DNA of 41,484 nucleotides, taken from Nitrospira sp. (lineage in GTDB: Bacteria > Nitrospirota > Nitrospiria > Nitrospirales > Nitrospiraceae). Below are positions 1 to 41,484 of this stretch, one piece after another (the first letter of the stretch is position 1; the number at the start of each line of letters is the position of its first letter). The position numbers and the translations under genes are program-made. The DNA is taken from assembly GCA_013140455.1 (NCBI GenBank), contig JABFSU010000031.1, positions 1 to 41,484 of the forward strand, in the 5' to 3' direction. Below the pieces are notes generated by a model that saw nothing but the letters and a program-made list of their open reading frames with translations, did no database searches and had not been told where the DNA came from.

Positions 1-1346
1 CCGTCGGCATTGACCAGCGGAAACTTAAAGACAATGCTCGTGTGCGGCCCATCGTCGTGGAGGGCCACTTCCTCGAACTGGAGGGGACGCTTCGCTTCGA
101 GCACCAGGAGATCGTTCGCCCGAAAGGACGCCGCCTGCGGAGCAGCAAACAACTCGGCGTCCGTCTTACCGAGAATCGTCTCGCGCGTAAGATGGAATGT
201 CCGTTCAAACTGCCGGTTGCAGTCGAGATAGCGTCCGGAGGGATCCTTGAGAAAAATCAACGCGGGGCTATGATCCAGAATGGCCCGCAGCTGCGCTTCA
301 CTCCCCGAGAGCTTCAGTTCCACTTCTTTGCGGGCGGTGACGTCCATGACCGTGCCCAACATGCGCACGGGTCTGCCCTCGGCGTTTCGCAGCACGTCTC
401 CGCGGCAGGCCACCCAGCTTACGCTCCCGTCCGGCCGGAGAATCCGATGTTCAATCCGGTAATCCTCCTGCCCCTCCAGCGAATGACGGATCGCCAGGAA
501 AAGACGCTCGCGGTCCTGCGGATGGATCAGGCTCACGTAGGCCTCATACGTCCCGGCAAACGACTCGCGGGACAGGCCGAATACGGCATGCACGTTCTCC
601 GACCATTGCACGGCATTGGTGACGATGTCCCAGTCCCATATCCCCAGCTGCGCTGCCCCGAGCGCGAGCTGCAACCGCTCTTCGCTCGCCTTCAATGCCG
701 CTTCCGCCTGCCTCCGGTCCGTCAGGTCAATGGCGACTCCACCGACATACCGTTGTCCGGCACGATCGCGGAAGGGGAACTTGAACGACCACCAGTCGCG
801 CAGCGTCCCGTCGGGATCCGGCGCGACTTCCATGAACTCCCGGGGTGCCCCGTCGGCAAGAATGACGCGATCGTGCTCCTGGAATTTCTTGGCCACCTCG
901 TGCGGAAACAACTCGAAATCAGTTTTTCCCTGCCATTGCGCCTCCGTCACCCGGAATCGGCGTTCGAAGACATGATTCACATACACATGGCGCCCGCGCT
1001 CGTCCTTCATCCACGCGATGGCCGGGCTATGGTCCATAAAGCTGCGAAACCGCTCTTCACTATCCCGCCAGGCGCCTTCGGCCTGATCCCGCGCCCTGCG
1101 GTCCTCGGCATGGCCGAGCGACGCCTCCGCCAGCGCCTGCTCCAGCGCGCGCATGCGCTTGATCAACGAGACCACTATCGACGCGACGACGAGCGAGATC
1201 AACCCCGCCGTGAAGGGATAGTCCCAGGTGATCTGTCCATGAATGAGCAGGCTGAAGCACAGACTCAGGAGGCACGACAGAACGACTGCCACCCAGACAA
1301 AGTGCCAGAGATTTCCCCGAGTGAGCCGGACAAGAAGAGAAGACAT
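1..1346 (-). CDS. Multi-PAS membrane sensor protein (C-terminus outside window)
   Basis: Translating the minus strand from the ATG at 1346 gives an open frame that runs off the left edge, so about 448 residues are visible and the output domain is missing. Two hydrophobic segments (about residues 15-36 and 43-62) anchor it in the membrane. Three PAS domains follow at about 97-215, 222-345 and 350-448. Each PAS carries typical features: a DHSPAI/DHSPAL start, the second domain has the HPQDRER and RILRPDGS motifs of PAS_3, and each ends in a D-(L/V)-T-x-R linker. Such proteins end in a histidine kinase or a GGDEF/EAL module; which one cannot be decided here. The plus-strand open frame over the same bases is a shadow. 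A TAGGA sits directly before the ATG with almost no spacing, so the exact start is uncertain. Confidence 0.85.
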   Translation of the reverse strand, partial: MSSLLVRLTRGNLWHFVWVAVVLSCLLSLCFSLLIHGQITWDYPFTAGLISLVVASIVVSLIKRMRALEQALAEASLGHAEDRRARDQAEGAWRDSEERFRSFMDHSPAIAWMKDERGRHVYVNHVFERRFRVTEAQWQGKTDFELFPHEVAKKFQEHDRVILADGAPREFMEVAPDPDGTLRDWWSFKFPFRDRAGQRYVGGVAIDLTDRRQAEAALKASEERLQLALGAAQLGIWDWDIVTNAVQWSENVHAVFGLSRESFAGTYEAYVSLIHPQDRERLFLAIRHSLEGQEDYRIEHRILRPDGSVSWVACRGDVLRNAEGRPVRMLGTVMDVTARKEVELKLSGSEAQLRAILDHSPALIFLKDPSGRYLDCNRQFERTFHLTRETILGKTDAELFAAPQAASFRANDLLVLEAKRPLQFEEVALHDDGPHTSIVFKFPLVNAD

Positions 1347-1608
1347 TCCTACCCGTGACCTGGTAACAACTATTTCCGAACCATAGGCTGATTCACCATG
1401 CGCCACCGGCTCCGAAGAATCTGTCACGCATCATGAACGATCGGCACCCGGTGCCGCCGCAGAATACATCGGCGCACACCGTTTGGAAAGAGTCTCCCGC
1501 GCCGGCAGTTTCAGGCTTTACGCAACGAGGAAAACCGGCTACGGTAGACGCGTTGGCCATACCACCAGAGACCACGCACTCAACCGATTCGCAGCGAGCC
1601 CGCGACAC

Positions 1609-2415
1609 ATGAGCACAAAACCAGTACGACCTGGCCCTCCGGCTCAACTTCCCCCCTCCCGGATACCACCGCCCACGCCCGGGCGTCCCGAGACTGGTGA
1701 GCCCAAGCGAGTCACCCTGGACCGTCTGTTCTCAAAACTGGGATTGGCCAGCCGGAGCATCGCGCAGGAATGGATTCGAGCCGGACGGGTCCGCGTCAAC
1801 CAACGCGTGGTACGAATCCCCGATACCTGGGTCGCCTGGCCGGGCGACTGCGTCACACTGGACGAACAGCCGGTTCAGCCGAGTACACAGCGGTTCGTGC
1901 TTTTTCACAAACCTAAAAGCGTGGTGACGACACGCCAGGATGAGCAGGGCCGGAAAACTATTTACGATGTGCTTCCGGAAGAACTGCAAACACTCCACGC
2001 GGTCGGGCGACTGGATCAAGCCACCAGCGGGCTGCTCTTGCTCACCAACGACACCACCCTCTCCAGCTTTCTCACCGATCCGGCTAACCGGGTCACGCGC
2101 CGCTATCTGGTCACCGTACGCGGGGACGTCACGGAGGAGACCCGCCTGGCCAGTCTCACCGGGCTCACCGATGAAGGGGAACTCTTACATTGCGAGAGCG
2201 TGACGGTTCAGAAACGTTCGGGGAGAGAATCGCATCTCGACGTGACACTGACAGAGGGAAAAAACCGTGAGATCCGGCGGCTCTTCAAGGCACTGGGACA
2301 TGAAGTGATCCGGATTCGGCGCATTCAATACGGGCCCTTCGAGATAGGCGATCTGCCGCCCGGCGACTGGCGCGAAATCCCCATTGAAGACGCCAAGCGA
2401 GATCTGCAGGCCTAA
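1609..2415 (+). CDS. RsuA/RluB-family pseudouridine synthase
   Basis: Predicted 268-residue enzyme that isomerises a specific uridine in rRNA to pseudouridine. After a proline-rich N-terminal stretch (residues 1-33), an S4 RNA-binding domain spans about 34-85 (LDRLFSKLGLASRS, then VRVNQRVV). The catalytic domain follows, with the family motif GRLDQATSGLLLLTND (catalytic Asp about 136) and the GKNREIRRLFKALGHEV motif near the end. The C-terminus (RIQYGPFEIGDLPPGDWREI) is typical of RsuA/RluB/RluE enzymes. The frame stays open upstream to 1483, but the ATG at 1609 puts the S4 domain near the N-terminus as in homologues. No strong ribosome site is visible for either start. Whether the target is 16S or 23S rRNA cannot be told. 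Confidence 0.9.
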   Translation: MSTKPVRPGPPAQLPPSRIPPPTPGRPETGEPKRVTLDRLFSKLGLASRSIAQEWIRAGRVRVNQRVVRIPDTWVAWPGDCVTLDEQPVQPSTQRFVLFHKPKSVVTTRQDEQGRKTIYDVLPEELQTLHAVGRLDQATSGLLLLTNDTTLSSFLTDPANRVTRRYLVTVRGDVTEETRLASLTGLTDEGELLHCESVTVQKRSGRESHLDVTLTEGKNREIRRLFKALGHEVIRIRRIQYGPFEIGDLPPGDWREIPIEDAKRDLQA

Positions 2416-2711
2416 TTCCCTCTCAGACTGATCAATTTCCATCCCAAGTGAGTCCACTCGCCTCATTTGAAAAAGACAGAGAAATATGGAAAGAGAAAAT
2501 CCGTGTGAGCGTGATCGCATGGTAAACGCTCTATCGATAACACCTGTGTGCCCACGAGTCGTAGATCCCGAGTAAACAACTGCATCCTGCCTATCTGACT
2601 CTTGTCCACAAATCAGGCGGCCTTTGGCCATTTGCGACCGGCAGCATCCGGCCAAGTGCGGAAGTTCGGTGCCAAGATCGCACCGCCATAAAGCGATCCT
2701 CAGCCCTGTCG
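2416..2711. other. Intergenic stretch before the cassette island
   Basis: About 296 bases between the pseudouridine synthase stop and the leftmost attC-like site. I see no convincing gene, terminator hairpin or RNA here; short open frames on both strands lack ribosome sites and recognisable sequence. The chromosome-island border probably lies in this stretch. Confidence 0.4.
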
Positions 2712-2804
2712 CGTTAACGTCCCAAGCTCAGCGACGGCGGCCACGAGACGCGCCGATTGCAACCGCGACGGCCCGCCGTCGTTCGCTGCAGCGCATGGTT
2801 AGCC
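2712..2804 (-). other. attC-like site after the DUF2283 cassette
   Basis: Read on the minus strand, the site starts with GGCTAAC (2798-2804, overlapping the TAA stop of the DUF2283 gene) and ends with GTTAACG (2712-2718). Next to these, inner arms ATGCGCTGCAGCG and CGTCGCTGAGCTT are complementary with a small offset, as in the folded bottom strand of integron attC sites. Length is 93 bp, within the usual range of about 60-140. The outer cores deviate from RYYYAAC/GTTRRRY, so it may be the decayed end of the array. Confidence 0.6.
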
Positions 2805-3140
2805 GTCTGCATATTTCCTCAACTCGTCCTTCATGTCGCCGGGCGCAAGAATCTCGATGCCCACTAATCGACCGAGATTGTCGGTGTCAATGTTGGTCCA
2901 ATATGGCGTCTCAATCTCAAGCGTCTCTCCATGTCGAACGCCCATGATGTTCGTCTCTACGACATTCAGTTCACGCGAAGGATGCACGTAGATGTAACCA
3001 GCATTCGCGTCGCCGTCGAAGGTGACTCTGGCAACGGCCGCCGAATCAATCTGGTTGGCTAGCGGTGCTCGCCCTGTAAGACGCAACTGCCGCGACAACT
3101 CTGCGGCGAGCGACGGGAATGATTTGATGAGCGACGACAT
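2799..3140 (-). CDS. DUF2283-type small protein in a cassette-like unit
   Basis: 113-residue protein. The C-terminal part resembles the DUF2283 family: a VTFDGDANAGYIYVHP strand pair, then NLGRLVGIEILAPGDM, matching the family pattern of a short beta-rich domain ending in a GRVVGIEIL-like segment. Family function is not known. The ATG at 3140 lies 6 nt after a GTTAGCC core at 3147-3153, so the gene is set directly behind the attI-like leader copy A, and its stop overlaps the attC-like site. There is no clear Shine-Dalgarno sequence, as in many first cassettes. Expression would depend on a promoter in the leader. Confidence 0.7.
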   Translation of the reverse strand: MSSLIKSFPSLAAELSRQLRLTGRAPLANQIDSAAVARVTFDGDANAGYIYVHPSRELNVVETNIMGVRHGETLEIETPYWTNIDTDNLGRLVGIEILAPGDMKDELRKYADG

Positions 3141-3148
3141 ACTGACGG

Positions 3149-3265
3149 CTAACTATGTTTAGGCCGATCCGTATAAGAACCTGATTTGCCAATTGTTATC
3201 CGTATAACACGCCACTACGGTTCGTGAACAATACGCCATAATCGACGCTTGTTCAATGAGTTGCG
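3149..3265 (-). repeat. attI-like leader, copy A (117 bp)
   Basis: Read on the minus strand, this runs from CGCAACTCATTGAA to CCTAAACATAGTTAG. The same 117-bp unit occurs at 6089-6205 with conserved blocks CGCAACTCATTGAA, GGCGTATTGTTC, GGCGTGTTATACGGA and CGGATCGGCCTAAACAT, separated by diverged bases. The end resembles the recombination end of class 1 attI (CCTAAAACAAAGTTAG). Inner direct repeats GGCGTATTGTT and GGCGTGTTATA could correspond to integrase-binding repeats. An intI gene would be expected next to such a site, but none is visible. Confidence 0.5.
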
Positions 3266-3275
3266 ACTGGGGGTG

Positions 3276-3379
3276 CTGTCCTAATTAGAACACTTGCTAA
3301 TGAGATTAGGACACTTCACCACAAGCCATGACAGCTTGCGTGTTGCAATGGACGTAACTCGAATGTCTAATTAGGACAG
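3276..3379. repeat. 104-bp element with perfect 14-bp inverted ends
   Basis: CTGTCCTAATTAGA at 3276-3289 is the exact reverse complement of TCTAATTAGGACAG at 3366-3379. A related GATTAGGACACTT lies inside at 3304-3316. The unit is too short to encode a transposase and looks like a MITE or a pair of solo insertion-sequence ends. It begins exactly where leader copy A stops matching copy B, which suggests insertion into or next to that copy. Confidence 0.5.
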
Positions 3380-3438
3380 TTGGAAAGACAAATGAGGAGA
3401 CAGAAGTGGGCACGAGAAGACAAGAGGGCAGTAGCGTG

Positions 3439-3840
3439 CTAGACGGGGAGAAAGTGGCGAACAATGACCTGGGAAATTTTCTGAAAATCGCGGTCTGAGG
3501 TGAGGATGGGAAGCCCGTGCTGCATGGCGCTGGCAGCAATCCAGATATCGTTAGCGGCAACCGGGGTGCCGGCCTTTTTCAACGCCACGCGAATGGTCGC
3601 GTACCGTTCCGACGTCTCTTCGTCCACGATCAGCACGCTGACGCGCGAGGATTCCAGAAACATTCGTAACTCACGCTCATTGCTTTCGCGTTTACTCCCC
3701 TGGAGAAAGCCCGCGCGAAGCTCTCCGAGGACAATCGGACTGAGCCATATCTCTTCGGCTTGAGGAAGGACCTCAAGCACCTCGGGGTGTCTTTTCTTGA
3801 ACGCGATATAGGCGGAGCTATCCAGAAGCAACCGGGTCAT
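3439..3840 (-). CDS. vapC: VapC-family PIN-domain toxin
   Basis: 133-residue PIN-domain endoribonuclease, the toxin of a type II toxin-antitoxin pair; VapC toxins cut tRNA or rRNA. The acidic metal-binding residues of the family are present: D7 in LLLDSSAYIAF, E40 in LGELRAG, D98 in AANDIWIAASA and D116 in LTSDRDF. Length is normal and the frame is intact, so it is probably active. It overlaps the antitoxin gene by 4 nt (ATGA at 3837-3840), the usual translational coupling. The pair lies inside the cassette island but has its own promoter and no attC-like site after it. Confidence 0.93.
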   Translation of the reverse strand: MTRLLLDSSAYIAFKKRHPEVLEVLPQAEEIWLSPIVLGELRAGFLQGSKRESNERELRMFLESSRVSVLIVDEETSERYATIRVALKKAGTPVAANDIWIAASAMQHGLPILTSDRDFQKISQVIVRHFLPV

Positions 3841-4097
3841 TTCCAGAGCTCCGGATCAATCGTGCGTTGCTCGGCAATGAGGGCCTCGAAGGCGGCGGCC
3901 TCTTCCTTCGTCCAGGTTCCGGCGAGATGATCCAAATCATGATAGCGGATCGGCGATTTCTTTTTTCCCTTGCCCCCAACCGATTCTTCCAACAACTCGA
4001 TGACCGCCTTATTCACGCTCGTCTTCTTCTGTTTGGCTCGCTGTTGAACCGTACGGGCAACGTCGGGTGGAAGGTTCCGTAACGTAATCGCTTTCAT
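3837..4097 (-). CDS. vapB: VapB-like ribbon-helix-helix antitoxin
   Basis: 86-residue antitoxin. The first 45 residues form a ribbon-helix-helix DNA-binding domain (MKAITLRNLPPDVARTV, then KTSVNKAVIELLEE), and the C-terminal part (HLAGTWTKEEAAAFEALIAEQ) would wrap and block the toxin. GGAGG lies 9 nt before the ATG. It should repress its own promoter through the inverted repeat at 4114-4126. It closely resembles FitA/VapB-type antitoxins paired with PIN toxins. Confidence 0.9.
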   Translation of the reverse strand: MKAITLRNLPPDVARTVQQRAKQKKTSVNKAVIELLEESVGGKGKKKSPIRYHDLDHLAGTWTKEEAAAFEALIAEQRTIDPELWK

Positions 4098-4113
4098 GGC
4101 GTCGTGCCTCCAT

Positions 4114-4126
4114 GCATCATAGATGC
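4114..4126. promoter_or_regulatory. Candidate VapB operator
   Basis: GCATC-ATA-GATGC is a perfect 5-bp inverted repeat between the vapBC promoter and the ribosome site, where a self-repressing ribbon-helix-helix antitoxin would bind. A further TGCATCACTG on the minus strand just upstream may be a half-site. Confidence 0.5.
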
Positions 4127-4141
4127 CTCACAGTGATGCAC

Positions 4142-4170
4142 AGTATACCGCAGTGAACCTGGCTCGTCAA
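4142..4170 (-). promoter_or_regulatory. vapBC promoter
   Basis: On the minus strand, TTGACG (4165-4170) and TATACT (4142-4147) are separated by exactly 17 nt, a near-consensus sigma-70 promoter about 45 nt upstream of the vapB start. The pair is therefore expressed independently of any cassette promoter. Confidence 0.75.
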
Positions 4171-4380
4171 AACACGTGGGGGCCGCGGGTGCTGTTCTCA
4201 TGAGGATGTACAGGGTTGAGATCAGGACGCGTCATCCCAGATTAGGGCAGATTGCGTGTGACATGGCATTGGACTGATCGGTCAACTGAGGACAGTTTAG
4301 GCAGATAAATAGGACACACTTACATTTACTTCGTGCGACTAAATCTTCGTTCAGCAAACACAAAAACTCTTTCCGCGGCG

Positions 4381-4448
4381 GCCCAACGCTGCCAGTGAGC
4401 GGCGGCGAGCGAATGCGAGCCGCCGACCGCTCCGGTGGCATGTTATGC
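4381..4448 (-). other. attC-like site after the DUF2269 cassette
   Basis: On the minus strand, GCATAAC (4442-4448) starts the site 11 nt after the DUF2269 stop and GTTGGGC (4381-4387, a perfect GTTRRRY core) ends it. The 68-bp sequence between folds into a hairpin: CGGTCGGCGGC pairs approximately with GCCGCCGCT around a short centre, with a few unpaired bases. Size, cores and imperfect palindrome fit a short integron attC. Confidence 0.7.
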
Positions 4449-4459
4449 GACATCGTGTG

Positions 4460-5047
4460 TCAGGGGTGCTCCACGCCCAACTCGAAAGGGTAGAGGCGCG
4501 GGATCACGAACGTCAGAATCGCGGCTGCGGCGAGCGCGAATGCTGTTCCTGTGATGAAAAGCATCCAGGTGTTCGGCCGCATCGCCCCCAGCATCACGAT
4601 CACGAAGAGGATCGGGATGTCGAGGAAATGCGTGAAGGTCGGTACATGCTCGCGTCGGGCATTCTCCAGAGCTGGCGTGACGTGGCCGAGTTCAACCGCC
4701 TCTCGTGTCAGTCGACGAAGGCGCATGAAATACAGCCGGGTGATTGTGTTCCCTTCGATGAACTCGAACGCGAAGAGTGCGACCATGCCGGTGAGCCACG
4801 GCATTCCGAGGAACGCCCATCCGCCATACACCGTGACGGTCAACCACGTTCCCGAGCCGAGGAGCAGGAGGGCACCGGGGACGACCAGGCCGTCATAGAG
4901 CACTGCGATGCTTCGGACAACTTCGGCAAACACGGACAACTCGCGCAGTTGTCGAGAACGAAGATCCGCATACCAGACCCCGATAAGTCCGGCGCCCATC
5001 AAAACGAGGCCGAGCAGATGAAGGAATTTCAAGACCGGATATGTCAC
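4460..5047 (-). CDS. DUF2269-like integral membrane protein (cassette gene)
   Basis: 195-residue membrane protein starting at GTG. Hydrophobic segments lie at about residues 5-25, 48-70, 78-98, 143-160 and 163-183, with a charged loop (RLRRLTREAVELGH) between the third and fourth. The pattern HLLGLVLMGAGLIGVWYADLRSR at the N-terminus resembles DUF2269 proteins, whose role is unknown. The gene sits between two attC-like sites with a 46-nt leader after the upstream core, as a complete cassette would. No clear ribosome site precedes the GTG, so translation may depend on the upstream cassette. Confidence 0.7.
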   Translation of the reverse strand: MTYPVLKFLHLLGLVLMGAGLIGVWYADLRSRQLRELSVFAEVVRSIAVLYDGLVVPGALLLLGSGTWLTVTVYGGWAFLGMPWLTGMVALFAFEFIEGNTITRLYFMRLRRLTREAVELGHVTPALENARREHVPTFTHFLDIPILFVIVMLGAMRPNTWMLFITGTAFALAAAAILTFVIPRLYPFELGVEHP

Positions 5048-5093
5048 AGCAGTACACCCAACCCCACCTGCATCGGAGCGAGGATCTCAGTTC

Positions 5094-5212
5094 GCATAAC
5101 GATCGCGCTCAGCGGCAGGCAAGATGCTCATTCCGCCCCGGCGAGCACGCCATCCCTTGGCGAGCACGGGGCGGCCACGATAAAGACGGTCCGCTGCAGC
5201 GCATTGTTAGAG
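5094..5212 (-). other. attC-like site after the DUF4062 cassette
   Basis: On the minus strand the site runs from CTCTAAC (5206-5212, just after the DUF4062 stop) to GTTATGC (5094-5100), 119 bp. The inner arms AATGCGCTGCAGCGGAC and CTGCCGCTGAGCGCGATC pair, and a long central palindrome (GGCCGCCCCG...CGGGGCGG, with CGTGCTCGCC inside) completes the folded structure. This is the clearest attC-like site of the three. Confidence 0.78.
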
Positions 5213-5213
5213 A

Positions 5214-6071
5214 TCACGCCGCCTCTGGAAGCGTATCGGCGAGCTTCCAACCGTCAATGGTGAGTTCGTAAACTTCGCCCCTGACACCCCTGCCTGTGAC
5301 GTAGCTCCAGCCAATGAGCTCGTTCAATGCGCCTTCCCATTTGGAGCTCTCCCGGCCACCGCTCCCGCCAAGACTTTGGCCCCCAGCCTGGATAAATCGG
5401 CCGCTGAGCGTGGCCACTTTCAGAATGAGCCCGTTCTTGTCTTTTGAGGCGAGCTTTAAGAGGTACTTGGCGTCGGGGGACAACCGACCGGGACGGATAT
5501 CCACTTCTGGTACTTCTACGGTAACCCCGCCTGGGGTTGCCTCGTCGAGAATGCGCCGAAGGTGCTCGTTCTTGTTTAGACAAATGTGAAGCTGACGAAA
5601 CAGCTTCTCCCGAAACTCGAGGATCGTATCGAACTGCTCGACCAGGCCCCGCGATTGGCATTCGCGCTTGAACCGTTGGACGGCCTCATACTGGTCGGGG
5701 TTAATGCTCTGCGGAGCAACCGGCTTTGATGAGAAGTATAGGAGCGCTGGCTTTCCAGCCTTCACGTGCTCTTCTATTTCTTCGACAGTACCGCTATCGG
5801 CAACGCCGGTCGGAGATCCAAGGCGCGTCCAGAAGACTCCGATAAGGATGTCGCACTCGCCAAGCACTCGTTGGTTGATCAGTGCTTGTGGCCGCTCGCC
5901 CAACTCTGGTGAAGAGTGGGTATCCCACCCCACCGGCATCAAGACGACCCCAGTGGATACAGAATTCAGGTAGTTCCAGTCGTGAATGACCGTCCTGGCG
6001 ACATCGCGTTCTTCGGATACGTCGCCAGGCGAGGCGATCATGATCGGAAGTACAGTTGCCTGGTATGCCAC
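5214..6071 (-). CDS. DUF4062-domain protein (first cassette gene)
   Basis: About 285 residues. The N-terminal half is a DUF4062 domain: LPIMIASPGDVSEERDVART, then CDILIGVFWTRLGSPTG and GKPALLYFSS, a Rossmann-like fold related to TIR/SLOG-type domains that often serves as the signalling end of large NTPase or effector proteins. The C-terminal part (LSPDAKYLLKLASKD, then ELIGWSYVTGRGVRGEVYELTIDGWKLAD) looks like a winged-helix segment. GTG at 6071 follows AGGAG with 4-nt spacing; an in-frame TTG at 6095 overlaps the GTTAG core and is less likely. A defence or stress-sensing role is possible, but only by analogy. Confidence 0.75.
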   Translation of the reverse strand: MAYQATVLPIMIASPGDVSEERDVARTVIHDWNYLNSVSTGVVLMPVGWDTHSSPELGERPQALINQRVLGECDILIGVFWTRLGSPTGVADSGTVEEIEEHVKAGKPALLYFSSKPVAPQSINPDQYEAVQRFKRECQSRGLVEQFDTILEFREKLFRQLHICLNKNEHLRRILDEATPGGVTVEVPEVDIRPGRLSPDAKYLLKLASKDKNGLILKVATLSGRFIQAGGQSLGGSGGRESSKWEGALNELIGWSYVTGRGVRGEVYELTIDGWKLADTLPEAA

Positions 6072-6088
6072 GGGACTCCTCGTGATCT

Positions 6089-6205
6089 CTAACAATGTTT
6101 AGGCCGATCCGAATAAGAAACAGATCTGCCGCTTTCTGTCCGTATAACACGCCCCTTTTATTCGCGAACAATACGCCTTACCCATTATCGTTTCAATGAG
6201 TTGCG
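6089..6205 (-). repeat. attI-like leader, copy B (117 bp)
   Basis: Second copy of the 117-bp leader, ending in CCTAAACATTGTTAG directly upstream of the DUF4062 gene. A possible cassette promoter is TTGTTC and TTATAC about 18 nt apart on the minus strand. Its position before the first of a head-to-tail series of attC-bounded genes is where attI lies in an integron. The side where a divergent intI would start (right of 6205, plus strand) holds no integrase frame. Confidence 0.5.
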
Positions 6206-6246
6206 GCTACGGAACCATTTTTTACGGGTTCTTATGCGGATCGGCG
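6102..6246. repeat. 145-bp segment with inverted ends around leader copy B
   Basis: GGCCGATCCGAATAAGAAAC at 6102-6121 is matched in reverse complement by GTTCTTATGCGGATCGGCG at 6228-6246, 17 of 18 bases agreeing in the core. Leader copy A lacks the second arm, because the 104-bp element begins there. Confidence 0.5.
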
Positions 6247-6801
6247 CAAGACCCCCCCTTCTGGTAGCGGTCGATCGTGTACTTCGGCTCAGGGTCGGAA
6301 GCGGCCGTTCAGAACAATCTAGTGCCAATCCTTACCCGAGTCAGGGAGTCTCTCAGTATTCAACAACTCATGTAGGCTTAGACACAGGAGGCCAAGGAGA
6401 GTGATGCCCTGCAAGTTTCCAGAAAAGTGATCCCGCCTAGGACACAACATTCCCACCGTCAATAACACGACGCTACGAGAGAAGCCGTACGCCGTTGCTC
6501 ATGATAAGCTCCAGCCTTCAGAACAGCATTCGACATGAATAGGCACGTTCAAATATCAACCTCTCGGCCTCGGCCATCTTGCCTCCATTCCCATCACTGT
6601 AGAGATGAAAAGCTTGCCAATGATCTCAGGCATGCTATGGTTGATCGACAACGCGATGAGTTCGGTCATCCCTTCAGACTACAGACGCAGGGTTTCCACT
6701 CAATCCCATTTCCCGCAAGGTACCGCCGCGGCCAGCCATTCATGATGGAAATGCTCCTTTGAGAGCTGACTGCATGAACAACCAGTAGGAGAGCGAGACA
6801 C
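6247..6801. other. Non-coding stretch right of the island
   Basis: About 555 bases with no supported gene. Short plus-strand frames (6201-6404, 6535-6762) have no recognisable protein sequence and no ribosome site. No integrase fragment was recognised. The stretch may contain decayed island DNA and the promoter for the cupredoxin gene. Confidence 0.4.
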
Positions 6802-7251
6802 ATGAGAGCGATAATGAAGCAGCTCGCGACCCTCTTTACTATTCTGACGTTCACGACCATCTGGGCCGGTCCGGTCATGACGTATGCCGCCGCGCCTGAA
6901 CAGGCGCCGATCGAAATCAAGGTCCGTGTGAGTGAGAAGGGATTCCTGGACGAGAAGGGCAAACCTTATAGTCCGAAACGTGGCCTCCAGGTGCCCAAAG
7001 ACACCCCGGTAAAAATCACGTTTATCTTCAGTGAAGAGCTGACTAGCCTGGCAGTGGGCGACACCCATCAGATTGCCATCAAGTCAGAAGACGGCTGGAA
7101 GCAGGAAACCGGATCTATCTGGATCATGAACCGGGAAGCCAGCGTCAGTTTTGTCGCCGGAGAAAACGGCCGGATGCAGTATCGCGCCTACTGCATCCTC
7201 GACTGCATTGGGATGGAACATCTCACAAATTTATTGATTCAGGTCGTCTAA
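6802..7251 (+). CDS. Periplasmic cupredoxin-like protein with CuA-like cysteines
   Basis: 149 residues. A signal peptide (hydrophobic about 7-25, cleavage after TYAAA near 31) exports it. The mature part looks like a cupredoxin beta-sandwich: VKITFIFSEEL, H89 in GDTHQIAI, and a C-terminal ligand loop with C131, C135, M138 and H140 (YCILDCIGMEH). CxxxC spacing matches the CuA motif of cytochrome oxidase subunit II and nitrous oxide reductase, but the histidine is one position further on and the distal Met is missing. It could be a soluble copper carrier or electron-transfer protein. TAGGAGA lies 8 nt before the ATG. It overlaps the end of the next gene, which converges on it, by 4 nt. Confidence 0.75.
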   Translation: MRAIMKQLATLFTILTFTTIWAGPVMTYAAAPEQAPIEIKVRVSEKGFLDEKGKPYSPKRGLQVPKDTPVKITFIFSEELTSLAVGDTHQIAIKSEDGWKQETGSIWIMNREASVSFVAGENGRMQYRAYCILDCIGMEHLTNLLIQVV

Positions 7252-7655
7252 TACCCGCGCCCCGTGCTGCCACCGCGGCCCATCCGGTCGAGGGGAAGCG
7301 CCTCGTATCTGGTCTTCAGATCGGGATGCGCCGCGAGAAAACTCTTCACTCCTGCTTCATCGGCGAACACATCCTTGCTGCGCCCGCGATAATCCTCGAT
7401 TGTCAAACCGTGCTTCGAAAGCAGCGCGCCGAGCTTCGTATTGATATCCGCGCCCATTTCTTTCATTTGCTCGGGCGACGGTCGCTGCCCTTGGCCGTAC
7501 TGCTCCCCGCCCTTGAAATAGTTCGTCATCATCTCGCCGATCTCGATGCGCGCCTTCACAAACTTTTCGATATCGGCCGGCTCCGCCGCCAGACTGTATC
7601 CCGCGAACAACACAACAGCCAGCACTATTCCCAGCATGACCCGTATCTTTGCCAT
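7248..7655 (-). CDS. Secreted small helical protein of unknown function
   Basis: About 135 residues. A clear signal peptide (MAKIRVMLGIVLAVVLFAGYSLAA, cleavage near residue 24) is followed by a helical, charged mature part containing MMTNYFKGGEQYGQGQ and a glycine-rich tail (MGRGGSTGRGY). I do not recognise the family. The ATG at 7655 has AAAGGA about 7 nt upstream; a GTG one codon earlier is less likely. It converges with the cupredoxin gene and is separated from the beta-grasp gene by about 65 nt, so it may be the last gene of that minus-strand run. Confidence 0.7.
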   Translation of the reverse strand: MAKIRVMLGIVLAVVLFAGYSLAAEPADIEKFVKARIEIGEMMTNYFKGGEQYGQGQRPSPEQMKEMGADINTKLGALLSKHGLTIEDYRGRSKDVFADEAGVKSFLAAHPDLKTRYEALPLDRMGRGGSTGRGY

Positions 7656-7719
7656 CACAATATCCTTTCCATGAAAGTCCGCCCGCCGTGAACCTGCACG
7701 CGGTTGTACCGATCGCCCG

Positions 7720-7998
7720 CTACGTCGGAATGTCCCTGGTGCCGTCGTACGACATGCGGGACTGGAACGACACTTTCACCGTGTCGCCGTCCTTCACGAC
7801 CGTATCTTCGGTGCCGACCTTCTTATTCACTGAAATGAGGGCTTCGCGGCTATCGATAAATCGAAGCAGTGGTCCCAGAGACCCGGCGTTGGCCTCAATC
7901 AATTTTCTCACCGTCGTCGGCTCCGCCGACTCGATGGAGAATTCATTTTCTCCGACGGCTTCCTGGATGACTCTCCCAAATACCAGTACGGTCACCAT
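7720..7998 (-). CDS. MoaD/ThiS-like beta-grasp protein lacking a Gly-Gly end
   Basis: 92 residues from the ATG at 7998 (MVTVLVFGRVIQEAVGE); GGACGAGGA lies just upstream. The pattern VRKLIEANAGSLGPLLRFID...LISVNKKVGTEDTVVKDGDTVKV fits the ubiquitin-like fold of MoaD and ThiS sulfur carriers. Those end in Gly-Gly, which is adenylated and thiolated. Here the protein ends in GTRDIPT, so it probably cannot carry sulfur in that way. It sits downstream of a cytochrome and an FAD/Fe-S oxidoreductase, which suggests a structural or binding role in that redox unit. Confidence 0.7.
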   Translation of the reverse strand: MVTVLVFGRVIQEAVGENEFSIESAEPTTVRKLIEANAGSLGPLLRFIDSREALISVNKKVGTEDTVVKDGDTVKVSFQSRMSYDGTRDIPT

Positions 7999-8028
7999 AG
8001 TTCCTCGTCCTTTGCCTGACACACGTTA

Positions 8029-8054
8029 CTGATATGGCTTATAACACATATCAG
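8029..8054. promoter_or_regulatory. Inverted repeat upstream of the beta-grasp gene
   Basis: CTGATATG (8029-8036) and CATATCAG (8047-8054) form a perfect 8-bp inverted repeat around a 10-nt centre with a TTATAA-like sequence on the minus strand. It lies about 30 nt before the start at 7998, so it could be an operator or a hairpin in the leader. The regulator is unknown. Confidence 0.4.
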
Positions 8055-8106
8055 CTGACGACTTTTGGCGTAGGCGACCGGTGTCTCACGACACTTTCCC
8101 GCCGGC

Positions 8107-8340
8107 TCACCGCGCATGACAACGGAAGCAATCCTGCCGCCTGGGGTGGCGATCCGGTAGCGGCTTGGCGGCACCGGCTTGATGGCAGGCCACACAGTCT
8201 TTTTCAATCATGACCGCCTGATGCTCGGCATTCTTGGGAATGACCGGGTTGCGATCTTTGGGAGTCGGCAGCAGCGACACTCCCACGACAACCGCAACGG
8301 CAAAGAGGACAAACCACCAATCGACTTTTCGCAACTTCAT
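8107..8340 (-). CDS. Small membrane-anchored diheme c-type cytochrome
   Basis: 77 residues. One N-terminal membrane segment (about 8-25, WWFVLFAVAVVVGVSLL) anchors a short periplasmic domain with two CxxCH heme-binding motifs, CVACH and CFRCH. A further His (AEHQAVM) and the HPRR segment could give the second axial ligands. The ATG overlaps the TGA of the upstream oxidoreductase gene by 4 nt, so the two are translationally coupled, and this cytochrome probably takes electrons from that enzyme. It resembles small NrfH/NapB-like mini-cytochromes, but is too short for a firm family call. Confidence 0.85.
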   Translation of the reverse strand: MKLRKVDWWFVLFAVAVVVGVSLLPTPKDRNPVIPKNAEHQAVMIEKDCVACHQAGAAKPLPDRHPRRQDCFRCHAR

Positions 8341-11183
8341 GAATGGAGTGTTCCTTTATTTGGCTCCGCTGCCTCGTAGGCTTCGTTCAGCAACTGCGCT
8401 ACGTGCTTCACTTCGACCCGCTCCGGCAATCCATTCTTGAGCTGGATCATGCAGGCGGGACAACTGGTCGCGACAACCTCCGCTCCGACCTGCTCGACGG
8501 CCCTGGTTTTGCGCGCCATGATTTTCTGCGAGGTGTCGTAATCCTTCACGATGAACGTGCCTGCACCACCGGCGCAGCGATCGGCATCGGGCATCTCGGC
8601 ATAGTTCAGGCCAGGCAACGAAGCTAGAATCTTGCGTGGCTCTTTCGTCACCCCGGCGGCCCGGAGGTGGCAGGAGGAATGGTACGTGACGCACTTGGTA
8701 CGCGACGCGGCCTGCGCCATGGGCGGCTGCTGCGGCGATCGCGCCACGAATTCGGCGATATGCACGACCTTCTTCGCGAGATGTTCCGCCTGGCGCCGCT
8801 CATCACCATCGGGGAAAAGTGTTGGGTAGTCCTTCAGCATCAGCGTACAGGAGGCGCAACCGGTCACGACCGTGTCGTAGGAGGCAACGGACTGCATATT
8901 GAACCGGGCCCCTTCACGTGTCAGATCCTGATGCCCGTAGGTCTGGATCGGCGTGCCGGAACAACGTTGCGGCGGCAGGGCCGGTTCCACTCCGTGCTTC
9001 CGCAACACCCCGATCACCGCATCGCCCACCCCGTCATCGAAATAATTCGCAGCACAACCGTGGAAATAGGCGACGCCTCCCGGCAAGGGCTGATCACCCG
9101 GCGTCGGGATCAACGATGCATGGCGCTCCCGCAGTTGTCTGGAGGCAATGCGCGGCAAGAGCAGTTCTTGAGGCAGTCGGGCCGTCGGCGCAAGGGCCTT
9201 GAGCACCAGCGCGGCTCCCCACTCCATGACCCGCCGGATCACCGGCCGATCCCACAGGTCTTGCGTGCGTCCCAGGAACTTCAGGACGGGCTCAAACGAG
9301 TTCCCCCTGGCCTGCCAGCGAAAAATCCATCCGGTGAGGCGGTTGGGATGCTCTGCCCGCTTCTTCAGAATCAAGTCGGACACATCGACGCCCGCCGGAC
9401 AAGCGGTCCGGCAGGATTTGCAATTCACACAGGCGTCGACCACCCGCCTGGAGTTGAGATAGCTGTAATCCTTCGACGTGACGATCTCGAACCAGCCGCG
9501 CGAGCTCATGTCTTCTGACTGGAAGACGTCGTAGACCGGACAGACTGAATTGCATTTGGCACAGGTCGCGCAGGACTTCGACAGCCTGGTGTAATCGATA
9601 TGCTCGGTAAACGGCACGTCACTGACCTTGATACCGGGATTGAGCACATTGACGGGATCAAAGGCCCGCTTCACGTCCACAAACAACCCGTACAACTCCT
9701 CGCCGAACATCTTCCTGACGTACTCGGCCCGCACACGGCCGTCGCCGTGTTCGCCGCAGATGGACCCGCCAAAGCGGTCCAACACCGTCGAATGAATTTC
9801 GCCATAGGCCTGCACCATCTTGTCGAAATCCTGGCGATCATTGACGTCGAGCAGCGGCACAATATGCGCATTGCCGTTCCCGATGTGACCGAAAATCGCA
9901 ACCGGCACCTTCTGCCCGGCAAAGTACTCTTCCAGATAGCGAATCAGCTCGCTGATCCGTTCGGCACGCACCACCACATCATCGACAAAATTGATCGGCT
10001 TCTTGCGCGGATCGAATCGATAGAGGGTGGGATACAGCGCTTTACGCGCCTTCCACAATTGCTCACGCTGCTCAGGATCGAAGGCGAGCGTCAGATCAGC
10101 CGCGAGACGAAACGGCCGGCAGACCGCTGCCATCTGTTCAGCCCGTTCATGCAGATCGACCGCGAGCGAGTCGGCGTCGAGTTCAGCCAGCAGGGTGGCG
10201 GCCGCATCGGCGGGAATGCCATGTTTCCCCCGCCCGATGAGGTCGAGCGTATTGGCGTCCATGACTTCGAGCGCACTCGGCTGTAGCGCCAACAACAGGG
10301 GCACGGCCGCCCCGACATCCTCCAGATGCCGGAAATGAATCAAAGCCGTGAGCGTCGCTTTCGGTTTCTCGACCAGCCGAAGCGTGGCTTCGCTCATGAC
10401 CCCCAGCGTGCCTTCACTGCCGACAAAGAGCTTCGGCAGATCGAACTGTCCCTGAGCCAGCCCATCGACCAATCCAAACAAGTTGTATCCGGAGCTGTTC
10501 TTGCTGACCGTCGGACGTCTGCCGTTGATCAGATCAGCGTGCGACTGCGCCAACACCAGCAGGTCGCGGAGGGCCGGAATCGTCGAAAGGAGGCGTTCCA
10601 GCGCCGGATCGTTCAGCGCATAGGCCTTCGCCTCCAGCCACGTTCCTGATTCCAGGCACAGCCGGAGCCGATGGACGTTGTCCTTGACCGACCCATAGCG
10701 CAGCGTATGGGGTCCGGAAGAGTTATTCGCGAGCATCCCGCCGAGCTTGCACATATCGCCGCTCGACGGATCGGGCCCGAACAAGAGCCCCTGCCGGGCC
10801 AACTGCTTATTCAGTTCCGCCAGGACGATGCCCGGCTGCACCCGCGCCCAACGCTCTTCACGATTGACTTCAAGAATCCGATTCAGCCGCGAGACATCGA
10901 GAATAATGCCGCTCCCGATGGCCGACCCGGTGAGATTCGTCCCGGCTGCGCGCGGGGTGAGCGGAATGCCACGAGACCGGGCATAGCGGATAGTCTTCGC
11001 GATGTCGTCCTCGGACTCCACCAACACCACGGCCTGCGGCACCATGCGGTAAATACTCGCATCGACGGCGTAGGCTGTCTTAGTAGGGAAATCGTCTTTG
11101 ACTTTATCGGACCCGAGTTGAGCCCGGAGATCAGCGGCAATCGCACGCGAACGGTCTGGCAGAATGAGAGTTGGCGCAGTCAT
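8337..11183 (-). CDS. FAD/4Fe-4S D-2-hydroxyacid dehydrogenase fusion (GlcD-GlcF/YdiJ type)
   Basis: 948-residue fusion that oxidises a D-2-hydroxyacid such as D-lactate, glycolate or D-2-hydroxyglutarate. Residues about 40-210 form a PCMH-type FAD-binding domain (PRAAGTNLTGSAIG, GGMLANNSSGPHTLRYG). About 260-525 is the FAD-oxidase C-terminal domain, with the IFGHIGNGNAHI and GGSICGEHGDGRVR motifs. Two 4Fe-4S sites follow (CATCAKCNSVCP and CVNCKSCRTACP), then two cysteine-rich CCG domains (GCAANYF, GCASCTLML; CHLRAAG, CAGGAGTF, CPACMIQL). No signal peptide or membrane span is seen. The coupled diheme cytochrome downstream is a likely electron acceptor. Substrate cannot be fixed from sequence. 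Confidence 0.93.
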   Translation of the reverse strand: MTAPTLILPDRSRAIAADLRAQLGSDKVKDDFPTKTAYAVDASIYRMVPQAVVLVESEDDIAKTIRYARSRGIPLTPRAAGTNLTGSAIGSGIILDVSRLNRILEVNREERWARVQPGIVLAELNKQLARQGLLFGPDPSSGDMCKLGGMLANNSSGPHTLRYGSVKDNVHRLRLCLESGTWLEAKAYALNDPALERLLSTIPALRDLLVLAQSHADLINGRRPTVSKNSSGYNLFGLVDGLAQGQFDLPKLFVGSEGTLGVMSEATLRLVEKPKATLTALIHFRHLEDVGAAVPLLLALQPSALEVMDANTLDLIGRGKHGIPADAAATLLAELDADSLAVDLHERAEQMAAVCRPFRLAADLTLAFDPEQREQLWKARKALYPTLYRFDPRKKPINFVDDVVVRAERISELIRYLEEYFAGQKVPVAIFGHIGNGNAHIVPLLDVNDRQDFDKMVQAYGEIHSTVLDRFGGSICGEHGDGRVRAEYVRKMFGEELYGLFVDVKRAFDPVNVLNPGIKVSDVPFTEHIDYTRLSKSCATCAKCNSVCPVYDVFQSEDMSSRGWFEIVTSKDYSYLNSRRVVDACVNCKSCRTACPAGVDVSDLILKKRAEHPNRLTGWIFRWQARGNSFEPVLKFLGRTQDLWDRPVIRRVMEWGAALVLKALAPTARLPQELLLPRIASRQLRERHASLIPTPGDQPLPGGVAYFHGCAANYFDDGVGDAVIGVLRKHGVEPALPPQRCSGTPIQTYGHQDLTREGARFNMQSVASYDTVVTGCASCTLMLKDYPTLFPDGDERRQAEHLAKKVVHIAEFVARSPQQPPMAQAASRTKCVTYHSSCHLRAAGVTKEPRKILASLPGLNYAEMPDADRCAGGAGTFIVKDYDTSQKIMARKTRAVEQVGAEVVATSCPACMIQLKNGLPERVEVKHVAQLLNEAYEAAEPNKGTLHS

Positions 11184-11294
11184 AGTTCAAGCGTGGGGCA
11201 TTCTAGACGGCCCGCACAATGAGAACAAGGGGACTAACTCAAACTCCTTGTTGACCGGCGCGCTGATCCCCTAGAATATGCAACCGGAGTTTCT

Positions 11295-12266
11295 ATGTCA
11301 CGTCCAACACTCTACATCACGCGTCCACTCCCTGCACCGGTTATGACAGCTCTGCGTGAGCGCTATACCCTCGTCTCCGAACCGGTAGAAAACCAGATTC
11401 CCACCGGCGACGATCAGCGGCGGGGCTTCGCGCAAGCCGACGCCGTCATCTGCACGCTGGCCGACCCGATCACCGACGAGTTGCTCGCTGCAGCGCCGCG
11501 GCTGAAGATCGTGGCCAACTATGCGGTAGGGTACAACAACATTGACGTGGCCGCCGCTACGCGACGCGGGATCGTCGTAACGAATACACCGGATGTTCTG
11601 ACGGATGCCACAGCCGATCTCACCTGGGCGCTGATCCTGGCGGTAGCCCGGCGCGTGACGGAAGGCGATCGGTGGGCTCGCTCCGGACAATGGCCCGGCT
11701 GGGCGCCGACTCAAATGCTGGGAACGGATGTCACGGGGAAAACGCTGGGCATCATCGGTATGGGGAGGATCGGTCAGGCCGTCGCCCTGCGCGCGCAGGG
11801 ATTCCGCATGCCGGTGCTCTATGCCGGCCGCCGGCCCTGCTCCACTCCGCCAAGCGCAACGACCTGGACTCACCGACCATTGGAGGAGGTGCTGACGCAG
11901 TCCGACTTCGTATCGCTGCACGTGCCCCTGTCGGAAGCGACGCGCCACCTCATTGGATCGCGCGAGCTGGCCATGATGAAATCCACGGCGTTTCTGATCA
12001 ACACATCCCGCGGCCCGGTCATCGACGAAACAGCCCTCCTCGCCGCCTTACGACAAGGCACGATTGCCGGCGCAGGATTAGATGTTTATGAACGGGAGCC
12101 GCTGATCACAGCCGGACTGGAGACACTGCCGAATGTTGTGCTGCTTCCCCATTTGGGGTCAGCCACGCAACAAATACGCATCAAGATGGGAATGCTCTGT
12201 GTGGAAAATATTGCGGCGGTACTTGGGGGACGTCCCCCGTTGAACCCGGTCAACAGAGAAGCCTAG
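11295..12266 (+). CDS. D-2-hydroxyacid dehydrogenase (glyoxylate reductase-like)
   Basis: 323-residue NAD(P)-dependent enzyme of the D-isomer 2-hydroxyacid dehydrogenase family, cytosolic. The nucleotide-binding motif GMGRIG lies at about 155-160, with RR following at the end of strand 2 (YAGRR), which favours NADPH. The catalytic triad is visible: R239 in NTSRGPVIDE, E268 in YEREP and H286 in LLPHLGSAT. Glyoxylate or hydroxypyruvate is a likely substrate. It is divergent from the FAD/Fe-S hydroxyacid oxidoreductase with about 110 nt between, so the two could act on the same 2-oxo/2-hydroxyacid pair in opposite directions. Its end overlaps the convergent TPR gene by 4 nt. Confidence 0.9.
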   Translation: MSRPTLYITRPLPAPVMTALRERYTLVSEPVENQIPTGDDQRRGFAQADAVICTLADPITDELLAAAPRLKIVANYAVGYNNIDVAAATRRGIVVTNTPDVLTDATADLTWALILAVARRVTEGDRWARSGQWPGWAPTQMLGTDVTGKTLGIIGMGRIGQAVALRAQGFRMPVLYAGRRPCSTPPSATTWTHRPLEEVLTQSDFVSLHVPLSEATRHLIGSRELAMMKSTAFLINTSRGPVIDETALLAALRQGTIAGAGLDVYEREPLITAGLETLPNVVLLPHLGSATQQIRIKMGMLCVENIAAVLGGRPPLNPVNREA

Positions 12267-14260
12267 CTGGCGATACGGAACTCACTCTGGGCAGATGACG
12301 CCTTGCCGCGGAGGGACTCCAACCGTTGCGGGACGTCATGAAATGACGGAATCATCTGGTAGATGGTCACGGCCTTTCCCCACTGCGATTCTGCTTCATA
12401 CAACATTCCCAGCTCGTATCGAATCGCCTGCCCCTTCGCTCCGTTGCAGCGAGGATCCGACAGCACCGCTTCCAAACCTCGAATCGCCGGTTCATACGCA
12501 CGCTGGTCCTTGAGGCACAGCGCTGTCATCAGACAGGAATCCAGGTAGAGCGAATCGGCTGACTTGGACACATCAAACTCGTCCATCGCGTCTTCGTACA
12601 GCCCCATGTTCTTGTAGGCGACGCCTAACGTAAAATGTGCCTCATAGTCGGGTGCCGACTCCGCAGACACCGCCGATGATGCCTCAGCCATGCCGGATGG
12701 CATCGCCATCGGCTCAATGGACACAGGCTCGATACTCAACGGCACTTCCTCTGGTGGCTTCATCAGCCAGGTATCCGGAAGTGGCTGATCATCAGCCGCC
12801 GACACGTGTTCCCCTGCTGACGCCGCTTCATCTGCAGCCGGCTCAACCCTACTCACAGGTCCGACAGAATTGAGAGTGGCTTCGTTGACAGGAATCTGCC
12901 AAGTCTCAGCCGACGTGGCAACCGGGACGGCAAACGCAGGATCGTCCGGGACGGCTCCGGCCAGAGTGAATTCTGAGGTCTCGACCGCAGGCAGCACTGA
13001 GACCGGTTCTGGGTCCTGAGCAAGCGGTTCTGCAACGGACTGTACGACCGGTTCGACAGCACCCGCAGACTCGGCCGGAGTTTCACCACCCATGAGCACG
13101 GTCAAGCGTGTAACCAAGTCCGAGTCCGGGGCCAGGACTTTCACCTTCTCAAACAGCTCTTCGTGCAAACTCTCCATTCCCGGTTCGGGATGCAATAAGA
13201 GCAGCTCCACCGCCTTCGCATACTGCTGTGCGGCAGCAGTCGAGTCGCCCTTTTCCTCGAAGAGTTCCGCCGACAATTCAATGAGCGGAACCGAATTCGG
13301 CTCGGCAGCCAGGAACTCCGAGACCAGCGCTTCGGCTAATGGGTAGTCTTGTGCACGGAGCGCAGCTCCGGCCAGAAAGCGATACTCTCCCAACGCCACC
13401 TGCACATCGCCGCGCTGCAAATGCAGCCGGGCGAGTAATTGGCATACCTGTGGATTCCCCGGTTCCCGCGTCAGCAACTGGTTGAGAATCGCTTCAGCCC
13501 CGGCATACTGATTCTCATCCATTCGGCGCGTCGCTTCAGCGAGCAAATCCAACGGCTCCGATGGACGGCTCGCCGTAGCGGACGCCCCCCCAAACGTCGC
13601 AGGTTTCCCGGAAGCAGCCCCGCCTTTTTGCGCACTCTCGACAAACTGGGCGGCTTCATTGTTCTTCGGATCGATCCGTAGCACCGCGAGATAGGCATCC
13701 TTCGCCTCGTCATAGCGGCCCTGTGCCGATCGTTCCCGTCCCAGCTGCAGATAGACCTTCGTCGCCTCGTCCTGAAGGTTTTCCTGGAGACACAGCTCCG
13801 CGACGCGCTGTTGGGCATCGAGGTTCGATGGATCCTGGCTGACGATTTTCTTGTAGACCTCCAGCGCCTCTTTGCCTTTCCGCTCCTTGAGGTAATACTT
13901 GCCCAGCGTGAGATAGTCCTGGACCGCACTACTCAGTAGCCCACGTTCAGCATTGAGATCACCGAGATGGCGATAGACTTCGTACCGGGTAGGGTCGACC
14001 TTGAGAACTTTCTTATACGTCGCAATAGCCTTGAGCGTCGCGCCTTCCGATCGGAAACCGGCGGCCGCTTGAAGGAACGCCGTGATCGCCTCGGGTACCG
14101 CGTTGCGTTTGAGATGGAGATCTCCGATTGAGTTGTGGATGCTGCCGTCGTTCGGGGCTTCTCCGGCCAGTTTTCGCCACTCAGCAATCGCGGCATCGTA
14201 CTGCCCTTTGGCTGCCAACAACTGCGCACTCTGCAGAACTTTTGTCCGATCAACGGCCAA
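12263..14260 (-). CDS. Large tetratricopeptide-repeat protein
   Basis: 665 residues starting at TTG (14260), with AGAGG about 7 nt upstream. Tandem TPR helices fill about 1-215 (AAKGQYDAAIAEWRKLAGEAP, IATYKKVLKVDPTRYEVYRHL, EALEVYKKIVSQDPSN, AKDAYLAVLRIDPKN) and about 230-375. A low-complexity linker rich in Pro, Val, Ala, Glu and Ser spans about 395-545, and two more TPRs close the protein (FTLGVAYKNMGLYEDAMDEFD; IRYELGMLYEAESQWGKAVTIYQ). No signal peptide is seen, so it is probably a cytoplasmic scaffold. The overall form resembles FrzS/FimV-like TPR proteins with a flexible middle, but no partner is identified. Confidence 0.9.
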   Translation of the reverse strand: MAVDRTKVLQSAQLLAAKGQYDAAIAEWRKLAGEAPNDGSIHNSIGDLHLKRNAVPEAITAFLQAAAGFRSEGATLKAIATYKKVLKVDPTRYEVYRHLGDLNAERGLLSSAVQDYLTLGKYYLKERKGKEALEVYKKIVSQDPSNLDAQQRVAELCLQENLQDEATKVYLQLGRERSAQGRYDEAKDAYLAVLRIDPKNNEAAQFVESAQKGGAASGKPATFGGASATASRPSEPLDLLAEATRRMDENQYAGAEAILNQLLTREPGNPQVCQLLARLHLQRGDVQVALGEYRFLAGAALRAQDYPLAEALVSEFLAAEPNSVPLIELSAELFEEKGDSTAAAQQYAKAVELLLLHPEPGMESLHEELFEKVKVLAPDSDLVTRLTVLMGGETPAESAGAVEPVVQSVAEPLAQDPEPVSVLPAVETSEFTLAGAVPDDPAFAVPVATSAETWQIPVNEATLNSVGPVSRVEPAADEAASAGEHVSAADDQPLPDTWLMKPPEEVPLSIEPVSIEPMAMPSGMAEASSAVSAESAPDYEAHFTLGVAYKNMGLYEDAMDEFDVSKSADSLYLDSCLMTALCLKDQRAYEPAIRGLEAVLSDPRCNGAKGQAIRYELGMLYEAESQWGKAVTIYQMIPSFHDVPQRLESLRGKASSAQSEFRIAS

Positions 14261-14337
14261 GACAGACCTCTATGTGGAAGAATAGGCAAACGCTAACAGT
14301 ATCAATAGGTTTTGTCCAGAAAATGGCAGAAACAAAA

Positions 14338-14370
14338 GGGGCGTGTTTTCCCTGAAGAAAAACACGCCCC
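14338..14370 (-). terminator. Rho-independent terminator of the cold-shock gene
   Basis: GGGGCGTGTTTT (14338-14349) and AAAACACGCCCC (14359-14370) form a perfect 12-bp stem with a 9-nt loop. On the minus strand it is followed by TTTTGTTT. It ends cold-shock transcription and separates it from the downstream TPR gene. Confidence 0.9.
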
Positions 14371-14395
14371 TCACTCTAGCAGTCTATGCAGATTC

Positions 14396-14611
14396 TTAAG
14401 CGGAAAGCTCGGCCTTCAGCACGTTGGCAGCTTGCGGCCCTTTCGCTCCTTGTACGATGTCGAACTCAACCGGTTCGCCTTCTTTCAAAGTCTTGAATCC
14501 GTCGCCCTGAAGCGCTGAATAGTGCACAAAGACATCGTCGCCGCTATCCAACCGGATAAAGCCGAAACCCTTCCGGTCATTGAACCACTTCACTGTTCCT
14601 TTGGTCTTCAC
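14396..14611 (-). CDS. CspA-family cold-shock protein
   Basis: 71-residue single cold-shock domain that binds single-stranded RNA or DNA as a chaperone. RNP1 (KGFGFIR) and RNP2 (VFVHYSAL) are intact, and the N-terminus is the typical [14 protein letters not shown]. The start is GTG with AAGGAGGATCTT directly upstream. A promoter about 170 nt upstream gives a long leader, as in temperature-controlled csp mRNAs. Confidence 0.97.
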
Positions 14612-14788
14612 AAGATCCTCCTTTTCTCAATGACTACGTGTAGTTACGCAGTCGGCCAAACACGCCGTACAGAGACACAGATGATTGCGATGAACAGAAA
14701 GAGAGAAGTGAGAGGATCGACTGACGGGCGTCTGCAGAAAAAATTGAATCACGCACAGAACCCATCCGTGAAATGAAGAAGCGACGTG

Positions 14789-14817
14789 GAAGTACCACAG
14801 CACTTCCACCTTGTCAA
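14789..14817 (-). promoter_or_regulatory. Candidate cold-shock gene promoter
   Basis: On the minus strand, TTGACA (14812-14817) and TGG-TACTTC (hexamer 14789-14794, extended -10) are 17 nt apart. The resulting mRNA would have a leader of about 170 nt before the GTG at 14611. The promoter overlaps an 8-bp inverted repeat (GTGGAAGT...ACTTCCAC, 14786-14809) that could be a repressor site. Confidence 0.5.
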
Positions 14818-14910
14818 GGGACGCATTCGGCCCCGGCGATATCCTCACGCGGTTTACAAGGTCGCACGACTGCCCTATAGTGCCGCAACGCGTCCACGAC
14901 CGTTACCCTT

Positions 14911-16002
14911 GTGATTCTACGAACACTACTCGACCGGTATATTTTCACAGAACTACTCGCCCCGTTCGGGCTGAGCCTGGGTGCGCTGTGCTTCGTGATG
15001 CTCACCCGAGAGCTGTTGCGCCTGGTCGAGCTCTTAGTATCAAAAGGGGTCGGCCTCTGGTCGGTGCTAAAAGTCTTCGCCACGCTCCTCCCGTCATTTC
15101 TGGTCCTGACACTACCCATCGCCGGCATCATCGCTTCAATCACGGCCTTCGGACGCCTCTCCTTCGACAAGGAGCTCGTGGCCATGCGGGCTGCAGGACT
15201 CAGCCTCTACCGATTGACCCAGCCGGTCCTCTTATTTGCCCTCTCGGTCTTCACTCTGACGCTCGTCCTCTCCCAATGGGGTCAACCCTGGAGCTCGGTC
15301 AATCTAAAGAAAGTCGCGCTCAACCTCCTTCGCGATCAGCTGGTCTTAGCCCTGGAACGAGGCACCTTCAATGAACCCGTTCCCAAATTGGTGATCTATA
15401 TTCCCGATAGCGGATCCGGGCAGGCGACGCCCGGCATCTTCGTCTCGGACGAGCGCAGCGCTGATGAACCTCGGATTATCGTGGCCGATGACTTTCAGGT
15501 CCTCATGGATCCCGAGCATGAGCAGGTCGCCCTTCGGCTCGTGAACGGCGTCATTCATAGCCAGCCGGATGTCGTCGATCAATATCAACAGGTCTCGTTT
15601 GCCAGTTATGACCTGAAGATGAGTCTTACCCAAAGCGGCTATGCCACGACTGAAGAGCGTCCGACCTACGCTTCGATTCAGGCCCAACTGACGGCCAGCC
15701 AAGGGAAGGACACACAGGCCCTGCGTCGCCTGATGGAATACTACAAAGACTTGGCCTTTCCGACCGCCTCTCTGGTGTTCTGCTTACTGGGGGTTCCGGT
15801 CGGCATTGTCTCCAAGCGATCGGGACGGATGGGCGGCTTCGCGGTCGGTGTACTGATCGTCGTCGCATACTACATTTTGAATATCGCCTGCGAATTCCTC
15901 GTCACCACGCTCTGGATCTCTCCGTTTGCCGGCGCCTGGATGCCGAACGGATTGTTCGCGCTCCTCACCGTCTGGCTGTTCTGGAAGATGAGTTACGAAT
16001 AA
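14911..16002 (+). CDS. lptF: LPS export permease LptF
   Basis: 363-residue inner-membrane permease of the LptB2FG ABC transporter, which extracts LPS from the inner membrane and drives it along the Lpt bridge. It shows the LptF/LptG (YjgP/YjgQ) layout: three N-terminal membrane helices (about 14-36, 55-78, 98-120), a periplasmic beta-jellyroll region (about 130-265) and three C-terminal helices (about 270-360) including FPTASLVFCLLGVPVGIVSKRSGRMGGFAVG. ILRTLLDRYIFTELLAPF is a typical N-terminus. The start is GTG at 14911. lptG follows after 5 nt. Confidence 0.93.
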   Translation: MILRTLLDRYIFTELLAPFGLSLGALCFVMLTRELLRLVELLVSKGVGLWSVLKVFATLLPSFLVLTLPIAGIIASITAFGRLSFDKELVAMRAAGLSLYRLTQPVLLFALSVFTLTLVLSQWGQPWSSVNLKKVALNLLRDQLVLALERGTFNEPVPKLVIYIPDSGSGQATPGIFVSDERSADEPRIIVADDFQVLMDPEHEQVALRLVNGVIHSQPDVVDQYQQVSFASYDLKMSLTQSGYATTEERPTYASIQAQLTASQGKDTQALRRLMEYYKDLAFPTASLVFCLLGVPVGIVSKRSGRMGGFAVGVLIVVAYYILNIACEFLVTTLWISPFAGAWMPNGLFALLTVWLFWKMSYE

Positions 16003-16007
16003 CCACG

Positions 16008-17099
16008 ATGACGATTCTCTTTCGCTACATTCTTCGCGAGTACGCCAAGATCTTCCTGATGTGCTTTTCAGGACTGATGACCATCTACCTCGTCATCGAC
16101 TTTTTCGAAAAAGTCCGCCGCTTTCTCAAATTCGACGCCAACATGGTCGACGTCCTCACCTATTTTGTGCTGAAGACTCCGGCGATATCGTTTCAAATTA
16201 CCCCGCTGGCGATTCTCATGGCGACGCTCCTGACCCTGGGGCTCCTCGCGCGCAATAATGAAATCACCGCCATGCGAAGTTGCGGGATCAGTTTGACCTG
16301 GATTGCCTCCCCCTTCCTCATCTTCGCCGCTTGCATTTCCTTGATCCTGTTGAGCTTCAGCTCAACGGTGATTCCGCTGGCCTTAGAAAAAGCCGAGGAG
16401 ATCAGGCTCATCCGCATTGAAAAGAAGCCGGCCCCCATGGCCGTCAAAGCGCCTCGCCCCTGGATCCGCATGGGGTCGGACAGCCTCATGCACGTTGCAG
16501 AAGTCGAGATCGGCGGAATGGTTCTCCATCGAGTTCATCTCTATCACTTTCACAACGGGTTTCGATTAGACCGGATGACCGAAGCCGCGACCGCGACCTA
16601 TACCCCTGACGGATGGATGCTCCAGAACGGAAACCAGCGGCGGTTCCACCCCGACGGATCGGTGGCGCTCGTCCAATTCGGACAGCAACCGGTCGAGTTG
16701 TCACTGATCCCCGATGACTTTTCGACCTGGCTGGCCGGAGACTCCGAAACGATGACCATCAGAGATATTCGCGGATACATGAGCCGCTTTAAGAATGAAG
16801 GGAGTTCGTTTGCCCGTCTTCTGACCGACTATTACGGGCGCCTCGCTTTTCCCTTCGTCGCGGTCATCATGGTGATCGTCGGCATTGCCCTCAGTCTCCG
16901 TCGAAGCGGTGTGCGCGGCGGCACGATGGCGGTGGGGATCGGCCAGGCCTTTGTGGTGGGGTTCTGTTACTGGACCACGCACTCCATCGCGATTGCCTTA
17001 GGACGAGGCGGGCTGCTGGCCCCGATGCTGGCCGGCTGGATCGCCAATCTGCTCTTTGCAAGCTTTGGACTCTACCTTCTACTCAAAGTGCGCTACTGA
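16008..17099 (+). CDS. lptG: LPS export permease LptG
   Basis: 363 residues, partner of LptF in the LPS extraction transporter. The N-terminus ILFRYILREYAKIFLMCF and the first helices (about 13-33, 58-80, 95-117) match the YjgP/YjgQ family; the periplasmic domain covers about 125-265, and the C-terminal helices carry FPFVAVIMVIVGIALSLRRSGVRGG. It starts at ATG 5 nt after lptF, so the two are co-translated. The calls F and G follow gene order and N-terminal resemblance; they could be swapped. Confidence 0.9.
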   Translation: MTILFRYILREYAKIFLMCFSGLMTIYLVIDFFEKVRRFLKFDANMVDVLTYFVLKTPAISFQITPLAILMATLLTLGLLARNNEITAMRSCGISLTWIASPFLIFAACISLILLSFSSTVIPLALEKAEEIRLIRIEKKPAPMAVKAPRPWIRMGSDSLMHVAEVEIGGMVLHRVHLYHFHNGFRLDRMTEAATATYTPDGWMLQNGNQRRFHPDGSVALVQFGQQPVELSLIPDDFSTWLAGDSETMTIRDIRGYMSRFKNEGSSFARLLTDYYGRLAFPFVAVIMVIVGIALSLRRSGVRGGTMAVGIGQAFVVGFCYWTTHSIAIALGRGGLLAPMLAGWIANLLFASFGLYLLLKVRY

Positions 17100-17169
17100 C
17101 CACAGGTTGACTGCATGCAGACCTTCCGGTAAGTAGTGGGAACGCATCTGCGAATGAGGAGTATGACGC

Positions 17170-18426
17170 GTGGCTAGTCGGGTAGTAATCACAGGGCTCG
17201 GAGTGGTCTCGCCGATCGGTATCGGTGTCAGCACCTTCTGGAAATCGGCCATGGCCGGGCAGTCTGGCATTTCGACGATTACCTCGTTCGACCCGTTTCC
17301 CATGGACGGCTACCGCTCGAAGATCGCCGGCCAAATCCGGAACTTCTCCGCCGAACAACATATCGGCTCCTCGCACGGCGACCGTGTCGACCGGTACGCG
17401 CAGTTTGCCCTTGCGGCAAGCCGTGAAGCGCTGTCTGATTCGGGCATGCAGATGGAGAAAGAATCGCCCCATCGCGTGGGTGTCATTGTGGGAGCCGGTA
17501 TGGGCGGCATGGTGATGGGCGAACGGGAAATTACGCAACTCTATCTGCATCAGAAGCCACACCGCGTCCATCCCAACTTTATCCCGGTTATCACGCTGAA
17601 TTCGGCATCCGGAATTGTGGCCATGGCCACCGGCGCCAAAGGGCCCAACTTTACGATTTCAACGGCCTGCTCATCCAGCGCCCATGCGCTCGGCCAAGCC
17701 TGGTACTGCATTCGAACCGGACAAGCCGATGCCGTCATCGTCGTCGGCGCCGACGCGAGCATTACGCCGCTCGTCTTCGCAGGATTCTGTTCGCTGCGCG
17801 CCCTCTCCAGCAAATTCAACGAACAACCAGAACGGGCGTCCCGCCCGTTCGACCGGAACCGGGACGGATTTGTGATGGGAGAAGGCGCGGGGTCCTTGAT
17901 TGTGGAATCCCTTGCCCATGCCAGAAGACGCAAAGCGCGCATCTACGCGGAGCTCGCCGGCTATGCGGCAACCAGCGAAGCCTATCATATGGTCATCCCC
18001 CGCGAAGACGGCGAGGAAGTCGCGACCACCATGAGGCTCGCGTTGAAGGCCGCTGATGTCAGCTCGTCAGAAGTGGACTACATCAACGCCCATGCCACGT
18101 CGACCAACATCGGCGATGCCGTCGAGTCAAAAGCGATCCGAGCACTGTTTAAGAATCGCGCGGATAAGATCGCCATCAGCGCCACCAAATCACTGGTCGG
18201 CCATACCCTGGGAGCCGCCGGTGCCATCGGGGCCATCGCCACCACCTTAGCGATCCATACAGGACAGATCCATCCCACGGCCAATTACGATGACCCTGAT
18301 CCCGACTGCCGGTTGAACGGGATCAGCCGTGACCCGCAAGAAAAAAAGATTCGCGCCGCGCTGCTGAACGCCTTCGGATTCGGCAGCAACAATGCCGCGG
18401 TCGTGTTGAAACGATTTCGTGCCTAA
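17170..18426 (+). CDS. fabF: Beta-ketoacyl-ACP synthase II (FabF-like)
   Basis: 418-residue condensing enzyme that extends acyl-ACP by two carbons. The catalytic triad is complete: C167 in ISTACSSSAHA, H308 in NAHATSTNIGD and H345 in SLVGHTLGAAGA. Length fits FabF. GTG at 17170 follows GAGGAG. The gene lies between the LPS permeases and a dedicated ACP plus lpxD, so it may make the hydroxyacyl or very-long acyl chains needed for lipid A rather than serve general fatty acid synthesis. Several positions differ from housekeeping FabF, which fits a specialised paralogue, but a copy elsewhere in the genome cannot be checked. Confidence 0.93.
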   Translation: MASRVVITGLGVVSPIGIGVSTFWKSAMAGQSGISTITSFDPFPMDGYRSKIAGQIRNFSAEQHIGSSHGDRVDRYAQFALAASREALSDSGMQMEKESPHRVGVIVGAGMGGMVMGEREITQLYLHQKPHRVHPNFIPVITLNSASGIVAMATGAKGPNFTISTACSSSAHALGQAWYCIRTGQADAVIVVGADASITPLVFAGFCSLRALSSKFNEQPERASRPFDRNRDGFVMGEGAGSLIVESLAHARRRKARIYAELAGYAATSEAYHMVIPREDGEEVATTMRLALKAADVSSSEVDYINAHATSTNIGDAVESKAIRALFKNRADKIAISATKSLVGHTLGAAGAIGAIATTLAIHTGQIHPTANYDDPDPDCRLNGISRDPQEKKIRAALLNAFGFGSNNAAVVLKRFRA

Positions 18427-18456
18427 GCGACTCCCGACCCAAGAGGAATGACCACC

Positions 18457-18771
18457 ATGGCTGACCGAGTAATCGTCGACAAGATTATCCAGGCGCTCGC
18501 GGAATATCTGAAACGGGATGCCGGCACCATCAAAGCAGCGCACCATCTCCGCGATGACCTCGGCCTGGACTCCATGGCCGTGATTGAATTGCTGTACAAG
18601 ATCGAAGAAACCTTCGACCTCCAAATTCCTGATCAGGACCTGGTCGGCTTGGCTACCGTTGGCTCCGTCGCCTCATACGTCGAAGGACGCCTGTCACCGG
18701 CCAAGCCGGCCGCAAAGAAAGCGCCGAAGCCTACAACGACCAAGGCCCCCACGAAGCGGAAGGCGAAATGA
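18457..18771 (+). CDS. Acyl carrier protein with a lysine-rich tail
   Basis: 104 residues from the ATG at 18457, with AAGAGGA 9 nt upstream; an in-frame ATG at 18448 touches that ribosome site and is less likely. The 4'-phosphopantetheine attachment serine is S39 in the motif [17 protein letters not shown]. After the ACP fold (about 1-80) comes an unusual tail of Pro, Ala, Lys and Thr ([20 protein letters not shown] and onward), basic, while normal ACPs are short and acidic. Its stop overlaps the lpxD start (ATGATGA). It most likely carries the acyl chain for FabF and LpxD next door. Confidence 0.9.
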
Positions 18772-19865
18772 TGAGAGCGCCCTCCCCCTCAGCACCGCTG
18801 ACACTCACTCAAGTCCATCAACTCGTCGGCGGGGAACTCCATGGAGATGGCGCGACCGCCCTCACAACCTTGGCAAGCCTCTCGGACGCCACCGCTCAAG
18901 CTTTGGCCTTCGTGGCTAATGACAAGGTCTTGCAGGTCAAAACCGGCATCACAGCCGGCGCACTCCTTGCCCATCGGCACTTGTCGGAGCTGACAATCCC
19001 GCACATCGTTGTTCCGAATCCCCAGCTCGCCTTTGCACAAGTTGCGCAACGCTTCTTTGTTCCCACCGTTGGTCCGCGAGGAATTGCGACAGACATAACC
19101 AGAGGCGAGCAGGTCGCCATCGGAGCGGACGTCTCCGTGTGGCCATTTGTCACTCTTGGCGATCGCGTCACCATCGGTGCGCGTGCGACCCTCTACCCCG
19201 GTGTCTTCGTGGGATCCGACTCGGTGATCGGAGATGATTCCATCCTGTATCCCAATGTCGTCGTGCGCGAAGGCTGCTGGATCGGCGCACGCGTGACCAT
19301 TCACAGTGGAACCGTGGTCGGGTCAGACGGCTTTGGATATGTGCAACACCAAGGCAAGCATGTGAAGATTCCTCAACTAGGAGGAGTCACGATTGAAGAC
19401 GATGTGGAAGTTGGAGCCAACGTCACGATCGATCGCGCCACGCTGGGACAGACGCTGATCAAGACCGGCACCAAGGTGGATAACCTCGTCCAGATCGCGC
19501 ACAACGTTACTATCGGCGCCTATTCCATTGTCGTTGCACAGGTCGGTATTGCCGGGAGTACGACCATCGGGCAGCATGTGATGATTGGAGGGCAGGCCGG
19601 GCTGGCGGACCACATTTCCATTGGAGATCAGGTCATGATTGCTGCACGGGCCGGAGTCAATCGGAGTCTCGAACCCAATCAGATCGTCTCCGGAGCGCCG
19701 GTCATGCCGCACGAAACCTGGATGAAAGCACAAGCCGTCATCCCCAGACTTCCGGAGCTACGCCAACTGGTGAGAAGTCTTGAACAGCGCGTGGCGACAC
19801 TGGAAAACCAGCTTGCCCAGACACCCAGCGCGTCAAAGAAACCGCCGGCACGTACCCGCAAGTAG
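18768..19865 (+). CDS. lpxD: UDP-3-O-acylglucosamine N-acyltransferase LpxD
   Basis: 365 residues. LpxD adds the N-linked 3-hydroxyacyl chain from acyl-ACP to UDP-3-O-acylglucosamine in lipid A synthesis. The N-terminal uridine-binding domain covers about 10-105, and the left-handed beta-helix of hexapeptide repeats about 106-325 ([22 protein letters not shown] and many more). The catalytic His is H245 in [14 protein letters not shown]-terminal helix ([19 protein letters not shown]) and a basic tail end the protein. The start overlaps the stop of the ACP gene, so acyl carrier and acyltransferase are coupled. Confidence 0.96.
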
Positions 19866-19896
19866 CCTCGTCTGATTCAGGCCGGTCTCATTACCT

Positions 19897-20132
19897 CAGG
19901 ATGCTCAAAAAGGTCATGGTTCTCACCCGCCCAACCCCGTCGCGCCGAGACGCGCCGTTCCGCGGGCAAGGCCACAGCAAGCAAAGAGGCGAGGAGGTAC
20001 ATACCAAGCTACGCTTGATCCGCTCGCTTCGATCATATGCGAGCGGATAGGTACTTTGCCTCAAGTAGCTCTTTTTTTCGTTGAGTCTCTTTGTGAAGCG
20101 AGAACGCCGCTGGCGGCCTTTTCAGCATCCTG
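19897..20132. repeat. Palindromic intergenic element, 236 bp, Nitrospira-type
   Basis: The left end CAGGATGCTCAAAAAGGTC (19897-19915) matches in reverse complement the right end GGCCTTTTCAGCATCCTG (20115-20132) with few differences. Inside are a perfect 10-bp stem ATCCGCTCGC/GCGAGCGGAT (20018-20027 and 20039-20048) and flanking arms GAGGCGAGGAGGTAC/GTACTTTGCCTC, so the whole unit folds into a long branched hairpin. From memory, similar repeats occur between genes in Nitrospira genomes; this was not checked. It ends at the stop codon of the convergent gene and could end transcription from both sides. Confidence 0.65.
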
Positions 20133-20651
20133 CTAGACGCGACCCCGCCAGAAAAACAACCGCGCCCAATAGAATCCGGCCCATGGCAAGAGAATGGCTG
20201 GAACCATTGAGACTTGTCCGGTCGAAATCGCCAGCCAGGATCCGCCAAGCATTACCCCTACACCTAGCATATACGCCATAGGAATTAACGAACGCCCCGG
20301 ATGTGCCAAGGGAGACGGTTCAGGAATTTTCCCTCCCTTCCTGCCCTGCTTGGCCGTGGCCACTCGTATGCGGGCTGCCAGAACCTCTGGAAACGATTGT
20401 AGAAGATAGAAGTGATAGCGAGACTGCGCAAACCCCAACGCCGCGCCCAAGGCAATTAACCCCGTGCTCTGAAGGAATGTCCCCCACGTGTACTGATCGG
20501 TTGCAAAAAGCTGGTACCCCAGTCCAGCAACTCCACCGAGCATACTGACCAAGCCGACCAGCCCTGAAGGAATGAGGATGTATGTCTTAACGTAGTCGTG
20601 CGCGTGTTTCGTAATCTGTTCCGGCCGTTGTACGGTAATCAGTTTGGGCAC
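20133..20651 (-). CDS. Integral membrane protein of unknown function
   Basis: About 172 residues from the GTG at 20651, which has GAGG 5 nt before; a GTG two codons earlier is also possible. Membrane segments lie at about 25-50, 60-80, 118-138 and 143-163, with a basic cytoplasmic loop (RIRVATAKQGRKGGK) between the second and third. I do not recognise the family. It converges on lpxD across the palindromic element and has no operon partner. Confidence 0.7.
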   Translation of the reverse strand: MPKLITVQRPEQITKHAHDYVKTYILIPSGLVGLVSMLGGVAGLGYQLFATDQYTWGTFLQSTGLIALGAALGFAQSRYHFYLLQSFPEVLAARIRVATAKQGRKGGKIPEPSPLAHPGRSLIPMAYMLGVGVMLGGSWLAISTGQVSMVPAILLPWAGFYWARLFFWRGRV

Positions 20652-20657
20652 AATCAC

Positions 20658-21223
20658 CTCATTTGACTAGACACATAATCGAGACTATCACCAACCTTCC
20701 TGAAACCCCGCCACGACAACTGCCATCCCAAAGTCTCGCAGCCGCACAAGACTGGATCACCTGACTGGCAATGCCTCATTCGTCACGACAGGCTTGTCGT
20801 TCATCTTCTAACATTCATGATCACCAGGATCAATGTTCCCTTCTCACGCCCTAACCACCAAACGCCCATGCCCGTATAGCGAACAACACTGAGCGATCCG
20901 TTTCCCCTTGCTCTATCACAAGATTCGCCCTTCATTGCGGTATCTTCCAGCCTACAGCAGCATTCAGAAGCCGACCCGCGAAACGCGATATTCTCATGTC
21001 CACAAAATCTGTGTATGGCCTGTGGGTATCCATGTGGATGATGGCCCAACCAGCATCACAGGTGCCATCGCCACCTCTGTGCCTATTGTTTAGGCATGAC
21101 TTCATCTTTTATATCAATTGGATAGACTGCATCCGCTTGTGACAATATCCCACCACTAGCCATAGAGCTAGTGTGTGATATCAATGCGTTATGAGTGCAG
21201 CACCCACGTGTGGAGAGGAGGAA
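20658..21223. other. Intergenic stretch downstream of the chemosensory operon
   Basis: About 566 bases without a supported gene. The only clear structure is the hairpin at 21154-21173. Short open frames here have no family resemblance or ribosome sites. Confidence 0.4.
21154..21173 (-). terminator. Possible hairpin terminator of the chemosensory operon
   Basis: CACTAGC (21154-21160) and GCTAGTG (21167-21173) form a perfect 7-bp stem with a 6-nt loop about 50 nt after the last operon stop. No T-run follows on the minus strand, so efficient intrinsic termination is doubtful. Confidence 0.25.
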
Positions 21224-23299
21224 TCAGGCAGGAAGAATTTCTTCAATGGTCGCTCGCTCAAGACGTCCGAGATTCACCCATTGTTCAGCCATGGGAACCA
21301 GCGTCTTCAGGCGCAGTTCAAGAGCTTCGAGGCGAACGGGTAAAGACGTCACCTTTCGGTAAGCCGTGACCGTCAAGAACGACTTCAACCCTTGGAGAAA
21401 CATCATGATGGTCATCGCCTGAACCAACTTAGCCTGATCATGCAAAAACTCGACATGGCCAAGAATAGGATCAAGCTGAGAGGCCGTGACAAAGCTGGCG
21501 GCCTGCGCCCGAAGCGATGCAAGCGCCTCCGTCATTTGCGGGACACGCGAATGCACGGCCTGAAGAAAGTCATTATCCTGCCGATCCAAATCACGAAGAA
21601 TTCGCTCGATCATAGACACATCGACCGGCTCACCCACTTCTTCGGCACAATGAATCACCGCCTCCAACATGTCCCGTGCCGGTTGCATCGATCTCGATCG
21701 AGCCTTCTGCAGCTCACGCAACGCACTTAATAATGGGAGCGAGGAAAACTCGCGGTTCGGAACGATTTCGGGATGGATGTTATGTGTGGCCGTCTCCTCG
21801 CGTTCGACAGCACCCACCTCCTCCTCACGGACCACAGACACTTCTCCATCAATGAGCGTTCGCTCATCTCCCGCTGCGCTCTGGGAAGGAATGGATGCCA
21901 ACTGCCGAACAGCGGCAATAACTCGACTCAAACCCTGATGCAAATGCCGCAGAGACTCGGAAGCAACGGCAGTTTCTGCCCCGCCGACATCACGAAGGGT
22001 AGGCAGCAAGTTCGTCGCCATGGCCTCAATCTCATCGAGATGCACCGTGGCGGCAGACTTTGCCAGATTCGTGATCCCGTTGAGGACAATCCCGTAGACA
22101 TGCGAGCGAACCGGCCCCTCTTTGTCGGCACTGAGCCGTGCGAGGGCAGATTGAATTTGTGCGAGCCACTCGTGTGCCTCCAGCGCAAATAAACCCACGA
22201 CTTCCTTGTCAAACCCGGCATCGTCCAGGCTCAGCGTCTCTACTGCAGACTCTTGATCAAGGACAACTTCAGACTTCCCCCCATCTACCGCACCAGAGTG
22301 CCGCGCATGCTCCACGACACCTTGAATGGCAGTCGCAATAGCATCCAGACTCTCCAGGAGCGACGTAAACTGATCCGATGCCGCCCCCATCGGCACCGCC
22401 ACGTTTGGAACCTCCGGCGCAAACGTGAGACGCCCGACCACGGGAGCTTTGAGTGCTTCGATAATACTTACCAGCGGCGTCAGACTGAGATCGATATGCC
22501 GACTCTCGACGTGCCCCGCGTCTCCATGTTCATCTATCTCCACGATCGGCCGTAGCGGGTACTGCACATTGACTCCCACGACTGTCCCGGTTTCTCCAGT
22601 TGTCAGGCGAACGGTCGTCCCAAGAGGATACACCGACAGCTGCTCGACCAGCGCTTTGGTCATTTCCCGTGGAAATGTTGCCCGCTCTGCCACCAGCAAC
22701 TCTTTGATCGCCTCATGCGGAAATAGTCTTGGGCGATAGGGACGTTCGCTGATCAAGGCATCAAACACATCGGAGACACCGATGATCAGTGCCATCTCGC
22801 TGATTTGCCGCCCTTTCAATCGATTCGGATAGCCCAACCCATTGGTGCGCTCATGAGCCTGGCGAATCAATTCCGCCAGCCAGGTGTAGTCGGGCCCCGA
22901 CCGCTTGATCGCCTCGTACCCCAGTTCTGGATGTTGTTCGATCAGCGTTCGTTCGTCGGCTGTCAGCCGTCCGGCTTTCGTGAGCAGCGATTGAGGAACG
23001 GCAAATAATCCGATATCGTGTACCAACCCGGCCAGCGCGAGCCGTTCTAATTCGCGCCCATAGTATCCCAATCCCATCCCCACCTTCGTCGCCACGACGG
23101 CCACATTCACGAGATTCGTCAAGAGCGGCGATCCTGATGGACTGGAGAGCGCCATAACGATCAATTCACTGCTGCGCTTCAACGACGCGACCAGCGACGC
23201 CGCTAAGATCTCGAGTCGATCGAGTTGAATGCTCCGTTGACTTTGTATGGCCGAAGCGACAAGAGTCAGCTCGGCTTCTGCGTCCCTATACCATGTCAT
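21224..23299 (-). CDS. Degenerate HD-GYP protein fused to a His-less Hpt-like module
   Basis: 691 residues. An HD-GYP domain, normally a cyclic-di-GMP phosphodiesterase, covers about 40-215. H94-D95 are present (LVHDIGLFAVP), but the usual HDIGK lysine is Leu, and the HHExxDGxGYP motif reads AHERTNGLGYP (148-158), so one metal-binding His is Ala and Asp is Asn. About 220-290 resembles a small beta domain seen after some HD-GYP domains. From about 361 the protein copies the neighbouring Hpt-like protein: FDKEVVGLFALEAHEWLAQIQSAL against FQKELIALFAQEAQEWLQQIHVAL, but Gly replaces the phosphorylatable His. The C-terminal ends (QGLKSFLTV...ATIEEILPA) also match. It is probably a c-di-GMP sensor or scaffold rather than an enzyme. 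Confidence 0.85.
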   Translation of the reverse strand: MTWYRDAEAELTLVASAIQSQRSIQLDRLEILAASLVASLKRSSELIVMALSSPSGSPLLTNLVNVAVVATKVGMGLGYYGRELERLALAGLVHDIGLFAVPQSLLTKAGRLTADERTLIEQHPELGYEAIKRSGPDYTWLAELIRQAHERTNGLGYPNRLKGRQISEMALIIGVSDVFDALISERPYRPRLFPHEAIKELLVAERATFPREMTKALVEQLSVYPLGTTVRLTTGETGTVVGVNVQYPLRPIVEIDEHGDAGHVESRHIDLSLTPLVSIIEALKAPVVGRLTFAPEVPNVAVPMGAASDQFTSLLESLDAIATAIQGVVEHARHSGAVDGGKSEVVLDQESAVETLSLDDAGFDKEVVGLFALEAHEWLAQIQSALARLSADKEGPVRSHVYGIVLNGITNLAKSAATVHLDEIEAMATNLLPTLRDVGGAETAVASESLRHLHQGLSRVIAAVRQLASIPSQSAAGDERTLIDGEVSVVREEEVGAVEREETATHNIHPEIVPNREFSSLPLLSALRELQKARSRSMQPARDMLEAVIHCAEEVGEPVDVSMIERILRDLDRQDNDFLQAVHSRVPQMTEALASLRAQAASFVTASQLDPILGHVEFLHDQAKLVQAMTIMMFLQGLKSFLTVTAYRKVTSLPVRLEALELRLKTLVPMAEQWVNLGRLERATIEEILPA

Positions 23300-23341
23300 G
23301 GAAACTCATTCTCCCCTTCTTCCCAACCTGATCCGACCAGC

Positions 23342-24172
23342 CTAACGTGAATCCACGAGGCGCATAACCAGCGTCGAGTCGATGTGATCAACTTTCTCTT
23401 GCGCTCCGCTGAACAAGCAGAGATCGCAGAGCGCATTAATTAAGCGACAGACGCCGCCTGTGTGTCGATAAATCACTTCCGCTGCATCCATCGTAAAGAG
23501 CCTTCGCGTACGCCCCGCCGCTGCCAATCGGCCTTGAATGTAGGCCTGCGTTTCTTCTACATCAAACCGTTCCAGATGATATCGCACGGCAATCCGTTGC
23601 ATCAGCTGTGGAATACGCGCGATCCGTTCTCGAAGTTCCGGCTGGCCAAGCAACACGAGCGTCAACAGAAACCGATTATTCATCTGATAATTCATCAAGA
23701 GCCGGACCTCGTCAAAGATCCGATCCTCAAGAATCGTTTGAGCCTCGTCAATGACAAGGACCGTATCGACTCCCTGCCTGGCGTTCGACAGCAAGTGCTC
23801 ATTCAGACGCCTCAGCTGTACCGCCTTTGAGCCACCGACCGGCAAACCGAATTGATAGAGAATCTCCCCCAGAAATTGATTTTCAGGAAGCGAGGGGTTT
23901 GCCAGCAAGGCCACATCATACTTCGCCCTCGGCAGATTGAGAATCAGCGCACGGCTCAGAAGAGTCTTCCCGCTTCCAATCTCGCCGGTCAGCATGACGG
24001 CGCCCTTGCGAGCCTGAATCCCATATAAAATCCGCTGCCGGGCCTCCTCATGCTTGACTGAGGGAACATAAAAACGTGGGTCAGGAACATTTTCAAACGG
24101 CTGGGCCTCTAGCCCCCAATGCTGTTCGTACGCGAAAGGCACCGGCTCAGCAATTAGCACATCTGTCTCCAT
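23342..24172 (-). CDS. ExeA-like AAA ATPase
   Basis: 276-residue P-loop ATPase of the ExeA/GspA type. Walker A is GEIGSGKT (63-70), Walker B VLVIDEAQ (138-145), and the C-terminal part shows RTRRLFTMDAAEVIYRHTGGVCRLINALCD, the helical lid typical of this family. The N-terminal HWGLEAQPFENVPDPRFYVPS is the usual ExeA beginning. ExeA with ExeB moves the type II secretin; here the C-terminal peptidoglycan-binding and membrane parts of ExeA are absent. It lies between two genes that share a duplicated Hpt-like module, so it probably works in the chemosensory pathway. Confidence 0.9.
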   Translation of the reverse strand: METDVLIAEPVPFAYEQHWGLEAQPFENVPDPRFYVPSVKHEEARQRILYGIQARKGAVMLTGEIGSGKTLLSRALILNLPRAKYDVALLANPSLPENQFLGEILYQFGLPVGGSKAVQLRRLNEHLLSNARQGVDTVLVIDEAQTILEDRIFDEVRLLMNYQMNNRFLLTLVLLGQPELRERIARIPQLMQRIAVRYHLERFDVEETQAYIQGRLAAAGRTRRLFTMDAAEVIYRHTGGVCRLINALCDLCLFSGAQEKVDHIDSTLVMRLVDSR

Positions 24173-24250
24173 TCCATTTCCGCCTTACGAAGAAATCGGT
24201 TTCAAGGATACTCAGGGAGTGACCCAACCGAGCGGTACTGCGGGCCACCG

Positions 24251-25189
24251 CTATGCAACGGGCAACAAAGCTTCGATGGCTCCTCGCTCACGTCGGCCAG
24301 CCTCTGCCCATTCGTGAATGATCGTGGGCATTGTGCGCAGTCTGCTCTCTATCTTCTTTAACTGAGAAGCCTGGGGGGTCACCCGCTGTTCCATCACAAT
24401 CGTGAGAAAGCTCTGCAGCCCTGTGAAAAACGTCGTGGCTTCAACCGCATTCACCTGTCGAGAAGCCGACCAGAGTTCAGCGGTGTGGTCCACCATTGCG
24501 CTCCACTCGACGGTGGACTCTTGCCATTGGCCTATAGAGGCCTGTGCCATCTTTCCAATGCCGTCGGCCACGAGCAGTCCCAGCCGCTCCACCGTCTGCG
24601 CATACGCACGCTCGACCTCGGCACCTCGCGCTAGAACCTCACGCAACGATGCGGCATCACAATGTGTCACTCCATTTCTCGTCATCCCATCAATCTGAGC
24701 AATAATGGTCTTCGTCACGTGGCCTGATACGGTCGTACTGCCAGCCAGGCGACTAATCAGATCGGAGAGCGCGGCCACGAACTCCGGCACCGGCACCGTG
24801 ACGGCTGCCACCTCTGCTATTGCAGACTCAGCATCAAACGCCACACCGGTCGCCCGAGTCAGCGCATCGTGAATCTGGCCCAGCTGTTTGCAGAGCGCCA
24901 AGAAAGCAGCGGCCGAGAGGGGAACGGACGGATCCTCTACCGCCTCAACCAAGGGAAGGCCAGAAAAACTCGCCTGCTCGACTTCGTGCAGAGTGATCGT
25001 CGCGGCTGACCCGCCAAGATTCGTTAATCCGGCTTTGATCGTGTGGGCTAACTTGAAATGTCGATCAGCCGGAGGACCTTGCTGCAATTCATCGAGCGCC
25101 ACATGAATCTGTTGCAACCACTCCTGCGCTTCTTGAGCAAACAGGGCAATCAACTCTTTTTGAAACTCATCGTCTGTATCGACTGCCAT
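24251..25189 (-). CDS. FimL-like Hpt-domain protein
   Basis: 312 residues. Residues 1-110 resemble an Hpt domain with H49 in LAHTIKAGLTNLGG, the position phosphorylated in CheA; the usual KG after it is KA. The rest is helical (about 120-310) and ends in GLQSFLTIVMEQRVTPQASQ...ERGAIEALLPV. The whole protein is similar to the C-terminal half of the HD-GYP protein two genes downstream. FimL of Pseudomonas is a related type of stand-alone, Hpt-derived protein in the Pil-Chp pathway; that comparison is inference. ATG at 25189. Confidence 0.75.
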   Translation of the reverse strand: MAVDTDDEFQKELIALFAQEAQEWLQQIHVALDELQQGPPADRHFKLAHTIKAGLTNLGGSAATITLHEVEQASFSGLPLVEAVEDPSVPLSAAAFLALCKQLGQIHDALTRATGVAFDAESAIAEVAAVTVPVPEFVAALSDLISRLAGSTTVSGHVTKTIIAQIDGMTRNGVTHCDAASLREVLARGAEVERAYAQTVERLGLLVADGIGKMAQASIGQWQESTVEWSAMVDHTAELWSASRQVNAVEATTFFTGLQSFLTIVMEQRVTPQASQLKKIESRLRTMPTIIHEWAEAGRRERGAIEALLPVA

Positions 25190-25241
25190 GCCACGTCATT
25201 CCTTCGTATCAGCACAGGTCTACGCCTTGAGATCGATCTGT

Positions 25242-26621
25242 TCAGACCCGCCCCTTGCCACTACCGAGTTGAGATGCCAGCCCAGCTATTTCTCCGAGCT
25301 TGCGCGCCATATCTTCAAACCGTCTCATAGATTGCTCAGCAGACTGTTCGGATTCCGACACACGCCGTGCCAGCACGGCGTTCCGATCCCGCTCGGCCGC
25401 CAAGAGCTGTTCGAACTCCTGAGCCGCAGTTACCATCTTTTCCAAGGCTTGGATACGGCTCTCTTTAGCGCTCCCAGCCTGAGTCGCCGCGGCTAATTGG
25501 CTTTCCAGGTCACTCAACCGCTGTACTCCCCGTTCAGCCTCGGCAAGACGTCCGCTCAATTCCCCTACACGAGCCCGTTCCGCCGTCATCGCGTCGTCCA
25601 ACTGCTTCACTTGTTGTTCAAAATCCGTAGCGCGATGCTCTTCACGGGCCAGCCGCGCTTCCAGGTCTTTCGTCCGCACCGCGGCGGCCTCCAAGACGGT
25701 CAATTGTTCTACCAATTTTGCCGTGGCTGCCCGCTCGGTCATCAGGGTAGATTCCAGCTGAGGCATCGCGCTTACCGCTTGTTGGAGATCGGCAATCTGC
25801 TGTCGAAGGCCCTGATTGGAATCCTGTTCAGACTTCAAAGCAGATTCGAGAACCGATGCCTTCGACTGTGCATCGGACAGCAAATCCTCACTGCTGGCAA
25901 TCTGCACTTTCAACGACACAATCTGCTGCCGTTCTTGAGCCAACTCAGCTTCAATTCCCTGCGCCCGACTCGACTGATTGCTGATTTCCTCAACACGGTG
26001 ACGTTCGGCAGCAAGTTGATCTTCCAATTCCTTCGCCTGTGCCGCCAGCACCTCCAGCTCTCCTACTCGCTTCTTGAGCCCTTCAGCCTTGCCCCTCTCG
26101 GCTTGCAGCTGTGCATCGAGCTCATCGGCTTGGGCTGCTGCCTGCTTATAAGTCGCAAGCTGCTCGGCAGTGATTCGAGGACCGTTCCATACGTCACCGG
26201 TGGCAACCGGCTTTGGAGCCAACGCCGCAGGGGAGGGAACGACTGCCGGTTCTTGGCGCTTTGCAAGCAACTCCAGAACCCGGTCCTTGAGCGAGGTTCC
26301 TTGAAACGGTTTCTTAAGGACCCCGTCAGCATGACAAGACTCTGCCTGTTTCGTCACCTCGTCATTCACAATTCCTGAAATCAACAACACCGGCGTTGTG
26401 GCCAGCGAAGCATGCCCCCGCACAAAGGCGCAGACTTCATATCCGCTCTTGTCCGGCATAATCACATCCGACACAATGACGTCCGGCCGTTCCTTCGACA
26501 AATAGGCGAGGGCCTCTTCTCCATTGGCAGCTAAGGTGACGCCCAATCCGGCTTCCGTTAACAACCGCTCCGCCACTTTTCTGACCGCAATACTGTCATC
26601 TGCTACAAGAATCTTCGGCAT
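25242..26621 (-). CDS. Response regulator with a long coiled-coil tail
   Basis: 459 residues from the ATG at 26621 (MPKILVADDSIAVRKVAERLL); an ATG five codons upstream is less likely. A CheY-like receiver spans 1-125 with phospho-acceptor D52 (VIVSDVIMP), conserved T/S at LLISG and Lys in VLKKPF. After a short linker, about 300 residues form a continuous coiled coil (ELDAQLQAERGKAEGLKKRV, LEAELAQERQ..., repeated E-x-x-L-x-x-E heptads). There is no DNA-binding or enzymatic output. The form is typical of receivers that act by oligomerising or by binding a polar scaffold. Confidence 0.88.
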   Translation of the reverse strand: MPKILVADDSIAVRKVAERLLTEAGLGVTLAANGEEALAYLSKERPDVIVSDVIMPDKSGYEVCAFVRGHASLATTPVLLISGIVNDEVTKQAESCHADGVLKKPFQGTSLKDRVLELLAKRQEPAVVPSPAALAPKPVATGDVWNGPRITAEQLATYKQAAAQADELDAQLQAERGKAEGLKKRVGELEVLAAQAKELEDQLAAERHRVEEISNQSSRAQGIEAELAQERQQIVSLKVQIASSEDLLSDAQSKASVLESALKSEQDSNQGLRQQIADLQQAVSAMPQLESTLMTERAATAKLVEQLTVLEAAAVRTKDLEARLAREEHRATDFEQQVKQLDDAMTAERARVGELSGRLAEAERGVQRLSDLESQLAAATQAGSAKESRIQALEKMVTAAQEFEQLLAAERDRNAVLARRVSESEQSAEQSMRRFEDMARKLGEIAGLASQLGSGKGRV

Positions 26622-26657
26622 ACTGACTCCCTTCACCTCTGTTCGTAACCGTCAATC

Positions 26658-27101
26658 TTAGGCAGCCCCTAATCGTGCAGTTGAAATAATGGGGACGTCT
26701 TCAAACTCATCGGTAAAACATCCCACCGTGTCGATATCGTTGTCGCGATAGGCCTGAATCTTCCTGGGATCGAGCGAACGCAACACGGGCATTTCCTCAT
26801 CGATGCAAATCGCTATCGTATCCTCGGCTTGTTTGGCCATCAAACAGAGACGCTGCTCCCCCTTCACCCGAACCTTCAGCATCCCGGCGAGATCAAAAAC
26901 GGGAAACACCGCTTGATCACGACGGATAACCGACGAGATGAACGGCGTACAGCTGGGAATCGGAATACTGCCAACCCAGGCAGAAATCCCGCCGATCTCT
27001 TCAGTCTTCACCGCGAGTCGGCGTCCCCCTACCGAGAAGACTAACAGATGACATAGCTGAGAAGTGACCTGCCGTTGCCGGCCAACCGCACCCCTTAGCA
27101 T
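26658..27101 (-). CDS. Divergent CheW-like adaptor
   Basis: 147 residues with a CheW-type fold: LLVFSVGGRRLAVKTEEIGGISAW, then FISSVIRRDQAVFPVFDLAGML and a C-terminal strand with IAICIDEEMPVLRSL. The usual RG motif (GxxNLRG) is changed to SVIRRDQ. It overlaps the preceding CheW-like gene by 7 nt. It probably joins receptor and kinase or replaces CheW in an array, as PilI and its relatives do. Confidence 0.78.
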   Translation of the reverse strand: MLRGAVGRQRQVTSQLCHLLVFSVGGRRLAVKTEEIGGISAWVGSIPIPSCTPFISSVIRRDQAVFPVFDLAGMLKVRVKGEQRLCLMAKQAEDTIAICIDEEMPVLRSLDPRKIQAYRDNDIDTVGCFTDEFEDVPIISTARLGAA

Positions 27102-27595
27102 GCAATGCTCTTTCTCATTCTATCGGACCTGTCTGAAAGGCTCAGTGGCAACCGTCTGTTTAGGCTCAGTAACCACATTGAGTGAAGGCCCACCGCTACT
27201 CCTTCTCCATATAAAATAAGGCCTACGTACCAGTTCCGTTCTTCACTGCGGAATTGACGTGGCAACGGCAATACGCTCGTCCGTTCGACTTCGACCAGGC
27301 CATGAATCTGATCCACCCGGATGCAGGCACGAATCCCTGCCTGCGCCAAGAGCACCATGCGTGTTTCCGGCCCGTCGCCAACTTGAGCAAGCCCAAGCCG
27401 ATCCCTAAGATCCAGGGAAGGATACTCCAGACCTTGAACCATGAGGGTATTGACGAAGCCACCCTCTTCCATCGTCAGCAAGCCTTGCACTAAGTCTGCT
27501 GACAAAGCGAATTGCTGGGAATCTATTCCTATAATCAGAAAGCGTTCAATCGGCACATGAGGGGCCGACCCGATCCGATGGCCTCGCAAACTCAT
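27095..27595 (-). CDS. Divergent CheW-like protein
   Basis: 166 residues with CheW features: FLIIGIDSQQFALSADLVQGLL, LMVQGLEYPSLDLRDRLGL, VLLAQAGIRACIRVDQIHGLVEV. The GxxNLRG motif is replaced by MVQGLEY. It sits between the CheA-like kinase and a second CheW-like gene, overlapping the latter by 7 nt, so the two are coupled and possibly a duplication that diverged. Function as adaptor is inferred. Confidence 0.75.
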   Translation of the reverse strand: MSLRGHRIGSAPHVPIERFLIIGIDSQQFALSADLVQGLLTMEEGGFVNTLMVQGLEYPSLDLRDRLGLAQVGDGPETRMVLLAQAGIRACIRVDQIHGLVEVERTSVLPLPRQFRSEERNWYVGLILYGEGVAVGLHSMWLLSLNRRLPLSLSDRSDRMRKSIAC

Positions 27596-27664
27596 ACCAG
27601 CGCCTCATCGATCATGTGCCTTCGGTTCTGCATGTCATCCTATCGCGGACCTGTGCCGATGGCT

Positions 27665-30600
27665 TTACTTCCGAGCCCCTGACACCTGCCCGACCCATCG
27701 TTCGACCTCTTGAAGCAATGCGCGTTCTTCCACGGGCTTAGCGATATATGAACTAGCCCCGATGTTCAGAGCCATCTGACGATGCTTATCCCCTGCCCGT
27801 GTCGTCATCACGACAACAGGGGTTTGCTGTGTCTGCGGGCGACTGCGCAATGCTTGGATGACTTCCAATCCATTCAACTTCGGCATTTCCAGGTCCGTGA
27901 AAATCAGCCGGTAGGAATGCGCCGAAGCTTTCCGCAATCCATCCTCGCCATCCACTGCTGTGTCGACTTGATAACCTGCGTTCTCCAACATGCGCCCGAC
28001 AAATTTCCGAATGCTCAGCGAGTCGTCGATCAAGAGAATTGACGCCATCGTAGATGCTTGAGCATCCATACCATGCCCCGAGTCCTGATGAGGCGCCAAT
28101 GCTATTTCAGGGGCCGCCAACATCGCGGCCGACTCCCGAGACTCCCGCGCAAGCAATCGTCCCGTATCCACCACAAGCACCACATGCCCCTCAGGATCGA
28201 TCGTGGCGCCGCCGAAACAGGACTGCTCCATTGAGCGTAACGTACCCAATGATTTGATGACGATTTCTTGACGCCCCAATAACTCATCGACAGCCAATCC
28301 GATCGGCCCAGAGACAGTGCGCACCACGACTACCGGCATCGAGATATCCACCATCCCACTTTCACGCCTGAGCAAATGACGAAGCGAGTAGAGATCGATC
28401 GCCTCTTCGCCCATCTGTAAGATGGCCCGCTCCCCCATGTGCTGCAACGAGCCCACTGTCGGCATGGTGACCTCGCGCACATTGGGTAGTGGAATTGCGT
28501 ACCGTTCCGATCCCACTCGCACCATCAACGCGGTGGCAATAAGCAGCGTCAGAGGCAAATCCAACGTAAATTTGGTGCCCACGCCGGGAAGCGACTCAAC
28601 ATCGATATGACCGTTCATTCCTTCAATCACCCGCTTGACCACATCGAGTCCGACGCCTCTCCCAGCCTGGTCGCCCACCTTCTCTGCGGTAGAAAATCCT
28701 GGAGCAAAAATGTATTTCAGCGCTTCAGCATCCGGCATTGCCTGAATCTGCTCTGGCCGAGCCAGCCCAAGATTGACGGCTTTTGTCCGAATCCGCTTGA
28801 GGTCGAGACCCGCCCCGTCGTCTTCCACCTCGATGATGATCGAGTTGCCTCGATGAGCGGCATGCAAGTAGACAGTGCCGCCCGCGGGCTTCCCTTTCGC
28901 CACACGAGCCCCAGCCGGTTCAATGCCGTGATACACGGCATTGCGCACGAGATGGACCAGCGGATCCACCAAGCGCTCTACGATTCCAGTATCCACCTCG
29001 GTATGTTCACCGGACGTCACCAACGACACTTCTTTCCCTGAGGCGCGGGCAATCTCTCGAATCGCTCGGCGGAACCGTGTAAACGGAGTCCCGATGGGAA
29101 CCATGCGGGCCCGCGCAATTTCATCCCGCATGCCGAGGGTGAGCTGCTGTAATTGGCTCATATCATCATGTGACCGGCGAATTGATCCGCTCAGTTGAGA
29201 CATAGATTCAGTAATATCAGCGGTCACTTCACTGATACGTCTCGCCAAAATATTGAAATCGTCATACTTATCAAACTCCAGACTGCCGAAATCGCTCAGC
29301 CCCACCACACCGGCTGTTGCCGTATCCGTGGAAGTCGAAGGAGCATTCGGAAATGTGAAGGTGTGTTTCTCTTCAAACGATTGCACGGCATCGACCAACC
29401 GGGACTTGCAGGCCAAGACCTGTTGAGACAGTTGTTCTAACACACGGAGACGCTGTTCTAACCGGCCTCGTCCAATGACCAATTCACCGACCAGGTTGAG
29501 CAATCGTTCTAATCGATCCCGGCTGACTCGAATTACTTCACGATCTTCTGCAGACCGGCCATCGGCAATCTTGGTTTGCGCCGCTTCTTCCTTGGGTTCA
29601 GCCGACGAGCGCATGAGAGGTGCCGCTACATCGGCTGCGACAACTGTCTCCACACTTGGGACACCACCTTCATGCAGGATCTTCAACTCAACCATGGCGG
29701 AGGTAAATCGTTGCTGAGTCGTCGCCAGGGTCGCGGGGTCACGACGCATGAGCACGCGAACGACATCGACGGATCGAAGCAACAAATCTGTCTGACCCGG
29801 CTGCACGGCCAAGTGCCCGTCACGCACGGCTCCCATGAAGTCTTCAATGTGATGAACCAGATCGCCGATGGATTGAAACCCGACGGTATACGCAGACCCC
29901 TTGAGCGTATGGGCAGTCCGGAACAATTGATTGATCAATTCGTCGTCCTGAACATTCTTATCCAACCGCAGGAGATTGGCCTCCAGAGTCTCCAAATACT
30001 CCTGGGCCTCCGGGGCAAAATAAGACAGCACCTCGGGATCCAGTTGTGGAATCAAATACTCAGCCGATAGCACGGGACTCACCGCCACATCACCATCGAC
30101 TGTTGACGCAACTGAAGGCTGTATCTCTACATGAGCTATAGGAATAGATGACGCAGCAGCCGCAATCGCCTCACCATCCCGCAACTGTTTTAGGAAACCA
30201 ATCACAGCCGGCACATCATGCTGTAATTGCGGCACATGGGTAGGATCTCGACGCAACGCGAGCCGAATAATACCAACCGCTCGAGTCAACCCCTCGAAGA
30301 GGGCATCACTCAGTTCAACCCGGCACTCACGAACTTTCCCCATACATTCTTCCATAGGGTAGGCAATATCGCCGATGACGGTAAAGCCAACAGTATGGCC
30401 GGAGCCTTTCAGCGTATGAGCCGTCCGAAAGAGTCGATGGATCGCATCATCGTCGTGTGGGTGAGCCTGCAAACTCCGAATCAGACTATCAATCGTATCC
30501 AGGTATTCCAATGCCTCAGGAACAAAGTACGACAACACTTCCGCATCCACATTTGGGACAAGATAATCCTGACTCAATTGTGTGCCAGCTCCAACACCCG

Positions 30601-31036
30601 GTACACCTTCATCATCTACAGAGGCCGCCGGACCTGTTGTTTCAGCGGGGAGAAACCCATCAGAAACGGCCAGGCATCGATCGATCGTCACCTGATCTTC
30701 ACCTCCACCTTGTCCAATCACATCTAGCTGAAGCTGGACTCCCTGCACAATTTCCCGCATCGCACCAACAGCGCGAAGCCAGTCCGCCTCCGGGATCATA
30801 TGACTCTGCTCAAACAAGGACTCCAGCCGTTCGCTCAATTGTGCAATGCCGGCAAATCCATAGAGTGCCGCAGCTCCCCGAACCCGGTGTGCCACAATAA
30901 ATTGCTCATGCAATTGCTGCGGACTTGGAACGGACCCATCGGCGGGATGTAAGGCGAGTTTGAGCTCGGCCATGCCATCGACGGCCTCGGCCACAAAAAT
31001 AGCCATAAGATTGTCCGGATCGAATTCGGCGCTCAT
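27665..31036 (-). CDS. cheA: ChpA-like hybrid CheA kinase with three Hpt domains and a receiver
   Basis: 1123 residues, the central kinase of the chemosensory system. Hpt1 is at about 1-105 (H50 in VAHRVRGAA; K changed to R), Hpt2 at 155-265 (H207, AHTLKGSG) and Hpt3 at 325-435 (H376, AHTLKGSA). Then come the dimerisation segment (about 500-690), kinase core with N box N699 (LVRNAVYHG), G1 (EDDGAGLDL) and G2 (GRGVGLDVV), a CheW-like domain (about 830-965), and a C-terminal receiver (995-1120) with D1048. All catalytic motifs look intact. Several Hpt domains and a fused receiver are typical of ChpA in twitching-motility systems rather than flagellar CheA. There is no P2 domain. Confidence 0.96.
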   Translation of the reverse strand: MSAEFDPDNLMAIFVAEAVDGMAELKLALHPADGSVPSPQQLHEQFIVAHRVRGAAALYGFAGIAQLSERLESLFEQSHMIPEADWLRAVGAMREIVQGVQLQLDVIGQGGGEDQVTIDRCLAVSDGFLPAETTGPAASVDDEGVPGVGAGTQLSQDYLVPNVDAEVLSYFVPEALEYLDTIDSLIRSLQAHPHDDDAIHRLFRTAHTLKGSGHTVGFTVIGDIAYPMEECMGKVRECRVELSDALFEGLTRAVGIIRLALRRDPTHVPQLQHDVPAVIGFLKQLRDGEAIAAAASSIPIAHVEIQPSVASTVDGDVAVSPVLSAEYLIPQLDPEVLSYFAPEAQEYLETLEANLLRLDKNVQDDELINQLFRTAHTLKGSAYTVGFQSIGDLVHHIEDFMGAVRDGHLAVQPGQTDLLLRSVDVVRVLMRRDPATLATTQQRFTSAMVELKILHEGGVPSVETVVAADVAAPLMRSSAEPKEEAAQTKIADGRSAEDREVIRVSRDRLERLLNLVGELVIGRGRLEQRLRVLEQLSQQVLACKSRLVDAVQSFEEKHTFTFPNAPSTSTDTATAGVVGLSDFGSLEFDKYDDFNILARRISEVTADITESMSQLSGSIRRSHDDMSQLQQLTLGMRDEIARARMVPIGTPFTRFRRAIREIARASGKEVSLVTSGEHTEVDTGIVERLVDPLVHLVRNAVYHGIEPAGARVAKGKPAGGTVYLHAAHRGNSIIIEVEDDGAGLDLKRIRTKAVNLGLARPEQIQAMPDAEALKYIFAPGFSTAEKVGDQAGRGVGLDVVKRVIEGMNGHIDVESLPGVGTKFTLDLPLTLLIATALMVRVGSERYAIPLPNVREVTMPTVGSLQHMGERAILQMGEEAIDLYSLRHLLRRESGMVDISMPVVVVRTVSGPIGLAVDELLGRQEIVIKSLGTLRSMEQSCFGGATIDPEGHVVLVVDTGRLLARESRESAAMLAAPEIALAPHQDSGHGMDAQASTMASILLIDDSLSIRKFVGRMLENAGYQVDTAVDGEDGLRKASAHSYRLIFTDLEMPKLNGLEVIQALRSRPQTQQTPVVVMTTRAGDKHRQMALNIGASSYIAKPVEERALLQEVERWVGQVSGARK

Positions 31037-31086
31037 CCTGGTCCCTTCTCACCCGGAAGATGACAGACATCCCCCGGGTAATCTCA

Positions 31087-32973
31087 TTACACCAGTTTGA
31101 ATTGCGACACAGAGGCCGTCAGCGTTTCAGCGAGCTTCGCCATATCTTCTACGGTAACACGTGCGGAATCGGTGGCTTTCTGCGTGGCCACCGCGCCGCC
31201 GGTGAAGTCCTTAATCGAACGTCCCACCTTGTCGGTCGAAGCGGTCTGTTCAACCGCAGATGACGCGATGCTTTGCGCCAGCTCAGATGAACGCTGGGCG
31301 ATCGTAGAAATTTCTTTGAACACATCACCCGTACGCAACGCAGAAGCCGAGCCCGCTTCCACGGCCTGGGTTTCATGTTCCATCGCGACCACCGCATCCT
31401 GCGTTTCGCTTTGGATTACTTTCACGAGGTCCGCAATTTCTCGTGTTGCCTGCGTGGAGCTTTCCGCGAGCTTTCTCACCTGATCGGCGACGACCGCGAA
31501 TCGGGCGCCCGCCTCTCCGGCGCCGGCGGCTTCGATGGCCGCGTTCAAGGCCAACAGGTTGGTCTGATTGGCAATATCTCGAATCGTCGAAACGATTTGA
31601 GATATTTCCAAGGACCGATCACCAAGGGCTTTCACCTGCTTCGACATACGTTGCACCGCAGCACGGATACTCTGCATGTCCTGCACGGTTTCTTGGACCG
31701 CCACACGACCGCGCTCGGTCGCTTGCAACACTTGGCGGGCGGATTCAGAAGATGCACCGGCTGTTTCAGCCACCTGACGCATTGACGCCGCCAACTGTTC
31801 AACCGCGCCCAGCGTCTTGACAGATTCGTCGGCTTGATGCTTTGCCGTACCAGACATCTGACCGGCGTTGTCTCTCAACGTCCCGGCTGACTTATTCACG
31901 CGTTCAGCCGCTTCACGCACTTGACGCATCAGCTGGGCAAACCGCTGAATCATGAGATTGAATCCGTCGGCCAAGTTTCCGAACATATCCGCTGTGACTT
32001 CTCCGCGCTTCGTCAAATCTCCTTTACCGACGTCAGATACCAAGACGAGAAATTGCATCAAGCGTTTTTGCATGACGTCTCGCTCTTCTTCGGTGGACAC
32101 AAGAGCCGTAATACGATCCAACATTGAGTTGAACGCTTTCGCCATGTGGCCCACCTCGTCGTCGCTCTCAAGCTTCGCGCGAGCCTGGAGGTTACCCGCA
32201 GCGGCTTGTTCGGCGACATCGGCCACATGCACAATGTTCCGAGCAATATACCGAGCCAGGTAGTATCCGATGGCGCCTCCGAAGATGAGTGCGATGAGGC
32301 CTCCGAACAGCACCCAGTTCGTACTACGCGACGCTTCGGCCTGCCCGCTTTCGTTCAATTCTTTGGCCAATTCTCGAATCGTGGTCATCAACTCTCGTAC
32401 ACGCAGAGTTGCCGTGCTGTACTTGTTTGCAACTTCGACTGAGAGAGACAAGTTACCTAGATCTCGCATGCTCTGCTTCTGATCTTCGGAAAGTGACGCG
32501 GAGTAACTATCAGCAAACGCACTGACCGCACCGTCAGTCGACACAAAATATTCGGCCAACGCGGTTTTCAGCGCAGCGATATCCTTTGCTTCGTTTCGTC
32601 CCGTCCCCGATTCTCGCAATTCCGACCCCTGATAGGCCTGCAATGGTTCCAATGTCTGATTTTTGAGGGCCGCCAGCGGTGCGATGGCATCGTCAAAGTC
32701 ACTCTTTCGAGTCTGACGACCGGCATTCAACAGCGCGTCGTGGTACAGCCCAAGGTTCGTACTGCTGACTCCGGTGTTAGACAACGCGACCGTTGATCCG
32801 TCATAAATATTCTGCAACTCAGTCTTTAACCGGCTCAAACCGATAAGACCTACGAGACCGACCATGATCATGATGACGCCGACGGCAGAGAATCCGAGAA
32901 TCAACTTCGGCAGTGTTTTGAGATTATGGAACCACGTCTGAATCGTCCACGCTGACTTGCTGTGCCTCGCCAT
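31087..32973 (-). CDS. PilJ-like methyl-accepting chemotaxis protein
   Basis: 628-residue membrane receptor. TM1 is about 24-46, the periplasmic helical sensor about 47-218, TM2 about 220-241 and a HAMP domain about 240-292. A second HAMP-like segment at about 308-350 ([30 protein letters not shown]) resembles PilJ. The signalling tip is at about 455-505 ([21 protein letters not shown]). The C-terminus ([13 protein letters not shown]) lacks a CheR-tethering pentapeptide, and no cheR or cheB gene is in the operon. The ligand is not known; the heme protein three genes upstream is a possible partner. Confidence 0.95.
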
Positions 32974-33079
32974 AACTTCCTCCTCCTCAACCCTTAGGAT
33001 AATCGGTTCCTATCGTCGTCGCGCCGCTTCCCTGAGCGGCGGTCAGCCAACTCAGCGGACAGACTCACGTGTCGGTCAT

Positions 33080-33577
33080 TTAATTCAACACACCTTCCAC
33101 ACAGGCCAAGAGCTTCTGCACGTCCATCATGCCGCTCATGCGTTCTTCAATCTTGGCCAGTCCTGAAAGGAATGGCCGTGACTCCGATAATCCTCTCGAC
33201 GTCGCGTTCAGCAGATCATCGGGATGGATCGTGCGGATTTCCGGCACCGCGTCGATCAGAATGCCGACCTGCTGCTGACCATGACGAACGACCACTACGA
33301 AAGGCAGTGATGTGGCCGACGGAATCCCGAGCGACGGACGTAAGTCCGCTAACGGCATGACCGTTCCCCGAAGATTGGCCACCCCCACTAATGTGGACGA
33401 CATCCCAGGAACGGGTGTCACGGATTCCAGCTCGAAGACTTCCCGAACATGACGAAGATCGATCGCAAACAGTTCTCCCCCGAGAGTCACGAGGCAGATA
33501 CGCGACGGAATGGGTGTTTTGACACCTTCCGCCAGGGCAACCCCGACAGATTGAGATGTGCTGAGAGCTGGTTCCAT
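33080..33577 (-). CDS. cheW: CheW adaptor
   Basis: 165 residues with a canonical CheW fold: ICLVTLGGELFAIDLRHVREVFEL, PGMSSTLVGVANLRGTVMPLADLR (the GxxNLRG motif is intact) and VGILIDAVPEIRTI. It couples the receptor to the CheA-like kinase. It lies between the receiver gene and the receptor gene in the operon and, unlike the two CheW-like proteins after cheA, has the normal receptor-contact motif. Confidence 0.93.
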   Translation of the reverse strand: MEPALSTSQSVGVALAEGVKTPIPSRICLVTLGGELFAIDLRHVREVFELESVTPVPGMSSTLVGVANLRGTVMPLADLRPSLGIPSATSLPFVVVVRHGQQQVGILIDAVPEIRTIHPDDLLNATSRGLSESRPFLSGLAKIEERMSGMMDVQKLLACVEGVLN

Positions 33578-33617
33578 GATCTCCCTTCAACAACCAGGTT
33601 CGGTGTCTTATGGAAGC

Positions 33618-33980
33618 CTAGTTCAACGCTCGCTTCACGGCAGCTAAGAGATCCTCCGCCTTAAACGGCTTCACCACATATCCATTGGCGCCCTGCTGTT
33701 GTCCCCAGAACTTGTCGCTCTCCTGCCCCTTTGAGGTACAGAGCACGACGGGAATGTTCTTAAAGCGATCATCGGCTTTCAAATCGCGACAGGCCTGGAA
33801 GCCATTCCGTCCCGGCATAACCACGTCCATCACAATGAGATCAGGCTTTTCAGAGACGATCTTATCTTCCAGCTTGTCCGTATTCGGGAATGACACCACG
33901 GTGTGGCTGGCCGCCTTGAGATACCCCTCGATCATCTGCAACTCAGCGTACGAATCATCGACGACTACGATCTTGCTCAT
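33618..33980 (-). CDS. PilH/CheY-like response regulator
   Basis: 120-residue single-domain receiver. Acidic pocket VVVDDS, phospho-acceptor D52 in LIVMDVVMPGRNG, conserved Thr in VLCTSKGQ and Lys in YVVKPF. The insertion GQESDKFWGQQQGANGYVVKP is typical of PilH/PilG receivers of twitching-motility systems. It should be a phosphorylation target of the ChpA-like kinase and could act on type IV pilus motors or serve as a phosphate sink. No pil genes are in the window. Confidence 0.93.
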   Translation of the reverse strand: MSKIVVVDDSYAELQMIEGYLKAASHTVVSFPNTDKLEDKIVSEKPDLIVMDVVMPGRNGFQACRDLKADDRFKNIPVVLCTSKGQESDKFWGQQQGANGYVVKPFKAEDLLAAVKRALN

Positions 33981-34019
33981 AATGCTCGTCCTCCAGCTCG
34001 AATAGTTGAATCATGACAC

Positions 34020-34754
34020 CTATCGCATCGGCACAACGACGCTGATTGCGCCGGCCAGGTCTCCCTCTTTCCATCCTTCTTTTTTCGTTCCGGTAATATC
34101 CCGTTCCCCTTTCGGTCCCCCATGGCAGGTGAGACACGTCGGACCGGCATATTCCGGATCCATGACACGCATGACCGGCTTGCCTCCAACCATCGTTGCC
34201 TTCGCATATTGCTGTCCCTTCGGATGGCGGGAATCGGCAAACATGCGCAACACTTCCGATTCAAAATCATCGGGCTTGTTGCCAGGGAAGCGATAATCCG
34301 TTCCCGTCAACTTCAATCGAATGCCTGTTTTCTTGTAAAACTTTTCACCGGACTTTCGAGCGAATACAGCAGGAATAAATCCTTTGAAGGCGACGCCCTG
34401 CTTGTTGATTACCGGCTGCCCCTCCAACACCACTTCACGTTCCGCTTCGAGCAACGCCAGAAGGACGCCGCTTTGCGGGACTCCATTCGGACGACTCAGA
34501 TCGACACGCGTCTTCGCTTTGAATTTCTCAATGACCTGATGCGCCACGAATTCATCCGTGAATCCCTTATTACCTTTGCTGGGATCGTTAATCAGGGCTT
34601 GATGTTCCGACACCACTGCGCGGCCTGATTTCAGTAATGCAATCAGCAATTCTGCCGTTTCGCTCTCATCGCCGGCGCGAACAAGCGATGGCACCCCCAT
34701 CACTGTCGCACACACCGTCACACCAAGAATGAGTGATGTTAACTGTGCCTTCAT
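34020..34754 (-). CDS. Periplasmic heme protein of the Tll0287/DUF3365 type
   Basis: 244 residues with a signal peptide (about 1-27, cleavage near VRAGD). The mature part is a Tll0287-like sensor domain (AELLIALLKSGRAVVSEHQAL, TGIRLKLT, MFADSRHPKG) with one heme c motif CLTCH at 207-211, followed by GGPKGERD, and ends in DLAGAISVVVPM. Such domains usually sit in the periplasmic part of kinases or GGDEF proteins; here it stands alone as the first gene of the chemosensory operon. GGAGGGGACCCT precedes the ATG. It may sense redox state, nitric oxide or a small ligand and pass this to the PilJ-like receptor. Confidence 0.88.
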   Translation of the reverse strand: MKAQLTSLILGVTVCATVMGVPSLVRAGDESETAELLIALLKSGRAVVSEHQALINDPSKGNKGFTDEFVAHQVIEKFKAKTRVDLSRPNGVPQSGVLLALLEAEREVVLEGQPVINKQGVAFKGFIPAVFARKSGEKFYKKTGIRLKLTGTDYRFPGNKPDDFESEVLRMFADSRHPKGQQYAKATMVGGKPVMRVMDPEYAGPTCLTCHGGPKGERDITGTKKEGWKEGDLAGAISVVVPMR

Positions 34755-35154
34755 AGGGTCCCCTCCTCCTTCAAGACTGGCTCGTCTAGTGGTTCACGCC
34801 CAAGTGTAGTCGCTTGCTCTCCATTCGCAAGAATTCGATGAAAATCGGCAACCCCTTCATTCACTGCGGCTTCGCACAAGCTGGACGACACGGACGCGCG
34901 GAGACCGCAACCGAGAACAACATCAGAGGAATGGCAACTATTGTGCCGGGATGAGCGAGAGACGATCAGGAAAGACGTTGGAAAGGAGAATGTGCTCAAA
35001 TGCTGCCATATCTGCACGAATTGTGAGCGACGCAGACAGAAGGGTACCCTCGCCGAAGATTGCTGATGTCCGCGCACGGTTGTGCATCAAGTGACAATTC
35101 TTGTTACTACATGTCATGGATATCGCGAACGGCTGGAGATAACAGACGTGCGCG
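34755..35154. other. Intergenic region upstream of the chemosensory operon
   Basis: About 400 bases between the operon start and the end of cobQ. It should hold the chemosensory promoter, but no consensus sigma-70 or sigma-28 site stands out. Minus-strand frames here (34751-35077, 34938-35354) lack recognisable sequence. No cobQ terminator hairpin was found. Confidence 0.4.
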
Positions 35155-36693
35155 TTAGAGACGAGTGGAGGCCGCCTGGATAAGCGGCATACCTTTGAGA
35201 TGCAGCTGCAGATGATCCGCCCACGCATCCAACTGACTGCCGAGCGATTGAGAAATACTCTGCGAGACTGCATCAGACAAAGGCGGGAGAGCCTTTCGGG
35301 CACGGATTCGGTTAATCCATGCCCGCCGGAATTCAGGAAGGTCGAATACGCCATGAAGGTAGGTGCCCCAAATCAAGCCGGTTTCGTTCACGGCTCCATC
35401 GAACTCCTCATTTTTCTCTACCCCAGACTGCCCGGCCTCACCGCTGATCGGGCGGACATGAAAGCAGCATCGTGCGCCACATGGAGTCGTCTGCCCCATA
35501 TGAATCCAATACCCCCGAATGGGCAGACCACGCTGAGGGTCGATGGCTAGGGCCTCCCCCTCGACCCATTGTGTCCTCTTGATTGTCGCAAGCCGTGTCG
35601 TGACAGCCAGCAACCCAAACCCTTCAACCTCACCCCCAGCTTCCACTCCATCAGGATCCGCAATGCTCCGACCCAGCATCTGATACCCGCCACAGATGCC
35701 AACGACCTCAGCCCCGTCACTCGCATGGCGATCAATAGACTCCGCCATCCCGGACTGACGGATGTACGCAAGATCGTCGATCGTGTTCTTACTCCCGGGA
35801 ATGACAATCACATCCGCACCAATAAGATCTGCGGACGTCGTGGCATAGCGAATCACCACATCAGGCTCTGCGATCAGCGGATTGAAATCGGTAAAGTTGC
35901 TCATACGAGGTAACAACACCACTGCGATATTGACTCGATCCTTGACAAATACGGCATGGCGATGGCGCTCGATGTCAACAGCATCTTCCTGATCCAGCAT
36001 CAGACCACGCAACATGGGCACGACCCCTAGAACGGGAAGGCCGGTACGTTGCTCGATAAACTGCACGCCATCGTCAAATAAAGTCGCATCGCCACGAAAC
36101 TTATTAATAATGACGCCGATCACCCGCGCGCGCTCGTGGGAAGCGAGCAGATCCAATGTCCCAATGACCTGCGCGAATACACCGCCTCGATCAATGTCCG
36201 CCACCAGGACGACTCGCGCATCGGCCAGTTCGACAGCCGACCAATTTGCCAGATCGCGATCCCTCAAATTCATTTCGGCGGCGCTCCCGGCGCCCTCAAT
36301 GATCATCACATCATACTGACCGGCCAGTCGCTCGTAACTCTCCCGCACGCGCTCAGCCAGTTCCGCCCGCTGCTCAAAATAGGTTCTGGCTTCCGCCTTG
36401 CCCCACACCTTTCCTTGCACAACAATCTGCGCGCAGCGATCCGATTCCGGCTTCATTAATATCGGGTTCATATCGGCATCAGGATCAAGACCACAGGCCT
36501 GCGCCTGCAACGCCTGAGCACGCCCGATTTCTTTCCCGTCCGGCGTCACGAATGAATTATTCGACATGTTCTGCGCTTTAAATGGTGCCACCTTGATCCC
36601 GGCTCGGTGAAAAAGCCGGCATAGCCCCGCCGTGATCAGACTCTTCCCGACATCCGATCCCGTTCCAAGCACAGCAAGTGCGCGCGCGTTCAT
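35155..36693 (-). CDS. cobQ: Cobyric acid synthase CobQ/CbiP
   Basis: 512 residues from the ATG at 36693, which overlaps the cbiZ stop by 4 nt; upstream starts at 36711 and 36744 lie inside cbiZ. CobQ amidates side chains b, d, e and g of adenosylcobyrinic acid a,c-diamide using glutamine and ATP. The N-terminal ATP-binding domain has GTGSDVGKS (10-18) and IIEGAGSAAEMNLRDRD. The glutamine amidotransferase domain has C334 in VGICGGYQML and His in TYLHGVFD. It is the last gene of the cob operon. Confidence 0.96.
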   Translation of the reverse strand: MNARALAVLGTGSDVGKSLITAGLCRLFHRAGIKVAPFKAQNMSNNSFVTPDGKEIGRAQALQAQACGLDPDADMNPILMKPESDRCAQIVVQGKVWGKAEARTYFEQRAELAERVRESYERLAGQYDVMIIEGAGSAAEMNLRDRDLANWSAVELADARVVLVADIDRGGVFAQVIGTLDLLASHERARVIGVIINKFRGDATLFDDGVQFIEQRTGLPVLGVVPMLRGLMLDQEDAVDIERHRHAVFVKDRVNIAVVLLPRMSNFTDFNPLIAEPDVVIRYATTSADLIGADVIVIPGSKNTIDDLAYIRQSGMAESIDRHASDGAEVVGICGGYQMLGRSIADPDGVEAGGEVEGFGLLAVTTRLATIKRTQWVEGEALAIDPQRGLPIRGYWIHMGQTTPCGARCCFHVRPISGEAGQSGVEKNEEFDGAVNETGLIWGTYLHGVFDLPEFRRAWINRIRARKALPPLSDAVSQSISQSLGSQLDAWADHLQLHLKGMPLIQAASTRL

Positions 36694-37418
36694 GCGTGCC
36701 GTTCCTGCCATTGCTTCGCCTTTGCTAACCCGCGAGCCACACACTGTGTGACGACCTGCCCGATCAACGCGCCGATCATGGTATGAGTACCACTATAGGC
36801 ATGCCACGGGCCCTCTCCACGTAGCCGGCAGGCAATCACCACCGCGTCAGTCCCGGTCCCGGTGGCACCAGGCTGGCCAGTCCAACTCGGGACGGCATGA
36901 TCTCTCAAGACACCGGTCTTACTCTCCGTCACAACTTGCACCGCCCCAACCATCGCCGCACTCGACAGGCATGCATTCGTCACAACGATAAGATTGATCG
37001 TTCCCGGTCCGGCGGACTTGCTTCGACGACCGTCGGGCTCCGGCCGCTCTCCCGCTCGCATCGCATTCGTCACGCCGACAGTAGCAAAGCACTCAACCCA
37101 AACAGCCCCAGACGAGACCCTGGCCGTGACTAACTGTTTCATCGGAACGGCCGTCATGAGCCCAACTGTTCTCTGCGTTACTCCCAGCCTGACAGCCAAC
37201 CGCCGGAGTGCCCGAGCAGGGTCACTGTGAGATCGAGGATGCGTATTCGAGATCGGATTCGACTCCACCTGGTGATTCAGAATATACGACGCAGAGGTGA
37301 GCCCGCCGCCTTGTGGTGCAGAAGAGAGCACTCGCCTCTTGCCTCCGAGATCAATGATCAGCGTCTGCCCCGTCACTCGATACCGAGCCTGCATGCGTGA
37401 GGATTGTGCTTGCGTCAT
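36690..37418 (-). CDS. cbiZ: Adenosylcobinamide amidohydrolase CbiZ
   Basis: 242 residues. CbiZ removes the aminopropanol tail of adenosylcobinamide to give adenosylcobyric acid, a salvage route first described in archaea. The family motifs are visible: GTINLIVVTNACLSSAAM, VTESKTGVLRD and GTGTDAVVIACRLRG near the end, then YSGTHTMIGALIGQVV. It overlaps cobD/cobC upstream and cobQ downstream by 4 nt each. With CbiB in the same operon, scavenged cobinamide could be re-built into cobalamin. Confidence 0.92.
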   Translation of the reverse strand: MTQAQSSRMQARYRVTGQTLIIDLGGKRRVLSSAPQGGGLTSASYILNHQVESNPISNTHPRSHSDPARALRRLAVRLGVTQRTVGLMTAVPMKQLVTARVSSGAVWVECFATVGVTNAMRAGERPEPDGRRSKSAGPGTINLIVVTNACLSSAAMVGAVQVVTESKTGVLRDHAVPSWTGQPGATGTGTDAVVIACRLRGEGPWHAYSGTHTMIGALIGQVVTQCVARGLAKAKQWQERHA

Positions 37419-38527
37419 GACCGGCTCTCACTCAACACACGAGAGAGGGACTTCAACAACCGATCGTTATTCTCTCGAGACCTGACCGCAATTCTGATCG
37501 AGCGACGATTCGCTCCTGGAACAGACGAACAATCTCGAATGAGTAATCCCTCACGCCTCAACTGTTCAGTCAGCTTTCCCCCATGCCATCCGTGCGGCAA
37601 TTCCATAAAGAGGAAATTTGCGTGTGCCGGAAACAGGGCGCATCCCGGCAATCCGGCAAGTTCTTTGGCCATTCGAGCCCGCTCTTTCAAGACGAACTGG
37701 AGGCTCTTCTTCGCATGCGCCGTATCGTGCAGAGCAGCCAATGCAGCCACCTGTCCCATGGCATTGACGGACCAGGGCGGTAATTCGCGGCGCAATAGTT
37801 GGACGACCGTCGGAGCCGCGACTGCGTATCCGACCCGCAATCCCGGCAATCCATAGAATTTTGTCAGGCTTCGCAACACCACTACTCTGGAGAATGCCGA
37901 CGCCAGCGGGAGGATAGACCGTTCCGGGCAATAGTCTGCGAACGTTTCATCGACGATCAACCAGACGCCCCGTCGCTGCGCGGCGCGCGCCAGCCTCATC
38001 ACATCATCAGCCCCACAGGCCTGCCCTGTCGGACTATTGGGATTGCACAACAAGATCGCATCGATCGTCCGAGCTCCCTTTGGCGGCCGTTCCAGCAACC
38101 GGAATAGGCGATCGATGGGCAACGCATACTGTTCATCTCGATCCGCACACACCGACGTGACGCGCCCGCCGGCCCGCGCCATCGACGCGGCATACTCGGA
38201 GAATGTCGGTTGGACCAGCACCAGGTGATGAATCTTGAGTGCTTGCGGAAAGGCATAAATTAATTCCATCGAGCCGTTCCCCACCAGGACCTGTTCAGGT
38301 ACACAGTGCCAGCGGGCGGCTAATGCCTGACGAAGATCCCAGGACGCAGGGTCGGGATAATGCGGGAGGAGATGATGAGCCTCGGTGATGGCGCGCCAGA
38401 CTTTCGGAGAGGGCCCTAATGGATTGATGCTGGCGCTAAAATCAATGAGGGTTGATAGCGGACAACTTAGTTCGCGCGACGCCGCATACACATCACCGCC
38501 GTGAACGGGTTTTTTTACTGGAGCCAC
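37415..38527 (-). CDS. cobD: Threonine-phosphate decarboxylase CobD / CobC-like aminotransferase
   Basis: 370 residues, PLP-dependent, starting at GTG (38527). It makes (R)-1-amino-2-propanol phosphate from L-threonine phosphate for the lower-ligand arm. HGGDVY and FSASINPLGPS are the family's N-terminal motifs, NPNSPTG binds PLP, and K223 in SLTKFYGLPGLRVGY is the Schiff-base lysine. Start overlaps the cbiB end by 13 nt. The name cobD is used in the Salmonella sense; CobC is the alternative name in aerobic pathways. Confidence 0.92.
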   Translation of the reverse strand: MAPVKKPVHGGDVYAASRELSCPLSTLIDFSASINPLGPSPKVWRAITEAHHLLPHYPDPASWDLRQALAARWHCVPEQVLVGNGSMELIYAFPQALKIHHLVLVQPTFSEYAASMARAGGRVTSVCADRDEQYALPIDRLFRLLERPPKGARTIDAILLCNPNSPTGQACGADDVMRLARAAQRRGVWLIVDETFADYCPERSILPLASAFSRVVVLRSLTKFYGLPGLRVGYAVAAPTVVQLLRRELPPWSVNAMGQVAALAALHDTAHAKKSLQFVLKERARMAKELAGLPGCALFPAHANFLFMELPHGWHGGKLTEQLRREGLLIRDCSSVPGANRRSIRIAVRSRENNDRLLKSLSRVLSESRS

Positions 38528-39471
38528 AACATTCCCGCTCCGATCATCGCGCCCAACAGACTCGCCACCGCCATCAATTGAGCCGCGAACGTGATGTCCC
38601 CTACCACCAATTCTTGCCGCCCATCGCCAAGGATCGGACGTTCATTCGCCATGCCTTCATAATAGTTGGTTCCGCCCAGTTGCACGCCCAACGCACCGGC
38701 CATCGCCGCCTCCGGCCGCCCGCTATTCGGGCTCGGATGCTTTCCCCCATCTCTCAGCAACGCGCGCCAGCCGCTCATCATACAATTCAGCTTAAGCGTC
38801 ACCAGACCGGAGGCCAACAGCAGCAACCCAGCGGCTAACCGAGCAGGAATCCAATTGGCCAGATCATCGAGTCGGGCTGAGGCCCAGCCCAAATCGATAT
38901 GCCGTTCATCGCGATGGCCGACCATGGAGTCCAGGGTATTCACCGCCTTATACGCTAACGCCAGCGGCGGACCGCCGAGCACAAGATAGAACAGCGGCGC
39001 GATCACCCCGTCGGCCGTACTCTCGGCCACCGTTTCAACAGTCGCGCGAACGACTTCTGATTCAGACAGCTGGTGCGTGTCCCGACCGACTATCATCGCC
39101 AGAGCCTGACGCGCGGCAATCATATCTCCCTGCTGCAACGGATGCTTCACGGCCTGCACATGATCCCACAGATCACGTCCGGCAAGCGCCGTTGCTGCCA
39201 GGCCGATCGTCACAACAACTCCAAGCCAATCCGCCACGGCTCCAGCTTCCGCCACCATCCAGCACACCACCACATACACCACCGTCGGCAGCCCCAACGC
39301 GAGGACGGACCCTGCGAGACGCAACGCAATGGGACTCCGGCAGATCCTTCTCACGTGGTTGTCGTACCATTCAATGATCAGCCCCATCGCACGAACAGGA
39401 TGAGGAATCCAGTGAGGATCTCCTATCATCAGATCGAGACCTGCCGCGAGCAGCAATTCACTCCCTATCAT
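38515..39471 (-). CDS. cbiB: Adenosylcobinamide-phosphate synthase CbiB
   Basis: 318-residue inner-membrane enzyme that joins adenosylcobyric acid and aminopropanol phosphate. N-terminus LAAGLDLMIGDPHWIPHPVRAMG and the segment ESTADGVIAPLFYLVLGGPPLALAYKAVNTLDSMVG are family hallmarks. About five hydrophobic segments (residues 50-70, 75-95, 153-172, 205-225, 295-315). The ATG overlaps the cobS stop by 4 nt. Confidence 0.95.
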   Translation of the reverse strand: MIGSELLLAAGLDLMIGDPHWIPHPVRAMGLIIEWYDNHVRRICRSPIALRLAGSVLALGLPTVVYVVVCWMVAEAGAVADWLGVVVTIGLAATALAGRDLWDHVQAVKHPLQQGDMIAARQALAMIVGRDTHQLSESEVVRATVETVAESTADGVIAPLFYLVLGGPPLALAYKAVNTLDSMVGHRDERHIDLGWASARLDDLANWIPARLAAGLLLLASGLVTLKLNCMMSGWRALLRDGGKHPSPNSGRPEAAMAGALGVQLGGTNYYEGMANERPILGDGRQELVVGDITFAAQLMAVASLLGAMIGAGMLWLQ

Positions 39472-40232
39472 GCGAATAACAGTAGTGACGGGACAAGAAG
39501 CAGGAACAGGATTTCAATCACCTCATTGGTCGCTCCGAGCGTATCACCGGTAATTCCGCCGAACCATGAGCGGCAACCAGCCCACAACGCAAGGACCACC
39601 ATCGATCCCGCCAGCAGAATCACGAACATACCCAACAGCCCGAACCCCCATCCCAGTCCTGTTGCAAGCATTCCTGTCGCAACCACAACATGGTGCCAGG
39701 ATAGATGCGTCAGAAACGAGAAGGCCAATCCCCCTTCAGCCCGCGCATAGGGAGAGGCCCAGGCTACGGTCACCATCGCCCACCGCCCAATGACCGGCAT
39801 GCAGAGGAGCGCAGGAACTCGCATCGCCTGAGGCAGTGCCATGAGTCCTCCATAGCGCAGAAGCAATGAGAGAAAGAGGCCCGTCGCGCCGATGGCGCCG
39901 ATACGCGGATCCCTCATGATGGGCAGTCGTGCGGCCGGCGTCTTCCCTCCCGCCAACCCATCCAATGTGTCAGCCAATCCATCCTGGTGTAATCCGCGGG
40001 TCAGCAATACCAACAGGACCATCAGCAGGACATTCCCGACCGCAGGGATGAAGACCCTCGACAACCCCATGTCGGCAAGAACCAACCCACCACCGATCAG
40101 CAAACCAACCACGGGGTACCAGGCCATAGACCTCGCCAACTCGACAGCCGTCGGTTCATGCAAGGCCTGGCTCAACGGAATCCCGGTCAGGAAATGCCAG
40201 GCGAATACGAATGGTCGAACGAGCGGCCCCAT
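39468..40232 (-). CDS. cobS: Adenosylcobinamide-GDP ribazoletransferase CobS
   Basis: 254-residue membrane enzyme that joins adenosylcobinamide-GDP and alpha-ribazole, the last assembly step of cobalamin. Motifs GLHQDGLADTLDGLAGG and IMRDPRIGAIGATGL are the family signature (metal and nucleotide binding). About six to seven hydrophobic segments. Starts 5 nt after the cobT stop. Confidence 0.96.
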   Translation of the reverse strand: MGPLVRPFVFAWHFLTGIPLSQALHEPTAVELARSMAWYPVVGLLIGGGLVLADMGLSRVFIPAVGNVLLMVLLVLLTRGLHQDGLADTLDGLAGGKTPAARLPIMRDPRIGAIGATGLFLSLLLRYGGLMALPQAMRVPALLCMPVIGRWAMVTVAWASPYARAEGGLAFSFLTHLSWHHVVVATGMLATGLGWGFGLLGMFVILLAGSMVVLALWAGCRSWFGGITGDTLGATNEVIEILFLLLVPSLLLFA

Positions 40233-40237
40233 GGGAC

Positions 40238-41290
40238 TTAGGCTTTCTCCGACACGCCGGCTTCACCGAATGTTGCCATTTCGGTGTAGATCTTGAGCGC
40301 CGCACAGACCAAGCTCATGCCCAAACAGGCGCCGGTGCCTTCACCGAGACGCAGATCGAGGTCGAGCAGAGGCTTCAGGCCGAGATGATCGAAGATCGCC
40401 GCATGCCCCCGTTCGACGGAGCGATGTGACGCGATGAGATACTCGCGGCAACGCGGCTGGAGACCGACGGCAATCAATGCCGCCGCTCCGGCAATGAACC
40501 CATCCAGCACCACCGGTACACGCTCGGCCGCGGCACCGAGGATCAAACCGGCCAGCCCGCCGATTTCCAATCCGCCCACTTTGGCCAACACGTCAAGTGC
40601 ATCGGCTCGATCGGGGCGATGCAGATCGAGCGCCTGCTGGATCACCGCCACCTTTCTCGCATGCCCCGCATCGTCGATTCCGGTCCCACGCCCGGTCACT
40701 TCAGAAACCGGCCGACTAGTCATCACCGCCGTGATCGCCGCGCTCGACGTCGTGTTTCCGATTCCCATATCGCCGGTACCGATGAGGCCGACGCCTTCCT
40801 GTGTCGCCTGCGTCGCAAGCTCCACTCCAATCAAGACGGACTGCTCCGCTTCAGCGCGAGTCATCGCCGGCTCGACAAACAAATTGCGCGTCCCCCGCAT
40901 CACTTTCTTCGAGATCAGATCTGGCATCGTTCCGAAATCATGATCGACGCCGATGTCCACCACGCGCACGCCCACGCCGGCATGACGAGCCAACACATTC
41001 ACACCCGCTCCGCCGCGCAAGAAGTTCAACACCATCTGTGGCGTGACTTCTCTGGGATAGGCACTCACACCTTCCTTGGTAACCCCATGATCCGCCGCGA
41101 ACGTAAAAACCACGCCGCGAGGGATCGCCGGCTTCAATTCCCCGACCATCATTACATAACGCGCCGCGACTTCCTCCAATCGCCCTAAACTGCCTTGAGG
41201 CTTCGTGAGGCGATCCAGCCGTGCCTGGGCTTTTGCCAGTAACTGGGGATCGGGTGATTGAATCCGGTCACACACAGCTTGTAATGACAT
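40238..41290 (-). CDS. cobT: Nicotinate-nucleotide--dimethylbenzimidazole phosphoribosyltransferase CobT
   Basis: 350 residues from the ATG at 41290, which has GAGGGAG 7 nt upstream; an in-frame ATG at 41296 is the alternative. CobT activates the lower-ligand base (usually 5,6-dimethylbenzimidazole) to alpha-ribazole phosphate. Family motifs: LTKPQGSLGRLEEVAAR, FAADHGVTKEGVSAYP, GDMGIGNTTSSAAI and, near the C-terminus, LRLGEGTGACLGM, with the catalytic Glu. Confidence 0.96.
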   Translation of the reverse strand: MSLQAVCDRIQSPDPQLLAKAQARLDRLTKPQGSLGRLEEVAARYVMMVGELKPAIPRGVVFTFAADHGVTKEGVSAYPREVTPQMVLNFLRGGAGVNVLARHAGVGVRVVDIGVDHDFGTMPDLISKKVMRGTRNLFVEPAMTRAEAEQSVLIGVELATQATQEGVGLIGTGDMGIGNTTSSAAITAVMTSRPVSEVTGRGTGIDDAGHARKVAVIQQALDLHRPDRADALDVLAKVGGLEIGGLAGLILGAAAERVPVVLDGFIAGAAALIAVGLQPRCREYLIASHRSVERGHAAIFDHLGLKPLLDLDLRLGEGTGACLGMSLVCAALKIYTEMATFGEAGVSEKA

Positions 41291-41305
41291 TCCCATTCTC
41301 CCTCT

Positions 41306-41484
41306 TCATTTCAATCGAAGCGGAATCCCGCTCACGGCCAGGTGCGCCTCATCGGCACCTGCAGCGAGCAATTGATTCACCCGCCCGGCCAGATCCCGAA
41401 AGGCCCGAACAGTTGGTTCCGCCGGCACGAGCCCCAGCCCCAACTCGTTGCTCACGATCACGATCCTCGCCTTCGTCTTCCGCA
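41306..41484 (-). CDS. cobU: CobU/CobP adenosylcobinamide kinase, C-terminal part
   Basis: Only the last 58 codons are in the window; the 5' end lies beyond the right edge. The visible protein (IVIVSNELGLGLVPAEPTVR, RDLAGRVNQLLAAGADEAHL, then VSGIPLRLK) matches the conserved end of CobU/CobP, the enzyme that phosphorylates adenosylcobinamide and then attaches GMP. It lies 15 nt upstream of cobT, in the usual operon order. Confidence 0.93.
   Translation of the reverse strand, partial: RKTKARIVIVSNELGLGLVPAEPTVRAFRDLAGRVNQLLAAGADEAHLAVSGIPLRLK

Follow-up and report, generated by a model that had tools for sequence, protein, structure and literature searches.

An ExeA-type ATPase gene in a Chp-like chemosensory operon of Nitrospira tends to be kept or lost with a distant exopolysaccharide exporter

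Introduction

Among described chemosensory systems, Pil-Chp of Pseudomonas aeruginosa provides counterparts for the PilJ-like receptor, the CheW adaptors, the PilH-like receiver and the FimL-like protein of the Nitrospira operon analysed here, and also for its hybrid kinase, which combines several Hpt domains with a receiver; the MCP, CheW and CheA-type components are all recognised by Pfam. An ATPase next to a protein with a degenerate c-di-GMP domain also occurs in Pil-Chp, as PilB with FimX (PMC12632253). The Nitrospira operon differs in having neither the PilK methyltransferase nor the ChpB methylesterase, and in adding a heme-c protein, an ExeA-type ATPase and an HD-GYP/Hpt fusion. Its kinase has three Hpt domains, whereas P. 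aeruginosa has eight phosphotransfer-type domains. Wsp is likewise a chemosensory operon tied to c-di-GMP and biofilm; its final component, WspR, is an active diguanylate cyclase, whereas Pfam found no GGDEF protein in the Nitrospira operon. A chemosensory system connected with exopolysaccharide (EPS) is Dif-EpsW-EpsZ of Myxococcus xanthus, which controls Wzx/Wzy-dependent EPS (PMC12802240); in Nitrospira, by contrast, the link is evolutionary and runs through an ExeA-type ATPase, and control of EPS is a proposal drawn from it.

A search of titles and abstract beginnings on Nitrospira and Nitrospirae, with most subscription journals beyond its scope, found no function for this operon among the papers listed. 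Living in flocs and biofilms, Nitrospira count among the major nitrite oxidisers and comammox bacteria. A paper on Nitrospira mentions genes for chemotaxis, the type IV pilus and EPS, in its available part without linking them (PMC12542776), and the part of PMC8250860 that could be consulted contains nothing on the ExeA/HD-GYP pair.

Organization of the locus

The window is the whole stretch of 41,484 nucleotides from Nitrospira sp. that was analysed. Open reading frame positions and Pfam matches bore out the eleven minus-strand genes recognised in an earlier sequence-only reading; running in the same direction from 34754 to 21224, they form a predicted Chp-like chemosensory operon whose gene order is kept across Nitrospiraceae. 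The features are the following.

34020..34754, minus: Tll0287-like heme-c protein (PF11845, 87 bits) with CxxCH and, by eye, a signal-peptide-like N-terminus
33618..33980, minus: PilH-like single-domain receiver (PF00072)
33080..33577, minus: CheW adaptor W1 (PF01584, 112 bits)
31087..32973, minus: PilJ-like chemoreceptor with 4HB, HAMP and MCP signal domain (Pfam)
27665..31036, minus: ChpA-like hybrid kinase with three Hpt, H-kinase_dim, HATPase_c, CheW and receiver (Pfam)
27095..27595, minus: divergent CheW-like protein W2 (PF01584, 36.5 bits)
26658..27101, minus: divergent CheW-like protein W3 (PF01584, 33 bits)
25242..26636, minus: receiver (PF00072, residues 9-120) with a long coiled coil, by eye
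24251..25189, minus: FimL-like protein, an Hpt/CheA-P1-like fold followed by a helical C-terminal domain, without a conserved His
23342..24172, minus: ExeA-type AAA ATPase with Walker motifs (PF13401, AAA_22, 76.9 bits; TIGR03015, 219.8 bits)
21224..23299, minus: altered N-terminal HD-GYP domain (PF13487, HD_5; PmGH alignment; site count in 52 sequences) plus Hpt/FimL-like C-terminal half
20133..20657, minus: conserved neighbour, no family, 566 nt downstream

The intergenic distances, read from the heme gene through to the HD-GYP gene (39, 40, 106, 50, 69, -7, 21, 52, 78 and 42 nt) agree in general with the earlier estimate of about 40-110 nt or overlaps, except for the one of 21 nt. A scan for promoter-like (8 against 7.4 expected) and terminator-like signals (8 against 12.7 expected) stayed at or below chance level, so the single transcript is a prediction. 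The conserved neighbour at 20133-20657, overlooked in the earlier listing of eleven genes, is found in 80 of 88 related loci, gave no Pfam family over the cut-off and no NCBIfam match, and may or may not belong to the operon. CheR and CheB, reported before as lacking, had no Pfam match among the eleven proteins; two CheR matches in the window's genome both lie on another contig (C53).

Conservation across relatives

The operon's genes recur in relatives more than by chance. In 88 loci, PilJ, ChpA and the FimL-like gene were each found 88 times, CheW1 85, each of the two weak CheW genes 84, the coiled-coil receiver 83, PilH 81, HD-GYP 81, the heme protein 55 and intact ExeA 41 times; each locus was picked for matching the FimL-like gene or ExeA and retained if its PilJ and ChpA matches were long, so the FimL-like, PilJ and ChpA counts are not independent of the selection. 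Four close loci came from a scan of genome contigs, all named Nitrospira or Nitrospiraceae. The earlier description of a Pil-Chp-like system to which heme, ExeA and altered HD-GYP parts are added, and whose operon has no methyltransferase, is supported.

FimL-like and HD-GYP proteins

The FimL-like protein, so named for its architecture rather than by comparison with the P. aeruginosa FimL sequence, has an N-terminal Hpt-like fold related to ChpA, although the Pfam Hpt match (20.3 bits) lies under the cut-off of 24.6. Its model superposes on CheA P1 (1tqg) with Z 14.4 and rmsd 2.3 over 105 aligned residues, scores that unrelated helical bundles reach equally, and among PDB sequences only CheA P1 was matched (E 0.3-0.37). 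The phosphate-accepting histidine (His49) is present in just 10 of 89 sequences; the protein is thus probably a scaffold and mostly not a phosphotransfer protein. The sequence-only reading of a FimL-like Hpt protein therefore holds for the CheA-P1-like fold but mostly not for phosphotransfer.

The closest solved relative of the HD-GYP protein by sequence is PmGH (4mcw, E 1.3e-18), with which it shares the HD pair, the GYP motif and several metal ligands. All 52 sequences keep the equivalents of the HD pair, H277, GYP and D305 unchanged. In contrast, the H189 equivalent is Asn in 51 of the 52 and Ser in one, H276 is replaced by Ala, Glu or Val in all, and the Lys of HDxGK by Leu, Met or Ile in all. 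With two metal-binding histidines and this lysine replaced, the protein lacks the full set of metal ligands plus lysine by which HD-GYP phosphodiesterases are recognised, and its domain is probably inactive. A further difference from PmGH is an Hpt/FimL-like C-terminal half, present in many lineages; the earlier term "degenerate" thus fits the site, altered family-wide, but missed this half. In one draft genome (G089) the ExeA, HD-GYP and Hpt/FimL-like parts are fused in one open frame. The structure model of the HD-GYP protein is weak (mean pLDDT 65.5) and was used for domain order alone.

The ATPase and its cassette

ExeA, after which this type of ATPase is named, acts in type II secretion, and the XrtA/PEP-CTERM-associated ATPase family TIGR03015 occurs in EPS clusters; to our knowledge, no mechanism has been assigned to ExeA-type ATPases in such clusters. 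TIGR03015 is the best NCBIfam match of the operon ExeA, whose 219.8 bits nevertheless fall under the curated cut-off of 324.5; a separate paralog, 34% identical, lies on contig C90 of the window's genome near weak Wza and Wzc matches. Intact relatives keep Walker A in 41 of 41 cases and the DEA motif in 40.

The ExeA and HD-GYP pair is located within the chemosensory operon in the genus and in several sister genera. However, in eight sister-genus loci it lies inside the EPS operon, before Wza/Wzc, and it is absent from several sister-genus chemosensory operons, which goes against ExeA and HD-GYP as inherent parts of the operon. Separation of the pair from the chemosensory genes had been named beforehand as an outcome that would tell against the operon; it occurs in those eight loci, whereas in 38 of the 41 intact-ExeA loci the FimL-like and HD-GYP genes are both adjacent by the distance rule applied, the remaining three falling short on a single side, in one case by 20 nt. 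All 32 chemosensory ExeA proteins share a common ancestry, forming one clade (96/99). That the whole operon arrived together with the cassette as a single unit was considered and rejected, several sister-genus operons having no cassette.

Joint loss of ExeA and Wza

ExeA retention strongly depends on a distant Wza/Wzc operon, a link that is evolutionary, not functional. Across 147 genomes, both ExeA and Wza were present in 57, ExeA only in 6, Wza only in 3 and neither in 81; thus 138 agree and 9 disagree. The dependent model of correlated evolution was strongly preferred (89 tips, LRT 51.8, p = 1.5e-10, against p 0.13-0.65 for four control trait pairs), and the result held on the LpxD tree (79 tips, LRT 48.3). 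Sixteen of 18 maximal Wza-less clades are identical to ExeA-less clades, and Wzc divides 62 genomes likewise (27 vs 35). The long HD-GYP and heme proteins do not track Wza; HD-GYP is retained in the operon where Wza and ExeA are lost, ExeA alone following the exporter. Where both lie on one contig (12 genomes), the exporter is 61-272 kb from the chemosensory operon, and in the window's own genome the EPS operon stands elsewhere, without ExeA. In the fitted model Wza can also be regained (rate 8.5 where ExeA is present), which leaves the order of loss uncertain.

Before tree building, 12 of 100 mapped loci were left out, either for lacking Wza status (G001, G002, G008, G017, G048) or for PilJ/ChpA matches too short within the stretch (G019, G061, G068, G070, G076, G088, G093). 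G052 was scored Wza-present on a same-class Wza match with Wzc at 76%; scored Wza-less instead, it gives LRT 46.4 and p 2.0e-9. G014 was scored Wza-less from a single search with no match. In G126 Wza is retained alongside a frame-shifted ExeA, which was scored present in the 147-genome table and absent in the correlated-evolution, LpxD-tree and clade analyses.

Interpretation

The reading that we favour, at a probability of about 0.5, is of a Chp-type system with a probable link to type IV pili, in which an ATPase for Wza/Wzc-type EPS export is encoded as well. It is supported by the pair in eight EPS loci, the single ExeA clade, the joint loss with Wza/Wzc, the EPS operon without ExeA and the G089 fusion, and by PilT-less genomes having no FimL-like gene; it is weakened by HD-GYP staying behind after loss of Wza and ExeA, by the nine discordant genomes and by G126. 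An older Nitrospiraceae operon (heme-c, PilH, CheW, PilJ, ChpA, two weak CheW, coiled-coil receiver, FimL-like) would have taken in an ExeA/altered-HD-GYP cassette of the type found in EPS export operons, and the copy of the neighbouring Hpt/FimL-like module on the HD-GYP protein could dock it to the chemosensory complex. PilJ would control ChpA, with the heme-c protein assisting it by sensing redox state or a ligand; phosphate would pass to PilH and the coiled-coil receiver, the FimL-like proteins serving as putative scaffolds; and ExeA, held by the HD-GYP/Hpt protein, may act on the Wza/Wzc exporter, so that EPS export would be matched to pilus activity or surface contact. Since the ATPase tends to vanish with the exporter, the sensor may have a part in controlling slime export or attachment to surfaces; control of EPS by the kinase is what we infer. 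More tentatively, with the odds leaning against it, ExeA, the probably inactive HD-GYP domain and the Hpt/FimL-like half might make up a new chemosensory output unit, in which the chemoreceptor array would gate the ATPase responsible for driving or assembling the exporter and a catalytically dead cyclic-di-GMP domain is the coupling scaffold.

Alternatively, ExeA might serve EPS export and be merely parked here, shared transcription being its sole link with a kinase pathway that controls pili alone. This is rather unlikely: it accounts for ExeA tracking Wza while the long HD-GYP and heme proteins do not, and for the co-occurrence of PilT with the FimL-like gene, but the FimL-like half on ExeA's partner in many lineages and the single chain in G089 suggest physical coupling. 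A role of the ATPase at the type IV pilus or at some other secretin, the whole operon being for pili, we consider improbable and reject. Pilus genes, noted earlier as absent from this locus, do exist elsewhere in the window's genome, which has six secretin matches and is one of the 56 of 60 genomes with PilT over the cut-off; the FimL-like gene occurs in 53 of those 56 and in none of the four PilT-less genomes, which are small, so that size confounds the comparison. Together with the type II secretion role of the name-giving ExeA, this favours a pilus target, yet genomes such as G003, G016, G024, G041 and G042 lost ExeA together with Wza/Wzc while retaining PilT. The earlier suggestion of an output other than twitching is supported in the sense of probably not twitching alone. 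Still less credible, and also rejected, is an active c-di-GMP phosphodiesterase through which the operon mainly lowers c-di-GMP. The invariant HD-GYP residues would suit it, and RpfG, also without two of the PmGH ligands, is discussed as probably binuclear in PMC4159591; the same source describes PmGH H189A and H276A as essentially without activity and K225A as similar in impact, and these are the very sites replaced in all 52 sequences.

With the favoured reading, "something other than twitching" becomes a testable hypothesis of a link between surface or redox sensing and the export of polysaccharide, in which one operon gene is singled out by a fate that follows a distant EPS exporter and the ExeA-type ATPase is the exporter partner. 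The cassette also offers a handle on the ExeA-type ATPases of EPS clusters.

Heme-c protein, PilJ sensor and coiled-coil receiver

The coiled-coil receiver had no relative among viral contigs, and the heme protein no match among PDB sequences at E <= 1. CxxCH is kept in all 49 heme-protein relatives with more than 200 aligned residues. Co-evolution of the heme protein with the PilJ sensor was considered, and no general rule emerged across loci. Most heme-less loci within the genus have in common a divergent PilJ sensor domain, 47-51% identical to that of the window, with exceptions at 64% (L103, L104) and 40-41% (L105-L107), and heme-bearing sister-genus loci range from 31 to 65%.

Composition of the operon

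Eleven consecutive genes run on the minus strand from 34754 to 21224 in the window, which is contig C75 in its entirety (41,484 bases) and comes from a draft genome of 3.79 Mb in 143 contigs. Their Pfam domains and their intergenic gaps of -7 to 106 nt bear out the co-directional set described in the sequence-only reading.

Genes of the operon, in order, with Pfam assignments
Gene 1 (-): Tll0287-like heme-c protein
Gene 2 (-): receiver (PilH)
Gene 3 (-): CheW
Gene 4 (-): 4HB-HAMP-MCP receptor (PilJ)
Gene 5 (-): ChpA-like kinase with three Hpt stretches, kinase core, CheW and receiver
Genes 6 and 7 (-): two weak CheW proteins
Gene 8 (-): receiver with coiled coil
Gene 9, 24251-25189 (-): Hpt-like protein, slightly below the Pfam cut-off; called FimL-like
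Gene 10, 23342-24172 (-): AAA_22 ATPase (ExeA)
Gene 11, 21224-23299 (-): HD-GYP protein

The claimed absence of CheR and CheB also stood, with no Pfam match to either domain among the operon proteins and the only two CheR matches of the genome on contig C53. The eleven-gene set is a real, conserved putative operon of Chp type, which carries an HD-GYP/Hpt fusion of inactive appearance and an ExeA ATPase apparently tied to exopolysaccharide (EPS) export.

Downstream of the HD-GYP gene, at a distance of 566 nt, 20133-20657 (-) encodes a 174-aa protein matching no Pfam family over the cut-off, which occurs in 80 of 88 relatives' loci and also at operons without ExeA and HD-GYP. The operon is flanked upstream by cobalamin genes (CobQ, CbiZ, CobD-like and others; 34751-41296, -) and downstream by LpxD, an arrangement also seen in many relatives. 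A TPR protein gene (12263-14260, -) is located close to the operon, with no ExeA after it in the window; in five sister-genus loci (L150-L154) another ExeA-type gene comes after the TPR gene, with 33-36% identity and on a separate, well-supported branch.

Conservation in relatives and type IV pili

Within the genus, 54 of 59 genomes have the FimL-like gene; a profile search of 295 genomes sampled from the phylum detected it in 81, of which 73 belong to the family. The 88 relatives' loci were detected via FimL-like or ExeA matches and retained if the PilJ and ChpA matches were long. PilJ, ChpA and the FimL-like gene recurred in all 88, followed by CheW1 (85), the weak CheW proteins (84 each), the coiled-coil receiver (83), PilH and HD-GYP (81 each), heme (55) and intact ExeA (41), part of the missing genes being due to sequence stretches that end early in these mostly draft genomes. 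Since the heme protein was seen over half its length in only 55 of the 88 loci, and some heme-less loci have whole stretches, it is dispensable.

PilT was found over the cut-off in 56 of 60 genomes, and the FimL-like gene in 53 of these 56 (missing from G066, G077 and G134) and in none of the four PilT-less genomes (G046, G063, G104 and G117; the G046 match is partial, with stops). This co-occurrence (Fisher p 7e-5) is suggestive only, because the four PilT-less genomes are small (1.7-2.0 Mb).

In one same-genus group (L105-L109, L188) a short, diverged operon occupies the equivalent place, with PilJ 33-47% identical and a smaller ChpA; PilH, the weak CheW pair, ExeA and HD-GYP were not found in it. 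In genome G019 (L093 and L167) the coiled-coil receiver gene is apparently split by about 15 kb containing a TPR gene, separating FimL/ExeA/HD-GYP from ChpA, possibly through misassembly.

ExeA and the EPS exporter

The assignment of ExeA and HD-GYP to the operon was borne out in the window and many of its relatives but not in eight sister-genus loci (L114, L115, L117, L120, L123, L127, L128 and L129), where the pair immediately precedes genes for an export lipoprotein (Wza-like) and a kinase (Wzc-like). No chemosensory operon was present in these eight stretches, the weak receiver or kinase matches of L115 and L120 lying more than 9 kb off. In the window's genome, contig C31 carries GlmM-like, ComEC-like, HD-GYP', Wza, Wzc, polymerase/ligase-like, glycosyltransferase and flippase-like genes (matches to the sister-genus operon confirm ComEC, HD-GYP', Wza and Wzc, the remaining names being read from translations), with no ExeA between ComEC and HD-GYP'. 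The FimL-like gene and Wza are 61-272 kb apart in the 12 genomes carrying both on one contig.

Wza of this EPS operon's type was searched in the same 147 family genomes as ExeA, either Wza type being scored as present, as was ExeA in any operon at E < 1e-70; decayed ExeA copies (G021, G038, G159) were scored absent. Both genes occurred in 57 genomes, ExeA only in 6 (G054, G013, G007, G067, G086, G136), Wza only in 3 (G062, G142, G078) and neither in 81; the respective counts for 51 genomes of the genus were 22, 3, 0 and 26. With traits scored by sequence searches and placed on an 89-tip tree built from six of the locus's own genes, a dependent two-trait model was better than an independent one (LRT 51.8, 4 df, p 1.5e-10); the fitted ExeA loss rate was 0.42 in the presence of Wza and 21.2 in its absence. 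Control pairs gave LRT values of 5.4 (heme-Wza), 2.5 (long HD-Wza), 7.0 (ExeA-heme) and 5.4 (ExeA-long HD), with p 0.13-0.65, and ExeA-Wza on a 79-tip tree of LpxD, which flanks the operon, gave an LRT of 48.3. In evolutionary terms, ExeA retention depends on the exporter.

Of the 18 maximal Wza-less clades, 16 coincide exactly with ExeA-less clades; the two that do not are {G007, G038, G054, G159}, in which ExeA is split into two pieces, and G013. Conversely, four clades are ExeA-less but not Wza-less ({G062, G074}, G078, G126 and {G038, G159}). The fitted two-trait model suggests that the exporter was lost first and ExeA then decayed, but it also permits regain of Wza. Wzc, examined in 62 genomes, showed the same split, with at least 60% identity over its length in 27 of 27 genomes with Wza and distant matches only (E 2.9e-37 or weaker) in the 35 Wza-less ones.

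The HD-GYP and FimL-like proteins

The C-terminal part of the window genome's HD-GYP protein matches the FimL-like profile (E 2.0e-34), making the protein a fusion of HD and FimL-like halves, both alignable across 16 full-length sequences, the window's included; its Hpt-like part, read from translation, has no His. Many genus members have the HD part alone (about 340-380 aa). In one draft genome (G089) ExeA, HD-GYP and Hpt/FimL-like parts form a single open frame, and the ExeA and HD-GYP frames overlap in all three EPS loci examined gene by gene, L114 among them.

The HD site was aligned with PmGH, a solved HD-GYP phosphodiesterase, in 52 sequences taken from both the chemosensory and the EPS loci. 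The equivalents of the HD pair (221/222 in PmGH; PMC4159591), H277, GYP and D305 are invariant, and that of H250 is conserved in 51. As the label degenerate had anticipated, H189 is replaced by Asn (51) or Ser (1), H276 by Ala, Glu or Val (52/52) and the Lys of HDxGK (225) by Leu, Met or Ile (52/52). According to the mutants described in PMC4159591, H189A and H276A essentially abolish activity and K225A has a similar impact. Being common to chemosensory and EPS copies, the alteration looks old and uniform, not random decay, and the domain may have a non-hydrolysing binding or scaffold role.

The FimL-like protein was predicted with good confidence (mean pLDDT 87.3), and its residues 8-116 superpose on the CheA P1 fold 1tqg (Z 14.4, rmsd 2.3, 105 aligned); unrelated designed bundles score equally high, so the assignment leans also on the weak Pfam match. 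Of 89 sequences, 10 have His at the phospho-accepting position and 34 have Gln. P. aeruginosa FimL, which shares N-terminal homology with ChpA, helps to retain PilG at the pole, as stated in PMC10519157, and the FimL-like protein would be a scaffold.

Proposed mechanism

The proposed mechanism builds on the observed parts, gene order, ancestry, altered HD site and dependence of ExeA on the exporter. PilJ and the heme-c protein would sense redox state or a ligand, and ChpA would phosphorylate PilH and the coiled-coil receiver; FimL-like proteins may hold the complex together, while the HD-GYP/Hpt fusion would tether ExeA, which may act at Wza/Wzc. An ATPase paired with a degenerate c-di-GMP-binding protein has a parallel in PilB-FimX of Pil-Chp, as presented in PMC12632253. 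The nearest functional precedent for the putative kinase control of EPS is the EPS control by Dif-EpsW-EpsZ of Myxococcus outlined in PMC12802240.

Origin of the ExeA/HD-GYP pair

In the ExeA tree (48 rows) all 32 chemosensory sequences form one clade (support 96/99), and the HD-GYP tree (32 rows) separates chemosensory (86/82), EPS-with-ExeA (100/100) and EPS-without-ExeA (95/89) groups. Four of the genomes with the pair at the EPS locus (G068, G070, G076, G088) have elsewhere a chemosensory operon with a FimL-like gene and no pair, as do G061, G062 and G074; the sister-family locus G378 also shows none, but its contig stops 771 bases past the FimL-like gene. The simplest history would be a single capture of the pair into the chemosensory operon, its direction resting on the ExeA-less operons. 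Two ExeA copies with longer open frames (L127:9464-10261, 516 aa, located between GlmM-like and ComEC-like genes; L118:10696-11478, 506 aa) group next to the chemosensory clade with weak support (80/80, 82/65) and may be nearer the donor.
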